Origin: Chrysophaeum taylorii
Lineage: Eukaryota > Sar > Pelagophyceae > Pelagomonadales > Pelagomonadaceae
Direction: 5' to 3'
DNA length: 63,224 nt
Assembly (NCBI GenBank): GCA_029834535.1
Contig: JAQMWT010000641.1
Span: 1-63,224 of the forward strand
Part shown: piece after piece, positions 1 to 63,224 of the stretch
Numbering within the stretch: position 1 is the first letter of the stretch
How the letters are laid out: every line of letters starts with the position of its first letter
Notes under the pieces: generated by a model
Told to the model about the DNA's origin: nothing
What the model saw: the letters and a program-made list of their open reading frames with translations, nothing else
Databases searched by the model: none
Position numbers and translations under genes: made by a program

Positions 1-684
1 ACGCATTACAGCACAGCACGCAATGTATTGGGATGTGCAGGGATGCATAAATTTCTTTAGTTGAGGCCACATAGCGAGAGCGGGCTTTTCCTGGGACTCG
101 AGGTTAAAGAATATGTACAAAAACCAGCATAAGTTTGCAGGGTTTGATACAATCGACATTAGAAGGACCTGGCAAAGGATATGTTAGTTAAAGATGAATC
201 ATACACAATTGATTTAGGAAATCGGGTATCTAATAAAGTTAAGGCATTTTTAACATCCTCATTTAATTCAGGACGGACAAGGTTGTACGATCTGGTAGTA
301 AAGTCGTTCAAGGCTATTACGGGCATCAACCGTTAGTTGATGGGAAGAGTTGACGTGCCAGGTCTTTAAATGTTCGGGCAGGGCATCTTCATCAGGTAAG
401 TTTAAATCGTTAATTTGTTCAGCTTTCCATTGAGCGAAGATGATATCAGCTTCTTGTTCGAGGATATGATTATATTCCGGAGCATTCCGAGTGTAAGCTT
501 CATATGAATCAAAGCAGAATAACGCGTCCACATATGGACTTGTCATATGCCTGCGAAGCGATTCAATTTGCAAGCTCACCTTAGTTGAATTATCTTGGAA
601 ACGTAATTCTGCGTTAATCTTATCAACGAGGATTTGTTCTTGTTTGTAGATATCAGTGGTAGATATTGTTTTTTGTTTTGACAT
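1..684 (-). pseudogene. Copia-like element V: decayed gag start
   Basis: The minus-strand reading frame from 684 down to 268 encodes 138 residues that match, nearly word for word, the gag start of element Y at 10,918-11,244. It also matches, more distantly, the gag of element W at 33,261: EAYTRNAPEY here against EAYTRSCKDYE there. Below 268 the nucleotide sequence continues to match Y (its 10,565-10,860 part), but several single-base losses break the frame. It lies directly downstream, in its own orientation, of an LTR, so this is the 5' end of an element leaving the window on the left. Gag here has no recognisable zinc knuckle. I infer gag from position between LTR and protease in the better copies, not from a known domain. 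Confidence 0.8.
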
Positions 685-1605
685 GATTGTGGCCTATTAA
701 GGGATAGGTTAGAGGATTGATGGACAGATTCGACACATAAGAATGAGGATTGATGGACAGATTCGACACATAAGAATGAAGGGTTTCTCAAGTGCGGATT
801 CTATGTACAGTACGCGATTTTTAAAACGTAGGTTTATTGACAAGACCAAACAAATCAACATGTTATTTAAAACAGGGTGACTTGAGACTGAAGAATGGAT
901 TAGTTCTCGAGCCGTCAGTCTTTTGTTGGGGAGTGGAAGGAAAAACCCATACAAGTTTCCGCAACTTGTATAGGAAAAACTTTAATTTTATTGGTTATGT
1001 GAGTGCATATGACCAGTGACCGACCCAACTCGGTCACAAACCAATTTAACTGGTTGGCACATACCGTCACACAACAAATGTGTACAGTAGACCACCGCCA
1101 AACACATTGTCGTATTGTACTCGTGATCAGGCGTAAACTGATCATTCGAATTAGACGTACAACACAGTTGGGCTGACACACCTACGCATCTGGGCCCATA
1201 ACCTGGAGAGATTTGACCCTCTCCGGGTACATGGTAGAGACTGCGTGCAGTCTTAGGCGTGTATAGACCATTCCGCTTGTCACATGCTACTACACGAGGT
1301 AGGGATTTAGGCCCTAACTCCTTAAGGACATTAGGTCCCATAGAAGCGTTTACACTGACAACGGGGAACGAAGTCTCTGTTAATTAAACAGAAAACCCCG
1401 TACCCGACGGTACGCACCTGGAGGCCTACTCCATGTTGGAAATGAGCTTCAGACTGGGCTCTTCGTAGTCGTGAAAGAAAAGGGGCGGAAGGGGGTAAGG
1501 GAAAGGAAGAAAGAGGGAGTGCCGTATTACGGAGAGAAAACCCTCGAGTAGGGATAGGTGTGAAAATGTTCCAGTGTCGCACACATAATAGTGTAGCTCT
1601 CTGGA
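685..1605 (-). mobile_element. LTR of Copia-like element V (plus leader)
   Basis: About 900 bp matching the LTR at 11,245-12,132 over its full length, roughly 90-95 percent identical by eye. In element orientation it begins TCCAGAGAGCTACAC at 1,605. The same start follows the polypurine tract of element Z at 47,102 and 30,918, which fixes the LTR edge. A polyadenylation signal AATAAA lies on the minus strand at 833-838. The 3' edge is uncertain because both complete LTR copies run directly into gag, so the last part may be untranslated leader and primer site. Confidence 0.82.
713..778. repeat. 33-bp tandem duplication in LTR/leader
   Basis: Two exact 33-bp units (713-745 and 746-778) beginning AGGATTGATGGACAG. 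The other LTR copy has the unit once (11,273-11,305), so the duplication arose in this copy. Confidence 0.95.
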
Positions 1606-2123
1606 ATTTTGAAACGACTGTAAAGCAATGGTAAAGTAAAGTAAAGCAAGATAGGTAAAGTAAAGGAATTTCGTAATATTTTTTACTAACGTTACCTCTA
1701 GCTTTGTATAAAGGGGTCGTCGCAATTAGAGCAACGACATTGACTTAACTGGGTTCATTTTACACTTACCAATCAGCGGGGAGAACGATACCCTGATACT
1801 AGAACCCTAACTTGATATTGTTTACAGTATCTGCGGTATATTTCTGACGCAACGTGCTGTCACGGGGCACATGGCGGCGCCATGCCGGCTCGCTTCTCCA
1901 GGGCCGTAATGGACGACGGTGATCTGGACGACGTACTCGACGCGGAGGAGGCGGAGCGGCTCCACGAACTGGTCGCATCCGACGACACAGCAGACAACGA
2001 GCACGACGGTGGCGTTCAGCTTTGGCAGGAAGTTCGCAAGCTCCATCTCAAAAACATCTGGTTGGTTTGGCCCAAGCTACACAATCGCAAGCATGTTTCG
2101 GATAGCATCATCCAGCACCGCCC
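1606..2123. other. Spacer without a recognisable gene
   Basis: AT-rich next to the LTR, with TAAAG-type short repeats at about 1,630-1,665, then more GC-rich toward 1,860-2,050. Short ORFs on both strands here show no recognisable motif and I do not call them genes. Confidence 0.5.
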
Positions 2124-2180
2124 ATGCCTCTTTCATTCTTCTTTCCTCTCTTCCTGGAGGTGCTCCCTTACGGGAAGGAG

Positions 2181-2334
2181 AAGTGGCGTAAGATCAACGC
2201 CTCGATCGAAGCGGACATGGCTACGCTCATGGAGCGGCCTGGGAGACGGGGCGTGAGAAGTGGCGTAAGATCAACGCCTCGATCGAGGAGGACACGGCTA
2301 TGTTCATGGAGCGGCCTTGGAGACGGGGCGTCAT
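2181..2334. repeat. 77-bp tandem duplication
   Basis: Two imperfect units offset by exactly 77 bp, each starting AAGTGGCGTAAGATCAACGC. The second unit differs by a few substitutions. Because 77 is not a multiple of three, the two units are read in different frames. Confidence 0.9.
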
Positions 2335-2339
2335 CGTCG

Positions 2340-3032
2340 TCATGGCCGGTTGTTAGTTTGGTCAAGATCCATGGGTTCGGGCACCTCATCGATCTCATGC
2401 CATCCTACTTCGGGTGCCGGCCGGCCATAGAGTCCACTGGCGTTCTCGTTGATGAGCTCGTCGATGGTCTGACGCTCCTCGGGCCCAAGGGCGGCCCAGC
2501 CTTTGCGCAGAGCAGCCATGCGGTGTTGGGAGTTGCGAAGTGGAATCTGGTCACCCGGACAGATGAGTTGCGCCGACGAGCGAGTTGGGTCGACGATCAG
2601 CCATCTGACCTTCCCGATGGCAAATTGCAGGCGCTTGCGCTCCCGTTGCTCAGCTGTGGCGTCAGCGAAATCCTGGCCCTGGAGGTATTGGTCGACCTCC
2701 TCCCTGCTCACAACCCGCGCCAGCGTGCTTCTCGGGCGGTGGAAGAACCCCGAGCCATCAGCGAATCGGACGAAGAACTCTTCAAGCCAGTCGTGCTTCT
2801 CGCAGATGCGGTGTACGACGCCAAAGTCGACGCCGATGACGGTGGCCTATGTGAAGTGGGGGCCGTAGAAGTCATCGTCGAGCGCCAACCAGCGCCCCCT
2901 CGGGGCTAAACGACAGATGCGGTACACGAGATCGTTCACGTCGAAGTCGATGCCGACCGGCTCCGTTCCAGCCAGTGCGTCCTCGACCGCAGCGGCCTCT
3001 TCGGCGGCGTCGATAACGTCGCTCATATCCAT
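2340..3032 (-). pseudogene. Unknown protein gene with one in-frame TAG
   Basis: A single minus-strand frame runs from ATG at 3,032 (MDMSDVIDAAEEAAAVE) to the end of ...DLDQTNNRP at 2,340, about 230 codons, interrupted only by one TAG at 2,847-2,849. The residues on both sides read like one continuous acidic, globular protein. In the middle there is an FVRFADGSGFFHRP segment, then SREEVDQYLQ and a Lys/Arg-rich helix. I do not recognise the family. No other frameshift is needed, so the damage is recent, or the TAG is read through or a sequencing error. It is GC-rich like the host genes at the right end of the window and unlike the Copia elements around it. Confidence 0.55.
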
Positions 3033-3120
3033 TCGAAGCCCCTCGGAACCGCTAGTAACGGGTGGCCGTGCTAGGAGGTGCTGCTGGCCGTCAGAGACGC
3101 CGGCTACTAGCGACTAGCTC

Positions 3121-3483
3121 CGAGCTGGGGCAGCTCCAGCGGCTTCGCCGCACAGCGTCTCTCTTCCAATGAAAAGACGGATATGATACAAGATTTTGTG
3201 TACGAAAGTTAGTATACCCGCGCTGATCGGTACGAGTTTTAGCTTAATTTGATTCATATTGGCTTAATTCAGAAACTTAGTTAGGTGTGACTTTAGTAGA
3301 GCAACGTTTTGTCTTAGATAGAGCAATAATGACTTAGTTACATCGATTTTTTGTGCTTAGTTAGAACCTTTAGTTGGTGCATGATACTAACCCTCGAGTT
3401 GATTCTAACTTGGTTTTGTGATGCATCAAATTAAGCTAATTAAGCTAAATAGGCCACACTTAAGTCGTTGTTGTCAGCGCGGG
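3121..3483. other. AT-rich spacer
   Basis: A non-coding stretch with repeated CTTAGTTA-like words and no long ORF. It ends abruptly where the GC-rich 71-bp array begins. Confidence 0.5.
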
Positions 3484-3990
3484 CTAGCTGGCTCCCTTGC
3501 CCTGGAGGCTATCTGCATGGTTGCTGTGGTGGACGTACGCCTTGCGCAGGCATCTGTCCCCTCGGCGTAGGTTGTCACCTGTTCGCCTCCCGGGCGATGG
3601 TGCACCTACGCCTTGAGCTGGCATCGGTCCCCCCGGCGTAGGTTGGCACCTGTTCGCCTCTCGGGCGATGGTGGACCTACACCTTGCGCAGGTACCAGTC
3701 CTCCCGGCGTAGGTTGGAACCCGTTCGTCTCTCGGGAGATAGTGGACGTACACCTTGCGCAGGTACCAGTCCTTCCGGCGCAGGTTGGCACCTGTTCGCC
3801 TCCTGAGCGGTCCGGTTGGAAGCCGGAACGTTAGCAATGGGACGGGATATGGCCGGGGGACGCCGAAGGAAAAGTTTTCGACGCGATGGTTGTCAGCCAA
3901 ATCGTGGTCTCCGTGTCGCATGGCGACAGGCGTCAACTCTCCCCCGACGCTCCTTTCAGCGCCTCTCGTCTGGAAAAAAAATCCCAGGCG
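3484..3990 (+). mobile_element. Old, expanded copy of the short interspersed element
   Basis: From about 3,776 the sequence follows the short element family: CGGCGCAGGTTGGCACCTG, then CCGGTTGGAAGCCGGAACG, then ACGGGATATGGCCGGGGG, then GTTGTCAGCCAAATCG, and on to GCGCCTCTCGTCTGG at about 3,970. The shared LINE-type 3' end and TTAG tail are missing. It is clearly more diverged than the other copies, with many substitutions and a 71-bp unit repeated at its 5' side where the young copies have one related unit. It is either an older relative or a fragment of the parental element. Confidence 0.75.
3527..3846 (+). repeat. 71-bp tandem array
   Basis: The word CGGCGTAGGTTG recurs at 3,563, 3,634, 3,705 and 3,776, spacing exactly 71 bp each time, with the rest of the unit (TTCGCCTC, GGTGGACSTACRCCTTGCGCAGG) also conserved. 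There are three full units plus partial ends. The young short elements contain one diverged copy of the same unit near their 5' end. Confidence 0.93.
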
Positions 3991-4744
3991 ATTCTTGTGG
4001 CGGCAACTCCTGACCGCTAAGGCTTACCCTCCCTTCTCGAGGCTTGATACCCGTTCAACGGGACGCCTTTTCCTACTTCCCTAATGGCATCATACCTTTC
4101 CCTCGTGAGAAGCATTCTTGCAGTATTCTTGTAGCATTCTCGCTATCATATACCATCTCCCCATCTTGTTGAGAGGCTTGGTGAGCGTGAGCAAGGTATG
4201 TGGCGAACATATCCGACCCCGAGTCCGTGTTTTCCTCGTTCAGTGAGGTCTAGGACGAGTCGGTGAGTACCCCCTTTGTCACCCGGGGGTCGGGAGTGGT
4301 TTTTCTGTGGCGCCATACGTGGTGGAGTACACGAGATCGTGCGACTACATCGGTCGCCGACGAACGAGTGCCGCCGTACGTATTGTATTACGTGGTCCGG
4401 ATTTGCACGTGTGCCCTGATCAAGCACGCGGAGTTCCAGTGGACCGGTTTGCGTTGAGAATATACGCGAACTTTGTTTTGTTCGTGCGTTCCGAGAGACG
4501 ACGAACACGCGTGCGAGTTGGAAATCGCAGCGAATTCACCCGGGCATTGATTTTGGTATAGCTGAACGGCGGAAGCTGTTGGCGAGTGGGATCGCTACCC
4601 ACGGGCATTTTGGATTGCCAGCGGATCGGAATTCCGCGAGTGCTGTTTTTACAGCGACAGACAGCGTTGTTGGGATCAACGTGCATTACTTCGAGTGATC
4701 GGATCCGGACGTGTTTCGAGATTCCTCATCGACATTGATACAGT
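3991..4744 (+). mobile_element. Gypsy-like LTR/leader remnant
   Basis: No ORF of note. The part 4,310-4,460 matches the region 56,790-56,930 read on the minus strand: both have CGCCA, GGTGG, ACGAGAT, CATCGGTCGC, CGAGTGC, GTGGTCCGGAT and GCCCTGATCAAGC in the same order. In both places a coiled-coil gag-like ORF follows, so this is a shared 5' untranslated leader, perhaps partly LTR. Exact edges are not visible. Confidence 0.6.
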
Positions 4745-5896
4745 ATGGATACACACGCAGACGTGTGTGAGGAAGAATCTCCTCCCGTCCTTCCCGCCGC
4801 CCCCGAGACAGGCCGCGAGGAAGGTGAATTAAGAGAGGCCGAGGCAGTCGACGTTGCTGACTTGCCCCCTGACGTGCCTCCGGATAGTGCAATTTTTTCG
4901 CCGTTGAGTCCAACGACCCCGGACCGTGGCGAGCATGTTACGATTGAGCGCGGATCTGCAGCCCGAAGTCGACTTCGTGAAGACCTCGAGCGGAGACGCC
5001 GCGAAAATGAACGATTAGCTGAGCGTTTTGCCCGTGAAAGGGCTGAAGCGAAAAAAGAGGCGGCTCGACGAGAAGTGGACATGCTAAATTACGCATCGCA
5101 GCAAGAGATCGAGACAACGAAGACCCTACGTGAAGAGGTTGAACGATTTCGTCGTGAGCGAGATGAATTATTAGCCGAAGGTGCGCGTCGTGAGAGTAGC
5201 CGCGAACGACCCGTGAGTCGACCCGAACCGGAAACGCCCGTGAGGCAGCCTGAACCGGAAAGGTACACTGAAACGGGGGATGAACCTCCGCCCCGAGTCG
5301 ATACGGAGACTGAGGGTAGGCCGGAAACTGAGGATGAAGATGCGACAATTTTACGGGGATTATCGCGGGGATTCTCGCAGACGGTCGCGGACGCCTTCGA
5401 AAAGGCCAACTTGAGCCGATCCCGTCGCCCCACAACCAGTTTGAAGCCGGACAACTTCAAACTCGTCATCGACGGCCGAGATCAACGGCAACTCAACCTG
5501 GATTCGGCAGCGGTATGCATACTTTAGCGGGTGACCATTACTCGGTCGAGAAATTACGTTACCTATTACTAGTGCACTTGCGGGCTACCGTTGCACCAAT
5601 TTTTGAGGAAAATTCGCGGAAATACGAGGAGCTCTGCGATGAGCTACCGCACGGTCCGTTGTTTTATTTGAAATTGGATGCTGACGATGAGGAGCATGGA
5701 GCCTCGATTCGTCGCATCCGTCTTCTTAATAAGACGTATTGCGATAAAATTCTGGATTATTTTAGATCGACTTGCCGACCTCCGAGCACGCAGCAGGTGC
5801 TGCTCGACAAGCTACGGAAGCTGCTCGACAAGCTACGGAAGGTCACTCAGTCTTCCGTTCCGAAGAAGTCTGGGGAGCGGCACGTACAAACGTATT
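4745..5896 (+). pseudogene. Gypsy-like gag fragment (coiled coil)
   Basis: ATG at 4,745 opens 260 codons (MDTHADVCEEESPPV...). Residues about 65-145 are almost pure heptads of Arg/Glu/Leu and form a clear coiled coil; the next 60 residues are Pro/Glu-rich. At about 5,510 the frame shifts by one, and a second stretch (AGDHYSVEKLRYLLLVHLRA...) continues to 5,896, resembling a helical capsid-type domain. The layout (acidic N-terminus, coiled coil, Pro-rich linker, helical domain) resembles the gag ORFs at 50,701 and 56,425. No nucleic-acid binding knuckle is present. The sequence stops where Copia element Y begins, so the element lost everything downstream. Gag is an inference from layout. Confidence 0.6.
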
Positions 5897-5962
5897 GTTT
5901 AGGGAATAATCGTCCCATAATATTATAGAGGAGCACAAAAGCTTTGAGTTCAATAGGGGATC

Positions 5963-6886
5963 TCATGCAAGTGGTTTTCTTGAATTAGTCAAGAATCCCA
6001 GGCGAAAATTAGAAATGCCTTCCATTTCATCTTGACTGGGATGTTCGACTGTTTTATTAGAGTGCAGACGAAGGAACAGCATAGTTAAGGTTTCGAGCTC
6101 AGTCACATTTAAGCGCACGGATCCGGTACGACTAAAAATGTTATAGGTATTAGGTGTGGACACAAATGGTATGTCAGGAAAGACCTGCGTCCAAGGTTCG
6201 TCGACTATTAACTTGCGGCTAATGGAGTTAGCGTGGTCTGCAATATCCAGAAATGAAGTGACTCGTTTATTCGGCCATGAAAGCAGATCAAGAGGGCCGG
6301 TGTTATATTTGCGTGCGACGAGGATCCATCTTTCTCTGGCTTGATAATCTCCACATAAATAACATGGAAATCGATCACATACGTCCACCGTATAGTGCAT
6401 CGTTGAGAAGATGAGATTGGCAACTCGTATATGATCTTCATATGATGTGGAGTGTGGTGGAGTCATTTCCATGAAGAGAACGACCGGCTTTAGAAGCTCA
6501 AGTACACTTAGAGCACTTGGGAACAAAGAACCATCCATATCGCGCTCGAAGGTGGAAATGGATCTCCCATTGATTATGTTGCGATTTGTGCATGGTGATG
6601 TCAATTCCACTATGTCAGTGTAATATCGTGCACGTTCAACGTCCGATGCTCGATGGAGATATGTCAAAAACTTAGGTAAGGATGAGAAAACTTCGATGGA
6701 ATTACCAAAACGTCTTCGTAGCATGTGCGTGATATTGTCGTCGCTCTCAACAAGAACTTTAACGTTGATGTTGATTTGCAAGTCATTAGAAGCGCAAGCC
6801 AGGAATGCAGGAGTGGACATCCCAGAACAAAGTAAAGTTACTGTAGGTATTCGTGGGCTAGGAGATGAAGTTACTGTGTGAAGCAA
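5963..6886 (-). CDS. C5-cytosine methyltransferase, N-terminal half (element Y)
   Basis: About 307 residues. Motif I region is TVTLLCSGMSTPAFLACA with an acidic ESDD about 20 residues later (motif II). Motif IV is TSPCTNRN, giving the catalytic Pro-Cys; the Cys codon is at 6,590-6,592. Motif VI is FMEMTPP, supplying the Glu. Motif VIII is CGDYQARERWILVARK. These are the landmarks of S-adenosylmethionine-dependent DNA C5-methyltransferases in the right order and spacing. After motif VIII a long target-recognition region begins. The frame breaks at 5,963 through a 4-base loss relative to Z, and the element ends soon after, so motifs IX and X are absent here. It is separated from the upstream gag-protease frame by an in-frame TGA. 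The key residues are intact, but this copy cannot give a complete enzyme. Confidence 0.85.
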   Translation of the reverse strand: MLHTVTSSPSPRIPTVTLLCSGMSTPAFLACASNDLQININVKVLVESDDNITHMLRRRFGNSIEVFSSLPKFLTYLHRASDVERARYYTDIVELTSPCTNRNIINGRSISTFERDMDGSLFPSALSVLELLKPVVLFMEMTPPHSTSYEDHIRVANLIFSTMHYTVDVCDRFPCYLCGDYQARERWILVARKYNTGPLDLLSWPNKRVTSFLDIADHANSISRKLIVDEPWTQVFPDIPFVSTPNTYNIFSRTGSVRLNVTELETLTMLFLRLHSNKTVEHPSQDEMEGISNFRLGFLTNSRKPLA

Positions 6887-6904
6887 ACGTGTGGTAACCT
6901 TGCG

Positions 6905-7564
6905 TCATACGGGAGGTGGGAAATGCTTGCGTATGTAAGGCAGCTGCGAATGCATTGACTCCAAGATGGTTTTGAGCCATAGGACGCAAATTACGCGTTC
7001 CATGAGGGTGGAATAAAGTTTGAGCATTTCGCGTTGTTCATTAAAAGCACCTAGTCTGAACTGTAGTGAGCGAAGTTCCATTTTGCGCGCTTTTGCTTGT
7101 TGTGGCGGGTAAATTGGCAGAGTTGGCAACAGGTTACTCAGTATAAACAAAGCAATCTTGACATTATCATCAATTTTACTCTGGATAGATGATTGTCCTT
7201 TAAATTCAACTCCATAAAGGTGTATACCAAGTTTATCTTCTCCCCATTGAGTCATGCTGATGATGTGCAGATCGGGATCGTTATGGTCGTTTTGCTTGGG
7301 TAGGAAAAGCGCAACGTCTAGCTTTACATATCCCACATTTGGATGCTTTGGCAAAGCGGGAATGACGGTCCTTATAATCATAGCATGTGATTCTCTGCGT
7401 ATCCGTAGCAGTCTGGATAGCAGGTGATAAAGACTCGGGTAGCTTTGCGATGTGGATAGGATCAGCATAACGTTTAAAGTTGTTTAAGTTGCTGAGAAGC
7501 ACATGTGTCAGCATATCCTGGCGTAGTCATTAGCGGCAAATTGTACTCGTTGTACAGTTTAAGC
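6905..7564 (-). pseudogene. Protease C-terminal part of element Y
   Basis: Continues the element Y gag-protease frame downstream of the LINE insertion. Recognisable blocks are IPALPKHPNVGYVKLDVALF, HIISMTQWGEDKLGIHLYG and VEFKGQSSIQSKIDDNVK, then a helical tail ending HFPPPV before the TGA at 6,905. Intact relatives are at 19,130-19,798 and 37,846-38,176. A frameshift lies near 7,390, where the AMIIRTVIPALP block is misread. The aspartic-protease active-site segment lies just upstream, at about 7,505-7,530, in the GYADT.AS region. Confidence 0.7.
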
Positions 7565-9175
7565 TAACTAACTAACTAACTTCGGACCTCTCCCGGGCAT
7601 GGGAGCCAGGCTGGGCCGGTAGTAGCCGGTCCAGGATCACAGAGCAAAAAAATCACACAGTTGGGGTAGAAGCTTGGGATGAAAGTGCATGGATGGCGGA
7701 CCGCCACTGCGCGCGGTCTTGTGCGAGGTCGTGCCACGGGTTGAAGGGGATGTCGCATTTCCGGAGTGCCTTGGCGAGCGACCTCCCGCACGTCATCTGC
7801 GGAGCCCCCGGTGGGCGCTTGGAGCGGACCCAAGACGAGAGCATCTTGCGAGGGAGTCGGGAGAAGGGCATGCGGGCGACGTGACCGGCCCAGCGGAGCT
7901 GGCGGCGCGTGACGTAGACGTCGATGGACTCGAGGCCGAGGCGCCGCCGCAGGATCTCCGTTGAGATGTGGTGGGACCAGGTGTGTTTCCGGGTCACACG
8001 ACACATGACGCGGGCGCACTGCGCGTGGAAACACCGCAGCCGGCGGAACAGGACCTCGGTGAGGCACCACGATTCCGCACCGTGAAGGAGGATGGCCAGG
8101 ACGAGCGAGACATAGACGAGGCGCTTGGCGCGAGCAGAGACGGACTTCGAGGCGAAGATGCAGTCCCGCAAGGCACCGAAGGCCTGAGACGCCTTCTTGA
8201 TCCGCGCGTCGACGTCTGAGTCGTCGCGGCAGTCGCGCGAGAGGACCGAGCCGAGGTACTTAAACTGGTCGACGACCGGTATGAAGCGGCCGCGCCCGAG
8301 CTCGATGTCCGAGAGGTTCGTGTCGTCGAACGACTTTGAGTCGCCGTACAGGTGTGCCGGGCGAGCGACGAACAGCATCTCCGTTTTGGACGCCGCTTTC
8401 GTGTGTCGGTTGCCGCCATGCACCTCCATGCCCCAGGCGTCGCAGTGTTCGATGAGGCGCGGTGTCTCGCTGGCGGCGATGTGGCGGTCCCAGAAGAGAA
8501 AGGCAACGTCGTCGGCGTACGCCGATTCATCGAAGGGAAACTCGTCGCCGCGAGCGGACCAACTCCGGTTCGTCATCTGAAAGTCTTTCCGTGTACGGTA
8601 GACACATGGGGTGCGGCCATGGCGTCGTCGAAACGACGTCGTCAGTGCCGCCATGAACAGCACGAACAGGACGGGGCCCAGGACGTCGCCCTGCTTGACG
8701 CCGATGATCGAGTCAACCGAGGCGACGACACCGCTGACCGAGAAGTGGACCTGGATTCGGTGGAGGCCCTTGATGACTGCGACGAGCTTCGGCGGGACGC
8801 CGAACTTCAGGAGCACCTCCCAGAGAAGCTCTCGCGGGACGCGGTCGAACGCCTTAACGAAATCGATGAACAGTACCCACGAGTCCTGACCGTGCTCACG
8901 CCGCTTCTTCAGCGCTAGCTTGAGCGAGAAGGTGGCGTCGGACGTACCGCGCTCGGGTCGAAAGCCACATTGAGACTCGTGATCGAGGGCCTCGCAGATG
9001 ACGTTGAGTCGCGCACGGACGATGTTCGAAACGATCTTCTGCGCGACCTCGAGCATCATGATCCCGCGGTAGTTGCCCGGCAGAGAGAGGTCCCCCTTCT
9101 TGGGGAGAATCCCGAGGTGGCCTACGTCCCACTCGGCCGGCTGGACTTCGGACTCCCAGAACTCGAGGACTACAC
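7565..9175 (-). mobile_element. 5'-truncated RTE-type LINE
   Basis: The insertion is bounded by an 8-bp target duplication GTTTAAGC (7,557-7,564 and 9,176-9,183). The uninterrupted target is seen in element X near 19,790 (GTTTAAGCATTGTTGC). In element orientation it starts inside the reverse transcriptase and ends in a roughly 75-base 3' untranslated region plus a (TTAG)n tail at 7,565-7,580. The last part of that 3' end matches the tails of the short elements in this window, which makes this LINE the likely source of their mobilising machinery. Clade assignment (RTE-like) rests on the RT style and on the short repeat tail, and is tentative. Confidence 0.88.
7653..9175 (-). CDS. LINE reverse transcriptase (partial, fused in frame to gag-protease)
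   Basis: Non-LTR reverse transcriptase lacking its N-terminus and endonuclease. Motifs in order: ILPKKGDLSLPGNYRGI; QCGFRPERGTSDA; FIDFVKAFDRVP (first catalytic Asp); GVKQGDVLGPVLF; SAYADDVAFLF (catalytic Ala-Asp-Asp box); FKYLGSVLSRD (thumb). The C-terminal part has the usual RTE-like LRWAGHVARM stretch and ends at 7,653. The domain is open from the breakpoint to its stop. The open frame continues upstream without a stop into element Y to 9,719, giving a 688-codon chimera whose first 170 or so residues are Copia gag-protease. All RT catalytic residues are present, but the missing N-terminus makes autonomous activity unlikely. Confidence 0.9.
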
Positions 9176-9183
9176 GTTTAAGC

Positions 9184-11244
9184 ATTGTTGCATAACAGGC
9201 ATGTGTTGAGCTTCGACCAAACACGTACTGTGTCATGAAACTTTGCGTTTGGTCGGAAGGCACAACGACGAGTGTGAAACCAGTATTTAGTTTTGGTAGC
9301 AACACAGGGGGATCTGTACCATCTTCATTGGTTAAATTACTGGGGAGCTCAGAGTGCGAAGAAGTTTCCCGAGCTTGACGACGAACAACAGTATTCTGAG
9401 CTTTAGCATTTATGTGCTGCAGTAGCGGCTGAGGGATGTTATCGATTTCATCATCTTTAATTGACAGGAAAGTGTGGAACATTTTCTCTGTATCAGCAGT
9501 CCCCCTCTGTTCCGCATCACTGGGGGACGCTTCAGGTGCAGATGTTTCGGTTTGATACTTTTCTTCTGAAACAAGAGATTCCTTATCGGTTTCCAAGAGG
9601 TTCGATATGGTATTGGACATAATATCAACTCGAGATAAGTAGAGATGAACTTGGGTGGCTTCATCAGGATCTAAGGACTGTGTCGAAGCTTGAGAAGCGG
9701 CTGTCCAGAGGGTACTCAATAAGCTTTTCCTCTACCATTTTAGAGTCGGTGGAAGGATTGGGATTCGCTTCCTGCAATTTACCAAACAGGTGTCGAAGAC
9801 GATCAACTTGATAAGTAGCCCGGTCCATAAGAGACATATTAGAGCGTGCATTACGGTTAGAGGAAGATGAGTAGACAGGACGATCGAAGCTGGTACCTTT
9901 GACGTTATAATTTGAAGGTGAACGATAGTACGACGTGTCACGGGGTGAGATTGTCGATGCTTTATCTTTTGCATTACGAAGCTTACGAGCATTGAAGCCA
10001 GACTGTCCAGCTACAGTAGCTAACAACGAGCAAGCGTTGTTTAGAGAATCGTGGGATTGATGAATAGTGTCCATCAATAATACCTTAGGTGGCTTGGTAG
10101 CGGTAGTACCAGGGATGTAAGGGATCCAAGAAGCGGGTTTATCCAAGCGTCGGTTAGAAGAAAACTTTGTCTCATTATATATCTTTAACAAGAATCCCAA
10201 TAGTGGACGAACGTCGTTAGGATCTAGCTTTAACAATTTGGGATCGTTACTCGAGTTGTTACTAGAGCGTGTCTCGTAGAGTTTACACCATTCCAATAAA
10301 GATTGAGAATAGCGCTCGTGATCCGAGGGATTAGCATATAGACGGTAGATCTCCTCGTGAGCTTTAAGAGTGATTATGGAATTATTAAATTGGATTGAAG
10401 CTTCATCATTATTTAATTGCTTTGCCCGAGATTGAAAGGCAAGGAGTTGTTCGACAAATACATGGGCATACCAATTAACATTTAGAGACATTCGATTAAA
10501 CTGAGATTTAAGCTCAGTTACATCTGTACAAGACACTGTCTCGTAGTAATGATAGGCTAAAAGCATTACAGCACGTAATTTATTGGGATGTGCAGGGATT
10601 GCATAAATTTTCTTTAGTTGAGGCCACATAGCGAGAGCGGGCTTTTCCTGGGACTCGAGGTTAAAGAATGTGTACAAGAAACCAGCATAAGTTTCGCAGT
10701 GTTTGATCCAATCGGCATCAGAGAGACCTGTGAAGGATATGTTAGTTAAAGATGAATCATACACAATTGATTTAGGAAATCGGGTATCTAATAAAGTAAG
10801 GACATGTTTAACGTCCTCATTTAATTCAGGACGGACAAGGTTGTACGACTCTTGGTAGTAAAGTCGTTCAAGGCTATTACGGGCATCAACCGTTAGTTGA
10901 TGGGAAGAGTTGACGTGCTAAGTCTTTAAATGTTCGGGCAGGGCATCTTCATCAGGTAAGTTTAAATCATTAATTTGTTCAGCTTTCCATTGAGCGAAGA
11001 TGATATCAACTTCTTGTTCAAGGATTTGATTATATTCCGGAGCATTCCGGGTGTGAGCTTCATATGAATCAAAGCAGACTAACGTTTCCACATATGGACT
11101 TGTCATATGCCTGCGAAGCGTTTTGATTTGCAAGCTCACCTTAGTTGAATTATCTTGGAAACGTGATCCTGCGTTAATCTTATCAACGAGGATTTGTTCT
11201 TGTTTGTAGATATCAGTGGTAGATATTGTTTTTTGTTTTGACAT
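9184..11244 (-). pseudogene. Gag and start of protease, element Y
   Basis: Starts at ATG 11,244 (MSKQKTISTTDIYK) right after the LTR/leader. A stop at 10,918 ends the first segment, and the frame resumes from 10,764 to 9,664 (366 codons, MYDSSLTNISFTGL...), then shifts again near 9,710 to continue to the LINE. It matches element W gag (33,261 onward) across its length: WYAHVFVEQLLAFQ here, and WYVHV plus FIEAVLAFRQ in W around its short-element insertion. Content: helical capsid-like N-terminal half, then a Ser/Arg-rich stretch (YYRSPSNYNVKG, SSNRNARSNMSLMDRA) and a helical segment before the protease. No CCHC knuckle is visible. Broken by at least one stop and one frameshift. Confidence 0.75.
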
Positions 11245-12132
11245 GATTGTGGCCTATTAAGGGATAGGTTAGAGGATTGATGGACAGATTCGACACATAA
11301 GAATGAAGGGTTTCTCAAGTGCGGATTCTATGTACAGTACGCGATTTTTAAAACGTAGGTTTATTGACAAGACCAACAAAATCAACATGTTATTTAAAAC
11401 AGGGTGACTTGAGACTGAAGAATGGATTAGTTCTCGAGCAGTCAGTCTTTTGTTGGGGAATGGAAGGAAAAACCGGTACAAGTTTCCGCGGCTTGTATAG
11501 GAAAATTTTAATTTCATTAGTTATGCGAGTGCATGTGACCAGTGACCGACCCAACTCGGTCACAAACCTATTTAACTGGTGGGCACATACCGTCACACAA
11601 CAAATATGTACAGTAGACCACCGCCAAACACATTGTCGCATTGTACTCGTGATCAGGCGTAAATTGATCATTCGATTTAGACGTACAACACAGTTGGGCT
11701 GACACACCTACGCATCTGGGCCCATAACCTGGAGAGATTTGACCCTCTCCGGGTACATGGTAGAGACTGCGCGCAGTCTTAGGCGTGTACAGACCATGCC
11801 GCTTGTCACATGCTACTACACAAGGTAGGGATTTAGGCCCGAACTCCTTAAGGATATTAGGTCCCATAGAAGCGTTTACACTGACAACGGGGAACGAAGT
11901 CTCTGTTAATTAAACAGAAAACCCCGTACCCGAAGGTACGCACCTGGAGGCCTACTCCATGTTGGAAAAGAGCTTCAGACTGGGTTCTTCATAGTCGTGA
12001 AAGAAAAGGGGCGGAAGGGGGGGAAGGAAAAGGAAGAAAGAGGGAAAGCCGTATTACGGAGAGAAACCCCTCGTGTAGAGATAGGTGTGAAAATGTTCCA
12101 GTGTCGCACACATAATAGTGTAGCTCTCTGGA
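11245..12132 (-). mobile_element. LTR between Copia-like elements X and Y
   Basis: About 890 bp. Begins TCCAGAGAG at 12,132 and runs into the gag leader of Y. Carries AATAAA on the minus strand at 11,360-11,365, so transcript ends probably lie in the LTR here. Upstream in element orientation it abuts ORF3 of element X, which it interrupts inside the LLLLQ segment instead of following the normal polypurine tract. Confidence 0.85.
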
Positions 12133-13102
12133 GTAGCAAGAGGGGTGCATGGTCGTCCGGGTTCACGAAAATGTTAGAAGCATTAAGGTTGTGGGTAACC
12201 ATACATTTAATGAGCGCATCTTTAAGCAGCTTGTTAATTGTAATGGATTCACCCAAACGTAGAATGATGGCTCGCATATGTGCAGCTGGATCATTATGGC
12301 ATGAAAGGTGAAACGACTGAAGACTATTCCTAGTTAATGCTGTCCCATGCTGCGATAAATTACACATAACACAGATCAAAAGGAAATTGGGCGGGGTACG
12401 TCGAAACAATGCGAAGCATGTTGTTCCGAAGCTAGTGATCTTCGATGATTTTAATGATTTTATCCGTTTTGAATTCGTCTTCAGTGCAAATGGCGAGAAC
12501 AAGGGGTGTACCCGGCGCATCGGTTTCATTGAAACATTTAGTACACAGTACGTGTACCTTGACAACGCCTTTGATGGGGGGGTATCTATGCAATCGAATA
12601 CCCTCGTTTGCCGGTATGCTAGGAGCATTACGTACACGTTTCGCCTTTATACACAGTAGAGAACTCAAGAAGTGGAGATTGTCAACACAATTGTTTTGTT
12701 GTGCATCAGTAGGTAGCTGTTGGATGGACTGATGCCAACATTGTGGATTCTTAGGTGGCGGTAACAAGAAATTAGGTGGTTGTGTGCCAAGCGAAAGAGC
12801 GCCCCCATACATCATCGCCATAACATCGAATTTACAATGCTTTAAGAGGAAGTATTCTGTGTTTGCAACATGCGATTTAGTATATGTTGTGTTGATTGTG
12901 ACGTGGGAGTCACTGGGGAGGACTGATTTCTTTGAGCAACAGAAAGATACGTTTGATGTTTACGGTTGTTGGGAGAACCAGTTGGGGCAATTCCTGGGTT
13001 TAGAGCATTAAACGGAGAAGATGATGATGATATGCCGCCACGTCCACGGTTCAATACAGAGTAACGCCGGTTCGCAGCATCCTTGGTCTTTGCAGGATTC
13101 AT
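12133..13102 (-). pseudogene. ORF3 of element X, frameshifted and cut by LTR
   Basis: Starts at ATG 13,102 (MNPAKTKDAANRRYS), matching ORF3 of element Z at 44,503 (MNPSKNKDAASRRYS). It needs frame changes near 12,830 and 12,480 to follow Z. Readable conserved blocks are LGTQPPNFLLPPPK, FPPIKGVVKVHV-like wording, LICVMCNLSQHG, LSCHNDPAAHMRAIILRLG and INKLLKDALIKCMV. At 12,133 it is truncated by the LTR, so the coiled coil and membrane segment seen in Z are absent. Function unknown; it occupies the position after pol where envelope-like ORFs sit in some LTR retrotransposons. Confidence 0.7.
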
Positions 13103-13212
13103 TTTATAGAAGTCCTCACATTGCGTATTTCATTTCACATTTTGGCGAGCTACGATAACGTTTTCCATGAGAGTTAGTTTAATGTCATTGCGGACATAGT
13201 GAAGGGTAAGGA

Positions 13213-14652
13213 TTAAGCATCTTGCTGGGCTATGGGTTGTTGTAAACCAAGTAACGTGCGAAATCTAGTGAAAAGCGGAGCACCAAAGGGTTTAGTGAGT
13301 CCATCAGCGATATTCGGAGTGCCAGAAACATGATGTAAGCGAATACGTTTTGGGTGCACATAATCACGAACACGAAACCAGCGTGTGCTAATGGCTTTGG
13401 CTTTAGTCGCACTGTCAGGATTATTTGGCAGATGGATAGCAGAAGCAGAGTCTCCAAGTATATGACTGTTACGCATGAATGACATGTCTGATGGGAGAGG
13501 GTTGTCATGAGCATCATAATCTAATAACGAATCGTTCCCTGGAGGTTGGCGAAGATAGTATTGCGAATTTATAGCAAGCGCCATTTCCATTAACAATTTG
13601 CGTAACCAGACCACATCATCAGCACACATATTAAGGGCGATAAGCTCACTCTCATGCGTGGAAGTAGCTGTGATAGGCTGTAGTTTGGATTTCCAAGTGA
13701 CGAGGGAACCGAATAAAAAGATGGCATAACCAGTTGTAGATTTGCGATCTTGTTCATAAGAGGGTGCATTATCAGCATCGACGAACGCGACCAGTGGATC
13801 AAAATTACCTGAATTCACTTGTTCTTTAGTGTAATCCAACATGGTTGCCATGACAGCGCGATTGCCGATGAGAAGTCTAAGATGGTCCATTAGAGCGGAA
13901 GAACCGGAGTAGTACCATAGTCGAAGATTGCGATTTTCAGGCTTGCGCAAATAGCGAAGAGTTCCTGTTAATACTTGGACATGCAAATACCCTGGATTAT
14001 GCATTCCTCGGGAACAGCGACTGAGGCTTTGTGATAAATCAGGGCGACAGGCCAACTGTACAAAAGTAAGCTTGCCAAGTAAGGTGGAGAAGGTGTGGTG
14101 GATGAACTTGTCCATATCAGAAGATGGCTCTCCAGTTTTGTACGTAGTCGAGGGGGACATAGGAGTCGAAGTGGGACGTAACTGCGTTAAAATGGGATAC
14201 TCTTCAAACCACGCATCAATTTTAGCTTGGCAGTCAAGTGAGATGGAACCATCGGTAGTGCGAGTTATGCGCATACCTAAGAGAGCATGAACTTCTTCAA
14301 AGTTTTCGACCGAGTACTCCTTCTTCATGGCTTGCTGGAATTCACGACGTAGACTTTCCGATGTACAAATGATGATAGCATCATCCACTGATAGCGTACA
14401 AAGTGAAAACGTAGCATCAGCTTGGACTTTAGCATAGATGCATGTATCTGTTCGAAAACGTTTATAGCCTAATGTGTCGAAGAAACCATTTACGGTTTGG
14501 TTCCAAAGAGCTCTGTCGTAATCAACAAAGAGATTTAAGTAGTTTTGGGAGACGTCGTCCTTGATATTTTGCATCTTCATGATCGAGTAGGTAAATACCT
14601 TGTGGCAGTTTAACATAGACATGAGAATATATGGGAGCTTGAACAAAAGCAT
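13213..14652 (-). pseudogene. Copia reverse transcriptase C-terminal part and RNase H (element X)
   Basis: About 479 codons. From residue 40 or so it follows the Ty1/Copia reverse transcriptase: LWNQTVNGFFDTLGYKRF, CIYAKVQADATF and LSVDDAIIICTS, which is the catalytic Asp-Asp box in the place of the usual YVDD. RNase H follows: VAFVDADNAPSYEQDRKSTTG, YAIFLFGSLVTWKSKLQP, TSTHESELIALNMCADDVVW, ILGDSASAIHL and TRWFRVRDYV, with its Asp and Glu residues in place. It ends QPIAQQDA at 13,213. The frame joins the upstream integrase-RT frame (to 14,522) only through a small indel near 14,570, where the LLKSLYGLRQSP segment of Z is disrupted. Confidence 0.88.
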
Positions 14653-17083
14653 TAGGAGCGTCTATGTGGTAGACGGGAAGTCGTAGGTAGGCTGCAAGCG
14701 CCAGAACACAACGGATACCGGTGAGCTGCGCCATTGGGCTAAATGTGTTAAAAAAGTCAGTGCCCAGAGAAGCTAAGAATCCTCGTAGGACCAATTTCGC
14801 TTTATGTTTGATGTATTCACCGGCAGCATTGGTTTTTATACGTAATACCAGTCGAGTATCAATAGGCTTGGAGTTGACCATAGGCAACGAGAGTTCAAAG
14901 CAGCCAAACTTAACAATGTCAAAAATCTCCTTGGAAATAGCGGAGATATAAGCCTTACGATCAGCACCAGAGAGACCTTTGAGGCAGGTCAACTCATATT
15001 CATCAATCTTGATATCTTTGGCTATAATTTTATATTCGTCCGGACCAACAGTGCTGGGATCTTGAGCGTTGGTAAGATGGATGATTGTATAAGAAGCGAC
15101 CATATCGTTAGTGGGAGCGGGATCTGGATCTTCGACAAGTTGAATAACTAGTAGAGGGTCATCTCCAAGGTGTGCATCAATGTAATGAGACTGCACAGTA
15201 ATGTAGTCTTCGATGGCGGAGAGGTGAGGCTCGGAGGCACCATAAGAAGCATCATTATGATCCAAAATAGAATGGGGCGTTAACAAAGCATAAGCATATT
15301 GAGCGGGAGGAACTCGAAAAGCTTGAGCGTGTTCGGAAATGAGATGAACGAGAGCGCGCTGAAGGTGAAAGTCCGCGAGGCTGAGGTCGTCGAGGAGATG
15401 AACAAGAGTGGCCTCCGTCGACGAATGGCGAAGGCTCCTATGACACATAGCAGAAGAAGACTGGAATAGCGCTTGGTAAACATGATGATAAAGAGTTTGT
15501 GTAAACTCCCCCTCTGGAGGTACAGCCGTCCAGTGGATGCCATGAGCAATATGAAGGGAGTGGAGGGCGGGGTCGCAGAAAGTGATATACTGCTTGGCGA
15601 GGTCGTACTTGAAGTCAGCAAGCGTACCACCAGCTTGTTCATAAGCGGCAACGGTTGGCGAAGCAATACGAATGAGGACAGCCTTGAGATTAGTCTTGCG
15701 ACGAGGTTGAGGGTGATTAGGACCACGGGTGAGACGAAGGACATCTTGAGAGTAGAGAGACCGATAGGATGGTAAAAGGGGTAAAGTGTTGGAGGACACG
15801 TCAGATGCCGGAGGTGTGGCGACAGAAGCAGCGGGGGCAGAAGCAGCGGGAGCACATGCGGGAACGGGAGTAGGAGCGTGGGCGAGGGATGAAGGAGTCC
15901 CCCTCTCGTGTTCAATGTCGGTGGACATAGCATTCCCCTTCTGCGCCGCATCACTTGGGGTGCTTTGAACAGAAAAGGGTATATCAGGTGAAGGTTCGGG
16001 TGGGGAATGTTGTTCGTAATCGGGAGGAGATTTAGAAATGAGATGAGGAAAGGCAAGTTTAGAAGAAACACGGACTTGGCCGTTATCAGGATTGAGGACA
16101 ACATCAGCTAAGTGGTTAACATGGGGTTTGATTAAAGGGTTGATAACATTAGCACCACATAAGTACATATAGGGACGACATCGAGGTTTATATTTATGAA
16201 ATTCATTAGACTCCAGATGCAAATAACAAACAGAACCAAAGGGTTTGAGGTAATCTTGTTGGGGAACATTACATTGATCCAACAGAGCTTGTTTGGGGCT
16301 TAGGACTTTATTATAAATGCGTTCGAGAGAACCATTAGGAAGGAGATTATACGATTGAACAGCATGTATAACAGCCCACGGGTAGTGTGGTGCCGGATCT
16401 GTTAGGGGGTGACCTTCATAGGATACATTAAGCATATGCCGGGGTCGTGTAGACGCAGCAGTTGCTATATGACCAACCGCGGCTTCTACTTCATGATTAA
16501 ACACATGTAAGTAGGGAGGGAGAGCAGACATATTAATAGCGTGTTCAACACGAAAGGGAGTAGTAACGTGTTGAGATAAATAGGGTTTAAAAGAATCGCA
16601 ATAAATTTGTTTTAATTGTAGATGAACATAGGCGGAGCGAAAGTTGCAAACAAACTCGAGGGCATTGCAAAATTCACTGGCATTGGTGGTACGACAAAAG
16701 TACACTAACACAAATTTATAAATGAGACGTTTAAAGACTATGATGTGGCGAAAGGAGCCCCATTCAGATAGGACAGATACGTAACCACCATCACATGCCC
16801 AGGCTTCACCAGGTTGAAAAACTTTTTCAAATGAAGGTTGCTTGGTAAGGTGATGTGGATGGGGAAAAAGATTTTTATGTAAGGTACAATCCACACAAAA
16901 CTTACGGTAGGGCACATCTGAAGGAGGATGTCCCGGACTGGTAATAACCTGAACAGCTTTTATAGCCTGGGAATCACTATAATGGTGAATATTGTGAAAA
17001 TCGGTAGCACGTCGCTGAGCGTCTCGAAACGCGAGAGTACCTCTGGCATGGACTTTTCTGTCAAATGAAGCATGTTTTTTCAT
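14522..17083 (-). CDS. Copia integrase and reverse transcriptase N-terminal part (element X)
   Basis: An open frame of 853 codons. The N-terminal zinc-binding segment has His-His then Cys-Cys (HNIHHYSD ... FCVDCTLHK). The integrase core carries Asp in ACDGGYVSV, Asp in IYCDSFKPYLS and Glu in NHEVEAAVGH, the D-D-E triad. Then FGSVCYLHLE and a long Pro/Ala/Ser-rich linker (about residues 350-430). Reverse transcriptase starts near residue 690: DTRLVLRIKTNAAGEYIKHKAKLVLRGF (cited in part), FSPMAQLTGIRCVLALAA and YHIDAPNAFVQAPI (first catalytic Asp). A small indel at the 3' end breaks the RT. This is the longest intact integrase frame in X and closely matches Z at 40,240-42,900. Confidence 0.9.
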   Translation of the reverse strand: MKKHASFDRKVHARGTLAFRDAQRRATDFHNIHHYSDSQAIKAVQVITSPGHPPSDVPYRKFCVDCTLHKNLFPHPHHLTKQPSFEKVFQPGEAWACDGGYVSVLSEWGSFRHIIVFKRLIYKFVLVYFCRTTNASEFCNALEFVCNFRSAYVHLQLKQIYCDSFKPYLSQHVTTPFRVEHAINMSALPPYLHVFNHEVEAAVGHIATAASTRPRHMLNVSYEGHPLTDPAPHYPWAVIHAVQSYNLLPNGSLERIYNKVLSPKQALLDQCNVPQQDYLKPFGSVCYLHLESNEFHKYKPRCRPYMYLCGANVINPLIKPHVNHLADVVLNPDNGQVRVSSKLAFPHLISKSPPDYEQHSPPEPSPDIPFSVQSTPSDAAQKGNAMSTDIEHERGTPSSLAHAPTPVPACAPAASAPAASVATPPASDVSSNTLPLLPSYRSLYSQDVLRLTRGPNHPQPRRKTNLKAVLIRIASPTVAAYEQAGGTLADFKYDLAKQYITFCDPALHSLHIAHGIHWTAVPPEGEFTQTLYHHVYQALFQSSSAMCHRSLRHSSTEATLVHLLDDLSLADFHLQRALVHLISEHAQAFRVPPAQYAYALLTPHSILDHNDASYGASEPHLSAIEDYITVQSHYIDAHLGDDPLLVIQLVEDPDPAPTNDMVASYTIIHLTNAQDPSTVGPDEYKIIAKDIKIDEYELTCLKGLSGADRKAYISAISKEIFDIVKFGCFELSLPMVNSKPIDTRLVLRIKTNAAGEYIKHKAKLVLRGFLASLGTDFFNTFSPMAQLTGIRCVLALAAYLRLPVYHIDAPNAFVQAPIYSHVYVKLPQGIYLLDHEDAKYQGRRLPKLLKSLC

Positions 17084-17261
17084 GTAATTGTCTTGGAGTT
17101 ATGAGAGGAATATGTTTCAATTTTGTAGGAGATGATGTATCTGCGGATGAGATGTTAGATAAGAAGACGTGAGCCACTGAATCGAGATGAAATAGTGGAA
17201 GTTCGTGGTTGGAAGAGATGTTGTCACAACATTGGAAGACTTTATTAGAAATGTGCAACAT

Positions 17262-19122
17262 TGTGATAGAACTCTGGTTTAATATTAAGGATGTGTCAGT
17301 GGGAAATATGTTTGTGAAAAAAGGCTGACCTATAGTTTTTGGTTAGCGAAGCGTGATCAGGGTCAAAAGATGGTGATAACGTTAATTTACGCAAATCATA
17401 GACTATCGGACACAAGTGTGTATAAATTACGTGATAGGTTCCAGCCGGAATAGCATTAGCAATTATGTCACAGCAAAGGTCCGGGGACAAAGACAGAAGA
17501 AAATTAATTTGGTACGCTGTGAAGTTATTGGCGCGTGCCAGTTCGCGAGTTGAATAATGTCGAATGCGATCAAGCCGTGGATCGTAAAGGATCATGTTAG
17601 CAAATCCACGAATAGTGGGAGTTGGGGTGTGAATAGAATGAACTTTGGCGCCCATCTTTCTATTACTAGATGTGATGAGGCCAAGGTACCTGCTTTGAGA
17701 CAGATGAATGTCACCTAAAGCAAAGATTTTATCGATGAATTCAAGATGATTTGTCTTGGGATAAAAACTGAAAGAATCGAAGCACAGGTGAAGTGTAGGA
17801 AACCAATGTTTGCACAAGACGACGGGCGTCTTGAGTTTCATGATGACGATGATAAGCTTGGCATAACCAAAGAAAACCCGTAACAGGATTGAGAGAAGCA
17901 GTCTTATCAATTGCTGTGTCATGTGTTTGCAAGATGTAGGTTTCCCCAAATGCATTTATGTGGGCCTGGTATTTAGAAGAGGAGTTAGAAACTGTGATGT
18001 CTCCACCTGTGTGTCTTCCACCGGAGATGTAAATGATGGAGGAAGTAGAGGATTTATTTAAGAATAACCTGTGAGATGGTTGGCTATATTCGATAGTTTT
18101 AATACGAAAAGACACAGGTAATGTAGTAGAATTTGGGAACAAGCGTCCCATAATGTTATAGAGGATAGCAAAGGCCTTGAGTTCAATAGGCGAAGTCATA
18201 CACGCGAGGGGCTTTCTTGAATTCGTTAAGAATCCTAGGCGAAAGTTAGAAATGCCCTCCATTTCGTCTTGACTTGGATGTTCAATTGTGTTGTTTGAAT
18301 GCAAAAGAGGAACAGCATGGTTAATGTCTCTAGCTCAGTAACCGTTAGGCGAACGGATCCTGTGCGACTGAAGCTGCTGTAAGTTTTGGGCATGGAAACG
18401 AATGGTATATCCGAGAAGACCTGTGTCCAGGGTTCGTCGACAATTAACTTGCGACTGATGGAGTTAACATGATCCGCAATGTCCAGGAAGGAAGTAACTC
18501 GCTTATTGGGCCAAGAGAGCAAATCTAACGGACCGGTATTATATTTGCGAGCAACGAGGATCCATCTTTCTCTGGCTTGATAATCTCCACACAAGTAACA
18601 TGGAAAGCGATCACTTATATCCACCGTATAATTCATTGTGGAGAAGATCAGATTAGCAACTCGCATGTGATCTTCATACGATGCAGAGTGTGGTGGTGTC
18701 ATCTCCATAAAAAGAACGAGGGGCTTTAAAAGTTCAAGTACACTTAAAGCACTTGGAAATAAAGAGTCGTCCATATCTCGCTCGAAAGTTGATATAGATC
18801 TCCCGTTGATTATGTTACGATTGGTACATGGAGACGTCAATTCCACTATATCAGAGTAATATCTTGCACGTTCAGTGTCCGATGCTCGATGTAGGTAAGT
18901 AAGGAACTTTGGTAGTGACGGAAAAACTTCGATGGAATTACCAAACCGTCTTCGTAGCATATGCGTAAGATTTTCATCGCTTTCAACAATAACTTTAACG
19001 TTAATGTTGATTCGCAAGTCATTGGAAGCACAAGCCAAGAATGCAGGAGTGGACATCCCGGAGCAAAGTAGAGTTACAGTAGGTGCTCGTGAACTAGAAG
19101 AGGTTGTTGCAGTATGGAGCAA
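17262..19122 (-). pseudogene. C5-cytosine methyltransferase (element X)
   Basis: Motif I TVTLLCSGMSTPAFLACA, motif II ESDE, motif IV TSPCTNRN (Cys codon 18,826-18,828), motif VI FMEMTPP and motif VIII CGDYQARERWILVARK lie in the first frame (19,122-18,235). The target-recognition region continues in a second frame (18,304-17,741: SPIELKAFAILYNIMGRLFP, GGRHTGGDITV). The third frame (17,955-17,296) carries motif IX RHYSTRELARANNF and motif X IIANAIPAGTYH. All catalytic landmarks are therefore present but split by two frameshifts, near 18,310 and 17,760. The domain is about 590 residues, longer than a minimal bacterial C5-methyltransferase because of a roughly 320-residue insert between motifs VIII and IX. 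It lies between protease and integrase, as in Z. Confidence 0.85.
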
Positions 19123-19129
19123 GCGTGTA

Positions 19130-19798
19130 TTAAACTTGCGTCATACAGGAGGTGAGAAATGTTTGCGAACATAAGGCAACTGTGAGTGCATGGACTCCAA
19201 AATGGTTTTGAGCCACGTAAATTACACGTTCGAGAAGGTTGGAATATAGTTTAAGCATTCCACGTTGTTCGTTAAAAGCACTCAATCTGAACTGTAAGGA
19301 GCGTAGTTCCATTTTTCGAGCTTTAGCTTGCTGTAACGAATAAATTGGGAGAGCAGGTAATAAGTTGTTTAATATAAACAAAGTAGTCTTGACATTGTCG
19401 TCAATCTTGCTCTGGATAGATGATTGTCCTTTAAACTCAACCCCATCGAGATATATACCAAGCTTGTCTTCTCCCCATTGAGTCATGCTGATGATGTGCA
19501 AATCAGGGTCGTTATGTTGATTTTGTTTGGGTAGGGAAAGCGCAACGTCTAGCTTCACATATCCAACGTTAGGATGCTTTGGAAGAGCGGGGATGACGGT
19601 TCTTATTATCATGGCATGAGTGATGCTTTGGGTATCTGTAGCCGTCTGGATGGCGGGTGACAAGGATTCGGGTAATTTAACGATATGTAGTTGGTCGGCG
19701 TAACGTTCAAAGTTAACCACATGTTGAGAAGCGCACGTATCAGCATACCCCGACGTAGTCATTAATGGTAAGTTGTATTCATTATACAGTTTAAGCAT
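19130..19798 (-). CDS. Retroviral-type aspartic protease segment (element X)
   Basis: About 222 codons. The active-site loop is GYADTCASQHVV: Asp-Thr followed by Cys-Ala-Ser where Copia proteases usually have Gly-Ala-Ser. Then AMIIRTVIPALPKHPNVGY and VKLDVALSLP, resembling the flap and second strand region, and ISMTQWGEDKLGIYL. The C-terminal helical part (ARKMELRSLQFRLSAF) leads toward the conserved PPV-TGA. A frameshift near 19,215 disturbs the last 25 residues. Position between gag and methyltransferase supports a polyprotein-processing role; the fold is inferred from the DT.AS motif and order. Confidence 0.72.
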   Translation of the reverse strand: MLKLYNEYNLPLMTTSGYADTCASQHVVNFERYADQLHIVKLPESLSPAIQTATDTQSITHAMIIRTVIPALPKHPNVGYVKLDVALSLPKQNQHNDPDLHIISMTQWGEDKLGIYLDGVEFKGQSSIQSKIDDNVKTTLFILNNLLPALPIYSLQQAKARKMELRSLQFRLSAFNEQRGMLKLYSNLLERVIYVAQNHFGVHALTVALCSQTFLTSCMTQV

Positions 19799-20497
19799 TG
19801 TTGCGTAACAAGCATGTGTCGAACTTTAACCAAACACATACTGTGTCATGAAATTTTGCGTTTGTTCGGAAGGTACCACGGCAAGTGCAAAACCATTATT
19901 TAATTTCGGGAGCAACACTGGGGGATCTGTACCATCATCGTTTTATTCGTTAGGTTGGTTATTGGGGAGCTCGGAGTGCAAAGGAGTTTCCCGAGCTTGA
20001 CGACGAACGTTAGCATTCTGTGCTTTAGCATTTATGTGCTGCAGTAGCGGTTGATGAATATTATCGATTTCATCATCTTGGATAGATAGAAAAGTATGAA
20101 ACATATTTTCTGTTTCAGCAGTCCCCCTCTGCTCCGCATCACTGGGGGATGCTGCAGGAGCAGAAATTTCAACTTGATCCTTTTCTTCTATGACGTGAGA
20201 TTCTTTATCTGTCTCTAAAAGGTTCGAGATGGTGTTGGACATTGTATCAACTCGTGATAGGTATAGATGAACTTGAGTAGCTTCTTCGGGATCGAGAGAC
20301 TGTGTAGAAGCTTGAGAAGCGGTTGTCCAAAGGGTACTTAGTAAGCTCTTCATTTCTTCCTGTACCATTTTAGAGTCGGTAGAGGGATTAGGATTCGCTT
20401 CTTGTAATTTACTGAATAAATGGCGAAGACGGTCTACTTGAAAAGTAGCTCGATCCATTAATGACATTTTGGAGCGTGAGTTGCGATTAGTAGTAGA
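19799..20497 (-). pseudogene. Gag C-terminal part, element X
   Basis: Matches element Y 9,200-9,870. The open part 20,512-19,943 reads SKMSLMDRATFQVDRLRHLF, then a Ser/Glu-rich region with TLWTTASQASTQSLDPEEAT and PSDAEQRGTAETE. The first 15 or so residues of that frame are foreign: similarity to Y ends near 20,497, where the element is broken against a poly-C tract. A TAA-containing indel at about 19,940 separates it from the protease frame. Confidence 0.75.
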
Positions 20498-20857
20498 GAT
20501 AGCAAATTCCATTTAGGGTTAGAACCCCCCCCCCCCTTAACCTCACACTCACATTACAACCCCAAAATCGCAGTGTCGTACACCGTGCTGCTCTTTGTGT
20601 CGTTAGAGGACAGGGCGACAGGCAGCACTACCACTGCCACCATTCTCTACCAGAGGCACAGTGATTTTTACTGTTTTCTAGGTTTGGACCCAGTCCGGTA
20701 CTGGTAGAGAAACGTCCTCCGAAAGACATCTATCACGATCGACGTCTCGGACAAAGGCTCAGGATTTCCAGGCAAGAGCAATCTCCTGAAGTTCCTAAAG
20801 TTTAAAGACCGTAGTCAAGTTTCATTGCTTGTTACTGGTAAACAAGTGTGACAAAGT
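20498..20857 (+). other. Leader of the C-rich region, no gene seen
   Basis: Begins with a run of about 12 C at 20,528-20,540. No ORF of note. It could be the untranslated leader or terminal repeat of an unidentified element whose C-rich ORFs follow; I find no second copy of it in the window. Confidence 0.4.
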
Positions 20858-22835
20858 GTGAAAGGCAAACAACAACGCGCAAAACGCAACCCGAAAACGA
20901 TGGCGACTCACGACCCACAAGTCCCGAGTCTGGAAGTAGCGACGCAATTCGCTACACAACAAGCTCTCTGGCACCAGCTCCAAGCTGATTTGCAACTGTT
21001 CAAAGCTGATTTGGCTAATCAAAGAGCCAAACACGCTGCCGAAAATGCCGCGCCCGCCGCAAAAATCGCTGCCGCCGCACGAATCGAAGCTCAAGACGAG
21101 CAACTCGATCAGGACGAGCACCTCGATCAAGAAGTGCAACTCGAACAAGACGAGCAACTTGAACAAGCTCCCCAACCAGCTGTTCATGCGGCAACTCCCA
21201 TCGAGCACAAGCAAACTTCTCACGAAGTCGCGACCCAAAACCCGATCATCTCGATGGTCACCCCCCCTCATGCCGACAACACCACCGGATGTCAAACACC
21301 CCACGGCAAAGTCTCAGACCCCACTACCTTCCCTCCGGACCCAGGCATAGCCAAGGATACTCCACAACCTGGCACACCCCACATTCACGAGGACACTCCA
21401 TCTTGTTCGAATATCGCACCAGCGATGTTGAACACTCCACCACCAATAAACATTACTCCCTTCACTCCACCAACCCCACCGGAGCCCCACCTCCCTCACT
21501 GGAGCCTAACTCCCCACTATCGGCGACTCCCGCTACACCACCTATCCAAGTTCCCCAACATCCTCGTCAACCCCCTCGCCGCACCACTCATCTCCTTGAT
21601 GATCATGCCACCTACGGCCATGACGGCCCTGGCACATTCATCCCTGACCAAGCCCCCACCGCGGCTCAAGCTCCTGCCGCCCCACTGTCGGATTCCCTTG
21701 TCCGATATCCATCATCTTCCGCAAGTCATTCTCCTCGAGACTTTCCTCTCCATCCACAAGACCATGCCACCTACGGCCATGACGGCCCCGGCACTTACAT
21801 TTATACCACAGCTCTTTCCGCGGCTCTAGTTCCTGCCGCCCAACCATCGGACCCTCCTGACAGACCTTCATCACCCTTCGAAAGTCGCTGTTCCCCCGAT
21901 TTGCACCTCCACCCGCGTGACTATGCATTCCACGACTACGACCATTCCTCCGTCCCCACTCAAGCCAACACCCACCTCCTTTCTCAAAGTTCCAATGCAC
22001 CTCCGTCTGAGCTGAGCTCCAACGCGAGTTGGCCACAACTAAGGCTGCACTCCGCTCCCAAACCGCTGAATTGGTCGCAACCAAGGCCATGCTCATTCGC
22101 AAGGATGACACTTTGTCCTCCACAGCCAACAAACTCATCATTACCGACGCCGCCCTGGCTTTCGCCATTGCCCAGCTCGCCATCCAAGCCAACGAACTGG
22201 TCTCCACCCAAGCCGAACTCCATCTCACCCACACCCAGCTCAAGGCACTCGAAACTGCCCACGCTGACATCCGCAGCTCCCACCTTGAAACCAACGCCGT
22301 CCTCCAAACCATTCTCACCTCCTTGGATGCCACCCACCCCACCCAAGATGCTGCATCGCATCTTTTACCTCCTTTCCCCATCCACAACCAACCCTCATCC
22401 CCTTCCGAACCAACCTCCAATGCCTCTCCCCCGATTCTCCCCGAGTATCATCACCACCTCCACGGATGCCCCGGACCTGGTTCTCCTGGTTCACCACCCA
22501 CTCCGTCTCTCTGTTCTCAGCCCCCCGCCATCTCTGGCCCCTCCTCCTCTACCCACTCCCTCTTCGCCTCTTTGGCACCCCCTGAACCCCTTTGCACCCG
22601 CTCGCCTTATCAGCTACCTGGTTCATTCCAACTCGACCACATCCCCGCGTCCGAGTTGCGAGGGCGTACATTCAACACCGGCGACCGTACCCCTACCACC
22701 AGCGACGATCACCACGTGCAAAGTCCCACCAAGAATCAAGACCACCCACATAAAAAGTCGACAAGTTCCGAACTATCAAAAGACAGCTCTTGCCATATGG
22801 TCATGCTCACCATCATGCTACCACGACATGCATAA
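20858..22835 (+). pseudogene. C-rich low-complexity gene, part 1 (coiled coil, Pro-rich, 53-residue repeats)
   Basis: ATG at 20,858 or 20,900 opens a frame whose first 120 residues look genuinely coding: a helical, Gln/Lys/Ala-rich stretch (FATQQALWHQLQADLQLFKA), then acidic Gln/Glu/Asp repeats. A Pro/Thr/Ser-rich region follows. Between 21,400 and 21,590 the likely coding frame shifts to the one holding an in-frame 53-residue repeat, DHATYGHDGPGT. By 22,010 it shifts again to a frame with clean heptads (TAELVATKAMLIRKDDTLSS), another coiled coil. No catalytic motif is recognised. Coiled coil plus Pro-rich linkers would fit a retroelement gag or structural protein; this is inference only. Confidence 0.4.
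21601..22077 (+). repeat. Three 159-bp tandem repeats
   Basis: GAYCATGCCACCTACGGCCA recurs at 21,601 and 21,760, and a more diverged version (GACTATGCATTCCACGAC) at 21,919, each 159 bp apart. The length is 53 codons, so the reading frame is preserved across units, which argues that the frame starting near 21,289 is or was translated. Confidence 0.85.
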
Positions 22836-25800
22836 GGCCTTCTTCTCTCTTCGGGCACAACGGCCCAGGAAGCACTCTTGTCGAAGAAACACCAAGCCAC
22901 CTCGATCCCACTTTCGACAAGTCAAAGAAAAAGACAAAGACACCACGAGATGTTCCCGAGTATTACGCCTACATCGACTATGGCAACCACACCCAAGAAT
23001 CTAAGGCTCCGCCGTATTCTATGCCCCGGGCACAAGAGCCGCAGGCCACTGACAACATCCCCTCTGATTCAGCCCCCTGGTATGATGCGTACAGCGAAGT
23101 AGCAATACCCACTTCACTAGTCTCGAAGATGGTCTCCTCGACCATTCCAGATCAGCCGCCTGATCCAAGCACAACCAATGACCCCGCAATGCCGAATCCA
23201 CAAGGACAAGACTCGCTGTCGACGGTCCCACGGTCACCATACTCGCAGGCACTCACCACACCTGCAGGTATCATCTCAGATTCACCAGGCACTCCCACCT
23301 TGTTCGATATCTCTCGATCAGCAGCTCCCGATCACTTCGAAGCTGGTTCCGCCTCGCCGCCTCCCCTCCTCGAAGACAGGCGCGCACTGCCGCTCACCGG
23401 CGCTTGCTGCTGCACCCACCATCCACCTTCTCGGTCGGATGCACTGGATGACACTACTCAGCAGGTTGCATGGACCCATATGCGACCACCAAGTAACGAT
23501 TTGATGTATGTCCTCGCACGAGCACCAGTCGCAGCACCTGATCACCCGCGCCCCAACTTTCGGTCAGAGGACGCACTCCTTTCGGCTGCCCATCCATGTC
23601 TCACCGCGACCAAGCCTCTGGAAACCTTTCCCCATGGCTGCAGTAACAGACGAAGATTTCGAGAGTTCTGAACGACGCGATCAGCCGCAAACTATGCACG
23701 ATTCCATTGCGACCACTTCGGTCCTGTATGTCCCCTTGCATATCTCTCTTCTGGACGCCACATGCTTGCGCTGCCTCCGGAAAATCGACGTTGCGCTCTC
23801 AGGAAACATTCTCCGCGCACTATGCACAGACTCGCTTCAACTGAACCACTTCTGTAAGCATTTTCGCATCACTGGAATGCACGACAAACGTTCCACGCTA
23901 GCTGCCGGCTCCACCACAAACATGCACCCAAGTCACGAACGTTGCCTCCCTCAAAAGCGTCTTATCGCTCAGCACGTCACTCCTCATTTGAGGGCGCATG
24001 TCACATGCCCGCACCTTCGAATGCTCTACACGCCCAAGGGCAACCCTGGTCACTACGGCACTCACTGCTCTGGTCCCAGCATCTCCGCTATTGAGGATGC
24101 ACCCAGCAGGACTGACCCTTACAACGGTTACATCGCCCTTGGTTCTACTGCACTCTCCTTCGGCGACCCCTCCTTTCGAATTCCCGCACTGGACCCCAAG
24201 CATTTCAGGCCGGATACTCTCCACCACGGGATCTCAGCTCACGCGCCCATCTGCCCTACCTTGCAGACAGGTCAGCCGCGAGCCACACTCCTTTTGGCAC
24301 TGACTTCGGACCACCCGCATCACGCGCTTTCGCTCTTGGAGCACGACACGCTTTTTGATGCTCTCCGCGTCACCGCATCTAACACCACGACACTCGTCAT
24401 TTCCACCGACACCCCGCGCCGCAAAATATCTCACGACCTTCAGATCACCAACATAAATCGCTCGCGCCCGCGCCACGTCGCGCACGCCTTATGAGGGCGT
24501 ATTTCAATTGGTGACCCTCAGGTCTATTGATGCATTTTCCGACGTCCGACTTTGAACATACAAGTCACTTTATGGCAATCCCCAACGCCAAGACGTCGGA
24601 AGCTGCGCAATCATGTCTCTGGAACTCCAAGGCAACAGAAACTGCCAGACAAGAAAGCACTCAACTCTCAACAGCTGCTCAACAGCTACTCATAATCTCG
24701 CACATAGCAACCAGTACTATCTCGCAGTCTCTATTGGACGACAAGACGAAAGATAAGACCACAACGGCCAGCTACACCAGCCAGCTCATTGATGTAGCAG
24801 ACGAGACAACGCAAACCAGCTGCACAGCACGGTCCCAGACTATGCAGACGATGCTCAGGTCCAACGCCCAATTACTCGACCACGCAAACGTTCTGTCACC
24901 TGACCTTGCACTGCGACTGGCTCCTGTCTCATTCATAACTGATGCACTCCATCCGATGGACCAATCCCTAAGAAATGTCCCGCTCGCAGAAGCACCACCA
25001 CAGGACACAAAGGTACATCATGAAGACACAGGTAAGCGCACCACGATCATACGCACAAGCTCATTGCGCCTATCCGATCACGACGAGACGAAGCTACAGC
25101 TTTGCTTGACCCCTTCGCCCCTGGAAGACAAAGGCCGCCTCTCAGCCTCCCAGGTACCTGGCCCTTCCCTGTCGCTGCAATCCGCATTAGCACAGACGAT
25201 CTCGCCTCCCTGCACGACTGCAGATCAGGAACAAGCCAATTTCAGCATTCTGCAGAGTTATGCGCACCGCTGGAATCTTACCAGCACGGCCACCTCAGCC
25301 AGTCAGGTCACTGCACCACCTCGGTCTCCCCTGACACCATGTCGACGTATCGCTCATTCGCGACTACCCCAAGTCATCTAATGGACGACTATGATCTCGA
25401 GCATGAAATCATCGCAGCGCTTGAATCATACCCAAGAAGGAATCCTACGTTGGAGTCACCTCAGCCAATCCCACAGGAACTTTGGCCACCAGACGCCGCC
25501 CATGTGCTCATGGTTTATCCATTGGTTTCCTCCAAAGCATTTGACTGCAGCAGAGACAAAATGCAACCTTCCCATGCGACAATAACCGCATACTCGTTTG
25601 GGACACAAGCATACAACTTCATGTCATTTGTTTACGCCCGTAGTACCGCTACACACGGCAACCAAGATAGAAGTGGACTGCGTTCCACCCTCATCTCTGA
25701 GCGCCACCCCCGACATGCTGCTCCCGGCACTACTAGCCAGTCCCACCACGTCTGATTCAGCTTCCATCCCTTTGTATGACGTCATATGTCATATTCCGAT

Positions 25801-25940
25801 TAAAGCCCAGACACCGCACAGGCTACAATGCACTCGCGACGGCACGCTCACCGCCCCTTTCGGTTTAGACTACAAACCTTGCGCCATACCCATGGTACAC
25901 TCGCAGCCAACTGAGACGCACGCTCGCTTGTCGCACAGTA
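22790..25940 (+). other. C-rich region, part 2: long ORFs of unknown nature
   Basis: Overlapping plus-strand ORFs of 293 (22,790-23,671), 328 (23,508-24,494) and 284 codons (24,527-25,381) plus 217 (25,102-25,755). Composition is strongly C over G on the plus strand, which removes stop codons from several frames at once, so ORF length alone is weak evidence. Predicted products are rich in Ser, Thr, Pro, His and Arg, with no domain, signal peptide or catalytic motif that I recognise. The words GAGGGCGTA or close variants recur at about 22,660, 24,492 and 26,470 and may be relics of a repeat. Confidence 0.35.
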
Positions 25941-26303
25941 ACTAACTAACTTCAGACCTCTCCCGAGCATGGGAGCCAGGCCGTACCGACAGGAGCCAGT
26001 CCGGAATCACGGGCCTGTAGACGAGGGGCGCCGAAAGGTGGGTCGGCGGAGAGTGATCATCAAGCTTGTCGCCATGCGACGAGGAGACCGCGATGTAACT
26101 GACAACCAACTCGTCGATAACCTTCCGTCTGCGCCCCGCGGCCATACCCCGTCCCACTGCGAACGTTCCGGCTGCCAACCGGCCCGCCCGGGAGGCGAAT
26201 AGGTGCCAACCTACGCCGGGAGGGCGGATGCCCTCGCAAGGCTCAGGATTCATGAGGCACCGTCCTCCATCGCAACCATGCGGTTGGCGATCAGGGTAAG
26301 GGA
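25941..26303 (-). mobile_element. Short interspersed element, copy 2 (full length)
   Basis: Flanked by a 9-bp target duplication CGCACAGTA (25,932-25,940 and 26,304-26,312). On the minus strand it starts CCCTTACCCTGATCGCC and ends with (TTAG)n. It contains the 103-codon ORF described for copy 5. Confidence 0.93.
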
Positions 26304-28022
26304 CGCACAGTACGATGCCAAAACAACTTTCGATTCATGATACGCAGAACACTGTCGTCTCAGCCACCGCTGAAGCGCCTCCTCCGACCGCCGCCCGGCT
26401 CTGCGCTCGTTACGCAATCATGGTCTCTCGGTCTCGCCGGCAATTCGAAGATTTCACCCAGTTCGAATTACGAGGGCGTATTAGTATTCCACCGACGACA
26501 AGATTCGTTTCGATTCGTATCAGTTATGCCTCCTATGGCTACTCTGGCTACATCGGAACACAATTCACGGCACGTACCGAAGTCCTTCTTTCTAAGGACC
26601 TCTGTCACACGCCAAAACCTGATGAGTATTCGTCGTTCTTCCCCGCTTCGACGCGACTCCCGACGACCAAATCCCCGACGATTTGTGATGACACTAAGTT
26701 CCGTCATCAATGCAATTCAGAGCCTCCCACGCTCTTCCGTCAATCTCTTGCAGGTCACACCTCTCAAGTTTCAGCATTCCACCCTCGCTCGATTTTATCC
26801 AGCATGCTGCCATATGCAAACGAAGTTCTATCACGCCAACGCCACACGTCGCAGTTATCACCAGTCTCGCGCAATAAATGCCCGCCACCAAATGATAGCC
26901 GCACGCAGAATCCTTTGCTCACCTCTTTTCACGTCCCTCCCAGCACTATGCTTGACGTTGAAGCTCTGCACCACTATGGTTCGGTTACAACACAACTTAC
27001 CACGAAATCCTCGTCCAGTTCTGATCATATCTCGCATCTGTCGACATTGTTATCGGAATCATGCTTCGGACACAGCTCAGACTGCACTAGCGTATTACGC
27101 TCCTATGACGCACTCGGTTCGCTCCTCTCCGTTCGCACTGCAGGTTCCATCCTGCAGAACTCTGAGCCCAACAGCCGCCATTGCGTTTCGCACCCAGTCG
27201 ACGCTTTCCGTAGCACCCGCGAGGATAACTCCCAATCTCCACTGGTTGGACACGCGCTCTGCTCTAAGCATTCCACCGAATCTCACTGCCGCACACCGCT
27301 AGCCCCACCCAGTTGTGTTACGAATCAAGGGAAGTTAACTGCCATGACTATTTACTTCTTCATTCCCACACACTCGCTGCTAGCCACAGTCTCGCATGAC
27401 TCATTACCGGACAGTTCTCGCATTATGGACAGGACCTCACATCATGTCCATTCTTCGGACATCGCCCGTCCACAGATCAATCCTCTCTTGAAACACACAC
27501 TCCCTACACGTGTATACTGTACAGCTCTCGCATATCGACAACACCCTTCTGTCGAATGTCTCCCCTTTCAGTCACTGCACGATTCACCAGGGATGCACCA
27601 CGCTCCCTCGCGCTTGTATATCAAGGTTAGTTTGATTCTGGTGAAAACGCTTCGTTTGATTCTGATGAAAACGACTCCGGACATGAAATGAATGGATCAG
27701 TCGATTGTCACAGTTCAGGATTACGTTGCAACATAGAACACGCACGATGCGACTTTGACCATACCTTCGAAGTCAACCTTCCCCCTGGCACGGACACTAT
27801 CTTCAAGCAGTCCATCGCCTTCAGGCATTCTCTTCTGTTGCCCGACCCTTCTGCATTTTCAGAACAGGGCACCGACTCGTCAGCACAGGACACACGCCTG
27901 TATCCACCATCATACTCGATACACTCGCAAACCTCAGTCTCCGCCCAATCATCTTTCGGTGATAGCCACTGGCGACTTACACGAGACTACGAACCCAAGT
28001 CTACAACTTTGGAGTTTTCATA
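26304..28022 (+). other. C-rich region, part 3
   Basis: Continuation of the C-rich tract beyond the short element. The longest frame is 458 codons (26,315-27,691), overlapped by a 321-codon frame (26,337-27,302), so frame choice is ambiguous. Near 27,640-27,680 there is a short duplication (TTTGATTCTGRTGAAAACG twice). No domain is recognised. The AT content is higher than in part 1 and the Pro bias weaker. Confidence 0.35.
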
Positions 28023-28379
28023 ACTTAACTAACTTCAGACCTCTCCCGAGCATGGGAGCCAGGCCGGACCGACAGGCGCCAGTCCGGAACCACGGGCCTG
28101 TAGACGAGGGGCGCCGAAAGGTGGGTCGGCGGAGAGTGATCATCAAGCTTGTCGCCATGCGACGAAGAGACCGCGATGTGACTGACAACCAACTCGTCGA
28201 TAACCTTCCGTCTGCGCCCCCCGGCCATACCCCGTCCTACTGCGAACGTTCCGGCTGCCAACAGGCCCGCCCGGGAGGCGAATAGGTGCCAACCTACGCC
28301 GGGAGGGCGGATGCCCTCGCAAGGCTCAGGATTCATGAGGCACCGTCCTCCATCGCAACCACGCGGTCGGCGATCAGGG
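28023..28379 (-). mobile_element. Short interspersed element, copy 3
   Basis: Flanked by a 15-bp target duplication with one mismatch: TTTGGAGTTTTCATA (28,008-28,022) and TTTGGAGTTTCCATA (28,380-28,394). 5' end lacks the first few bases. Same body and TTAG tail as the other copies; the target was the C-rich region, which therefore extends to about 28,455. Confidence 0.93.
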
Positions 28380-28455
28380 TTTGGAGTTTCCATATTTATG
28401 GCCAACCCCAGACAACTTTATAACGATATCGTCATCGCACTGCGATTATCCGCAC

Positions 28456-28807
28456 AAGTGCAGGCCAGTAAGTTTACCTAGTCCGAATCTCTAACCCCAG
28501 TAAGTTCACCTGGTCACCTGGTCCCAGTAAGTTCACCTGGTCAGTAAGTTCACCTAGTCCAAATCTCTAACCCCAGTAAGTTCGGCGTAAACCCACTCGT
28601 GCTCACACCCACTCCTTTGAGCTCGTCGCTCTCACCCCCGCCAATCCAAGCTGCTTTGATCCACGCACGCGCCGCCAGCCCTTGAGTTTACTCTAAAAAC
28701 CCCAGTAAGTTCACCTGGTCTCAGTAAGCTCACCTGGTCACTATATTCACATAGTCCCAATCTCTAACCCCAGTAAGTTCACCTGGTCCCAGTAAGTTCA
28801 CCTACAG
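28456..28807. repeat. CAGTAAGTTCACCTGG minisatellite (module A)
   Basis: Irregular repeats of CAGTAAGTTCACCTGGTCC and CAATCTCTAACCCCAGTAAG, with a non-repeated insert around 28,585-28,690. The same repeats are in module B (29,520-29,865) and, reversed, in module C (59,785-60,125). Confidence 0.9.
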
Positions 28808-29400
28808 TGCGCGTGTAGACGCCGGGAGGGGGCTTATCGGTATTGCGCAGCACGTGTGGGGTAGGGTGGAGTCGTCGACTCAGAAGAGCATATTCTCGGG
28901 GTTGCCGATCGACAGAGAGCCACGTAGCGCTGGACGTGACGGAAGACGGGCTTGGGCAAGAGGACGCCGACCTCGCGGGGCGTCTGGCCCTGGCTCTTGT
29001 TGATCGTTTGGCGTAGGCGGGCCTTAAGGATACAGGTTGGAGGAGCCTCGGTGACAACGACACGATCGATCATGTATCTGGTACCGTTGCAGTGGCCGTG
29101 GGACGGGTCGAGGTTGCGAAGACCTTAAGCTCGCGCTCAAAGTCAGCATGCCGTTGGTTGTCAGGGAGTTGAAAACTCGACTGTAAAGAACGAGGCGTCG
29201 TCTTCCGACCCAACCTAGTCTACCGAAAAAGAACTCCGACGCCTCGTCTCCGGGAAAAAAAGGCCGCGGTCATGCGCGCGTTGTCAGCATCGACAACATC
29301 GTTTCGACGGGGCGTGAGAATGGCGCGCTGAAAGAGCCGCCGCGGGTCGTGGAAATAGTCTGCGAGGTCGCCGTAGACGGCTTGGAGGATCGATGGCTGG
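28808..29400 (-). pseudogene. Helitron Pif1-like helicase, C-terminal fragment (module A)
   Basis: Reading minus: AVYGDLADYFHDPRRLF, then AILTPRRNDVVDADNARM (helicase motif around the AILTP sequence), then RNLDPSHGHCNGTRYMIDRV in another frame, then INKSQGQTPREVGVLLPKPVF and YVALCRSATPR, the motif VI region typical of Helitron Rep-helicases. The NKSQGQT and the Arg of the last motif are present, but the canonical Ser-Arg of YVALSR is Cys-Arg. A poly-A run and frameshifts between 29,100 and 29,280 break the frame. No Rep or N-terminal helicase half. Confidence 0.82.
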
Positions 29401-29429
29401 CTCGCGGGCCTACCTGATCCTTACCCTAA

Positions 29430-29492
29430 ATCGGGGGACAAACAAACAGACAGACAGACAAACAAACAAACAAACAAACAGACAAACATCTG
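29430..29492. repeat. (CAAA/CAGA)n microsatellite
   Basis: Tandem tetranucleotides at the 5' side of Helitron-tail module A. Related tracts lie at about 30,593-30,625 and 59,133-59,177, always at the same place in the module. Confidence 0.93.
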
Positions 29493-29509
29493 TCGATTAG
29501 TAGTAAGGA

Positions 29510-30644
29510 CAAGTGCAGGCCAGTAAGTTCACCTAGTCCCAATCTCTAACCCCAGTAAGTTCACCTGTTCCCGTTAAGTCCACCTAGTCCCAATCTCTAA
29601 CCTCAGTAAATTCGGCGTAAACCCACTCGTGCTCACATCCACTCACCCCACTCTCATTTGAACTCGTCGCTCTCACCCCCGCCAATCTGAGCTGCTTTGA
29701 TCCGCACACGCCGCTAACCTTTGAGTTTACTCTAAAAACCCCAGTAAGTTCACTTGGTCCCAGTAAGTTCGCCTGGTCACTAAAGTTCACCTAGTCCCAA
29801 TCTCTAACCTCCGTAAGTTCACCTGGTTCCAGTAAGTTCACCTGGCCCCAGTAAGTTCACCTACAGTGCGCGTGTAGACGCCGGGAGGGGGCTTATCGGT
29901 ATTGCGCAGCACGTGTGGGGTAGGGTGGAGTCGTCGACCCAGATGAGTATATCCTCGGGGTTGCCGATCGACAGAGAGCCACGTAGAGCTGGACGTGGCA
30001 GAAGACGGGCTTGGGCAAGAGGACGCCGACCTCGCGGGGCGTCTGGCCCTGGCTCTTGTTGATCGTTTGGCGTCGGCGGGCCTTAAAGGATACAGGTTGG
30101 AGGAGCCTCGGTGACACGACATGATCGATCATGTATCTGGTACCGTTGCAGTGGCCGTACGACGGGTCGAGGTCGCGAAGACCTTAAGCTCGCGCTCAAA
30201 GTCAGCATGCCGTTGGTTGTCAGGGAGTCGAAAACTCGACTGAAAAGAGCGAGGCGTCGTCTTCCGACCCAACCTAGTCGGCCGAATAGAACTCCGACAC
30301 CTCGTATCCGGGAAAAAAAGGCCGCGGTCATGCGCGCGTTGTCAGCATCGACAACATCGTTTCGACGGGGCGTGAGAATAGCGCGCTAAAACAGCCGCCG
30401 CGGGTCGTGGAAACAGTCTGCGAGGTCGCCGTAGACGGCTTGGAGGATCACTGTCTGGCTCGCGCGCCTACCTGATCCTTACCCTAAATCGGGGGACAAA
30501 CGCCCGTCAGGCACATCCCTCCTACCCCACAAACCACCCACATCCTTCATGCCCCCCCCACACACACCCCTCTTAGCAGTCGACATTTAAAGACAAACAA
30601 ACAGACAAACAAACAGACAAACATCTGTCGATTAGTAGTAAGGA
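29510..30644 (-). mobile_element. Helitron-tail module B
   Basis: Second copy, head-to-tail with module A. The helicase fragment is at about 29,867-30,470 (NKSQGQTPREVGVLLPKPVF, YVALCRSATPR) and is again frameshifted. It contains an extra insert at about 30,503-30,592 not present in A or C, which ends with CCCCTCTTAGCAGTCGAC (30,567-30,584), a word also found at 54,760-54,777. Confidence 0.7.
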
Positions 30645-30771
30645 ACAAAAAGGGCGGAAGGGTAAGGAAGGAAAGAAAGAGGGAAAGCCGTATTACGGAG
30701 AGAAAACCCTCGTGTAGAGATACGTGTGAAAATGTTCCAGTGTCGCACACATAATAGTGTAGCTCTCTGGA
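30645..30771 (-). mobile_element. Copia LTR fragment (first 127 bp)
   Basis: Matches the first part of the LTR, starting at TCCAGAGAG on the minus strand at 30,771 and ending where module B begins. It lies head-on against a plus-strand ORF3 end. Confidence 0.85.
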
Positions 30772-30917
30772 GCAACATTACAGCACGCTCGACGTCATAA
30801 TTAATTTGTCCTGTTTTGTTGTTGTTTGTTCCATTGTTCACTGTTCTCATGTATATTGCACAAGTTCCGCCTCAAGAACGTCTCAGATGCATAAATCGTT
30901 TTCACACGTTGAGGGGG
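30772..30917 (+). pseudogene. ORF3 C-terminal remnant with polypurine tract
   Basis: Matches the end of ORF3 in element Z (46,965-47,101): the membrane segment around LFVPLFTV, then IAQVPPQER, then the polypurine tract GAGGGGG at 30,911-30,917, directly followed by an LTR start. This fixes the LTR edge and shows that the tract and LTR lie immediately after, and partly overlap, the ORF3 end. An in-frame stop lies near 30,800. Confidence 0.75.
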
Positions 30918-31317
30918 TCCAGAGAGCTACACTATTATGTGTGCGACACTGGGACATTTCACACCTATCTCTACAAGAGGGTTTTCTCTCCGTAATACGG
31001 CTTTCCCCTCCTTCCTTCCTTACCCTTCCGCAATTACTTATTCATGACTATGAAGAACCCAGTCTGAAGCTCTTTTCCAACATGGAGTAGGCCTCCAGGT
31101 GCGTACCGTCAGGTACGGGGTTTTCTGTTTAATTAACAGAGGCTTCGTTCCTCGTTGTCAGTGTAAACGCTTATATGGGACCGAATGTCCTTAAGGAGTT
31201 AGGACTTAAATCCCTACCTTGTTTGTGTAGTAGCATGTGACAAGCGGAATGGTCTGTACACGCCTAAAACTGCACGCAGTCTCTACCATGTACCCGGAGA
31301 GGGTCAAATCTCTCTAG
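30918..31317 (+). mobile_element. Partial Copia LTR (element Z)
   Basis: First 400 bp of the LTR, following the polypurine tract. At 31,317 it jumps to gag sequence corresponding to the EEMKSLLSTLWTTASQAST part of X, so a deletion removed the rest of the LTR and the gag N-terminus. Confidence 0.87.
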
Positions 31318-32427
31318 GTACAGGAGGAAATGAAAAGCTTACTGAGTACCCTCTGGACAACCGCTTCTCAAGCTTCGACACAGTCCTTAGATCCTGATCA
31401 AGCCACTTAAGTTAATCTCCACTTATCTCGAGTTGATACTATGTCCAATACCATATGGGGCGAATACGGAAGGTTATCGACGAGTTGGTTGTCAGTCACA
31501 TCGCGGTCTCCTCGTCGCATGGCGACAAGCTTGATGGTCACTCTCCGCCGACCGACCTTTCGGCGCTCCTCGTCTACAGGCCCGTGATTCCGGGCTGGCT
31601 CCTGTCGGTCCGGCCTGGCTCCCATGCTCGGGAGAGGTCTGAAGTTAGTTTAAGTTAGTTAGTTCCAATACCATAGTGAGCCTCTTAGAAGCCGATAAGG
31701 AATCTCATGTTTTGGAAGAAAAGTATCAAGCTGAAACATCTGCTCCTGAAGCGTCCCCCAGTGATGCGGAGCAGAGGGGGACTGCTGAAACAGAGAAATG
31801 TTTCACACTTTTCTGTCCATTAAAGATGATGAAATCGATAACATCCCTCAGCCGCTATTGCAGCACATAAACGCTAAAGCTCAGAATGCGTTCGTCATCA
31901 AGCTCGGGAAACTTCCTCGCACTCCGAGCTCCCCAATAATCTACCCAACGAAGATAATGAGGATGGCACAGATCTCCCTGTGTTGCTACCAAAACTAGAC
32001 AATGGTTTTACACTCGTCGTTGTGCCTTCCGAACAAACGCAAAGTCTCATGACACAGTACGTGTTTGGTCAAAGCTCAACACATGCCTGTTATGCAACAA
32101 CACTTAAACTGTACAACGAGTGCAATTTGCCGCTAATGACTACGCCAGGATATGCTGACACAAGTGCTTCTCAACGTGTAATTAACTTTAAACGTTACGC
32201 TGATCCTATCCACATCGTAAAGCTACCCGAGTCCTTATCACCTGCTATCCAGACTGCTACGGATACGCAGAGCATCACACATGCTATGATTATAAGAACT
32301 CTCATTCCCGCTCTCCCAAAGCATCCAAATGTGGGATATGTAAAGTTAGACGTTGCGCTTTTCCTACCCAAGCAAAACGACCATAACGATCCCGATCTGC
32401 ACATCATCAGCATGACTCAATGGGGAG
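31318..32427 (+). pseudogene. Gag end and protease start, element Z
   Basis: Gag C-terminal part (MKSLLSTLWTTASQAST), interrupted by a short element at 31,456-31,663, then AEQRGTAETE and HTFLSIKDDEIDNIPQPL (31,798 on). The protease loop is GYADTSASQRVINF at about 32,145-32,185, with Ser where X has Cys and Copia usually has Gly. AMIIRTLIPALPKHPNVGY and HIISMTQWG follow, up to the point where element W is lodged. Several frame changes are needed. Confidence 0.72.
31456..31663 (+). mobile_element. Short interspersed element, copy 4 (5' truncated)
   Basis: 12-bp target duplication TCCAATACCATA (31,444-31,455 and 31,664-31,675). Only the last 200 bp of the element plus a TTAG-type tail. Confidence 0.95.
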
Positions 32428-33260
32428 TGCAGAGAAATCTGCTGCCTCTTACCCTTATCCGTCCGTTGAGAACGTGATCTCTTCCTTACCCTTCTTCTTC
32501 CTTTCTACACAATCAAATAGTCCTCTGATTTGTGCCTACGCTCATCATCATGGTCTAGCGCGCCCCGAGGTATGTAGCACTATACACTTAACCTTTCTCG
32601 TGTAGTTCTAGATGCCGCCTGTCGTGTTCTGAGGATATAGGGAACATAACCTTCATTCCCCGAATTAACCTTCCAGACGTTCACGATGAGACGGGATGGT
32701 TTCCCAGGTGACTTACCACTGCTTGCTAAATGCTCTGCAGGTTATGGGCCCAGGCGGGTCCCTGAGAAACCATGTGTTAAAACGCGCACGTAACCTAAGG
32801 GTATTGGGTCGTTACCGCCCCGACACAGCCTCGCCACGAAAACACACTTGTAAATACAACGCCATTACCATTGGGCTGTATATAATATTTTTTGCACACG
32901 TGATCGTGTAACCTTGTGTGCACCTGTTCATAGCATCGTATTGTCATGTCAATGTTGATGTGTGTGTAATTGGCTAACCTGTACTCTTGCACACATGTTA
33001 TGGAATATTTTGGGTACGTCCACTCGTACATTCCATGGCAATGCTTAACAAGCTCCTTGAGAGCACCAAAACTAACCAGCTGCCTGAGTGACTACGCTTA
33101 GCGACACTACTCTGGACTCACAGCTTGCACAGTCGTCATATAGACACATTTTCCATCGAAAAATCGATGAGTGTACATAGACACCGATAGACAGACCCCC
33201 TTAGAATGTCTAGACAGTGTCAACTGCGTGACTGAACCCACAGGTTCCCCGTCAACTGCT
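32428..33260 (+). mobile_element. LTR/leader of Copia-like element W
   Basis: Begins TGCAGAGAAA, comparable with the TCCAGAGAG start of the other LTRs, and has a GTTATGGGCCCAGGCG block near 32,741 like the GTTATGGGCCCAGATGCG of the X/Y LTR. A TATA-like TGTATATAATATT is at about 32,877. It otherwise diverges strongly. The edge between LTR and leader is not visible. No gene in this stretch. Confidence 0.6.
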
Positions 33261-35760
33261 ATGGCAGAACACGCAGCACGAGCCGCACCTAAGGCGATCA
33301 CAGGTGCGGATATATTGAAGCTCGAAGCTCCTGTAGTTGAGTTTCTTAACGAAGGAAATCGGTTTCAGCTTCAGAACCGCAAGGTATCCTTGCAAATCAA
33401 ACACATTAAGCAATTATTACGGTCCAGTCATGCCGATGCTTTCCTCGAGTACGACTCGTACGAAGCATATACTCGGTCATGCAAGGACTACGAGATCCTC
33501 CGGAATCAAATTCTCGATCGCGTTTTCCTGGAATGGAAGACCGATAGGGCTGCTGATCTCCGTTTAGCTGTTGATGAACTGCCCCCTGAGTATCAGGAAT
33601 GGCATTTCACCAACGAAGCTTTCCCCCACTTACCTGATGCAGAAGTAGCTCAGCTAACTACCGTCTTTTACGACTATGAAGTCAAGGCATTACGTCCTGA
33701 AATCAACGCTCGTTTCTTAGAAGAGGAACGAATCTCAAATCGCGCGCACCCGAAGGCACTAGCTTTCGACACTCGTGTTCGTGCCCCGGTTACCATGTTT
33801 TCTTTAACTGCAGCTGACTGGCACACTTACCAGAACACGCACGCTACATTCTTGCATACTTACTTCAATCTTGAAAGTGTTGGAAAACCGGCACTTGCGG
33901 CCTGGCCCGCCATCAATGAGGTATATAAAAAAAGTTATTTACCCGACAAGGCTCGAGCTATTATGCTCATCGCCTTAAGTCACTACGAGTCTGTTACGAC
34001 TACTGATGTGTCCTATTTGAAACAGCAATTTAACTCTGTTGTTTATAATCCTAACTGGTATGTCCATGTACCCTTACCCTGATCGCCGACTGCGGTTGCG
34101 ATGGAGGACGGTGCCTCATGAATCCTGAGCCTTGCGAGGGCATCCGCCCTCCCGGCGTAGGTTGGCACCTATTCGCCTCCCGGGCGGGCCGGTTGGCAGC
34201 CGGAACGTTCGCAGTGGGACGGGGTATGGCCGGGGGGCGAATACGGAAGGTTATCGACGAGTTGGTTGTCAGTCACATCGCGGTCTCCTCGTCGCATGGC
34301 GACAAGCTTGATGGTCACTCTCCGCCGACCGACCTTTCGGCGCTCCCCGTCTACAGGCCCGTGATTCCGGGCTGGCTCCTGTCGGTCCGGCCTGGTTCCC
34401 ATGCTCGGGAGAGGTCTGAAGTTAGTTAGTTAGTATGTCCATGTATTTATCGAAGCTGTCCTAGCATTTAGGCAAATCTCTTACCAACTTAACCAGGAAG
34501 AGACTGACCTTCAATTCGACTTTGGCACTCTTTGCAGAAAAATCTATGAAGAGATACATCGGCATTATGCCGATAATACCAGCAACAACCGCTACGATCG
34601 TGGTTGGGTAGATTGGTGTTATATGTACGAAACCCGATCTTCATCTCGACCTGTACCAGAAGCTGAACGATTGTGTCGCCCTACCAACCCAAGCTACATT
34701 TTAGAATACGCATTAGACCTATACAATGCAGTATCAAATGGGTCGAACAAACGACGCTTAGAACGCCCTGTTTCTTGGCAACCCTATGTCGAAGGTTTAT
34801 CATATCAACCAAAGCCAAAGTTACTACTTACAAAAAACTCTGGACTCAGCAGACAAAAGTCTGACTCAAACTGCTAACACACTCGCCTTCATCACTTCGT
34901 CCCAACCTGGTACATCTTCCACGTTTAATGCTAGACGCTTGCGTAACTCTAATGATGCTCGCCAGCCTTTCTCTCGCAGCGATTTATCGTATTATCGTCC
35001 TGGTGATTCTTACGTCACCAAGAAAACTGCCGGACAGTCCCATGACCGTCCAATTTACCCCCGCACTTTTGACAGGTCCTCTCGGTCTAACATGAGATTA
35101 TTAGATCGAACAAACCACACCTTAAACACCCTGCGAGAGCAGTGTAGCGAACTCACGAAGCATGTGTCCGATAATGATACCACGGCTCAGCTACAACAGA
35201 ATATCAACAATTTATTCGAGACCTTGCTACAATCAGCCGATATCCTGTCAACAACATCTACTGAGGACAACAGTAGTTTACTTCGTCTAAACGAACAGCT
35301 CATGTTTGCTGAAGACATCATTTATGATGTAGACGTTCATCTAACCTCGACCGAAAAGTCGTTAAACTATGTGGAGCCACAACACCATACTGTCGTTACT
35401 GCTCCCACCCCAACAACAACTCCTCCTACTACAAACACACGGGGTAATCCTTCCAATACTGTGTCTAACCTCTTTACCGCTTCCGCCATTTCGGCTTTAC
35501 CACCAGCATTATTGTCCTCGCTATCTTCACAGGTCCAATCTGCCCTCAACCTACCATCACAAGCCGAAACCAAAAGGGATGCCGATCACACCTCTCTATC
35601 GTCATTTGACGAAAAGCACGGCATGGCTGATGAGGCTGACGAGCCATCACCACCTGTTCAACCGATCATTATTCCAACGAATCTGTTATTGCTGAAGAAC
35701 TTCTTTACAGCCAGCCTCTCCACTACTGGCCCACATTCGGAAAACGCCTTCCTCACCAAC
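33261..35760 (+). pseudogene. Gag of element W
   Basis: ATG at 33,261 (MAEHAARAAPKAITG). Helical, capsid-like region to about residue 260 with LNEGNRFQLQNRKVSLQI, LEYDSYEAYTRSC and FLHTYFNLES, alignable with V/Y gag throughout. A short element splits it at 34,071-34,433. The frame resumes (VLAFRQISYQLNQEE, then YMYETRSSS) and shifts near 34,840, then continues as a 405-codon frame (34,786-36,003) with a Ser/Arg-rich patch (FDRSSRSNMRLLDRT) and a helical Leu/Gln-rich part. W gag keeps the same pattern in spite of low identity, showing long-term conservation of this gag type. Confidence 0.75.
34071..34433 (+). mobile_element. Short interspersed element, copy 5 (reference full-length copy)
   Basis: 363 bp, flanked by a 12-13-bp target duplication TATGTCCATGTA (34,059-34,070 and 34,434-34,445). 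Starts CCCTTACCCTGATCGCC and ends GAAGTTAGTTAGTTAG. An ORF of 103 codons runs 34,118-34,429 (MNPEPCEGIRPPGVGWHLFA...), basic and Gly/Arg-rich in the middle, whose TAG stop is supplied by the tail. The last 75 or so bases (GTGATTCCGGGCTGGCTCCT onward) match the LINE 3' end near 7,580-7,650. No convincing split pol III promoter is seen. Confidence 0.95.
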
Positions 35761-36337
35761 TACATGAAGGTAAACAGTGTCCCTCCACATTTCTCTTTTC
35801 TATATTTTGACTCTTGTGCTACCATCTCATTGATGTCCGTCCACCTACGATTTCGCAATACCCAATCATATAATTCCATTGGACTCCACATACGCTCCGA
35901 TTGTTATTCAGACGGCAACAGGACAACAACGGGCATCACACATGATGTTAACACGCAACATCGTTATTCCCATACCAGATCATCCACAAGTTGGCTACGT
36001 TAAGATCGACTTCGCTTTATGTCTTCAACCAGTGCATGACCGACATCTCGCTATCCTGAGCATGCTCGAATGGAACCAGACCAATCTTACCACCGTGTTC
36101 AACGATCGAGCTGAGCCAAAGCTCAGCGCTGTCACGAGCCGCATAGACAAAGATGTACGTATACCCATACATTATGTAGCAGCCAATTTACCCGCTCTCC
36201 CTTGTATCACTTACAACATCGCGCGACAAGCGGCTGGAACTTCGCTCCCTTGCATTTCCCCTCAAGCGATACCATGAAAACAGGGACCTACTGGCATACT
36301 ACAATTACCTACTCCAACGAGTTTTACCAGATCGGCC
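35761..36337 (+). pseudogene. Protease of element W, frameshifted
   Basis: Active-site segment FLYFDSCATISLMS at about 35,800-35,840 (Asp-Ser-Cys-Ala-Thr). After a frame change at about 35,880, MLTRNIVIPIPDHPQVGYVK and LAILSMLEW match the X/Z blocks IIRTVIPALPKHPNVGY and HIISMTQW. It ends LRKQNKFVQ-TAA at about 36,407, after which the methyltransferase frame is offset by one. Confidence 0.68.
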
Positions 36338-37843
36338 GTGGATTCGCCCTTTGGTTCTCAATCTTCGGAAACAGAACAAATTTGTTCAGTAAAATATGCA
36401 GCCATTAAGTTGACTACTTTCACGGCCAGTTTTCTCTCACAAGAGTCCAATCTCCGCAAACCCTCTGTCATGTTACTTTGTTCTGGTTTGTCAACTCCGG
36501 CGTTCCTGTCTCAAGCCACTAATTACTTAGGCTTAAATATCAATGTAAAAGTTGTTGTTGAGTCTGATGATACGCTTGTTCGTATGTTACGCCACCGTTT
36601 TCCTACTGTACTATTATTTGAATCTCTCCCCGCCTTTATTAACCATCTTCACCTAATCTCACCAGAGGAAAGGCGCACATTCTATTGTGATATAATTGAG
36701 ATCACTCCTCCCTGCACAAACAGGAGTTTACTACAACAAAAGTCAGAAGACTTACACAGCCTGCTGGACGATTCTCTTTTCGACAGCATGCTGTCTGTCA
36801 TCAAACTACTCCAGCCCTTGGTGCTACTGGCTGAGATGACGCCTCCGCATAAGTACTGTCACCAAGACCACATCACAGTGGCCAACCTTATCTATGCTAC
36901 TCTTGATTACTGTGTCGATGTTGTTGATAGGTTCCCGACCTACCTATGTGGCGACTACCAATCTAGAGAAAGGTGGATATGCGTCGCACGCAGATATTCT
37001 ACTGGACCAATTAAACTATCATCGTGGCCCATCCTCCATCCACGCCCCTTCCTAAAGATCGTGGATGATCTACAAGCTATTCCCAAGCGCCTTTGGCTAC
37101 CTAACCACATATCCAAAGACTGGATCCGGGTGTTCCCCGATCCCCCATACATATCCGTTCCTAAAACGTTTGCACCTTACTCTCGCACAGGTTCTGCTCA
37201 GCTTACTATGGCTGACCTTGAATCCCTCAATATGTTACTACTTCGCCTTCACTCACAACAGGCCCACGAGCAACGTACTCACTCCGTTCAACCCGAGTGT
37301 ACTTACCATCAGTTGTGCTTTAAACGCTCCTCTATGGAGCCATTACCCAACGCAACACATCCTATACACGTCAAGATTTTTACAATCCTCTATAACGTGT
37401 TTGCAAGCTTACATACTAACTCACCCACTCCTGTGTCCTATTACATAACCGTTTTCGAAACTAACCAACCGTCACACAGGTTATTACTTACAACCTCATC
37501 AACATCACACAACTCCTACTTCTTAACTGGTGGCCACCATTCCGACGGCGACCTCACCATAGAGAACGCCACCACAAAAAACTCCACTCCCATTAATGCC
37601 TTTGGGAGTACGTATACGTTCACTGCTTCCGACATCCCCCGCGACCGGGACAGGTCCATATATCTGGAGCCGTTTATGGGTTACTTGTGGATAGTCCAAG
37701 CCCTTCCCCAAGTTGGCTCCGCTACCACCTATGGCACCGCCATACAAAACTTCGTGTCCAGATGCGCTCTCATTATGCCTGGCTGCCTTACCTGCAAGGC
37801 CACCGACAACTCTTTCGATTACAAGGATTCTCTGTTTGCTCTG
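36338..37843 (+). CDS. C5-cytosine methyltransferase (element W, C-terminal truncated)
   Basis: Motif I VMLLCSGLSTPAFLSQA, motif II VVVESDD, motif IV ITPPCTNRS (Cys codon 36,713-36,715), motif VI LLAEMTPP, motif VIII CGDYQSRERWICVARR. The target-recognition insert follows: FAPYSRTGSAQLTMADLESL, then SHRLLLTTSSTSHNSYFLTG, then GGHHSDGDLTIENATT. It ends DYKDSLFAL and the frame continues into element Z (DKLGIHLYG) to 38,176, giving a 612-codon chimeric ORF. Motifs IX and X are lost. W is clearly a different family from X/Y/Z, yet every catalytic landmark is conserved, which suggests selection on the enzyme in retroelement lineages. Confidence 0.86.
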
Positions 37844-38176
37844 GATAAACTCGGTATACATCTTTATGGGGTTGAATTTAAAGGACAATCATCTATCCAG
37901 AGTAAAATTGATGATAATGTCAAGATTACTTTGTTTAGACTTAATAACATGTTGCCTACTCTACCAATTTATTCGCTACAACAAGCAAAAGCGCGTAAAA
38001 TGGAACTTCGCTCACTACAGTTCAGACTAAGTGCTTTTAATGAACAACGCGAAATGCTTAAGCTATATTCCACCCTCATGGAACGCGTAATTTACGTCCC
38101 ATGGCTCAAAACCATCTTGGAGTCAATGCATTCGCAGCTGCCTTACATACGCAAGCATTTCCCACCTCCCGTATGA
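37844..38176 (+). CDS. Protease C-terminal region, element Z
   Basis: DKLGIHLYGVEFKGQSSIQS to YIRKHFPPPV, then TGA. Matches Y 6,905-7,250 and X 19,130-19,430. In frame with the W methyltransferase upstream by chance of the junction, and in frame with the methyltransferase-integrase ORF downstream once the TGA is passed. Confidence 0.8.
   Translation, partial: DKLGIHLYGVEFKGQSSIQSKIDDNVKITLFRLNNMLPTLPIYSLQQAKARKMELRSLQFRLSAFNEQREMLKLYSTLMERVIYVPWLKTILESMHSQLPYIRKHFPPPV
38174..38176 (+). other. In-frame TGA between gag-protease and methyltransferase-pol
   Basis: CCC GTA TGA CGC AAG. The same TGA with the same context occurs in Y (at 6,905) and X (near 19,137). The codons on both sides belong to one continuous frame in Z (TGA, then RKVTTRLLHTVTTS). 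This is either a readthrough site that sets the gag to pol ratio, or the true end of ORF1 with separate expression of ORF2. Confidence 0.7.
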
Positions 38177-38194
38177 CGCAAGGTTACCACACGT

Positions 38195-41100
38195 TTGCTT
38201 CACACAGTAACTACGTCTCCTAGCTCACGAACACCTACTGTAACTCTACTTTGCTCTGGGATGTCCACTCCTGCCTTCTTGGCTTGCGCTTCTAATGACT
38301 TGCAAATCAACATCAACGTTAAACTTCTTGTTGAGAGCGACGACAATCTCACGCACATGCTACGAAGACGTTTTGGTAATTCCATCGAAGTTTTCCCATC
38401 CCTACCCAAGTTTCTCAAACATCTCCATCGAGCATCGGACGTCGAACGTGGAAGATATTACACCGATATAATGGAACTGACATCACGATGCACAAATCGC
38501 AACATAATCAATGGGAGATCCATTTCCGCCTTCGAGCGTGATATGGACGATTCCTTGTTTCCAAGTGCTCTAAGTGTACTTGAGCTTTTAAAGCCGATTG
38601 TTCTTTTCATGGAAATGACACCACGACACTCCGCATCGTATGAAGACCATATACGAGTTGCTAATCTCATCTTCTCAACGATGCACTATACGGTGGATAT
38701 ATGTGACCGATTTCCATGCTATCTGTGTGGAGATTATCAAGCCAGAGAAAGATGGATCCTCGTTGCGCGCAAATATAACACCGGCCATCTTGATCTGCTT
38801 TCCTGGCCTAACAAACGAGTCACTTCCTTTCTGGACATTGCGGACCATGCTAATTCCATCAGTCGCAAGTTAATAGTCGACGAACCTTGGACGCAGGTCT
38901 TTCCTGACATACCATTCGTGTCCACACCTAAAACCTACAACACTTTCAGTCGTACAGGATCCGTGCGCTTAACTGTGACTGAGCTTGAAACCCTAACCAT
39001 GCTGTTTCTTCGTCTGCACTCTAACAAAACAGTCGAACATCCAAGTCAAGATGAAATGGAGGGCATTTCTAACTTTCGCCTGGGATTCTTGACTAATTCA
39101 AGAAAACCACTTGCCTGTATGAGATCTCCTATTGAACTCAAAGCTTTTGTGCTCCTCTATAATATTATGGGACGTTTATTCCCTAAATCCATCACATTAC
39201 CTGTGTCCTTTCGTATTACAACTATCGAATCTAACCAACCATCTCACAGGTTATTCTTAAATAAATCCTCTACTTCCTCCATCATTTACATCACCGGTGG
39301 AAGACACACAGGTGGAGACATAACAGTTTCTAACTCCTCTTCTAAATACCAAGCACATATAAATGCATTTGGCGAAACCTACACCTTCCTAACACATGAT
39401 GCCGGAATCAATAAGACTGCTTCTCTCGATCCTGTTACCGGTTTTCTTTGGCTTTGCCAAGCATACCATAATAATAATGAAAATCAAGACACGCGTCGTC
39501 TAGTACAAACACTGGTTTCCTATACTTCTCCTGTGCTTCACGATACTTTCGTCTTCTACCCTCAGGAAAATCGTCTTGAATTTATCGATAAAATTTTTGC
39601 TTTAAGTGACATGCATTTGTCCCAAAGCAGATACCTTGGCTTTATTACATCAAGCGATAGGAAGATGGGTGCCAAAGTTCATTCTATATACACTCCCACT
39701 CCTACCATTCGTGGATTTGCTAATATGCTCGTGTACGATCCACGACTCGATCGCATTCGACATTACTCAGCTCGTGAATTGGCACGCGCCAATAACTTCA
39801 CAGCGTACCAAATCAATTTTCTTTTGTATTTGTCCCCGGACCTATGCTGTGACATAATCGCTAATGCTATTCCGGCTGGAACATATCATGTAATCTATAA
39901 ACATTTGTGTCAGCTTGTCTATGACTTGCGTAAATTAACGCTATCACCATCTTTTGACCCTGATCATGCTTCTTTAACCAAAAACTATAGGTCAACCTTT
40001 TTCACAAATATATTCCCAACAGACACATCCTTAATATTACACCAGAGTTTCATTACAATGTTATACATCTCTAATAAGAAACTCTCATGTTGTGATAATC
40101 TTGCTTCTAACCACGAACTTCCATCTTTTCATCTCGATTCAGTAGCTCATGTCTTCCTCTCTAACACCTCATCCGCAGATATATCATCTCCTACTAAAGA
40201 AAGACAAATTCCTCTCATAACACCAAGACAGCTCCATGAGAAGCATGCACCCTTTGATAAAAAAGTTCATGCCAGGGGCACCCTCGCATTTCGAGATGCG
40301 CAACAACGAGCTACCAATTTTCACAACATTCACCATTCTAGTGATTCTCAAGCTATAAAAGCTGTTCAGGTTATTGCCAGTCCGGGACATCACCCATCTG
40401 ACGTACCCTACCGTAAGTTCTGTGTGGACTGTACGATTCATAAAAAACGCTTCCCTCATCCACACCATCTCACCAAACAACCATCATTCGAAAAAAATTT
40501 TCAACCTGGTGAAGCCTGGGCATGTGACGGTGGTTACGTATCTGTTCTCTCGGAATGGGGATCCTTTCGACATATTTTTTTTTTTAAGTGTCTCGTTTCT
40601 AAATTTTTATTAGTGTACTTTTGTCGTAGCACTAACTCTAGCGAATTTTGTAACGCCCTTGAGTTTGTCCGCAATTTTTGCTCTACTTATGTTCATGTAC
40701 AACTAAAACAAATCTATTGTGATTCCTTTAAACCCTATTTATCTCAGCATGTTACAACTCCCTTTCGTGTGGAACATGGTATTAACATGTCCGCGTTCCC
40801 CCCTTACTACTTACATGTCTTTAATCATGAAGTAGAAGCCGCTGTTGGTCACATAGCCACTGCCGCGTCTACACGACTCCGGCATATGCTTAATGTATCC
40901 TATAAAGGTCACCCCCTAACAGATCCGGCACCACACTACCCGTGGGCTGTTATACATGCTATCCAATCGTATAATCTCCTCCCTAACGTTTCCCTCGAGC
41001 GTATTTATAATAAAGTCCTAAGCCCCCAACAAGTTTTGTTGGATCAATGTAATGTTCCCCAACAGGACTATCTCGAACCTTTTGGCTCTGTTTGTTATCT

Positions 41101-41557
41101 GCATTTGGAACCTAACGAATTTCATAAATATGAGCCTCGATGTCGTCCTTACATCTACTTATGTGGTGCTAATGTTATAAACCCTTTAATAACACCCCAT
41201 GTTAATCATTTAGCCGATGTTGTCCTTAATCCTGAAAACGGCCAAGTCCGTGTTTCCTCTAAACTGACTTTTCCTCATCTTATTTATAAATCTCCTCCTG
41301 ATTATGAACAGCATCCACCTCCCGCACCTTCACCCGACATTCCCTTCTCTGTTCACAGCACCCCCAATGATGCGGCGCAGAGGGGGAATGCTATGCCTAC
41401 CGACACTGACTACGAGAGGGGGACTCCTTCTCCACCTCCCCATGCTACCTCTCCCGTTCCCGCATGCGATCCAGATGCTTCCGCACCCGCTGTTCCTGTC
41501 ACTACACCTCCTACATCTGAAGTGTCCTCCAACACTTTGCCACTTTTACCATCTTAA
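38195..41557 (+). CDS. Methyltransferase-integrase polyprotein (element Z)
   Basis: 1,120 codons. Methyltransferase, residues about 15-580: motif I LLCSGMSTPAF (18-28), motif II Glu-47, motif IV SRCTNRN with the catalytic Cys at 99 (codon 38,489-38,491), motif VI Glu-140, motif VIII YQARERW (181-187), a roughly 320-residue target-recognition insert, motif IX RHYSARELARANNF (522-535), motif X IANAIPAGTYH (555-565). Integrase, residues about 690-1,000: His-His/Cys-Cys finger (709-746), Asp-778, Asp-843, Glu-879. A Pro/Ser-rich linker follows. No ATG is seen at the start; the first codon after the TGA in frame is at 38,177. The Pro before the catalytic Cys is Arg here (CGA for CCA), unlike X, Y and W. 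The frame ends early because of a 25-bp duplication at 41,532-41,581. Confidence 0.9.
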   Translation: MLHTVTTSPSSRTPTVTLLCSGMSTPAFLACASNDLQININVKLLVESDDNLTHMLRRRFGNSIEVFPSLPKFLKHLHRASDVERGRYYTDIMELTSRCTNRNIINGRSISAFERDMDDSLFPSALSVLELLKPIVLFMEMTPRHSASYEDHIRVANLIFSTMHYTVDICDRFPCYLCGDYQARERWILVARKYNTGHLDLLSWPNKRVTSFLDIADHANSISRKLIVDEPWTQVFPDIPFVSTPKTYNTFSRTGSVRLTVTELETLTMLFLRLHSNKTVEHPSQDEMEGISNFRLGFLTNSRKPLACMRSPIELKAFVLLYNIMGRLFPKSITLPVSFRITTIESNQPSHRLFLNKSSTSSIIYITGGRHTGGDITVSNSSSKYQAHINAFGETYTFLTHDAGINKTASLDPVTGFLWLCQAYHNNNENQDTRRLVQTLVSYTSPVLHDTFVFYPQENRLEFIDKIFALSDMHLSQSRYLGFITSSDRKMGAKVHSIYTPTPTIRGFANMLVYDPRLDRIRHYSARELARANNFTAYQINFLLYLSPDLCCDIIANAIPAGTYHVIYKHLCQLVYDLRKLTLSPSFDPDHASLTKNYRSTFFTNIFPTDTSLILHQSFITMLYISNKKLSCCDNLASNHELPSFHLDSVAHVFLSNTSSADISSPTKERQIPLITPRQLHEKHAPFDKKVHARGTLAFRDAQQRATNFHNIHHSSDSQAIKAVQVIASPGHHPSDVPYRKFCVDCTIHKKRFPHPHHLTKQPSFEKNFQPGEAWACDGGYVSVLSEWGSFRHIFFFKCLVSKFLLVYFCRSTNSSEFCNALEFVRNFCSTYVHVQLKQIYCDSFKPYLSQHVTTPFRVEHGINMSAFPPYYLHVFNHEVEAAVGHIATAASTRLRHMLNVSYKGHPLTDPAPHYPWAVIHAIQSYNLLPNVSLERIYNKVLSPQQVLLDQCNVPQQDYLEPFGSVCYLHLEPNEFHKYEPRCRPYIYLCGANVINPLITPHVNHLADVVLNPENGQVRVSSKLTFPHLIYKSPPDYEQHPPPAPSPDIPFSVHSTPNDAAQRGNAMPTDTDYERGTPSPPPHATSPVPACDPDASAPAVPVTTPPTSEVSSNTLPLLPS

Positions 41558-41581
41558 CACTTTGCCACTTTTACCATCTTA
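41532..41581 (+). repeat. 25-bp tandem duplication creating a stop
   Basis: AACACTTTGCCACTTTTACC plus ATCTT is present twice in a row. The duplication makes a TAA at the junction and shifts the pol frame; element X has one unit. Confidence 0.93.
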
Positions 41582-42233
41582 TCGGTCTCTCTACTCCCAG
41601 GATGACCTACGTCTCACCCGTGGTCCTCATCACCCTCAACCTCGTCGCAAAACCAATCTCAAGGATATTCTTACTCGTATTGCTTCGCCTACTGTTGCCG
41701 CTTATAAACAAGCTGGTGGTACGCTTGCCGACTTCAAGTATGACCTCTCCAAGCAGTACATAACTTTCTGCGACCCCACCCTCCACTCCCTTCATATTGC
41801 TCATGGCATCCACTGGACGGCTATACCTCCAGAGGGGGAATTTACACCATCCCTTCATCACCATGTTCACCAAGCGCTTTCACAGTCCTCTTCAGTTATG
41901 TGTCATAGGAGCCATAGCCATCCATCGCCTGATGCCACTCACGTTCATTTCTGCGACGACGTCAGCCTTGCAGACTTTCACCTTCCTCGAGCTCTCGTTC
42001 ATCTCATTTCTGAACATGCTCACGCTTTTCAAGTTCCTCCCGCTCAATATGTTTATGCTTTGTTCACACCCCACTCCATTTTGGATCATAATGACGCTTC
42101 TTATGGTGCCTCCGAGCCTCACCTCTCCGCCATCGAAGACTATATCACCGTGCAATCGCATTACATTGAGGCCCACCTTGGTGATGCTCCTCTACTAGTT
42201 GTTCAACTCGTCGAAGATCCCGATCACGCTCAC
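41560..42233 (+). CDS. Linker between integrase and reverse transcriptase (element Z)
   Basis: Frame continues as RSLYSQDDLRLTRGPHHPQP and so on to VVQLVEDPDHAH, matching X residues 480-680 of its integrase-RT ORF. It has a basic patch (PQPRRKTNLKDIL), then a His-rich helical part. No catalytic motif. Open up to the short element at 42,234. Confidence 0.7.
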
Positions 42234-42478
42234 TAACTAACTAACTAACTTCAAACCTCTCCCGAGCATGGGAGCCAGGCCGGACCGACAGGAGCCAGTC
42301 CGGAATCACGGGCCTGTAGACGAGGAGCGCCGAAAGGTCTGTCGGCGGAGAGTGACCATCAAGCTTGTCGCCATGCAACGAGGAGACCGCGATGTGACTG
42401 ACAACCAACTCGTCGATAACCTTCCGTCTGCGCCCCCCGGCCATACCCCGTCCCACTGCGAACGTTCCGGCTGCCAAC
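42234..42478 (-). mobile_element. Short interspersed element, copy 6 (5' truncated)
   Basis: 7-bp target duplication CGCTCAC (42,227-42,233 and 42,479-42,485). Breaks the pol frame of element Z between linker and reverse transcriptase. Confidence 0.94.
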
Positions 42479-44387
42479 CGCTCACACTCACGATAATGTC
42501 GCTTCTTACGCAACTACCCATCTTACGACGGCTCATGACCCCAGCACTGTTGGTCCGGACGAATACAAGATTCAAGCCAAAGATATCAAAATTGATGAAT
42601 ATGAGTTGAACTGCCTCAAAGGTCTCTCAGACGCTGATCGCAAAGCTTACATCTCCGCTATTTCTAAAGAGATTTTTGATATTGTTAAGTTTGGCTGCTT
42701 TAAACTCGCGTTGCCAATGGTCAACTCAAAGCCTATTGACACCCGCCTCGTCCTTCGTATAAAAACCAATGCTGCTGGTCAATATATTAAACATAAAGCA
42801 CGCCTGGTCCTACGAGGATTCTTAGCCTCTCTGGGCACCGATTTTTTCAACACATTCAGCCCTATGGCACAGCTTACTGGCATCCGTTGTGTTCTGGCGC
42901 TAGCAGCCCATCTGCGACTTCCCGTCTACCACGTCGACGTACCTAACGCTTTTGTTCAAGCTCCCATCGACTCTCATGTCTATGTCAAACTGCCACAAGG
43001 CATTTACCTTCTTGATCCCGAAGATACTAAATATCAAGGCCGTCGTCTTCCAAAGCTACTTAAATCTCTCTATGGATTACGCCAGAGCCCTGCCCTTTGG
43101 AATCAAACCATAAACGGCTTCTTTGATTCATTAGGCTATACAAGATTTCGAACAGATACCTGCATTTACGCTAAAGTCCAAGCTGATGCTACGTTTTTAA
43201 TTTGCACGCTCTCAGTAGATGACGTTGTCATCATTTGCACTTCGGAAACTCTACGTCGTGAATTCCAGCAAGCCCTGAAAAAGGAATACTCAGTCGACAC
43301 CTTTGAAGAAGTCCATACTCTCTTAGGCATGCGCATAACGCGTACTACTGATGGTTCTATATCACTGGACTGTCAGGCTAAACTTGATGCATTGTTCGAA
43401 GAGTACCCTATTTTAATGCAGTTACGTCCCACTTCTACACCGATGTCACCATCAACCACGTATAAAACTGGAGAGCCATCTTCTGATATGGACAAGTTTA
43501 TTCTTCATACCTTCTCCACCTTACTCGGCAAGCTTACTTTTGTCCAATTGGCCTGTCGCCCTGATCTATCCCAAAGCCTTAGTCGTTGCTCTCGAGGAAT
43601 GCACAATCCAGCATTTCGACATGTTCAAGTACGAACAGGAACGCTCCGCTACTTGCGCAAGCCCGAAAATCGCAATCTTCGACTACGGTACTACTCTGGC
43701 TCTTCCGCTCTAATGGACCATCTTCGACTTCTTATCGGCAATCGCACTGACATGGCAACCATGACCATGTTGGATTACACTAAAGAACAAGTCAATTCAG
43801 GTAACTTTGATCCATTGGTCGCGTTCGTTGATGCCGATAACGCACCTTCTTATGAACAAGACCGCAAGTCTACTACCGGTTACGCCATCTTTTTGTTTGG
43901 TTCTCTCATCACTTGGAAGTCTAAACTACAACCTATCACAGCTACTTCTACGCATGAGAATGAACTTATCGCCCTTAATATGTGTGCCGATGATGTGGTC
44001 TGGTTACTAACGGAAATGGCATTCGCTATAAATCCTCACTTCTATCTTCGCCAACCTTCAGGGAAGGATTTGCTACTAGATTATGATGCTCACGACAATC
44101 CCCTCCCATCGGACATGTCGTTCATACGTAACAGTCCTATACTTGGAGACTCTGCTTCTGCTATCCATCTATCAAATAATCCCGACAGTGCGACTAAGGC
44201 CAAAGCTATCAGCACACGCTGGTTCCGTATTCGCGACTACGTACAGTTAAAACGTATACGTATACATCATGTTTCCGGTACTCAAAACATTGCTGATGGA
44301 TTTACTAAACCCTTCGGAGCTCCGCTCTTCAGCAGATTTCGCACGTTACTTGGCTTACAACAACCCATAGCTCAACAAGATGTTTGA
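42479..44387 (+). CDS. Copia reverse transcriptase and RNase H (element Z)
   Basis: The open frame from 42,606 is 593 codons. Ty1/Copia reverse transcriptase: RLVLRIKTNAAGQYIKHKAR, FSPMAQLTGIRCVL, YHVDVPNAFVQAPI (catalytic Asp), VYVKLPQGIYLL, LYGLRQSPALWNQTI and LSVDDVVIICT (catalytic Asp-Asp). Then EVHTLLGMRITRTTDGSI and RPTSTPMSPST. RNase H: VAFVDADNAPSYEQDRKSTT, FGSLITWKSKLQPITATSTH, ELIALNMCADDVVWL, LGDSASAIHLSNN and DGFTKPFGAPLF. The enzyme is complete apart from the upstream short-element insertion. A small deletion relative to X removes a few residues after DDVVWL. YVDD is replaced by SVDD, shared with X. Confidence 0.92.
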
Positions 44388-44502
44388 CCCTTACCCTTCA
44401 CTATGTCCGAAATGACGTTAAACTAACCCTCTTATACCACGGAACAGTGGATCGCTAAGATGTGAAATGCAATGAAATACGCAATGCGGGGATCCTTTTA
44501 AT

Positions 44503-46224
44503 ATGAATCCCTCAAAGAACAAGGATGCTGCGAGCCGGCGCTATTCTGTACTGAACCGTGGCCGCGGTGGCGTGTCATCACTATCATCACCTTTCAATGC
44601 CTTAAATCCAGGCGTTGCTCCGACTAGTTCTCCTAATCGGAAGCATCAAACCTATCTGTCGGTTGCTCAAGGACATCAGTCGACGCCCTTGACGCCCAAG
44701 GCAACTGTCCAACAACAATCTAAACCGCAAGCAGCGAAGTCCGAGTACTTCCTGCTCAGGCACTGCAAGTTTGATGTCATGGCGATGATGTCAGGGAATG
44801 TTACAGCTCTTGGTTCCCAGCCACCAAACTTTCTTCTGCCGCAACCTAAGGATCCTCAATGTTGGCATAAGTCTTTGCAGCAGCTGCTTACGGAAGCACA
44901 ACAAACACAATTTGTGGACAATGTCCAATATCTCAGTTCGTTGCTGTGTGTAAAAGCAAAGCGCATCCGGAATGCCCCCGCCATATCACCGAATGAAGGT
45001 ATTCGCTATCATCGCTTTCCACCCATTAAAGGGGTTGTCAAAGTACATGTGGCGTGTACCAGATGCTATAATAAAACCGATATGCCGGGTACACCCCTTG
45101 TACTCATCATATGCACTGAAGATGAGCTTAAAACGGACAAGATACGACAAATCATCGAAGATCATCTCGCGTCTGAGCAACATGCATCGCACTGCTTCGA
45201 TGTACCGCGCCCCTTCTTTCTGTTGATTTGCGTCATGTGCAATTTATCGCATCACGGGATAGCGTTAATTCGCAATAATCAACAGCCCTTCCAGCTTTCT
45301 TGCTATAATGATCCAGCTGCCCACATAAGAGCTATAATCCTCCGCCTTGGAAAGTCCATTGCTATTAACAAACTGCTCAAAGAGGCGCTCATGCAGCTTA
45401 TGGCAACCCTTAACGTCGATGCTTCTAAAATTATTGTCAACCCTGACGCTAATGCCCCTCTCTTGCTTCAGCTGCCTTTCATTTCGAGTGTAAATCTTGA
45501 GATTCTTGTAGCAGCTTGGTCTTTGCTACAGTCCATTGAAGATAAAACCTGTATAGTCACCAATCCTGATGAGCTACTTAATGTGCTCATCGAACGCTTT
45601 GTTAACGATGTTTCTCACCAACTCAACGCGACTTCTTCCGAGACGATACCGCCAATGCTTAACTACTTTCGCGAACTTTCACCTGATCATCAGTCAGCCT
45701 TCAAAAACGTGCTAGTCCAGGTTGGCTATCCTTCGGCTATAATTGATGCTTTTTCAGATAATACCTCATCTGAAAATGTAACACCCACACCCATCGATAA
45801 TCCACCCTCTGAACCCACGCCAGATAATGCTAACGACAATATGACTGAAGCTTTACGTCAATTAAAAGAAGAGGTTCGGTCTTTATCCTTACGTCTCACT
45901 AACACCGAACAGCAATTGATGGCACGAGATCAACAACTATCGCTTGCACTAACTTCTCTCACACAGATGCAAGAGGCTTACGAAACTTTAAATACTCAAG
46001 TGACCGAGAACATCAAGCATGTGTCTCTGTTAGACAACATACTGTCGAGTCTTCAGATGCATCAGGACACTATAATCCCAACCTTTGCTGTCTTTGTCCA
46101 TATAATATCTCGTTCGCTTATTTCGTCCATTGGACAGTTCCCTCCAGATACGTATAATGAGGCACAACGAGCTCTAATCGACGACGCAGCTCACAGTTTA
46201 CATGCAGCTATCCTTCGGCTATAA
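44503..46224 (+). CDS. ORF3 of Copia-like element Z
   Basis: 573 codons from MNPSKNKDAASRRYS, 115 bp after pol. Residues about 15-75 are basic and Ser/Gln-rich; 85-240 form a globular domain with paired Cys (VACTRCYNK, LICVMCNLSHHG, LSCYNDPAAH); about 430-520 are heptads (RQLKEEVRSLSLRLTNTEQQ), a coiled coil. It ends early because of a 482-bp duplication. The downstream part (46,454-47,137) carries the true C-terminus. I do not recognise the family; ORF3 is also present in X. Position after RNase H, a coiled coil and a late membrane segment recall envelope-like ORFs of some plant Copia elements, but no signal peptide is seen at the start. Confidence 0.72.
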   Translation: MNPSKNKDAASRRYSVLNRGRGGVSSLSSPFNALNPGVAPTSSPNRKHQTYLSVAQGHQSTPLTPKATVQQQSKPQAAKSEYFLLRHCKFDVMAMMSGNVTALGSQPPNFLLPQPKDPQCWHKSLQQLLTEAQQTQFVDNVQYLSSLLCVKAKRIRNAPAISPNEGIRYHRFPPIKGVVKVHVACTRCYNKTDMPGTPLVLIICTEDELKTDKIRQIIEDHLASEQHASHCFDVPRPFFLLICVMCNLSHHGIALIRNNQQPFQLSCYNDPAAHIRAIILRLGKSIAINKLLKEALMQLMATLNVDASKIIVNPDANAPLLLQLPFISSVNLEILVAAWSLLQSIEDKTCIVTNPDELLNVLIERFVNDVSHQLNATSSETIPPMLNYFRELSPDHQSAFKNVLVQVGYPSAIIDAFSDNTSSENVTPTPIDNPPSEPTPDNANDNMTEALRQLKEEVRSLSLRLTNTEQQLMARDQQLSLALTSLTQMQEAYETLNTQVTENIKHVSLLDNILSSLQMHQDTIIPTFAVFVHIISRSLISSIGQFPPDTYNEAQRALIDDAAHSLHAAILRL

Positions 46225-46693
46225 TTGATGCTTTTCCGGATAATACCTCATCTGAAAATGTAACACCCACACCCATCGATAATCCACCCTCTGAACCCAC
46301 GCCAGATAATGCTAACGACAATATGACTGAAGCTTTACGTCAATTAAAAGATGAGGTTCGGTCTTTATCCTTACGTCTCACTAACACCGAACAGCAATTG
46401 ATGGCACGAGATCAACAACTATCACTTGCACTTACTTAACTTCTCTCACACAGATGCAAGAGGCTTACGAAACTTTAAATACTCGAGTGACCGATAACAT
46501 AAAGCATGTGTCTCTGTTAGACAACACACTGTCGAGTCTTCAGATGCATCAGGACACTCTAATCCCTGCCTTTGCTGTCTTTGTCCATATAATATCTCGT
46601 TCGCTTATTTCGTCCATTGGACAGTTCCCTCCAGATACGTATAATGAGGCACAGCGAGCTCTAATCGACGACGCAGCTCACAGTTTACATGCA
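45725..46693 (+). repeat. 482-bp tandem duplication in ORF3
   Basis: GCTATCCTTCGGCTATAATT at 45,725 recurs at 46,207, and the copies run in parallel to CATGCAGCTAT. The second copy has a 5-base insertion at about 46,433-46,437 that makes a stop. The two copies differ by only a few substitutions, so the event is recent relative to the age of the element. Confidence 0.94.
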
Positions 46694-47137
46694 GCTATGT
46701 CTGATGTACAGGATCGTGTTATTCCTGCTTTGAATCTACATGCTCTTACACCAGATGCTGCTATGTCCTTCCTCTCGTCTGTTATGGCACCCTTGGTCAC
46801 CTTGAGTGATGCAATGACTACGCACAATACTGTTAACGACCTATCCTCCGATGATCACAACTCGTCTTCTCCAGAGTTAAAGGAACTGGACGATAATAGC
46901 GAGGATGAATTGGACCACACATCTGATGTTGTGGATACCGATACCGCTTCTTTACGCAACATCACAACACGCTCGACATCACAATTAATTTGTCTTGTTT
47001 CGTTGTTGTTTGTTCCATTGTTCACTGTTTTTATGTATATTGCACAAGTTCCGCCTCAAGAACGTCCGAAATGCACAAACCGTTTTCACATGTTGAGGGG
47101 GTCCAGAGAGCTACACTATTATGTGTACGACTATTGA
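46454..47137 (+). pseudogene. ORF3 C-terminal part with membrane segment (element Z)
   Basis: 227 codons. Begins in the coiled coil (MQEAYETLNTRVTDNIKH), then helical (SDVQDRVIPALNLHALTPDA), an acidic stretch (DDNSEDELDHTSDVVD) and a hydrophobic segment LICLVSLLFVPLFTVFMYIA about 35 residues from the end, followed by IAQVPPQERPK. This is a good single membrane-spanning helix with a short tail on the far side. The polypurine tract GAGGGGG (47,095-47,101) and the LTR start (47,102) overlap the last codons, so ORF3 reads into the LTR. Confidence 0.7.
47102..47132 (+). mobile_element. 3' LTR stub of element Z
   Basis: First 31 bp of the LTR (TCCAGAGAGCTACACTATTA...), then unrelated AT-rich sequence. 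The rest of the 3' LTR is deleted. Confidence 0.85.
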
Positions 47138-47211
47138 ACAGCGCTATATTACATTACCAAAAATATGATATCGTTTTTTTTCCGTTTTATATTGATATTA
47201 TATGGAAGCCC

Positions 47212-47939
47212 TGATCGCCGACCGCATGGTTGCGATGGAGGACGGTGCCTCATGAATCCTGAGCCTTGCGAGGGCATCCGCCCACCCGGCGTAGGTTGGC
47301 ACCTATTCGCCTCTCGGGCGGGCCGGTTGGCAGCCGGAACGTTCGCAGTGGGACGGGGTATGGCCGGGGGGCGCAGACGGAAGGTTATCGACGAGTTGGT
47401 TGTCAGTCACATCGCGGTCTCCTCGTCGCATGGCGACAAGCTTGATGATCACTCTCCGCCGACCCACCTTTCGGCGCAACTCGTCTACTAACTAACTAAC
47501 TAACTAACTTCAGACCTCTCCCGAGCATGGGAGCCAGGCCGGACCGACAGGAGCCAGTCCGGAATCACGGGCCTGTAGACGAGGGGCGCCGAAAGGTGGG
47601 TCGGCGGAGAGTGATCATCAAGCTTGTCGCCATGCGACGAGGAGACCGCGATGTGACTGACAACCAACTCGTCGATAACCTTCCGTTTGCGCCCCCCGGC
47701 CATACCCCGTCCCACTGCGAACGTTCCGGCTGCCAACCGGCCCGCCCGGGAGGCGAATAGGTGCCAACCTACGCCGGGAGGGCGGATGCCCTCGCAAGGC
47801 TCAGGATTCATGAGGCACCGTCCTCCGTCGCAACCATGCGGTCGGCGATTCCTCGTCTACAGGCCCGTGATTCCGGACTGACTCCTGTCGGTCCGGCCTG
47901 GCTCCCATGCTCGGGAGAGGTCTGAAGTTAGTTAGTTAG
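47212..47939 (+). mobile_element. Short interspersed element, copy 7, split by copy 8
   Basis: 13-bp target duplication TTATATGGAAGCC (47,199-47,211 and 47,940-47,952). The two halves are 47,212-47,488 and 47,852-47,939. The 103-codon ORF is cut by the nested copy. Confidence 0.94.
47489..47851 (-). mobile_element. Short interspersed element, copy 8 (nested in copy 7)
   Basis: 9-bp target duplication CTCGTCTAC (47,480-47,488 and 47,852-47,860), the target being the body of another member of the same family in opposite orientation. Confidence 0.95.
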
Positions 47940-47952
47940 TTATATGGAAGCC

Positions 47953-48412
47953 ACTTTTAAATAAAAAACGCCTATACAAAATTAGACAAACCAACAGCCA
48001 ACAGCCGAGCTTTATATCTCGAAAATAAATGCTCTCGTCGTCGAGCACTGCGGCGACGAAGGAGGCGTCATCGGCGACTGCGGCTGGGTCTTGTTTGGGG
48101 TTAGTACCCCCCTATCCTAGGGTTAGTACCCCCCTATCCTAGGGTTAGCTCTCTTTTATTCTAGCACTTTAAATATTCAGAAAAACGCTGAGTTATCAAG
48201 GGGATATAAATAACTGGGGGGGGGGCGTCCGTGGGAAGCCAAAAACATGTGATACATCAACAAGGGGACATAATTAACTGGGGGGGGGCGTCCGTCGCGG
48301 GGGGCCGGGTCGCGAGGGCCGGTGCAGAGACGAATAAGAATTACTGAATAAGACGTAATATGGGTTATTCTATCCATCATTAAAACGATGGCAGGAGGCG
48401 TGTGGAGCGCCT
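47953..48412. repeat. Spacer with short G-rich and GGGTTAGTACC repeats
   Basis: Around 48,096-48,148 the unit GGGTTAGTACCCCCCTATCC is repeated, with a third partial copy. At 48,213-48,300 the phrase AACTGGGGGGGGGCGTCCGT occurs twice, about 75 bp apart. No gene seen. Confidence 0.75.
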
Positions 48413-48805
48413 ATGAGCAAGTGTCGTAAAGGCAAAGCCTTCGAGAAACCGGGCGTGAACGAGGGGTTCAAGGAAGGAGTACGTAAGGCCGCGGCCGCTA
48501 AACTTGCTAAACGGCGGAACGGTATGCTTGCTGACGATGACGACGTTCTTCGGCGGTTCTTCCAGCTCGCCGAGGAGCTGGACGCGACGCAGGACGCCAC
48601 GAACACGCTCAAGAGAACTCTGCGAAACGCAGTGCGGCGGGCGCGGGCTGGCGACGACCTCTTCATAGAATCGACGGGCGGCTGCCTCGGTTGTCGAAAT
48701 TCGAATCGCTTGCGCTATCTGTTCTGCACCAAGCGCAAGAAGTCCGGCCACAAGTTGAGATCTGTGGTTGACAGGTCGCGCCAAATTCTCAGGCAGGAGA
48801 AGTAA
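48413..48805 (+). CDS. Small basic protein of unknown function
   Basis: 130 codons from ATG at 48,413 (MSKCRKGKAFEKPGVNEGF) to TAA. Highly basic throughout: KAAAAKLAKRRNG, then an acidic DDDD, then a helix FFQLAEELDATQDATNTLKR. A CLGCRNSNRLRYLFC segment near residue 92-106 has three Cys that could bind a metal. GC-rich like the host genes. It could be the N-terminal exon or part of a larger broken gene with the following region, because both are in the same direction and only 70 bp apart. Family unknown. Confidence 0.5.
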   Translation: MSKCRKGKAFEKPGVNEGFKEGVRKAAAAKLAKRRNGMLADDDDVLRRFFQLAEELDATQDATNTLKRTLRNAVRRARAGDDLFIESTGGCLGCRNSNRLRYLFCTKRKKSGHKLRSVVDRSRQILRQEK

Positions 48806-48878
48806 AGGCAGGTGACTGCCGCTGATGTGGAGCAGGTAGCTGCCCTCCCCCCGACGTCCACCTGTCGCGCCTAGCTCG

Positions 48879-49935
48879 ATGGCGGTGACTGCGACGGGGC
48901 CGACTGCGACGAGGCAGCTGACATCTCAGACGTGTGAGCCCCCCGAAGTCATCGAGATACACGACAACAACGACGACTATTCGAGTACGGCGTGCACGGA
49001 CCGCCCCCATGTCCAACCAGGTCTCGATGACAGGGAGGTGAAGGAGCAGGCCGACAGCAACTCCATCTCGGTCCACGACAAGGAGGTCGTGCTACTTGGG
49101 GAAAGTCCGAGCATGGACAATACCGCGGACGAGCTGAGTGCCGCCATCTCTGGCGGTGACCGGTCGCCCAGAGTCTCGGCTGCCGTCGTGGCGGCGGCGG
49201 CGGCCCGCAATATTGATGGCGCCATGTGCGACAAGGTGCCAAACGTCTTCTTCGGTGGCGCGACGGGAACCCTCTCGGGCGCGGCGCCGCATCTCGGTGC
49301 TATTCCGAGCGTACAAGCAGGACCGCTCGAAGATAGTCTACGAGTACAAGGGGAAAGCAGCGCGAGACCAAATGGGCCGTCCATCAAAAGACGACGTCTG
49401 TATTCAAGAGCGCCGGGTCGCCTTCGTCAACTTCGAGGACCGCGAGCCTAAGAGGGTCTGCGAGGAATTCGGCCTAGCCTGCTGCCCATGCGCAAATCCG
49501 GAGTGCTTCGGCACGAATGTTGCGTGGCACACGGCGCCGGTCAAAAGCAAGGAATGGTCTTTCCACACGCCCGCTCACAAGATCCTAGTTGAGGGCGACG
49601 GCTCGTGCGCGCTGGTTGTCTCGCGCCGATCGCTTTGTTCCGACCGCGGCACAACCTTCTACCATTTCGACCAGATTGTGCTCAGGCGTGTGCCACTCCT
49701 CGCTTGGGCCGACCTCGACGTCGACTCAAACTGGGTTCGTGGCGAAATCACCCTCACCCGGGCCACACTGTGCATGCTACCCAACGCCAGTTTTATGACA
49801 GCCCACGCTGGACCTCCGGCGACAGCGGCTGTAGATCCAAGCACTCTATTTGATTTTTCCGCGACACATCCTCCGATGAAAATAGCTACTGCCTCGTGTC
49901 GCACCTCCCTCACCACACTCTGTCTGTGGCAGTAA
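48879..49935 (+). pseudogene. Unknown protein gene, probably frameshifted
   Basis: ATG at 48,879 opens 190 codons with an acidic, disordered start (EPPEVIEIHDNNDDYSS). From about 49,285 a different frame (ORF 49,138-49,935) looks more protein-like: SKIVYEYKGKAARDQMGRPS, RVAFVNFEDREPKRVCEEFG, CCPCANPECFGTNVAWHTAP, with a Cys cluster that may bind zinc. A one-base change near 49,290 would join the two. After about 49,640 the sequence is less convincing. I do not recognise a family; transposase-type or host origin both remain possible. Confidence 0.4.
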
Positions 49936-50700
49936 CGCCCACTCCCCCCACTTGCTTGCCTGCCACCTGAATTACCCTGATTGTTGCCCTGGTACTGACC
50001 TTGCAATTATGGGGGGGGGTGTCATCTTGACACCCTCGCCTGCGCTTCCACTGAACACAATGCACCGGGCATTTGTATTGCTTTCTTGCTGTTTTTTTGC
50101 TATTACCCTCATTTTGATTGTCAGATTTCGTGATGCCGTGAGGTGTTTACGCTGAGATCGGGCGTGTGGTGGTTTCACCCGCGGTTCGGGAGAAAGGGTT
50201 TTTGAGGCCCCTGGTCCGGCCAAGAGGGGCGGGTATCCGAGAGAAAAACCACTACAGTGGTCTCAGAAACGGGAATCGATAGTCCAACTCCCGGACTATC
50301 GATCTCCTGCTTTTCGGCGGCGAGTCGGTTCGTAACGATCGAGTGAGTGCGAAGCCGACGCATTTGCGAGTGAAGATCCAGGGGATCACGGGTACCGCCG
50401 CGGGGTTCATTTTACGTGATTCGGATCGAACGGAGAGCGGAGTCACTACGACTCATTATGGCAACAAACATAAGCCCCAACCTAGCTCGCGCGAGGCAGA
50501 CCACCTCCCTAACGGCGAGCGACAGCACCGGGAAGACCGTCCATAGTCTTCACGCGCAAGGCAAATACTTCCGTAAGTCCAGCGCACCGGTAGCAGCGCG
50601 CAGTCAGACGGCTGCCGGAAATTGTCGTCTGACGAAAAAGAATACAACAAGCGAGTTGTGAGCGTTCGGATTAATCCTATTATCCGGGCAAAGCGCGGTC
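49936..50700 (+). other. Spacer and probable Gypsy leader
   Basis: Holds a G9-10 run near 50,010, an 8-bp inverted repeat GGGTGTCA-TCT-TGACACCC at about 50,016-50,034, and then GC-rich sequence likely to be the LTR end or leader of the Gypsy-like element. No second LTR copy is available to mark the edges. Confidence 0.4.
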
Positions 50701-51830
50701 ATGGCTGAGAGGCCAATGACAGAACGACCGCAGTGGTTTCGGGACGCACAGGAGCATCTGCAACGATTCAGTGCAGCGACTCCATTTTCGTCTATTGGAA
50801 GAACGCCGTTCAGTACGCCCTTTCCACGGCCGGAAGCCGAGGAAAGCGGCATCAGAAGAGAGGCAAGGTCATCGGACAGCCTCGACAACCCCCCATGCGT
50901 GATCATCCTTCCGGATCCACGCGCTGGCGAAGGGGGAGCTACGGTTGCGCCAGACGCAACTTCAAGACAGGGTGAGCCGACGTTCCCGTGCGCACGACCC
51001 TACGAACGTGCGATGAATACTACGGAGCCATCTCGAGCGGAACCCGGACCGTTTACCGTGGACCAGAGGGGCGTGCACCTCCTAGGCCACCATCCGCGAA
51101 TACGAGAGCGACAGATTTTCGCGTGGATACCGACCCCGAGATTCTGCAGACCACTAATGAACGATTTGAGATGTACCAGTCGCAGATCGAGCAAGTCATA
51201 CGTGAACTTGAGCGCACCCGCCGCGACGCGCAACAACAACGCTCAGAAGTGGAGCGGCAGCGGATCGACAACGATCGACTTCGACGAATGGTGGAGGAAT
51301 CCACGCGGGCGCATGCTCGAGAGGCACGGCCAGCCTCTCCGGATGCTACGCGTGTTACGCTCGAAGAAGATGACGCTGCATCGGCATTGACCGATGATCA
51401 GCCACCGCGAAGTCGACCGGAGCCTACCCCGCAGCATCATACTGACCCCGGTTCAGCGCGTCCTCGTGACGAAGAAGAGCTACATCAGATCAAGAAGGGA
51501 GCTGCTAGTATGACTCGTATCATGTTGTCGCCTCTCACCGGGCAAATCGCCAAGACACAGGATGAGGTTAACGCGTGGTTTATGCAGTTGCAGCGTAAGA
51601 TGGAAGGCGAGATCATGCCGCATGATGGATGTATCAACATGCAGCTAGAAGCCACTGAAGACGTTTGTCATGCGACTCTCACGGCTGCTGTTGACGAGAA
51701 TGAAGTCGAGGAGGATGTCTTAAGTGACAGACATCCTCCTGAGCCACCTCCAGATGAAGAAGAAAAAAAAACACCAGAAATGGAGATGGAGGCGACTGAT
51801 AAGGACCTGCTATCCAAGCATGCCTCCTTG
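50701..51830 (+). pseudogene. Gypsy-like gag, frameshifted
   Basis: ATG at 50,701 (MAERPMTERPQWFRDAQEHL) opens 229 codons; near 51,080 the better frame is that of the ORF 50,988-52,217. In it: FRVDTDPEILQ-like start, then heptads (IEQVIRELERTRRDAQQQ, RIDNDRLRRMVEE), a Pro-rich part (RPEPTPQHHTDPGSARP), then MTRIMLSPLTGQIAKTQDEV and an acidic end. Same layout as the gag fragments at 4,745 and 56,425. No zinc knuckle. Confidence 0.6.
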
Positions 51831-51839
51831 GTTTGGATA

Positions 51840-52295
51840 CCCACCACCTACACCTTTGTCGTCGTCTACTTTGCTGGCGCTGGAGGATCAACGCTGGGTA
51901 TCCGGCGATGCAATGAGCTAAATGGCAGTCATTTCGCATTGTCCTGGCTTTGGATGCTTGTCCTCAAGCCCGAGCCACCTTTGAGCTCAATTTTCCGAAG
52001 ATCCCCTATGTTTTGCATGAGTTTGGGAAATCACATCGTCGTACATACGACTTGGTGTTGTCGTATTTACATTCAGATATTCGGAAGCACTCTTGTTTTC
52101 ATGCAAGTCCGCCGTGTATCTATGGGTCGACTGCCAATTTGCACTACAGGGACGCACGCAAGGGCGCTACTATTACTTCTTGGGTCCTGCGTCAATTCCG
52201 CAACGCACCTTATGTAATTGGACGATGGACGCTCGAGCAGGAACCATCAGTGATCCCTTTTGTGCATCACCAATTTTATGTGCTGCGCATTGTCG
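51840..52295 (+). pseudogene. C5-cytosine methyltransferase, N-terminal half, in Gypsy-like element
   Basis: Motif I is textbook: YFAGAGGSTLGIRRC (51,867-51,911). A one-base frameshift between about 51,915 and 51,945 moves to the frame of the 811-codon ORF at 51,950, where LALDACPQARATFELNFP is motif II with the Asp that binds the methyl donor. Motif IV is FHASPPCIYGS, catalytic Cys codon 52,115-52,117, followed by RDARKGATITSWVLRQF. Motif VI is RWTLEQEPSV with Glu at 52,235-52,237 (ENV becomes EQE). After about 52,300 it changes directly into reverse transcriptase thumb sequence, so motifs VIII-X and the target-recognition region are deleted. It resembles cellular and bacterial C5-methyltransferases more than the Copia-borne one does. 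Confidence 0.85.
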
Positions 52296-53080
52296 ATTTT
52301 TATATGCAAGAAGTCATTGAGTTTTTGGGTCATTTATCCACCCCGAACGGACTTCTTCCATCACCAAGGTCTTTAGAAGCCAGCAGACACATGCCAATTC
52401 CTGGCACTTTGTCGGATGCTGACCCTAAGAGGCAAGTGCGATCTTTCCTTGGAATGGGGAGTTTTTGCCGGCGTTATGTAAGGAATTTTGCGAAAGTTGC
52501 AGAGCCATTAAGACAACTGACGTTGCCGGGCGTGAAATTCAAGTGGACGAAAGAGAGTCAGGAAGCTTGGGATGCCATCATCGAGGCTATTGTCACTTCG
52601 AAGGGTGTCTACCATCCTGATTACTCGTTGCCTTTTTACATTCGAGCTGATGCTTCCGCGCATGGGTTGGGTGCTTACTTATTTCAAAAGGTACCAGTCG
52701 TTGACGACTATGGAAGAGAAAGAATCGAAGAGAGAGCTATTGAGTACCGGAGTCGAACCGTGCCTAAGTCGATGAGGAAGTATGATCCTCGGCGCTTGGA
52801 ACTCCTCGCAGTACTCTCCGCTCTTGGAAATTTCCGATTTTATATCGGAGGTCATCAGACGAAATTAAAGACGGATCATCGTAATTTAACGTTTCTTCGG
52901 GATTCGAATCATACGTCTGGACAGTTAGCGCGATGGGCTATGCGGCTTGCTGCGTTCGACCGGGAGCTCGGATGCAAGCCTGGAAATTCCCCTTGCATGC
53001 GCATCCCGGATTGTCTGTCGCGCAACCCTATCGACAAATTGATCGAGAAAGACGAAGACGGGGAACCGATCAATGAAGCT
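52296..53080 (+). CDS. Gypsy reverse transcriptase end and RNase H
   Basis: Begins EVIEFLGHLSTPNGLLPS, the classic FLGH..S..G after the palm, then RQVRSFLGMGSFCRRYVRNF and KWTKESQEAWDAI. RNase H: PFYIRADASAHGLGAYLFQ (Asp), AIEYRSRTVPKSMRKY, DPRRLELLAVLSALGNFRFY (Glu) and LKTDHRNLTFLRD (Asp). Then RMPDCLSRNP-type wording (RIPDCLSRNP), the usual end of the Gypsy RNase H/connection. The RT palm with YxDD is absent; the deletion that fused the methyltransferase to this point removed it. In frame with the integrase. Confidence 0.9.
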
Positions 53081-54373
53081 TTTTATTTTTCAAGAAATCC
53101 CACCGATGTACCTGGCACAGCTTGTTTCACCTTCTCTTCGGTGACGATGCCTATGCCGACGGACAGCGGACCCACCGCAGCTATGGTAGCAGTTAGTACG
53201 CGACAGAACGTACAACCGCCTCAATTCTCGTTCGAGTCTGAGCCAGTTGACTCCGTCGAACGTCTCCCTTTTGGGGATCAAGCGGAGGATGAGATCACTC
53301 TCGATGAGATAGCGAAAGAACAAGCTGAAGATAACACGTGCAAGCGCATCAGACGAAATCTCGATTCTGAACAGAAAGATCGAGACGAGCAGTCATCCTT
53401 ACCGTATGAAGTTGATAACAACGTGTTGTATAAGGTCGATGATTCGGATTCTCAACGTTTTATTGTGGTCCCTCAGTCTATGCGAAAGCGTGTAATCGCC
53501 ATGCATCACCGAGGATTGTTCGGAGGCCATGTAGGACGAGACTCCACAGCGAATCAAATCTTAGAACGGTATTGGTGGCCAAACGTCTCATCATCAGTTA
53601 ATGAGTTCGTCAATGCCTGCATTATTTGCCAGAAGATTCGATCCACCATGCCTAGGCGACATGGCTTGCTCTGTCAACCGAATCGCGTCGGAGATTGCTA
53701 TGTCCTAGGTATGGATTTGATTGGACCTCTGCGAGGCGCTGACCTGTACACGTACATACTCGCAATGTACGATGCAGCGTCGCATTTCTTGAAATTAGCT
53801 CTGATCAACACAAAACATGACTATTCAATTTTGAACGCGTTTGTGGAAAAGATTTTACTTGAGGGATGTCGCCCACGGTGCATAGTCACGGATAATGGAA
53901 ATGAGTTCGCGAACAGGTTATTCCGCACGTTTGTTCGTCAATTCAACGTACGTAATCGTACTACCCTTCCGTATCACCCTCAGAGTAACCTCACTGAACG
54001 TGTCAACCGGTTTATCAAAGCCTTCTTGCGAGGTGCGATCGATGAACAGCGTCAGCCAGATTGGTCGAATTTCCTCCCATATGTGGCATTCATGTACAAT
54101 AGGATGTACATTCCGGGAACGAAGATTTCACCTTTCATGATGCGTACTGGCAAGCAACCCCTGTTACCATCCGATTACAATCTTTTGAGTGAACAGCGTG
54201 ATCTACCGCAATCACGTCATCACATTTTGGTGGACTTTAAGAACAAGTTTGAATTTCATAGTCGACTCGTTACACGAGCTCACCAGAAAGCACAGGAGAG
54301 CCAAAAACTCAACTATGATGTCCACCAAATTGACATCCAGTTTCCCCCAGGTGATTGTGTTATGCGTTTCGTG
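53081..54373 (+). CDS. Gypsy integrase
   Basis: Acidic linker (SVERLPFGDQAEDEITLDEI), then the His-His/Cys-Cys finger: MHHRGLFGGHVG with ACIICQKIR. Catalytic core: VLGMDLIGPLRG (Asp), CIVTDNGNEFANRLF (Asp) and YHPQSNLTERVNRFIK (Glu), the D-D-E triad at normal spacing. It then reads VAFMYNRMYIPGTKISPFMM and DFKNKFEFHSRL. The frame ends VMRFVPLP because the short element starts at 54,374, so the C-terminal tail (GPY/F region or chromodomain, if any) is lost. Confidence 0.92.
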
Positions 54374-54739
54374 CCCTTACCCTGATCGCCGACCGCATGG
54401 TTGCGATGGAGGACGGTGCCTCATGAATCCTGAGCAATGCGAGGGCATCCGCCCTCCCGGCGTAGGTTGGCACCTGTTCGCCTCCCGAACGGGCCGGTTG
54501 GCAGCCGGAACGTTCGCAGTGGGACGGGGTATGGCCGGGGGGCGCAGACGGAAGGTTATCGACGAGTTGGTTGTCAGTCACATCGCGGTCTCCTCGTCGC
54601 ATGGCGACAACGTTGATGATCACTCTCCGCCGACCCACCTTTCGGCGCCCCGCGTCTACTGGCCCGTGATTCCGGACTGGCTCCTGTCGGTCCGGCCTGG
54701 CTCCCATGCTCGGGAGAGGTCTGAAGTAAGTTAGTTAGT
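54374..54739 (+). mobile_element. Short interspersed element, copy 9
   Basis: Full-length, starting CCCTTACCCTGATCGCC and ending in a TTAG tail. No target duplication is visible; sequence beyond the tail is not Gypsy, so one flank was probably lost after insertion. The 103-codon ORF is open with substitutions. Confidence 0.92.
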
Positions 54740-54909
54740 TAACTCTGTAACCAACCCCTCCCCTCTTAGCAGTCGACCTTTAAAACCCCTCCACTCCCCT
54801 CCCCAAAACTGCCTCGTCCACAAATTGCGGCCTGCGGTAGCGCAGTTGTACTATCAAAAAGTAGTAAGACTTAGTGCAGAGGGCAGACAATCGCGAATGC
54901 GGACAGGCA
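54740..54909. other. Spacer
   Basis: C-rich low-complexity sequence with CCCCTCTTAGCAGTCGAC at 54,760-54,777 (also at 30,567-30,584). The phrase GCGGTAGCGCAGTTG near 54,835 resembles a tRNA box A, but no box B or cloverleaf follows. Confidence 0.5.
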
Positions 54910-55062
54910 GCGAACGCGAACTCGCGGCGAACGTGAACCTGCAGCGAACCCGAAATCGCCGCGAACGCGAACCAGTAGCGAACCCGAACTCGCCGCGAAC
55001 GCGAACCGGCAGCGAACGCGAACCAGTAGCGAACTCGAACTCGAAGCGAACGCGAACTCTGG
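54910..55062. repeat. 17-bp minisatellite, nine units
   Basis: GCGAACGCGAACTCGCG and variants repeat nine times at a strict 17-bp spacing (54,910 to 55,062). Three units make 51 bp, so on the minus strand the gag-like ORF reads a 17-residue repeat (FAFASSSSSLLVRVRCR and variants). Confidence 0.96.
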
Positions 55063-56430
55063 GTTCGTTGCTTCCTTTAGTTCGGGATCCTTCTTTATCA
55101 CATAGCCAACATCATATGCAGGCTGAAAATCTTTTAACTCTTCGTTCGTGAGTAATACGCCAGGGCTTTCACAGAGCGCCAAAGGCCGTTCATGCGTTAT
55201 AAGGTTCTTCACCTCTTCCGCTTTCGTATTCATTTTCTCGGCCGTTTCACTCGGCCTATCATCCACTCCATCGCTTAGAATATCGGCAATCGCCTCGTCA
55301 CTAAAAATGTCGGCACACGAAATGTCTGCCATCGTCAAAAAGAACAAAGCATCTGCAAAAACGTTTGCAAAAACATCTGCAATCGGTTCGTCGGGGGGGG
55401 GGGCTGCAAAAGAAGAAGGCGTCGTCCCCGACGTCATATCGGTCAAGAAATGGCCACCAAAGGGCACGTGATAAACAGGTGCGCGCTCATCATTCGAGAT
55501 AATCCTCTGCGACGCATCCTCGATCGATCGTGGAGACGAAGTGTCATCCACTTGAATTTCCGGAGGTAGACTCATAGCATCGAGCGTAGCAGCGGCGGGT
55601 CCATTCCTTTGGGCGTCATCGGCTGCACGGGGCTCGTAAATCGGATTCAAACATAACTCCGGCGCGTCGTCAAAACCAAGGGCTGTGTCAGCTGACGACA
55701 AATCATATCGTGCCACCAACGGTGACACCGGGTCAGAAGCGGTTGTTGGCTTCGGGCCGTAGTTTAGCGACGTTTCGGTCAGATTCTCCGATCCTGTGGG
55801 GATTTTGGTTTGGGTGAGCTCCTTCGACTTGGATTGCTTTTGCTCGTAGTTTAACGACGTTTCGATCATCTCGGACGACTCGTCGTCGTCGTCGCGCGGC
55901 TTCCTAACTTTCGCTCGCGTTTGCGTGGGCGGCGGTACCTCCGAGGGTCGGAATTCTCCCTCAAGACTGCTCGCTCGCCTCGAGCGACTCGGCGTACGCA
56001 ACTCATCCCTCTCGCGAGTCAACCATCGTACTTGCTCGTGTATCTCATCTAATCGAGCGTGTTCGAGCCGCAGTTGCTCTTGCATTATTTATATCTTCTT
56101 CTGGTGTAGCCATTCACGCCGCATCTCTTCTTCTTCTATCAGCTGGATGAGGATCTCTTGTGCGCGCTTATTTTCTCGGCGTATCTCGTGTAACTGGGCT
56201 TTGTAAATCTCTGCAACGTTCGGTGGTTCATCGTCTTGCGCACGTTCTGGATGTGCTGCCGGTTGTCTCGTCGGCTGCGCACTCGGCGGTTCATCGCCGT
56301 TGTAGTTCGGCTCTTCTTCCTAATCATCATCATCATCAGTATCATGCCGTTCGTTCGTCCCCCCAGGACGAATTGAAGGTTCGGGTTCTCGTATCTGCTC
56401 GTCAGCAGCATCATCTTCCTCCATATCGGC
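55063..56430 (-). pseudogene. Gypsy-like gag (second locus, minus strand)
   Basis: One frame from ATG near 56,430 (MEEDDAADEQIREPEPS) to 54,871, interrupted by TAG at 56,320-56,322 and TAA at 56,089-56,091. After an acidic start comes a long coiled coil (QLHEIRRENKRAQEILIQLI; HARLDEIHEQVRWLTRERDE), then an Arg/Ser-rich linker, two near-identical phrases ETSLNYEQKQ and ETSLNYGPKP, and an acidic region (NDERAPVYHVPFGGHFLTDM; ADISCADIFSDEAIADILSD). The 3' end reads the 17-bp minisatellite. Same layout as the gag fragments at 4,745 and 50,701. The remainder of the element is missing. Confidence 0.6.
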
Positions 56431-57064
56431 TCCGGCTCGTTTTAATCGGCCAATGTCCGAACGGGTCCAAAATGGTTGAGTCGTCGTCGTTCTCGTGTCC
56501 CTTCGACTCTGGGACTTCTACTCGTCCACGACACGCGTAGTATCGTCGTCGCGTGCGTCTTCCACCGACCGATCTATCAGTCCGATGGGCGGCAGAATTC
56601 GTCTCTGCCCGGCACTCAATGCCTCAGTGAGTTGCGATCTCACTCCCCTCGCCTGCGGCAGCGGTACCCGGGTTGCGCGTCGGCTAGAACCGAATCGCGC
56701 GTCGTCACCTCCGACGACTAACGTATCCGGCCGGGGAACTTTCCCACGGCGATGGTCCCTCCGGAACTCTTCGTCGGCGCGCTTGATCAGGGCGCGCACG
56801 GCTTATCCGGACCGTGTAGAGAATGCAAGATGCACTCGTCCGCTGCGACCGATATGGTCGCTCGAATCTCGTATTCCTCTACCACCTGTGGCGTTAGGAG
56901 AAATTATGCCTCCCTGGCGCGCCTTCGAATCTAGGGTCGCCGCTCGCGTCCGTGCCCTTTATGGAGTCACTGGACGAGGAAGGCCGTTCTCTCGCCACAC
57001 GGCCACAAACAACTTCCGTGCCTGGTCCTCACAACTCGAGGATCGGCTGTTGCTTTATGATTAA
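56431..57064 (-). mobile_element. Gypsy-like leader (minus strand)
   Basis: Matches the leader at 4,310-4,460 in its 56,790-56,930 part. A 93-codon minus-strand ORF (56,799-56,518) starting MRALIKRADEEFRRDHRRG overlaps it; its start GCCCTGATCAAGCGC corresponds to the leader word GCCCTGATCAAGC at 4,416, so it may be a short upstream ORF. Confidence 0.6.
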
Positions 57065-57324
57065 GAACACTTGAATCACAGAAATCAGGGAAGATGATGT
57101 CATAGAGAAAACTGACATCATCAGAACGGAGTAGGGTGCCCCTGATAAGGGGGGGGGCTAAATGAGGGGTAAGCCTTAGGAGGCGGGAGTTGCCGCCACA
57201 CGCCGCCACCCCGCCTGCGTATGGCCCTCAAAGCCCGCCTGCGGTGACCCAAGGGGGGAAAAGGGCCGCCTTCGGCGGAGCTTTTGGTCCCGGCGGAATT
57301 TCCAAATAACCTATCTCTAGGGAC
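57065..57324. other. Spacer with G-run
   Basis: A G9 run at about 57,148 and otherwise unremarkable sequence. No gene recognised. Confidence 0.4.
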
Positions 57325-59100
57325 CTAGTCGGGGTCATGGCCGAGCCGCGGGGCAGGCGAAGAGAGGATGGGCCCCGCCCGCAGGTCGTACGCATGCTGC
57401 CGCCGGACGTATGTGCGGCGAAGGGTGACGTCCTGCTGGGATCGGGCGGCCTCTGTGGGGCTGCTCGAGGCGGCGACATGCGTGAGGGCGGCGAGGGCAC
57501 AGCGCGCCCGGCCCAGTGCGCTGGCGATCCCCCACTCACGGTAGATGCGGCGAGTTTGGGCTGCCGTTGCCTCTGCGAAGTTGGCGCAGCCGCTTTCCAC
57601 CCAGGTTCGCGCAGCGATGTGCTCTGCTTATGTTTTGGCGAGGGCGTGGCATGCCGCGCTGGCCTCACCGAAGGCACCAAAGACGAGGCCGGCGACGGTG
57701 CCGTAGCTACGTAGCCGCTGTTCGACAGGGCCCGAGAAGCCAGGCGGTGGTGCCGCACCCCGCTGGGTGATGATGGCGTCGAAGCCGCGGGCGTGAGCGA
57801 GGTATTCGGAGTGGACTTGCGCTGCGCGCCGATCGAAATGCGACGGTTGGGAGGGATGGAGGGCGTGGGCGGTATAAAACGAACCCCAAGCAAGGGTTTT
57901 GAGGTCGTAGAGTTGCTCCCTGTTGTCGAGCAGGGTGAGGATGTAGGGGACGATTTGGCGTTGGGCGAGATTGCCTCGACACCGGCCGTAGAGGCGCGCG
58001 CGAACGGCAGGGGCGACGACGTCAGCAAAGATGCCGAAGACCTCGGACAGGGCGGGGACGCCGGCCTCTTTGACGATGGAGAGAGAGGGCGCATTCGAGT
58101 AAGCCGTCGTGCCACGTGGTCCGCGCTCCTCCGCGGTTGAGAAGGTCGAGGTGCGTGAGAAGCGCCTTGCCGTGGGCGTCGAGAACGGCATCAGTGCCCA
58201 GAATGCGAGTGCCCACGAGGCCCGAACAAGCTGGAGAGGGGTAGCCAGAGTATTGGGCACACATCTCGGCCCAGCAGCGGCTGGGGGTTTGAGTGGAGGA
58301 GCTGGGCCACGAGCTGATGAGCGTAGTCGAGAAGCGATCCCAGGAGGACGCCGCTACTCGAACGGGTGGCCGCAAGTCGCTGGAGTTCAATGGCCCGAGC
58401 TGTCTCGCGCTGGGGGGTAAGAGCACGCTGGAGCTGGGGTATGAGCAAGGGTGTCGAGACGGTGGGGGCGACGAGGACGCCCATGGAGACGAACTCGTGG
58501 GCGAGAGGACCGTCGACGAGATGAACGTTGGCGGGGTCGCCGGAACCAGCGCCGCCGTGGGAAGCCAGCGTGGTACGGAGATCAGCGCGAAGTCCGTCCC
58601 ACGCAGTCTCGAGTGCTCGCGCAAGGCGGCAACCGGATGCGAGGAGGTGGTCCAACGGTGCAACTCGTTACCTGCGCGAAAAGAAGTGGCACCCAGGACC
58701 GAGGCGAGGCGGGGGAGGTAGCCAGGGACCTCGACGGCACCCGTAGGATCGCGGAGGTCGACGAGGCGTGGGAGGGCTTGGGCCGCCGTGCCAACAAAGG
58801 CGGCGGGGCTGAGGTCGGCGCAGGAGCGAATGCCGCCACCCCCATTTCAAGCAGGAAGGCGGAGGCGTTGGAGGACGATGTCGGTGGAGTCAAAAACCTG
58901 ACGCGGGTCAGCGCCAAGTGCTGTGGCGACGAAGTTGAGGACGGCAGCGTCGAAGCGGCGGAGCGCACTCGAGGCATTGGTGCGGTAGCAGTGCTGCGCG
59001 AGGTAGTCCATGCGCGGGGCGATGCAGTAGCGACCCAAAGAGTACATGCAGTGGAGAGAAACGTTCTGGAGCTTGGTGCAAGGGTTTGGAGTGAGTGAGT
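57325..59100 (-). pseudogene. Decayed retroelement ORF: reverse transcriptase tail and nuclease-like region
   Basis: On the minus strand, from about 59,060: MYSLGRYCIAPRMDYLAQHC, FDAAVLNFVATALG, VLQRLRLPA, then an in-frame stop, then NGGGGIRSCADLSPAAFVGT, the (LGGLGLRS...LAPAA) phrase that ends many LINE-type reverse transcriptases. After further frames: HDGLLECALSLHRQRG, then VFGIFADVVAPAVRARLYG, REQLYDLKTLAWGSFYTA, VHSEYLAHARGFD and YGTVAGLVFGAFGEASAACH. The LYDLK with an upstream VPY (perhaps once VPD) could be a PD-(D/E)xK nuclease site. At least three frameshifts or stops. The catalytic RT palm is not in the window. Assignment as a LINE-like relic is from memory of these phrases. Confidence 0.5.
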
Positions 59101-59112
59101 CAATGAATATCC

Positions 59113-60131
59113 TAACTACTAATCGACAGATGTTTGTCTGTCTGTCTGTCTGTTTGTTTGTTTGTCTGTCTGTTTGTCCCTCGATTTAGGGTAAGGATCA
59201 GGTAGGCGCGAGAGTAAGGATCAGGTAGGCGCGAGAGCCAGACAGTGAGCCTCCAAGCCGTCTACGGCGACCTCGCAGACTATTTCCACGACCCGCGGCG
59301 GCTCTTTCAGCGCGCCATTCTCACGCCCCGTCGAAACGATGTTGTCGATGCTGACAACGCGCGCATGACCGCGGGTTGGGTCGGAAGCCGACGCCTCGCT
59401 CTTTACAGTCGAGTTTTCAACTCCCTGACAACCAACGGCATGCTGACTTTGATCGCGAGCTTAAAGTCTTCGCAACCTCGACCCGTCGCACGGCCACTGC
59501 AACGGTACCAGATACATGATCGATCGTGTCGTTGTCACCGAGGCTCCTCCAACCTGTATCCCGTAAGGCCCGCCGACGCCAAACGATCACCAAGAGCCAG
59601 GGCCAGACGCCCCGCGAGGTCGGCGTCCTCTTGGCGAAGCCCGTCTTCTGCCACGTCCAGCTCTACGTGGCTCTCTGTCGATCGGCAACCCCGAGGATAT
59701 CCTCTTCTGAGTCGACGACTCCACCCTACCCCACACGTGCTGCGCAATACCGATAAGCCCCCTCCCGGCGTCTACACGCGCACTGTAGGTGAACTTACTG
59801 GGACCAGGTGAACTTACTGGGGTTTGAGATTGGGACTAGGTGAACTTAGTGACCAGGTGAACTTACTGGGATCAAGTGAACTTACTGGGGTTTTTAGAGT
59901 GAACGCAACGGCTAGCGGCGTGTACGGATCAAAGCAGCTTAGATTGGCGGAGGTGAGAGCGACGAGCTCGAAGGAGAGTGGGGTGAGTAGATGTGAGCAC
60001 GAGTGGGCTTACGCCGAACTTACTGGGGTTAGAGATTGGGACTAGGTGAACTTACTGGGACCAGGTGAACTTACTGGGGTTAGAGATTGGGACCAGGTGA
60101 ACTTACTGGCGAACTTACTGGCCTGCACTTG
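59113..60131 (+). mobile_element. Helitron-tail module C
   Basis: Third copy of the module described at 28,456, here on the plus strand: TACTACTAATCGACAGATG, (TTTG/TCTG)n, TTTAGGGTAAGGATCAGGTA (duplicated at 59,191 and 59,213), helicase tail 59,245-59,760, minisatellite 59,785-60,125, ending CTGGCCTGCACTTGT. Confidence 0.72.
59245..59811 (+). pseudogene. Helitron Pif1-like helicase, C-terminal fragment (module C)
   Basis: A 188-codon frame starts MSLQAVYGDLADYFHDPRRL and AILTPRRNDVVDADNARM. The last motif lies in another frame (59,526-59,756): ITKSQGQTPREVGVLLAKPV, FCHVQLYVALCRSATPR. NKSQGQT is TKSQGQT here. The region of about 80 bp with FFSRRRGVGVLF in modules A and B is shorter in C. Confidence 0.8.
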
Positions 60132-60505
60132 TAACTAACTAACTAACTAACTAACTTCAGACCTCTCCCGAGCATGGGAGCCAGGCCGGACCGACAGGAG
60201 CCAGCCCGGAATCACGGGCCTGTAGACGAGGAGCGCCGAAAGGTCGGTCGGCGGAGAGTGACCATCAAGCTTGTCGCCATGCGACGAGGAGACCGCGATG
60301 TGACTGACAACCAACTCGTCGATAACCTTCCGTCCTCGCCCCCCGGCCATACCCCGTCCCACTGCGAACGTTCCGGCTGCCAACCGGCCCGCCCGGGAGG
60401 CGAATAGGTGCCAACCTACGCCGGGAGGGCGGATGCCCTCGCAAGGCTCAGGATTCATGAGGCACCGTCCTCCATCGCAACCGCAGTCGGCGATCAGGGT
60501 AAGGG
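60132..60505 (-). mobile_element. Short interspersed element, copy 10
   Basis: Full-length, minus strand; (TTAG)n tail on the left directly against the end of Helitron-tail module C, 5' end (CCCTTACCCTGATCGCC) on the right, 31 bp before the start codon of the host gene at 60,537. No target duplication found. Confidence 0.92.
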
Positions 60506-60536
60506 TCAGTGAATATCGACAACGCCGAATGAAAGG

Positions 60537-62498
60537 ATGCTCGTGACGGCAAAAACGACACGTTGCGTGAGGCGGTGGATCGAGGAGAAGAATCCGCAGA
60601 GCGTTTCGCTGCAGTTCGCGCAGGAGGAGGGGAGTGCGACGGCCAAGGAGGAGCGGTCGTTGCGGCGGTTATTTCGCGCGGTGCGTCCGGCCGAATCGTT
60701 GGAACTGTCGGGGGCGGCGAAGGGGTTCGGTGAAGCGTGCGTGTCCGAGGTCGCGCGCGGGCTGGTCGGGAGTAAGGCCAAGTTCATCTCGCTGCGGGAC
60801 ATGCCTCTGGGGGACGCGGGTCTGGCGGTGCTCGCGCCGGCGTTGAGACAGTGCAAGTGCTCGTACCTCGCTTTGCGGGGATGCGGACTTAGCGACGCGA
60901 GCGGCGCGGCGCTCGCGTCGATTCTCCGGGCGCACGGCGTGCGGCGCGAGCAGGCCGCCTGGGCCCTGAGTCTCCGACAGCGGCAGGCTGCCGCGGATGA
61001 GGGGCTCGACTATTTGGATTTAGGCGACAACGATCTGGGGGATTTGGGAGTGGGGGAGTTGGCGGCGTCTGTCGAGGGGGGGTTGGTGGGGCTCGTGCTC
61101 GCGGGGAATCCGCGGATCACCGAGGCCGGGGCCTCCAAGTTTGCTGGAAAAAAAACGACGGTGCGGCTCGAAGGGACGGCGGCAAAGCGAAGCATCGAAG
61201 GGTCTTGGACATCAACGTGCGTGCTCGAGGCGTGGCGCGCCGGGCCCTCGTATCCCCTCTCTTACGATCTCGCCAAGGCGACGGCGACCTCGAGCGCCGA
61301 GGTGCTCGCGCGCGCGGCCATCGATTTCCGGTGCTACGGTCGCGCGACCTCGATTCTCGCATTGGAAAAGGCGTTGGTAAAGACGAAAACGGTTGAGGGC
61401 GGACCGGCGATCGTCGCGCTCGAGCAAGTCTTGCGCCGTAAGCGGTGGCGCCCGGGGGATTTGTACCGGGCCCTCGACGATGGCGCCGGGGTAACCACCC
61501 GCGCGCTCCGGGACTTTCTCCTCCTCGACGACCCCCCTCCTGAGGCGGCGAAAAGCCGGCCGACCTTAGAGAAGCGCGCCGACTTGGCGGCTCACGTTTT
61601 CGCCAAATCGGCGAGTCTCGGTGCGGCCGAGTTGGAGGCCGCTCTCTTGGGCGTCCGGAGGGCGGGGGTAGCCGCGGCCGAGCCCGCAAGAAAAGTCCAG
61701 TTGGCGCGGCGCCTCCTCGGCCGCCTCGACGAGTCCGTTCTCCAGAGTGCGGCGACCACGGACGCTCTCGTCGAGGCACTCGGTCGGAAGAACGCGACGA
61801 CGGCCGCGCGCCTCCTTAAGCTCCCCGCCGCCGAGGGACCGCCACGAGTCCTGCGGGAAGCGCTCGAGGCCGCCGCCTCGGACGATGCGCCGCTAAGAGC
61901 GACCAGGTTCGCCGCGACGGCCGCGCGCCTCGACCACCTCCGCGAATCGCGCAAGTGGACCTACTCGGAACTCTGGCGGCAGGCGGCCCGCGGCAAGCCG
62001 AGACTCGAGGTCGATGATTTTCGACAGGCGGCGCGGGCCTGGGGAATCTACGACAACCCCTGCTCTTTCGCCGACGCCCTCGCCTTCGCGCGCGACGTCG
62101 CCACGGACGACGGCCGCTTCGTAGACGTCGAGAGGCTCGCCCGACTGAACGCGACGCCCGTCGCCAAGCGCCTCGCCGATCTCATGGAAGCGCGCCGCTG
62201 GCGTGTTCGAGACCTCGTCGCCGCCCTACCCGTCTTTGATGACGACCGCCCCTCCCCCCGCGCCCTCTGCCGCGCCCTCCGGAAGTGGCGCCTGTTCGAA
62301 CCGAAGGACGACCTCGAGGAGGCCGAATTCCAGCGCGTCGTCGGTGGACGCACAAGAAGGAGACGGCCCAAGAAACGCCATCACCACGACGACGCCGACA
62401 TTCTCGCCGCCCTCGAAAATGCAGTCCTCTCCATCGCCGCCCGCATATCACACATCGAATCCGCCCTCGACATGACGCCACCAACAACAACCTCCTGA
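60537..62498 (+). CDS. Leucine-rich-repeat protein with tandem C-terminal helical repeats
   Basis: An intact 653-codon frame, GC-rich with strong G/C third positions, so a host gene. ATG at 60,537 is the first in frame after the short element. Residues about 50-210 hold ribonuclease-inhibitor-type leucine-rich repeats: FISLRDMPLGDAGLAVLAPA, YLALRGCGLSDASGAALASI, LDYLDLGDNDLGDLGVGELA, LVGLVLAGNPRITEAG. The C-terminal half is helical, with a recurring unit: RWRPGDLYRALDDGAGVTTR, KWTYSELWRQAARGKPRLEV, RWRVRDLVAALPVFDDDRPS. Each is followed by a helix, a layout reminiscent of degenerate EF-hand-like pairs without clear Ca-binding loops. The tail is Arg/Lys/His-rich (RTRRRRPKKRHHHDD), a possible nuclear signal. 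No signal peptide or membrane segment, no intron needed. Likely a protein-interaction scaffold; the partner is unknown. Confidence 0.85.
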   Translation: MLVTAKTTRCVRRWIEEKNPQSVSLQFAQEEGSATAKEERSLRRLFRAVRPAESLELSGAAKGFGEACVSEVARGLVGSKAKFISLRDMPLGDAGLAVLAPALRQCKCSYLALRGCGLSDASGAALASILRAHGVRREQAAWALSLRQRQAAADEGLDYLDLGDNDLGDLGVGELAASVEGGLVGLVLAGNPRITEAGASKFAGKKTTVRLEGTAAKRSIEGSWTSTCVLEAWRAGPSYPLSYDLAKATATSSAEVLARAAIDFRCYGRATSILALEKALVKTKTVEGGPAIVALEQVLRRKRWRPGDLYRALDDGAGVTTRALRDFLLLDDPPPEAAKSRPTLEKRADLAAHVFAKSASLGAAELEAALLGVRRAGVAAAEPARKVQLARRLLGRLDESVLQSAATTDALVEALGRKNATTAARLLKLPAAEGPPRVLREALEAAASDDAPLRATRFAATAARLDHLRESRKWTYSELWRQAARGKPRLEVDDFRQAARAWGIYDNPCSFADALAFARDVATDDGRFVDVERLARLNATPVAKRLADLMEARRWRVRDLVAALPVFDDDRPSPRALCRALRKWRLFEPKDDLEEAEFQRVVGGRTRRRRPKKRHHHDDADILAALENAVLSIAARISHIESALDMTPPTTTS

Positions 62499-62581
62499 CA
62501 ATTTTTACCACAACAACAAGTGTTGATCTTCCTCTTTCTTTTTCCTTTCCTTTTTCTTACCGCGAGTGATGGTGATTCACA

Positions 62582-62929
62582 ATGGCTGAGGCTTTTTTGT
62601 TGCAAGGCTGCTGCGTTTGCGGCGTCAACAGCGTCGACGACGACGCCGACTACCGGTACCAGGAAATCGACGAGCCCGTCCTGATGCGCTCCCCGAGCCA
62701 GCGACGCACCAACACGTTCCAGCGCGTCGACCTCCGACCCTCGACGCATTACCTCGACGTCGAAGTCGATAATTCGAACGCTCACACCCCGCCCTCGGTC
62801 CATCCCCCAGGGGACCGCTTCGCCGATGAACGCACCACGCCCAAAACACCCCGCTACCACTTCACGACACTCCAAGACGAAAAAAAACGTCCGACCATCA
62901 GGACCAATGCCCAAACCGTCGTCAAATAA
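62582..62929 (+). CDS. Small conserved-looking protein of unknown function
   Basis: 115 codons, ATG at 62,582, 83 bp after the previous gene and in the same direction. The start MAEAFLLQGCCVCGVNSVDD has three Cys in four residues, a pattern that could be lipid-modified or metal-binding. Then YRYQEIDEPVLMRSPSQRR and a Pro/Thr/Arg-rich C-terminal half with no hydrophobic core, so probably largely disordered. Codon composition matches the upstream host gene. The sequence before the ATG is T-rich (CTTTTTCCTTTCC), which may be a promoter or leader. Family not recognised. Confidence 0.7.
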   Translation: MAEAFLLQGCCVCGVNSVDDDADYRYQEIDEPVLMRSPSQRRTNTFQRVDLRPSTHYLDVEVDNSNAHTPPSVHPPGDRFADERTTPKTPRYHFTTLQDEKKRPTIRTNAQTVVK

Positions 62930-62937
62930 AATAATAA
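62925..62937 (+). terminator. Possible polyadenylation signal
   Basis: AATAAAATAATAA overlaps the stop codon of the 115-codon gene. Eukaryotic AATAAA-like signal by sequence only; being so close to the stop makes the role uncertain. Confidence 0.35.
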
Positions 62938-62993
62938 TGCTTCCTTTTTCGTGATGACGAATATCCTTTGAGAGAGTCGCCGCACGCGGCCAA

Positions 62994-63224
62994 TTCGTTA
63001 TTCCTCCCTTTCTTCCCGGAGACGAAGTCAGTCTTTTCGGCCGACTAGGTTGGGTCGGAAGACGACGCCTCGCTCTTAAGAGTCGAGTTTTCAACTCCCT
63101 GACAACCAACGGCATGCTGGCTTTGAGCGCGAGCTTAAAGTCTCCGCAACCTCGACCCGTCGCACGGCCACTGCAACGGTACCAGATACATGATCGATCG
63201 TGTCGTTGTCACCGAGGCCTCCAA
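62994..63224 (+). pseudogene. Helitron helicase fragment running off the window
   Basis: Starts in the TTCCCGGAGACGA part of the Helitron-tail module and continues through RNLDPSHGHCNGTRYMIDRV-type sequence to the window end. Nearly identical to 30,110-30,320 (reverse) and 59,380-59,545. Confidence 0.85.

Follow-up and report, generated by a model that had tools for sequence, protein, structure and literature searches.

The 63,224-nucleotide stretch of Chrysophaeum taylorii DNA analyzed here (contig C641, the whole of which is referred to as the window) raises the question of why a Copia-type retrotransposon should code for a C5-cytosine methyltransferase (MTase), and what such an enzyme may do for the element. 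A preliminary description had claimed that MTase motifs follow one another in the correct order, in one frame with an HHCC/DDE integrase, between the protease and integrase of a Copia-like element.

A Divergent C5-Cytosine Methyltransferase Fused to a Copia Integrase

A single open frame of 1126 amino acids, located at positions 38177-41557 of the plus strand, encodes a divergent C5-cytosine MTase fused to a Copia-type integrase. The MTase domain (38177-40000, 608 amino acids), which belongs to Copia family B, contains motifs I (38246-38278), II (38330-38344), IV (38474-38503), VI (38609-38629), and VIII (38729-38755), a long variable region, and motifs IX (39773-39799) and X (39854-39874). 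The integrase follows in the same frame at 40322-40849, with zinc-binding residues at 40322-40435 and the D, D, and E residues at 40517-40849. The motif order and the integrase of the preliminary description were thus both located in the ORF. Its reading of a Pro-Cys in motif IV and EMTPP in motif VI holds for two other B-family copies in the window, both N-terminal MTase parts on the minus strand (5963-6904 and 18235-19140) where SPC and EMTPP could be recognized by reading, but not for the copy at 38177, which has SRC and EMTPR.

The Pfam profile for C5-MTases, PF00145, which had been expected to match, gave no hit to the window protein at E ≤ 1. The same was true of the family A and B MTases at this threshold (for the A-family protein A42, there was no match at E ≤ 0.1). 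Related proteins come closer or match: the MTase of a third Copia type, C, scores 32.2 bits, relative P0001 reaches 20.2 bits against a cut-off of 22, and a PF00145 domain is present in relatives P0003 and P0004 according to precomputed domain annotation. Motifs I, II, IV (PC), VI (E), VIII, IX, and X of the C5-MTase superfamily occur in the correct order in the Copia MTases, with motif VIII degenerate in type C and some of the P-series relatives. Motif VI reads EMTPP instead of ENV, the usual form in C5-MTases. In profile comparison, the Copia MTase aligned to canonical enzymes, motifs IX and X included. A structural model of the MTase core (pLDDT 63.6) has a C5-type Rossmann core, and the PDB matches listed by Foldseek are cytosine-C5 MTases; the model of the full 608-amino-acid domain was poor, and the alignment of motifs IX and X to canonical enzymes is by profile. 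Lack of a PF00145 match together with a non-Rossmann fold was to count against the assignment; the former was found for the window protein, the latter was not. Judged from relatives, profile comparison, modelled core, and motif order, the Copia MTase is a C5-MTase homologue.

The Copia domain order, protease-integrase-reverse transcriptase (RT)-RNase H, is present, with protease and RNase H recognized by reading. Integrase profiles PF00665 (rve, E 0.0057) and PF25597 (SH3_retrovirus, E 0.00026) both matched below their curated cut-offs. RT and RNase H occupy 42420-44387 of the plus strand (PF07727, RVT_2, E 4.4e-42). The RT active site (43209-43235) is SVDD in families A and B, the usual form being YVDD. 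The 5' coding part of the B element lies at 31664-32427 (plus strand), with a protease-like DTSAS, identified by reading, at 32157; its continuation between protease and the TGA codon described below is found at 37844-38173 (plus strand), in the frame of the MTase.

An A-Family Insertion within the Window Copy

The two parts of the B element are separated by a fragment of an A-family element (32428-37843, plus strand), which carries an LTR, gag, a protease with DSCAT at 35809, and MTase motifs I to VIII. The fragment starts with the A-family 5' LTR (32428-32739, plus strand, TGCAGAG...CTCTGCA), followed by a primer-binding-like site, GGTTATGGGCCCAG, at 32740-32753 of the plus strand, which also occurs at 11729 and 1203 on the minus strand. 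LTRs and primer-like sites were seen for both families A and B. The site presumably resembles the anticodon arm of initiator tRNA; ARAGORN found no tRNA gene at two fetched perfect matches of the primer-like pattern. The A-family MTase (36278-37849, plus strand), in which PPC and EMTPP are present, is truncated before motifs IX and X. At its right end, the fragment joins B at GATAAACT, an 8-base match common to A and B; the same 8 bases are present in B beside the insertion point, and the A piece stops there within its own MTase, as would be expected for a deletion that followed the insertion.

As a result of this arrangement, a second MTase-like ORF (36278-38176, 632 amino acids) lies immediately 5' of ORF 38177-41557, in the same frame and with a single stop between the two. 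Read at face value, the pair could be taken for an element that normally carries two complementary MTases in tandem. We rejected this design, to which we give practically no chance. In 14 of the 15 other plus-strand B loci the first MTase is absent and the B sequence at 32427 runs directly into that at 37844, a continuity shown base by base by loci L002 and L003. The inserted piece begins with an A-family LTR and ends inside the MTase of A at the 8-base match, and none of the 73 scored rows, except the window itself, matched the first ORF over its full length. The tandem ORFs are thus an accident of an A fragment sitting inside a B element.

The window copy of B has decayed in other respects. 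Its SRC and EMTPR motifs differ from those of the 17 other B copies compared, gag is missing upstream, and a repeat of ~300 bases interrupts the region before RT. This copy is itself probably inactive, while other copies are open.

Selection on the MTase of Open Copies

The genome (70.8 Mb in 697 contigs) is that of a photosynthetic eukaryote, as shown by 84 light-harvesting matches. It contains at least 54 stretches that match the B protein and at least 73 that match the A protein, 43 rows of the latter being free of stops. The MTases of the two families are ~45% identical, and synonymous sites are saturated in all 270 A-B pairs. The type C element (L056, 3-5552) has its PF00145-positive MTase, integrase, and RVT_2 in one frame of 1850 amino acids. 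Environmental Copia pols also bear the MTase.

Selection was evaluated in copies with one open frame across roughly the whole domain. Of the 23 A loci fetched, 15 qualified, and of the 30 B copies (L002-L030 and that of the window), 18. Over the whole MTase domain, dN/dS was 0.184 in A and 0.087 in B, values biased towards constraint because open copies were favored in the choice (A loci were mostly picked from stop-free matches). By segment, dN/dS was 0.095 (A) and 0.062 (B) across motifs I-VIII, 0.239 and 0.090 across the long stretch that separates VIII from IX, and 0.101 and 0.081 across motifs IX-X. The Pro-Cys of motif IV is present in 17/18 B and 15/15 A open copies, the exception being one B copy with SRC, and the Glu of motif VI in 32/33, the exception being a B copy with DMTPP. 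The MTase of open A and B copies is under purifying selection. The central claim of the preliminary description, a C5-type MTase with a full set of ordered motifs between protease and integrase, stands for Copia-type elements in which selection has kept the enzyme.

A Conserved In-Frame TGA Precedes the MTase

Directly 5' of the MTase, at 38174-38176 (plus strand), there is an in-frame TGA codon that is conserved at 31/31 B and 20/22 A places. A fetched locus or a place in the window was counted if its alignment extended across the site, which excluded L035 and L049, two A loci with a rearrangement just upstream. The B sites read TGA CGC (28) or TGA CAC (3), and the A sites TGA CTA (13), TGA ATG (4), or others (3). 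In one A exception (L044), the stop was lost through a small in-frame deletion and the frame is open through the site; in the other (L048), a sense codon is followed by a frameshift. Neither TAA nor TAG was found at the aligned site among the A and B places scanned. TGA also terminates the RNase H frame and a DNMT2-like gene of the genome. A UGA followed by C is a context that favors readthrough.

In B, the first Met codon after the TGA falls inside motif I. At gap-free places (25/31 B and 18/22 A), we compared codons on both sides of the stop. For the 27 B codons from TGA to the first Met, pN/pS was 0.224 (25 copies), whereas the two other frames gave 1.05 and 2.98. The 50 B codons preceding TGA had 0.174 (24 copies), and their other frames 1.07 and 2.51. 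In A, pN/pS was 0.339 for 19 codons after and 0.086 for 15 codons before TGA, values that stand without frame controls. Selected codons on both sides imply that both are read in one frame, which fits readthrough. With the TGA retained and selection acting on the codons that separate it from the first Met, the probable product in families A and B is a readthrough Pol that starts with the MTase. Translation from a non-AUG start, reinitiation where ATG directly follows the TGA, or incorporation of selenocysteine may be alternatives. Relatives P0004 and P0005 have one long polyprotein with no TGA before the MTase.

Origin of the Copia and Gypsy MTases

In an RT tree of 101 sequences, nine MTase carriers (A twice, B, C, P0002-P0005, and P0007) form one clade with support of 100/99. 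MTase presence on the tree requires one change, the same in 100% of bootstrap trees, against a mean of 8.8 in shuffled data. The tree contains those of 118 matched rows (101) with at least 190 amino acids each. They are the listed matches of one search whose query included the MTase; such a search can favor carriers, which may thus be too frequent in the tree, and clade members that lack an MTase may have escaped it. When the remaining proteins of the RT set were searched with a family HMM for the Copia MTases, none showed an MTase. The MTase tree unites C with P0002 and P0003 (95/96) and A with B (90/94), and the RT tree contains the same groupings. This agreement fits one old acquisition of the MTase, followed by joint descent with the Copia RT.

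The window also contains a remnant of a Gypsy-family MTase (50976-52300, plus strand), with motif I (FAGAGG) in ORF 50976-52214 and motifs II to VI in 51917-52300. The remnant, which also reads SPPC, is internally deleted and belongs to an element at ~51.0-54.4 kb (50976-54385). The motif II-VI part was found in at least 150 genome stretches (150 scored of 627 candidates, with some elements counted as two pieces). In a relative (L059, 1-4907), PF00145 scores 33.1 bits, and reading of the sequence puts the MTase between protease and RT. The Gypsy MTase was not matched by the Copia family HMM, and separate acquisition by Gypsy is therefore likely. PF00145 has 57 matches in the genome. Three were inspected: the C element and two gene-like matches, one DNMT2-like (L057) and the other DNMT5-like (L058), both named by resemblance.

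Possible Role of the MTase

The place of the MTase in Pol and the selection on it point to a role in replication. A selected MTase suggests that chemical marking of DNA belongs to the life cycle of these elements; our best guess is that the enzyme may mark cDNA or fresh insertions. Traces of CpG methylation in the DNA were ambiguous. Copia stretches had an observed/expected CpG ratio of 0.92-1.07, two stretches of Gypsy 0.97 and 1.17, and the window 1.06, while the two host genes, both GC-richer, reached 1.40 and 1.53. The frequency of C/T mismatches at CpG was 0.097 in A (other contexts, 0.087-0.112) and 0.173 in B (0.154-0.194). For G/A mismatches at CpG, it was 0.105 in A (0.072-0.116) and 0.111 in B, the highest of all contexts (others, 0.040-0.097).

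Several other functions have to be weighed. The domain could be catalytically dead and serve as a structural or DNA-binding module, as the loss of Pro from Pro-Cys and the EMTPR of the window copy, or the general use of EMTPP instead of the usual ENV, might suggest. The retention of Pro-Cys and of the motif VI Glu, each in 32 of 33 open copies, and the low dN/dS of motifs I-VIII in both families make this quite improbable. Methylation of RNA, either that of the element or its tRNA primer, by an enzyme acting like DNMT2 would agree with the presumed resemblance of the primer-like site to initiator tRNA, with a C5 fold common to DNMT2 (9hgm and 6fdf rank in the Foldseek top 20), and with a CpG trace that gives no clear signal in element copies. 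RNA has also been proposed as the substrate of SymbioLINE-Dnmt (PMC5890265). However, the long variable stretch that separates motif VIII from IX would fit a role in recognizing a DNA target, and ARAGORN detected no tRNA gene at the two primer-pattern matches; we consider an RNA substrate unlikely. The same grade applies to the idea that methylation slows or silences the element itself and so permits coexistence with the host. Self-silencing was raised as a possibility for known DNMT-bearing elements (PMC5890265), and the host has the DNMT5-like and DNMT2-like genes, but the unclear CpG trace in the copies speaks against it.

The explanation that we favor, and hold to be reasonably probable, combines an MTase-headed Pol, UGA readthrough, and methylation of the element's own DNA that aids survival or integration. 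It starts from the observed domain order, C5-MTase homology, carrier clade, MTase selection, and conserved UGA with selected flanks in the same frame. In a family B element, laid out as gag-protease, in-frame UGA, and then MTase-integrase-RT-RNase H, a minority of ribosomes would pass the UGA and produce a small amount of MTase-Pol, which would join the particle together with integrase and RT. In the particle, or in the nucleus around the time of integration, the enzyme would methylate cytosines of the element's DNA, and this methylation may help new element DNA to survive or integrate.

Relation to Known Systems

Excerpts of de Mendoza et al. 2018 (PMC5890265) describe the DNMT-bearing retrotransposons SymbioLINE-Dnmt, SymbioDIRS-Dnmt3, and KnitGypsy-Dnmt3, which amount to a few captures in dinoflagellates and a charophyte. 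As in C. taylorii, these elements have a C5-MTase in a retroelement coding region, many copies, and purifying selection on the MTase, which in the DIRS and Gypsy elements lies within Pol. According to the same excerpts, they are LINE, DIRS, and Gypsy elements with Dnmt3-type or Symbiodinium-specific enzymes, whereas the carriers described here belong to one clade of the Copia superfamily; they differ further in that the A and B MTases are missed by PF00145, that A, B, and C have a long stretch between motifs VIII and IX, and that A and B have the UGA. The Symbiodinium Copia elements are reported there to be without DNMT, and DIRS elements with Dam-type adenine methylases, a structurally unrelated class of retroelement-borne DNA methylase, are mentioned. 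One sentence of a 2025 article (PMC12344493, in the part available) names Copia as a carrier, as here, with DNMT3 members "embedded" in LTR Copia and DIRS elements, and describes no element; it may be a slip, since the 2018 paper that it cites reports Gypsy. The available text of a 2019 opinion lists Gypsy and DIRS as carriers. Apart from that sentence, the literature matches listed, a 2023 diatom paper among them (subscription papers, preprints, and supplements aside), gave no account of a Copia element bearing a C5-MTase, and none of a conserved stop before a retroelement MTase.

The Candida albicans retrotransposon Tca2, as presented in the abstract of PMC2194720, has a UGA between gag and pol, with a potential pseudoknot after it, and the junction alone gave no readthrough in yeast. 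Pol synthesis in Tca2 requires ribosomes to get past this in-frame UGA, as would be the case here. Unlike in Tca2, for which the abstract mentions no MTase, the protease here precedes the UGA and an MTase comes right after it.

In this single genome of ~71 Mb, a C5-type MTase is carried by Copia elements of at least three kinds and by a Gypsy family, and the sampled Copia carriers form one clade. Because the A and B enzymes escape Pfam, surveys with PF00145 would miss such elements. They add further selected cases in which the benefit of DNA methylation to a parasite can be studied, and Copia elements lacking an MTase can serve as controls. A broader, tentative, and rather doubtful possibility is that a Copia clade, represented in this alga and in environmental sequence, has long depended on its own C5-MTase, expressed through UGA readthrough in two families, and that, with the separate Gypsy uptake, DNA marking evolved repeatedly in LTR-retrotransposon replication of some algae, against a host defence that destroys unmarked cDNA. 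If true, DNA marking would be a repeatedly evolved replication step of these retrotransposons.

Additional Features of the Window

An extra ORF (44476-46224, plus strand) with no Pfam match above cut-off lies 3' of RNase H, and a related ORF is likewise found after RNase H in a B copy on contig C428. In some Copia elements, this position is occupied by an envelope-like gene. The ORF ends inside a tandem duplication of ~485 bases (45725-46698). The first part of the B LTR is repeated in inverted orientation next to it (30654-31031). In the protease region of another B copy, there is a non-LTR-type RT (7565-9170, minus strand; RVT_1, E 3.7e-25), and one open frame is common to it and to part of the B protease region. 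A SINE-like repeat of up to ~340 bases occurs in both orientations (28026-28382, 31457-31650, 34094-34434, 42236-42541, and 47206-47942), and several of its copies end in GTTAGTTAGT.
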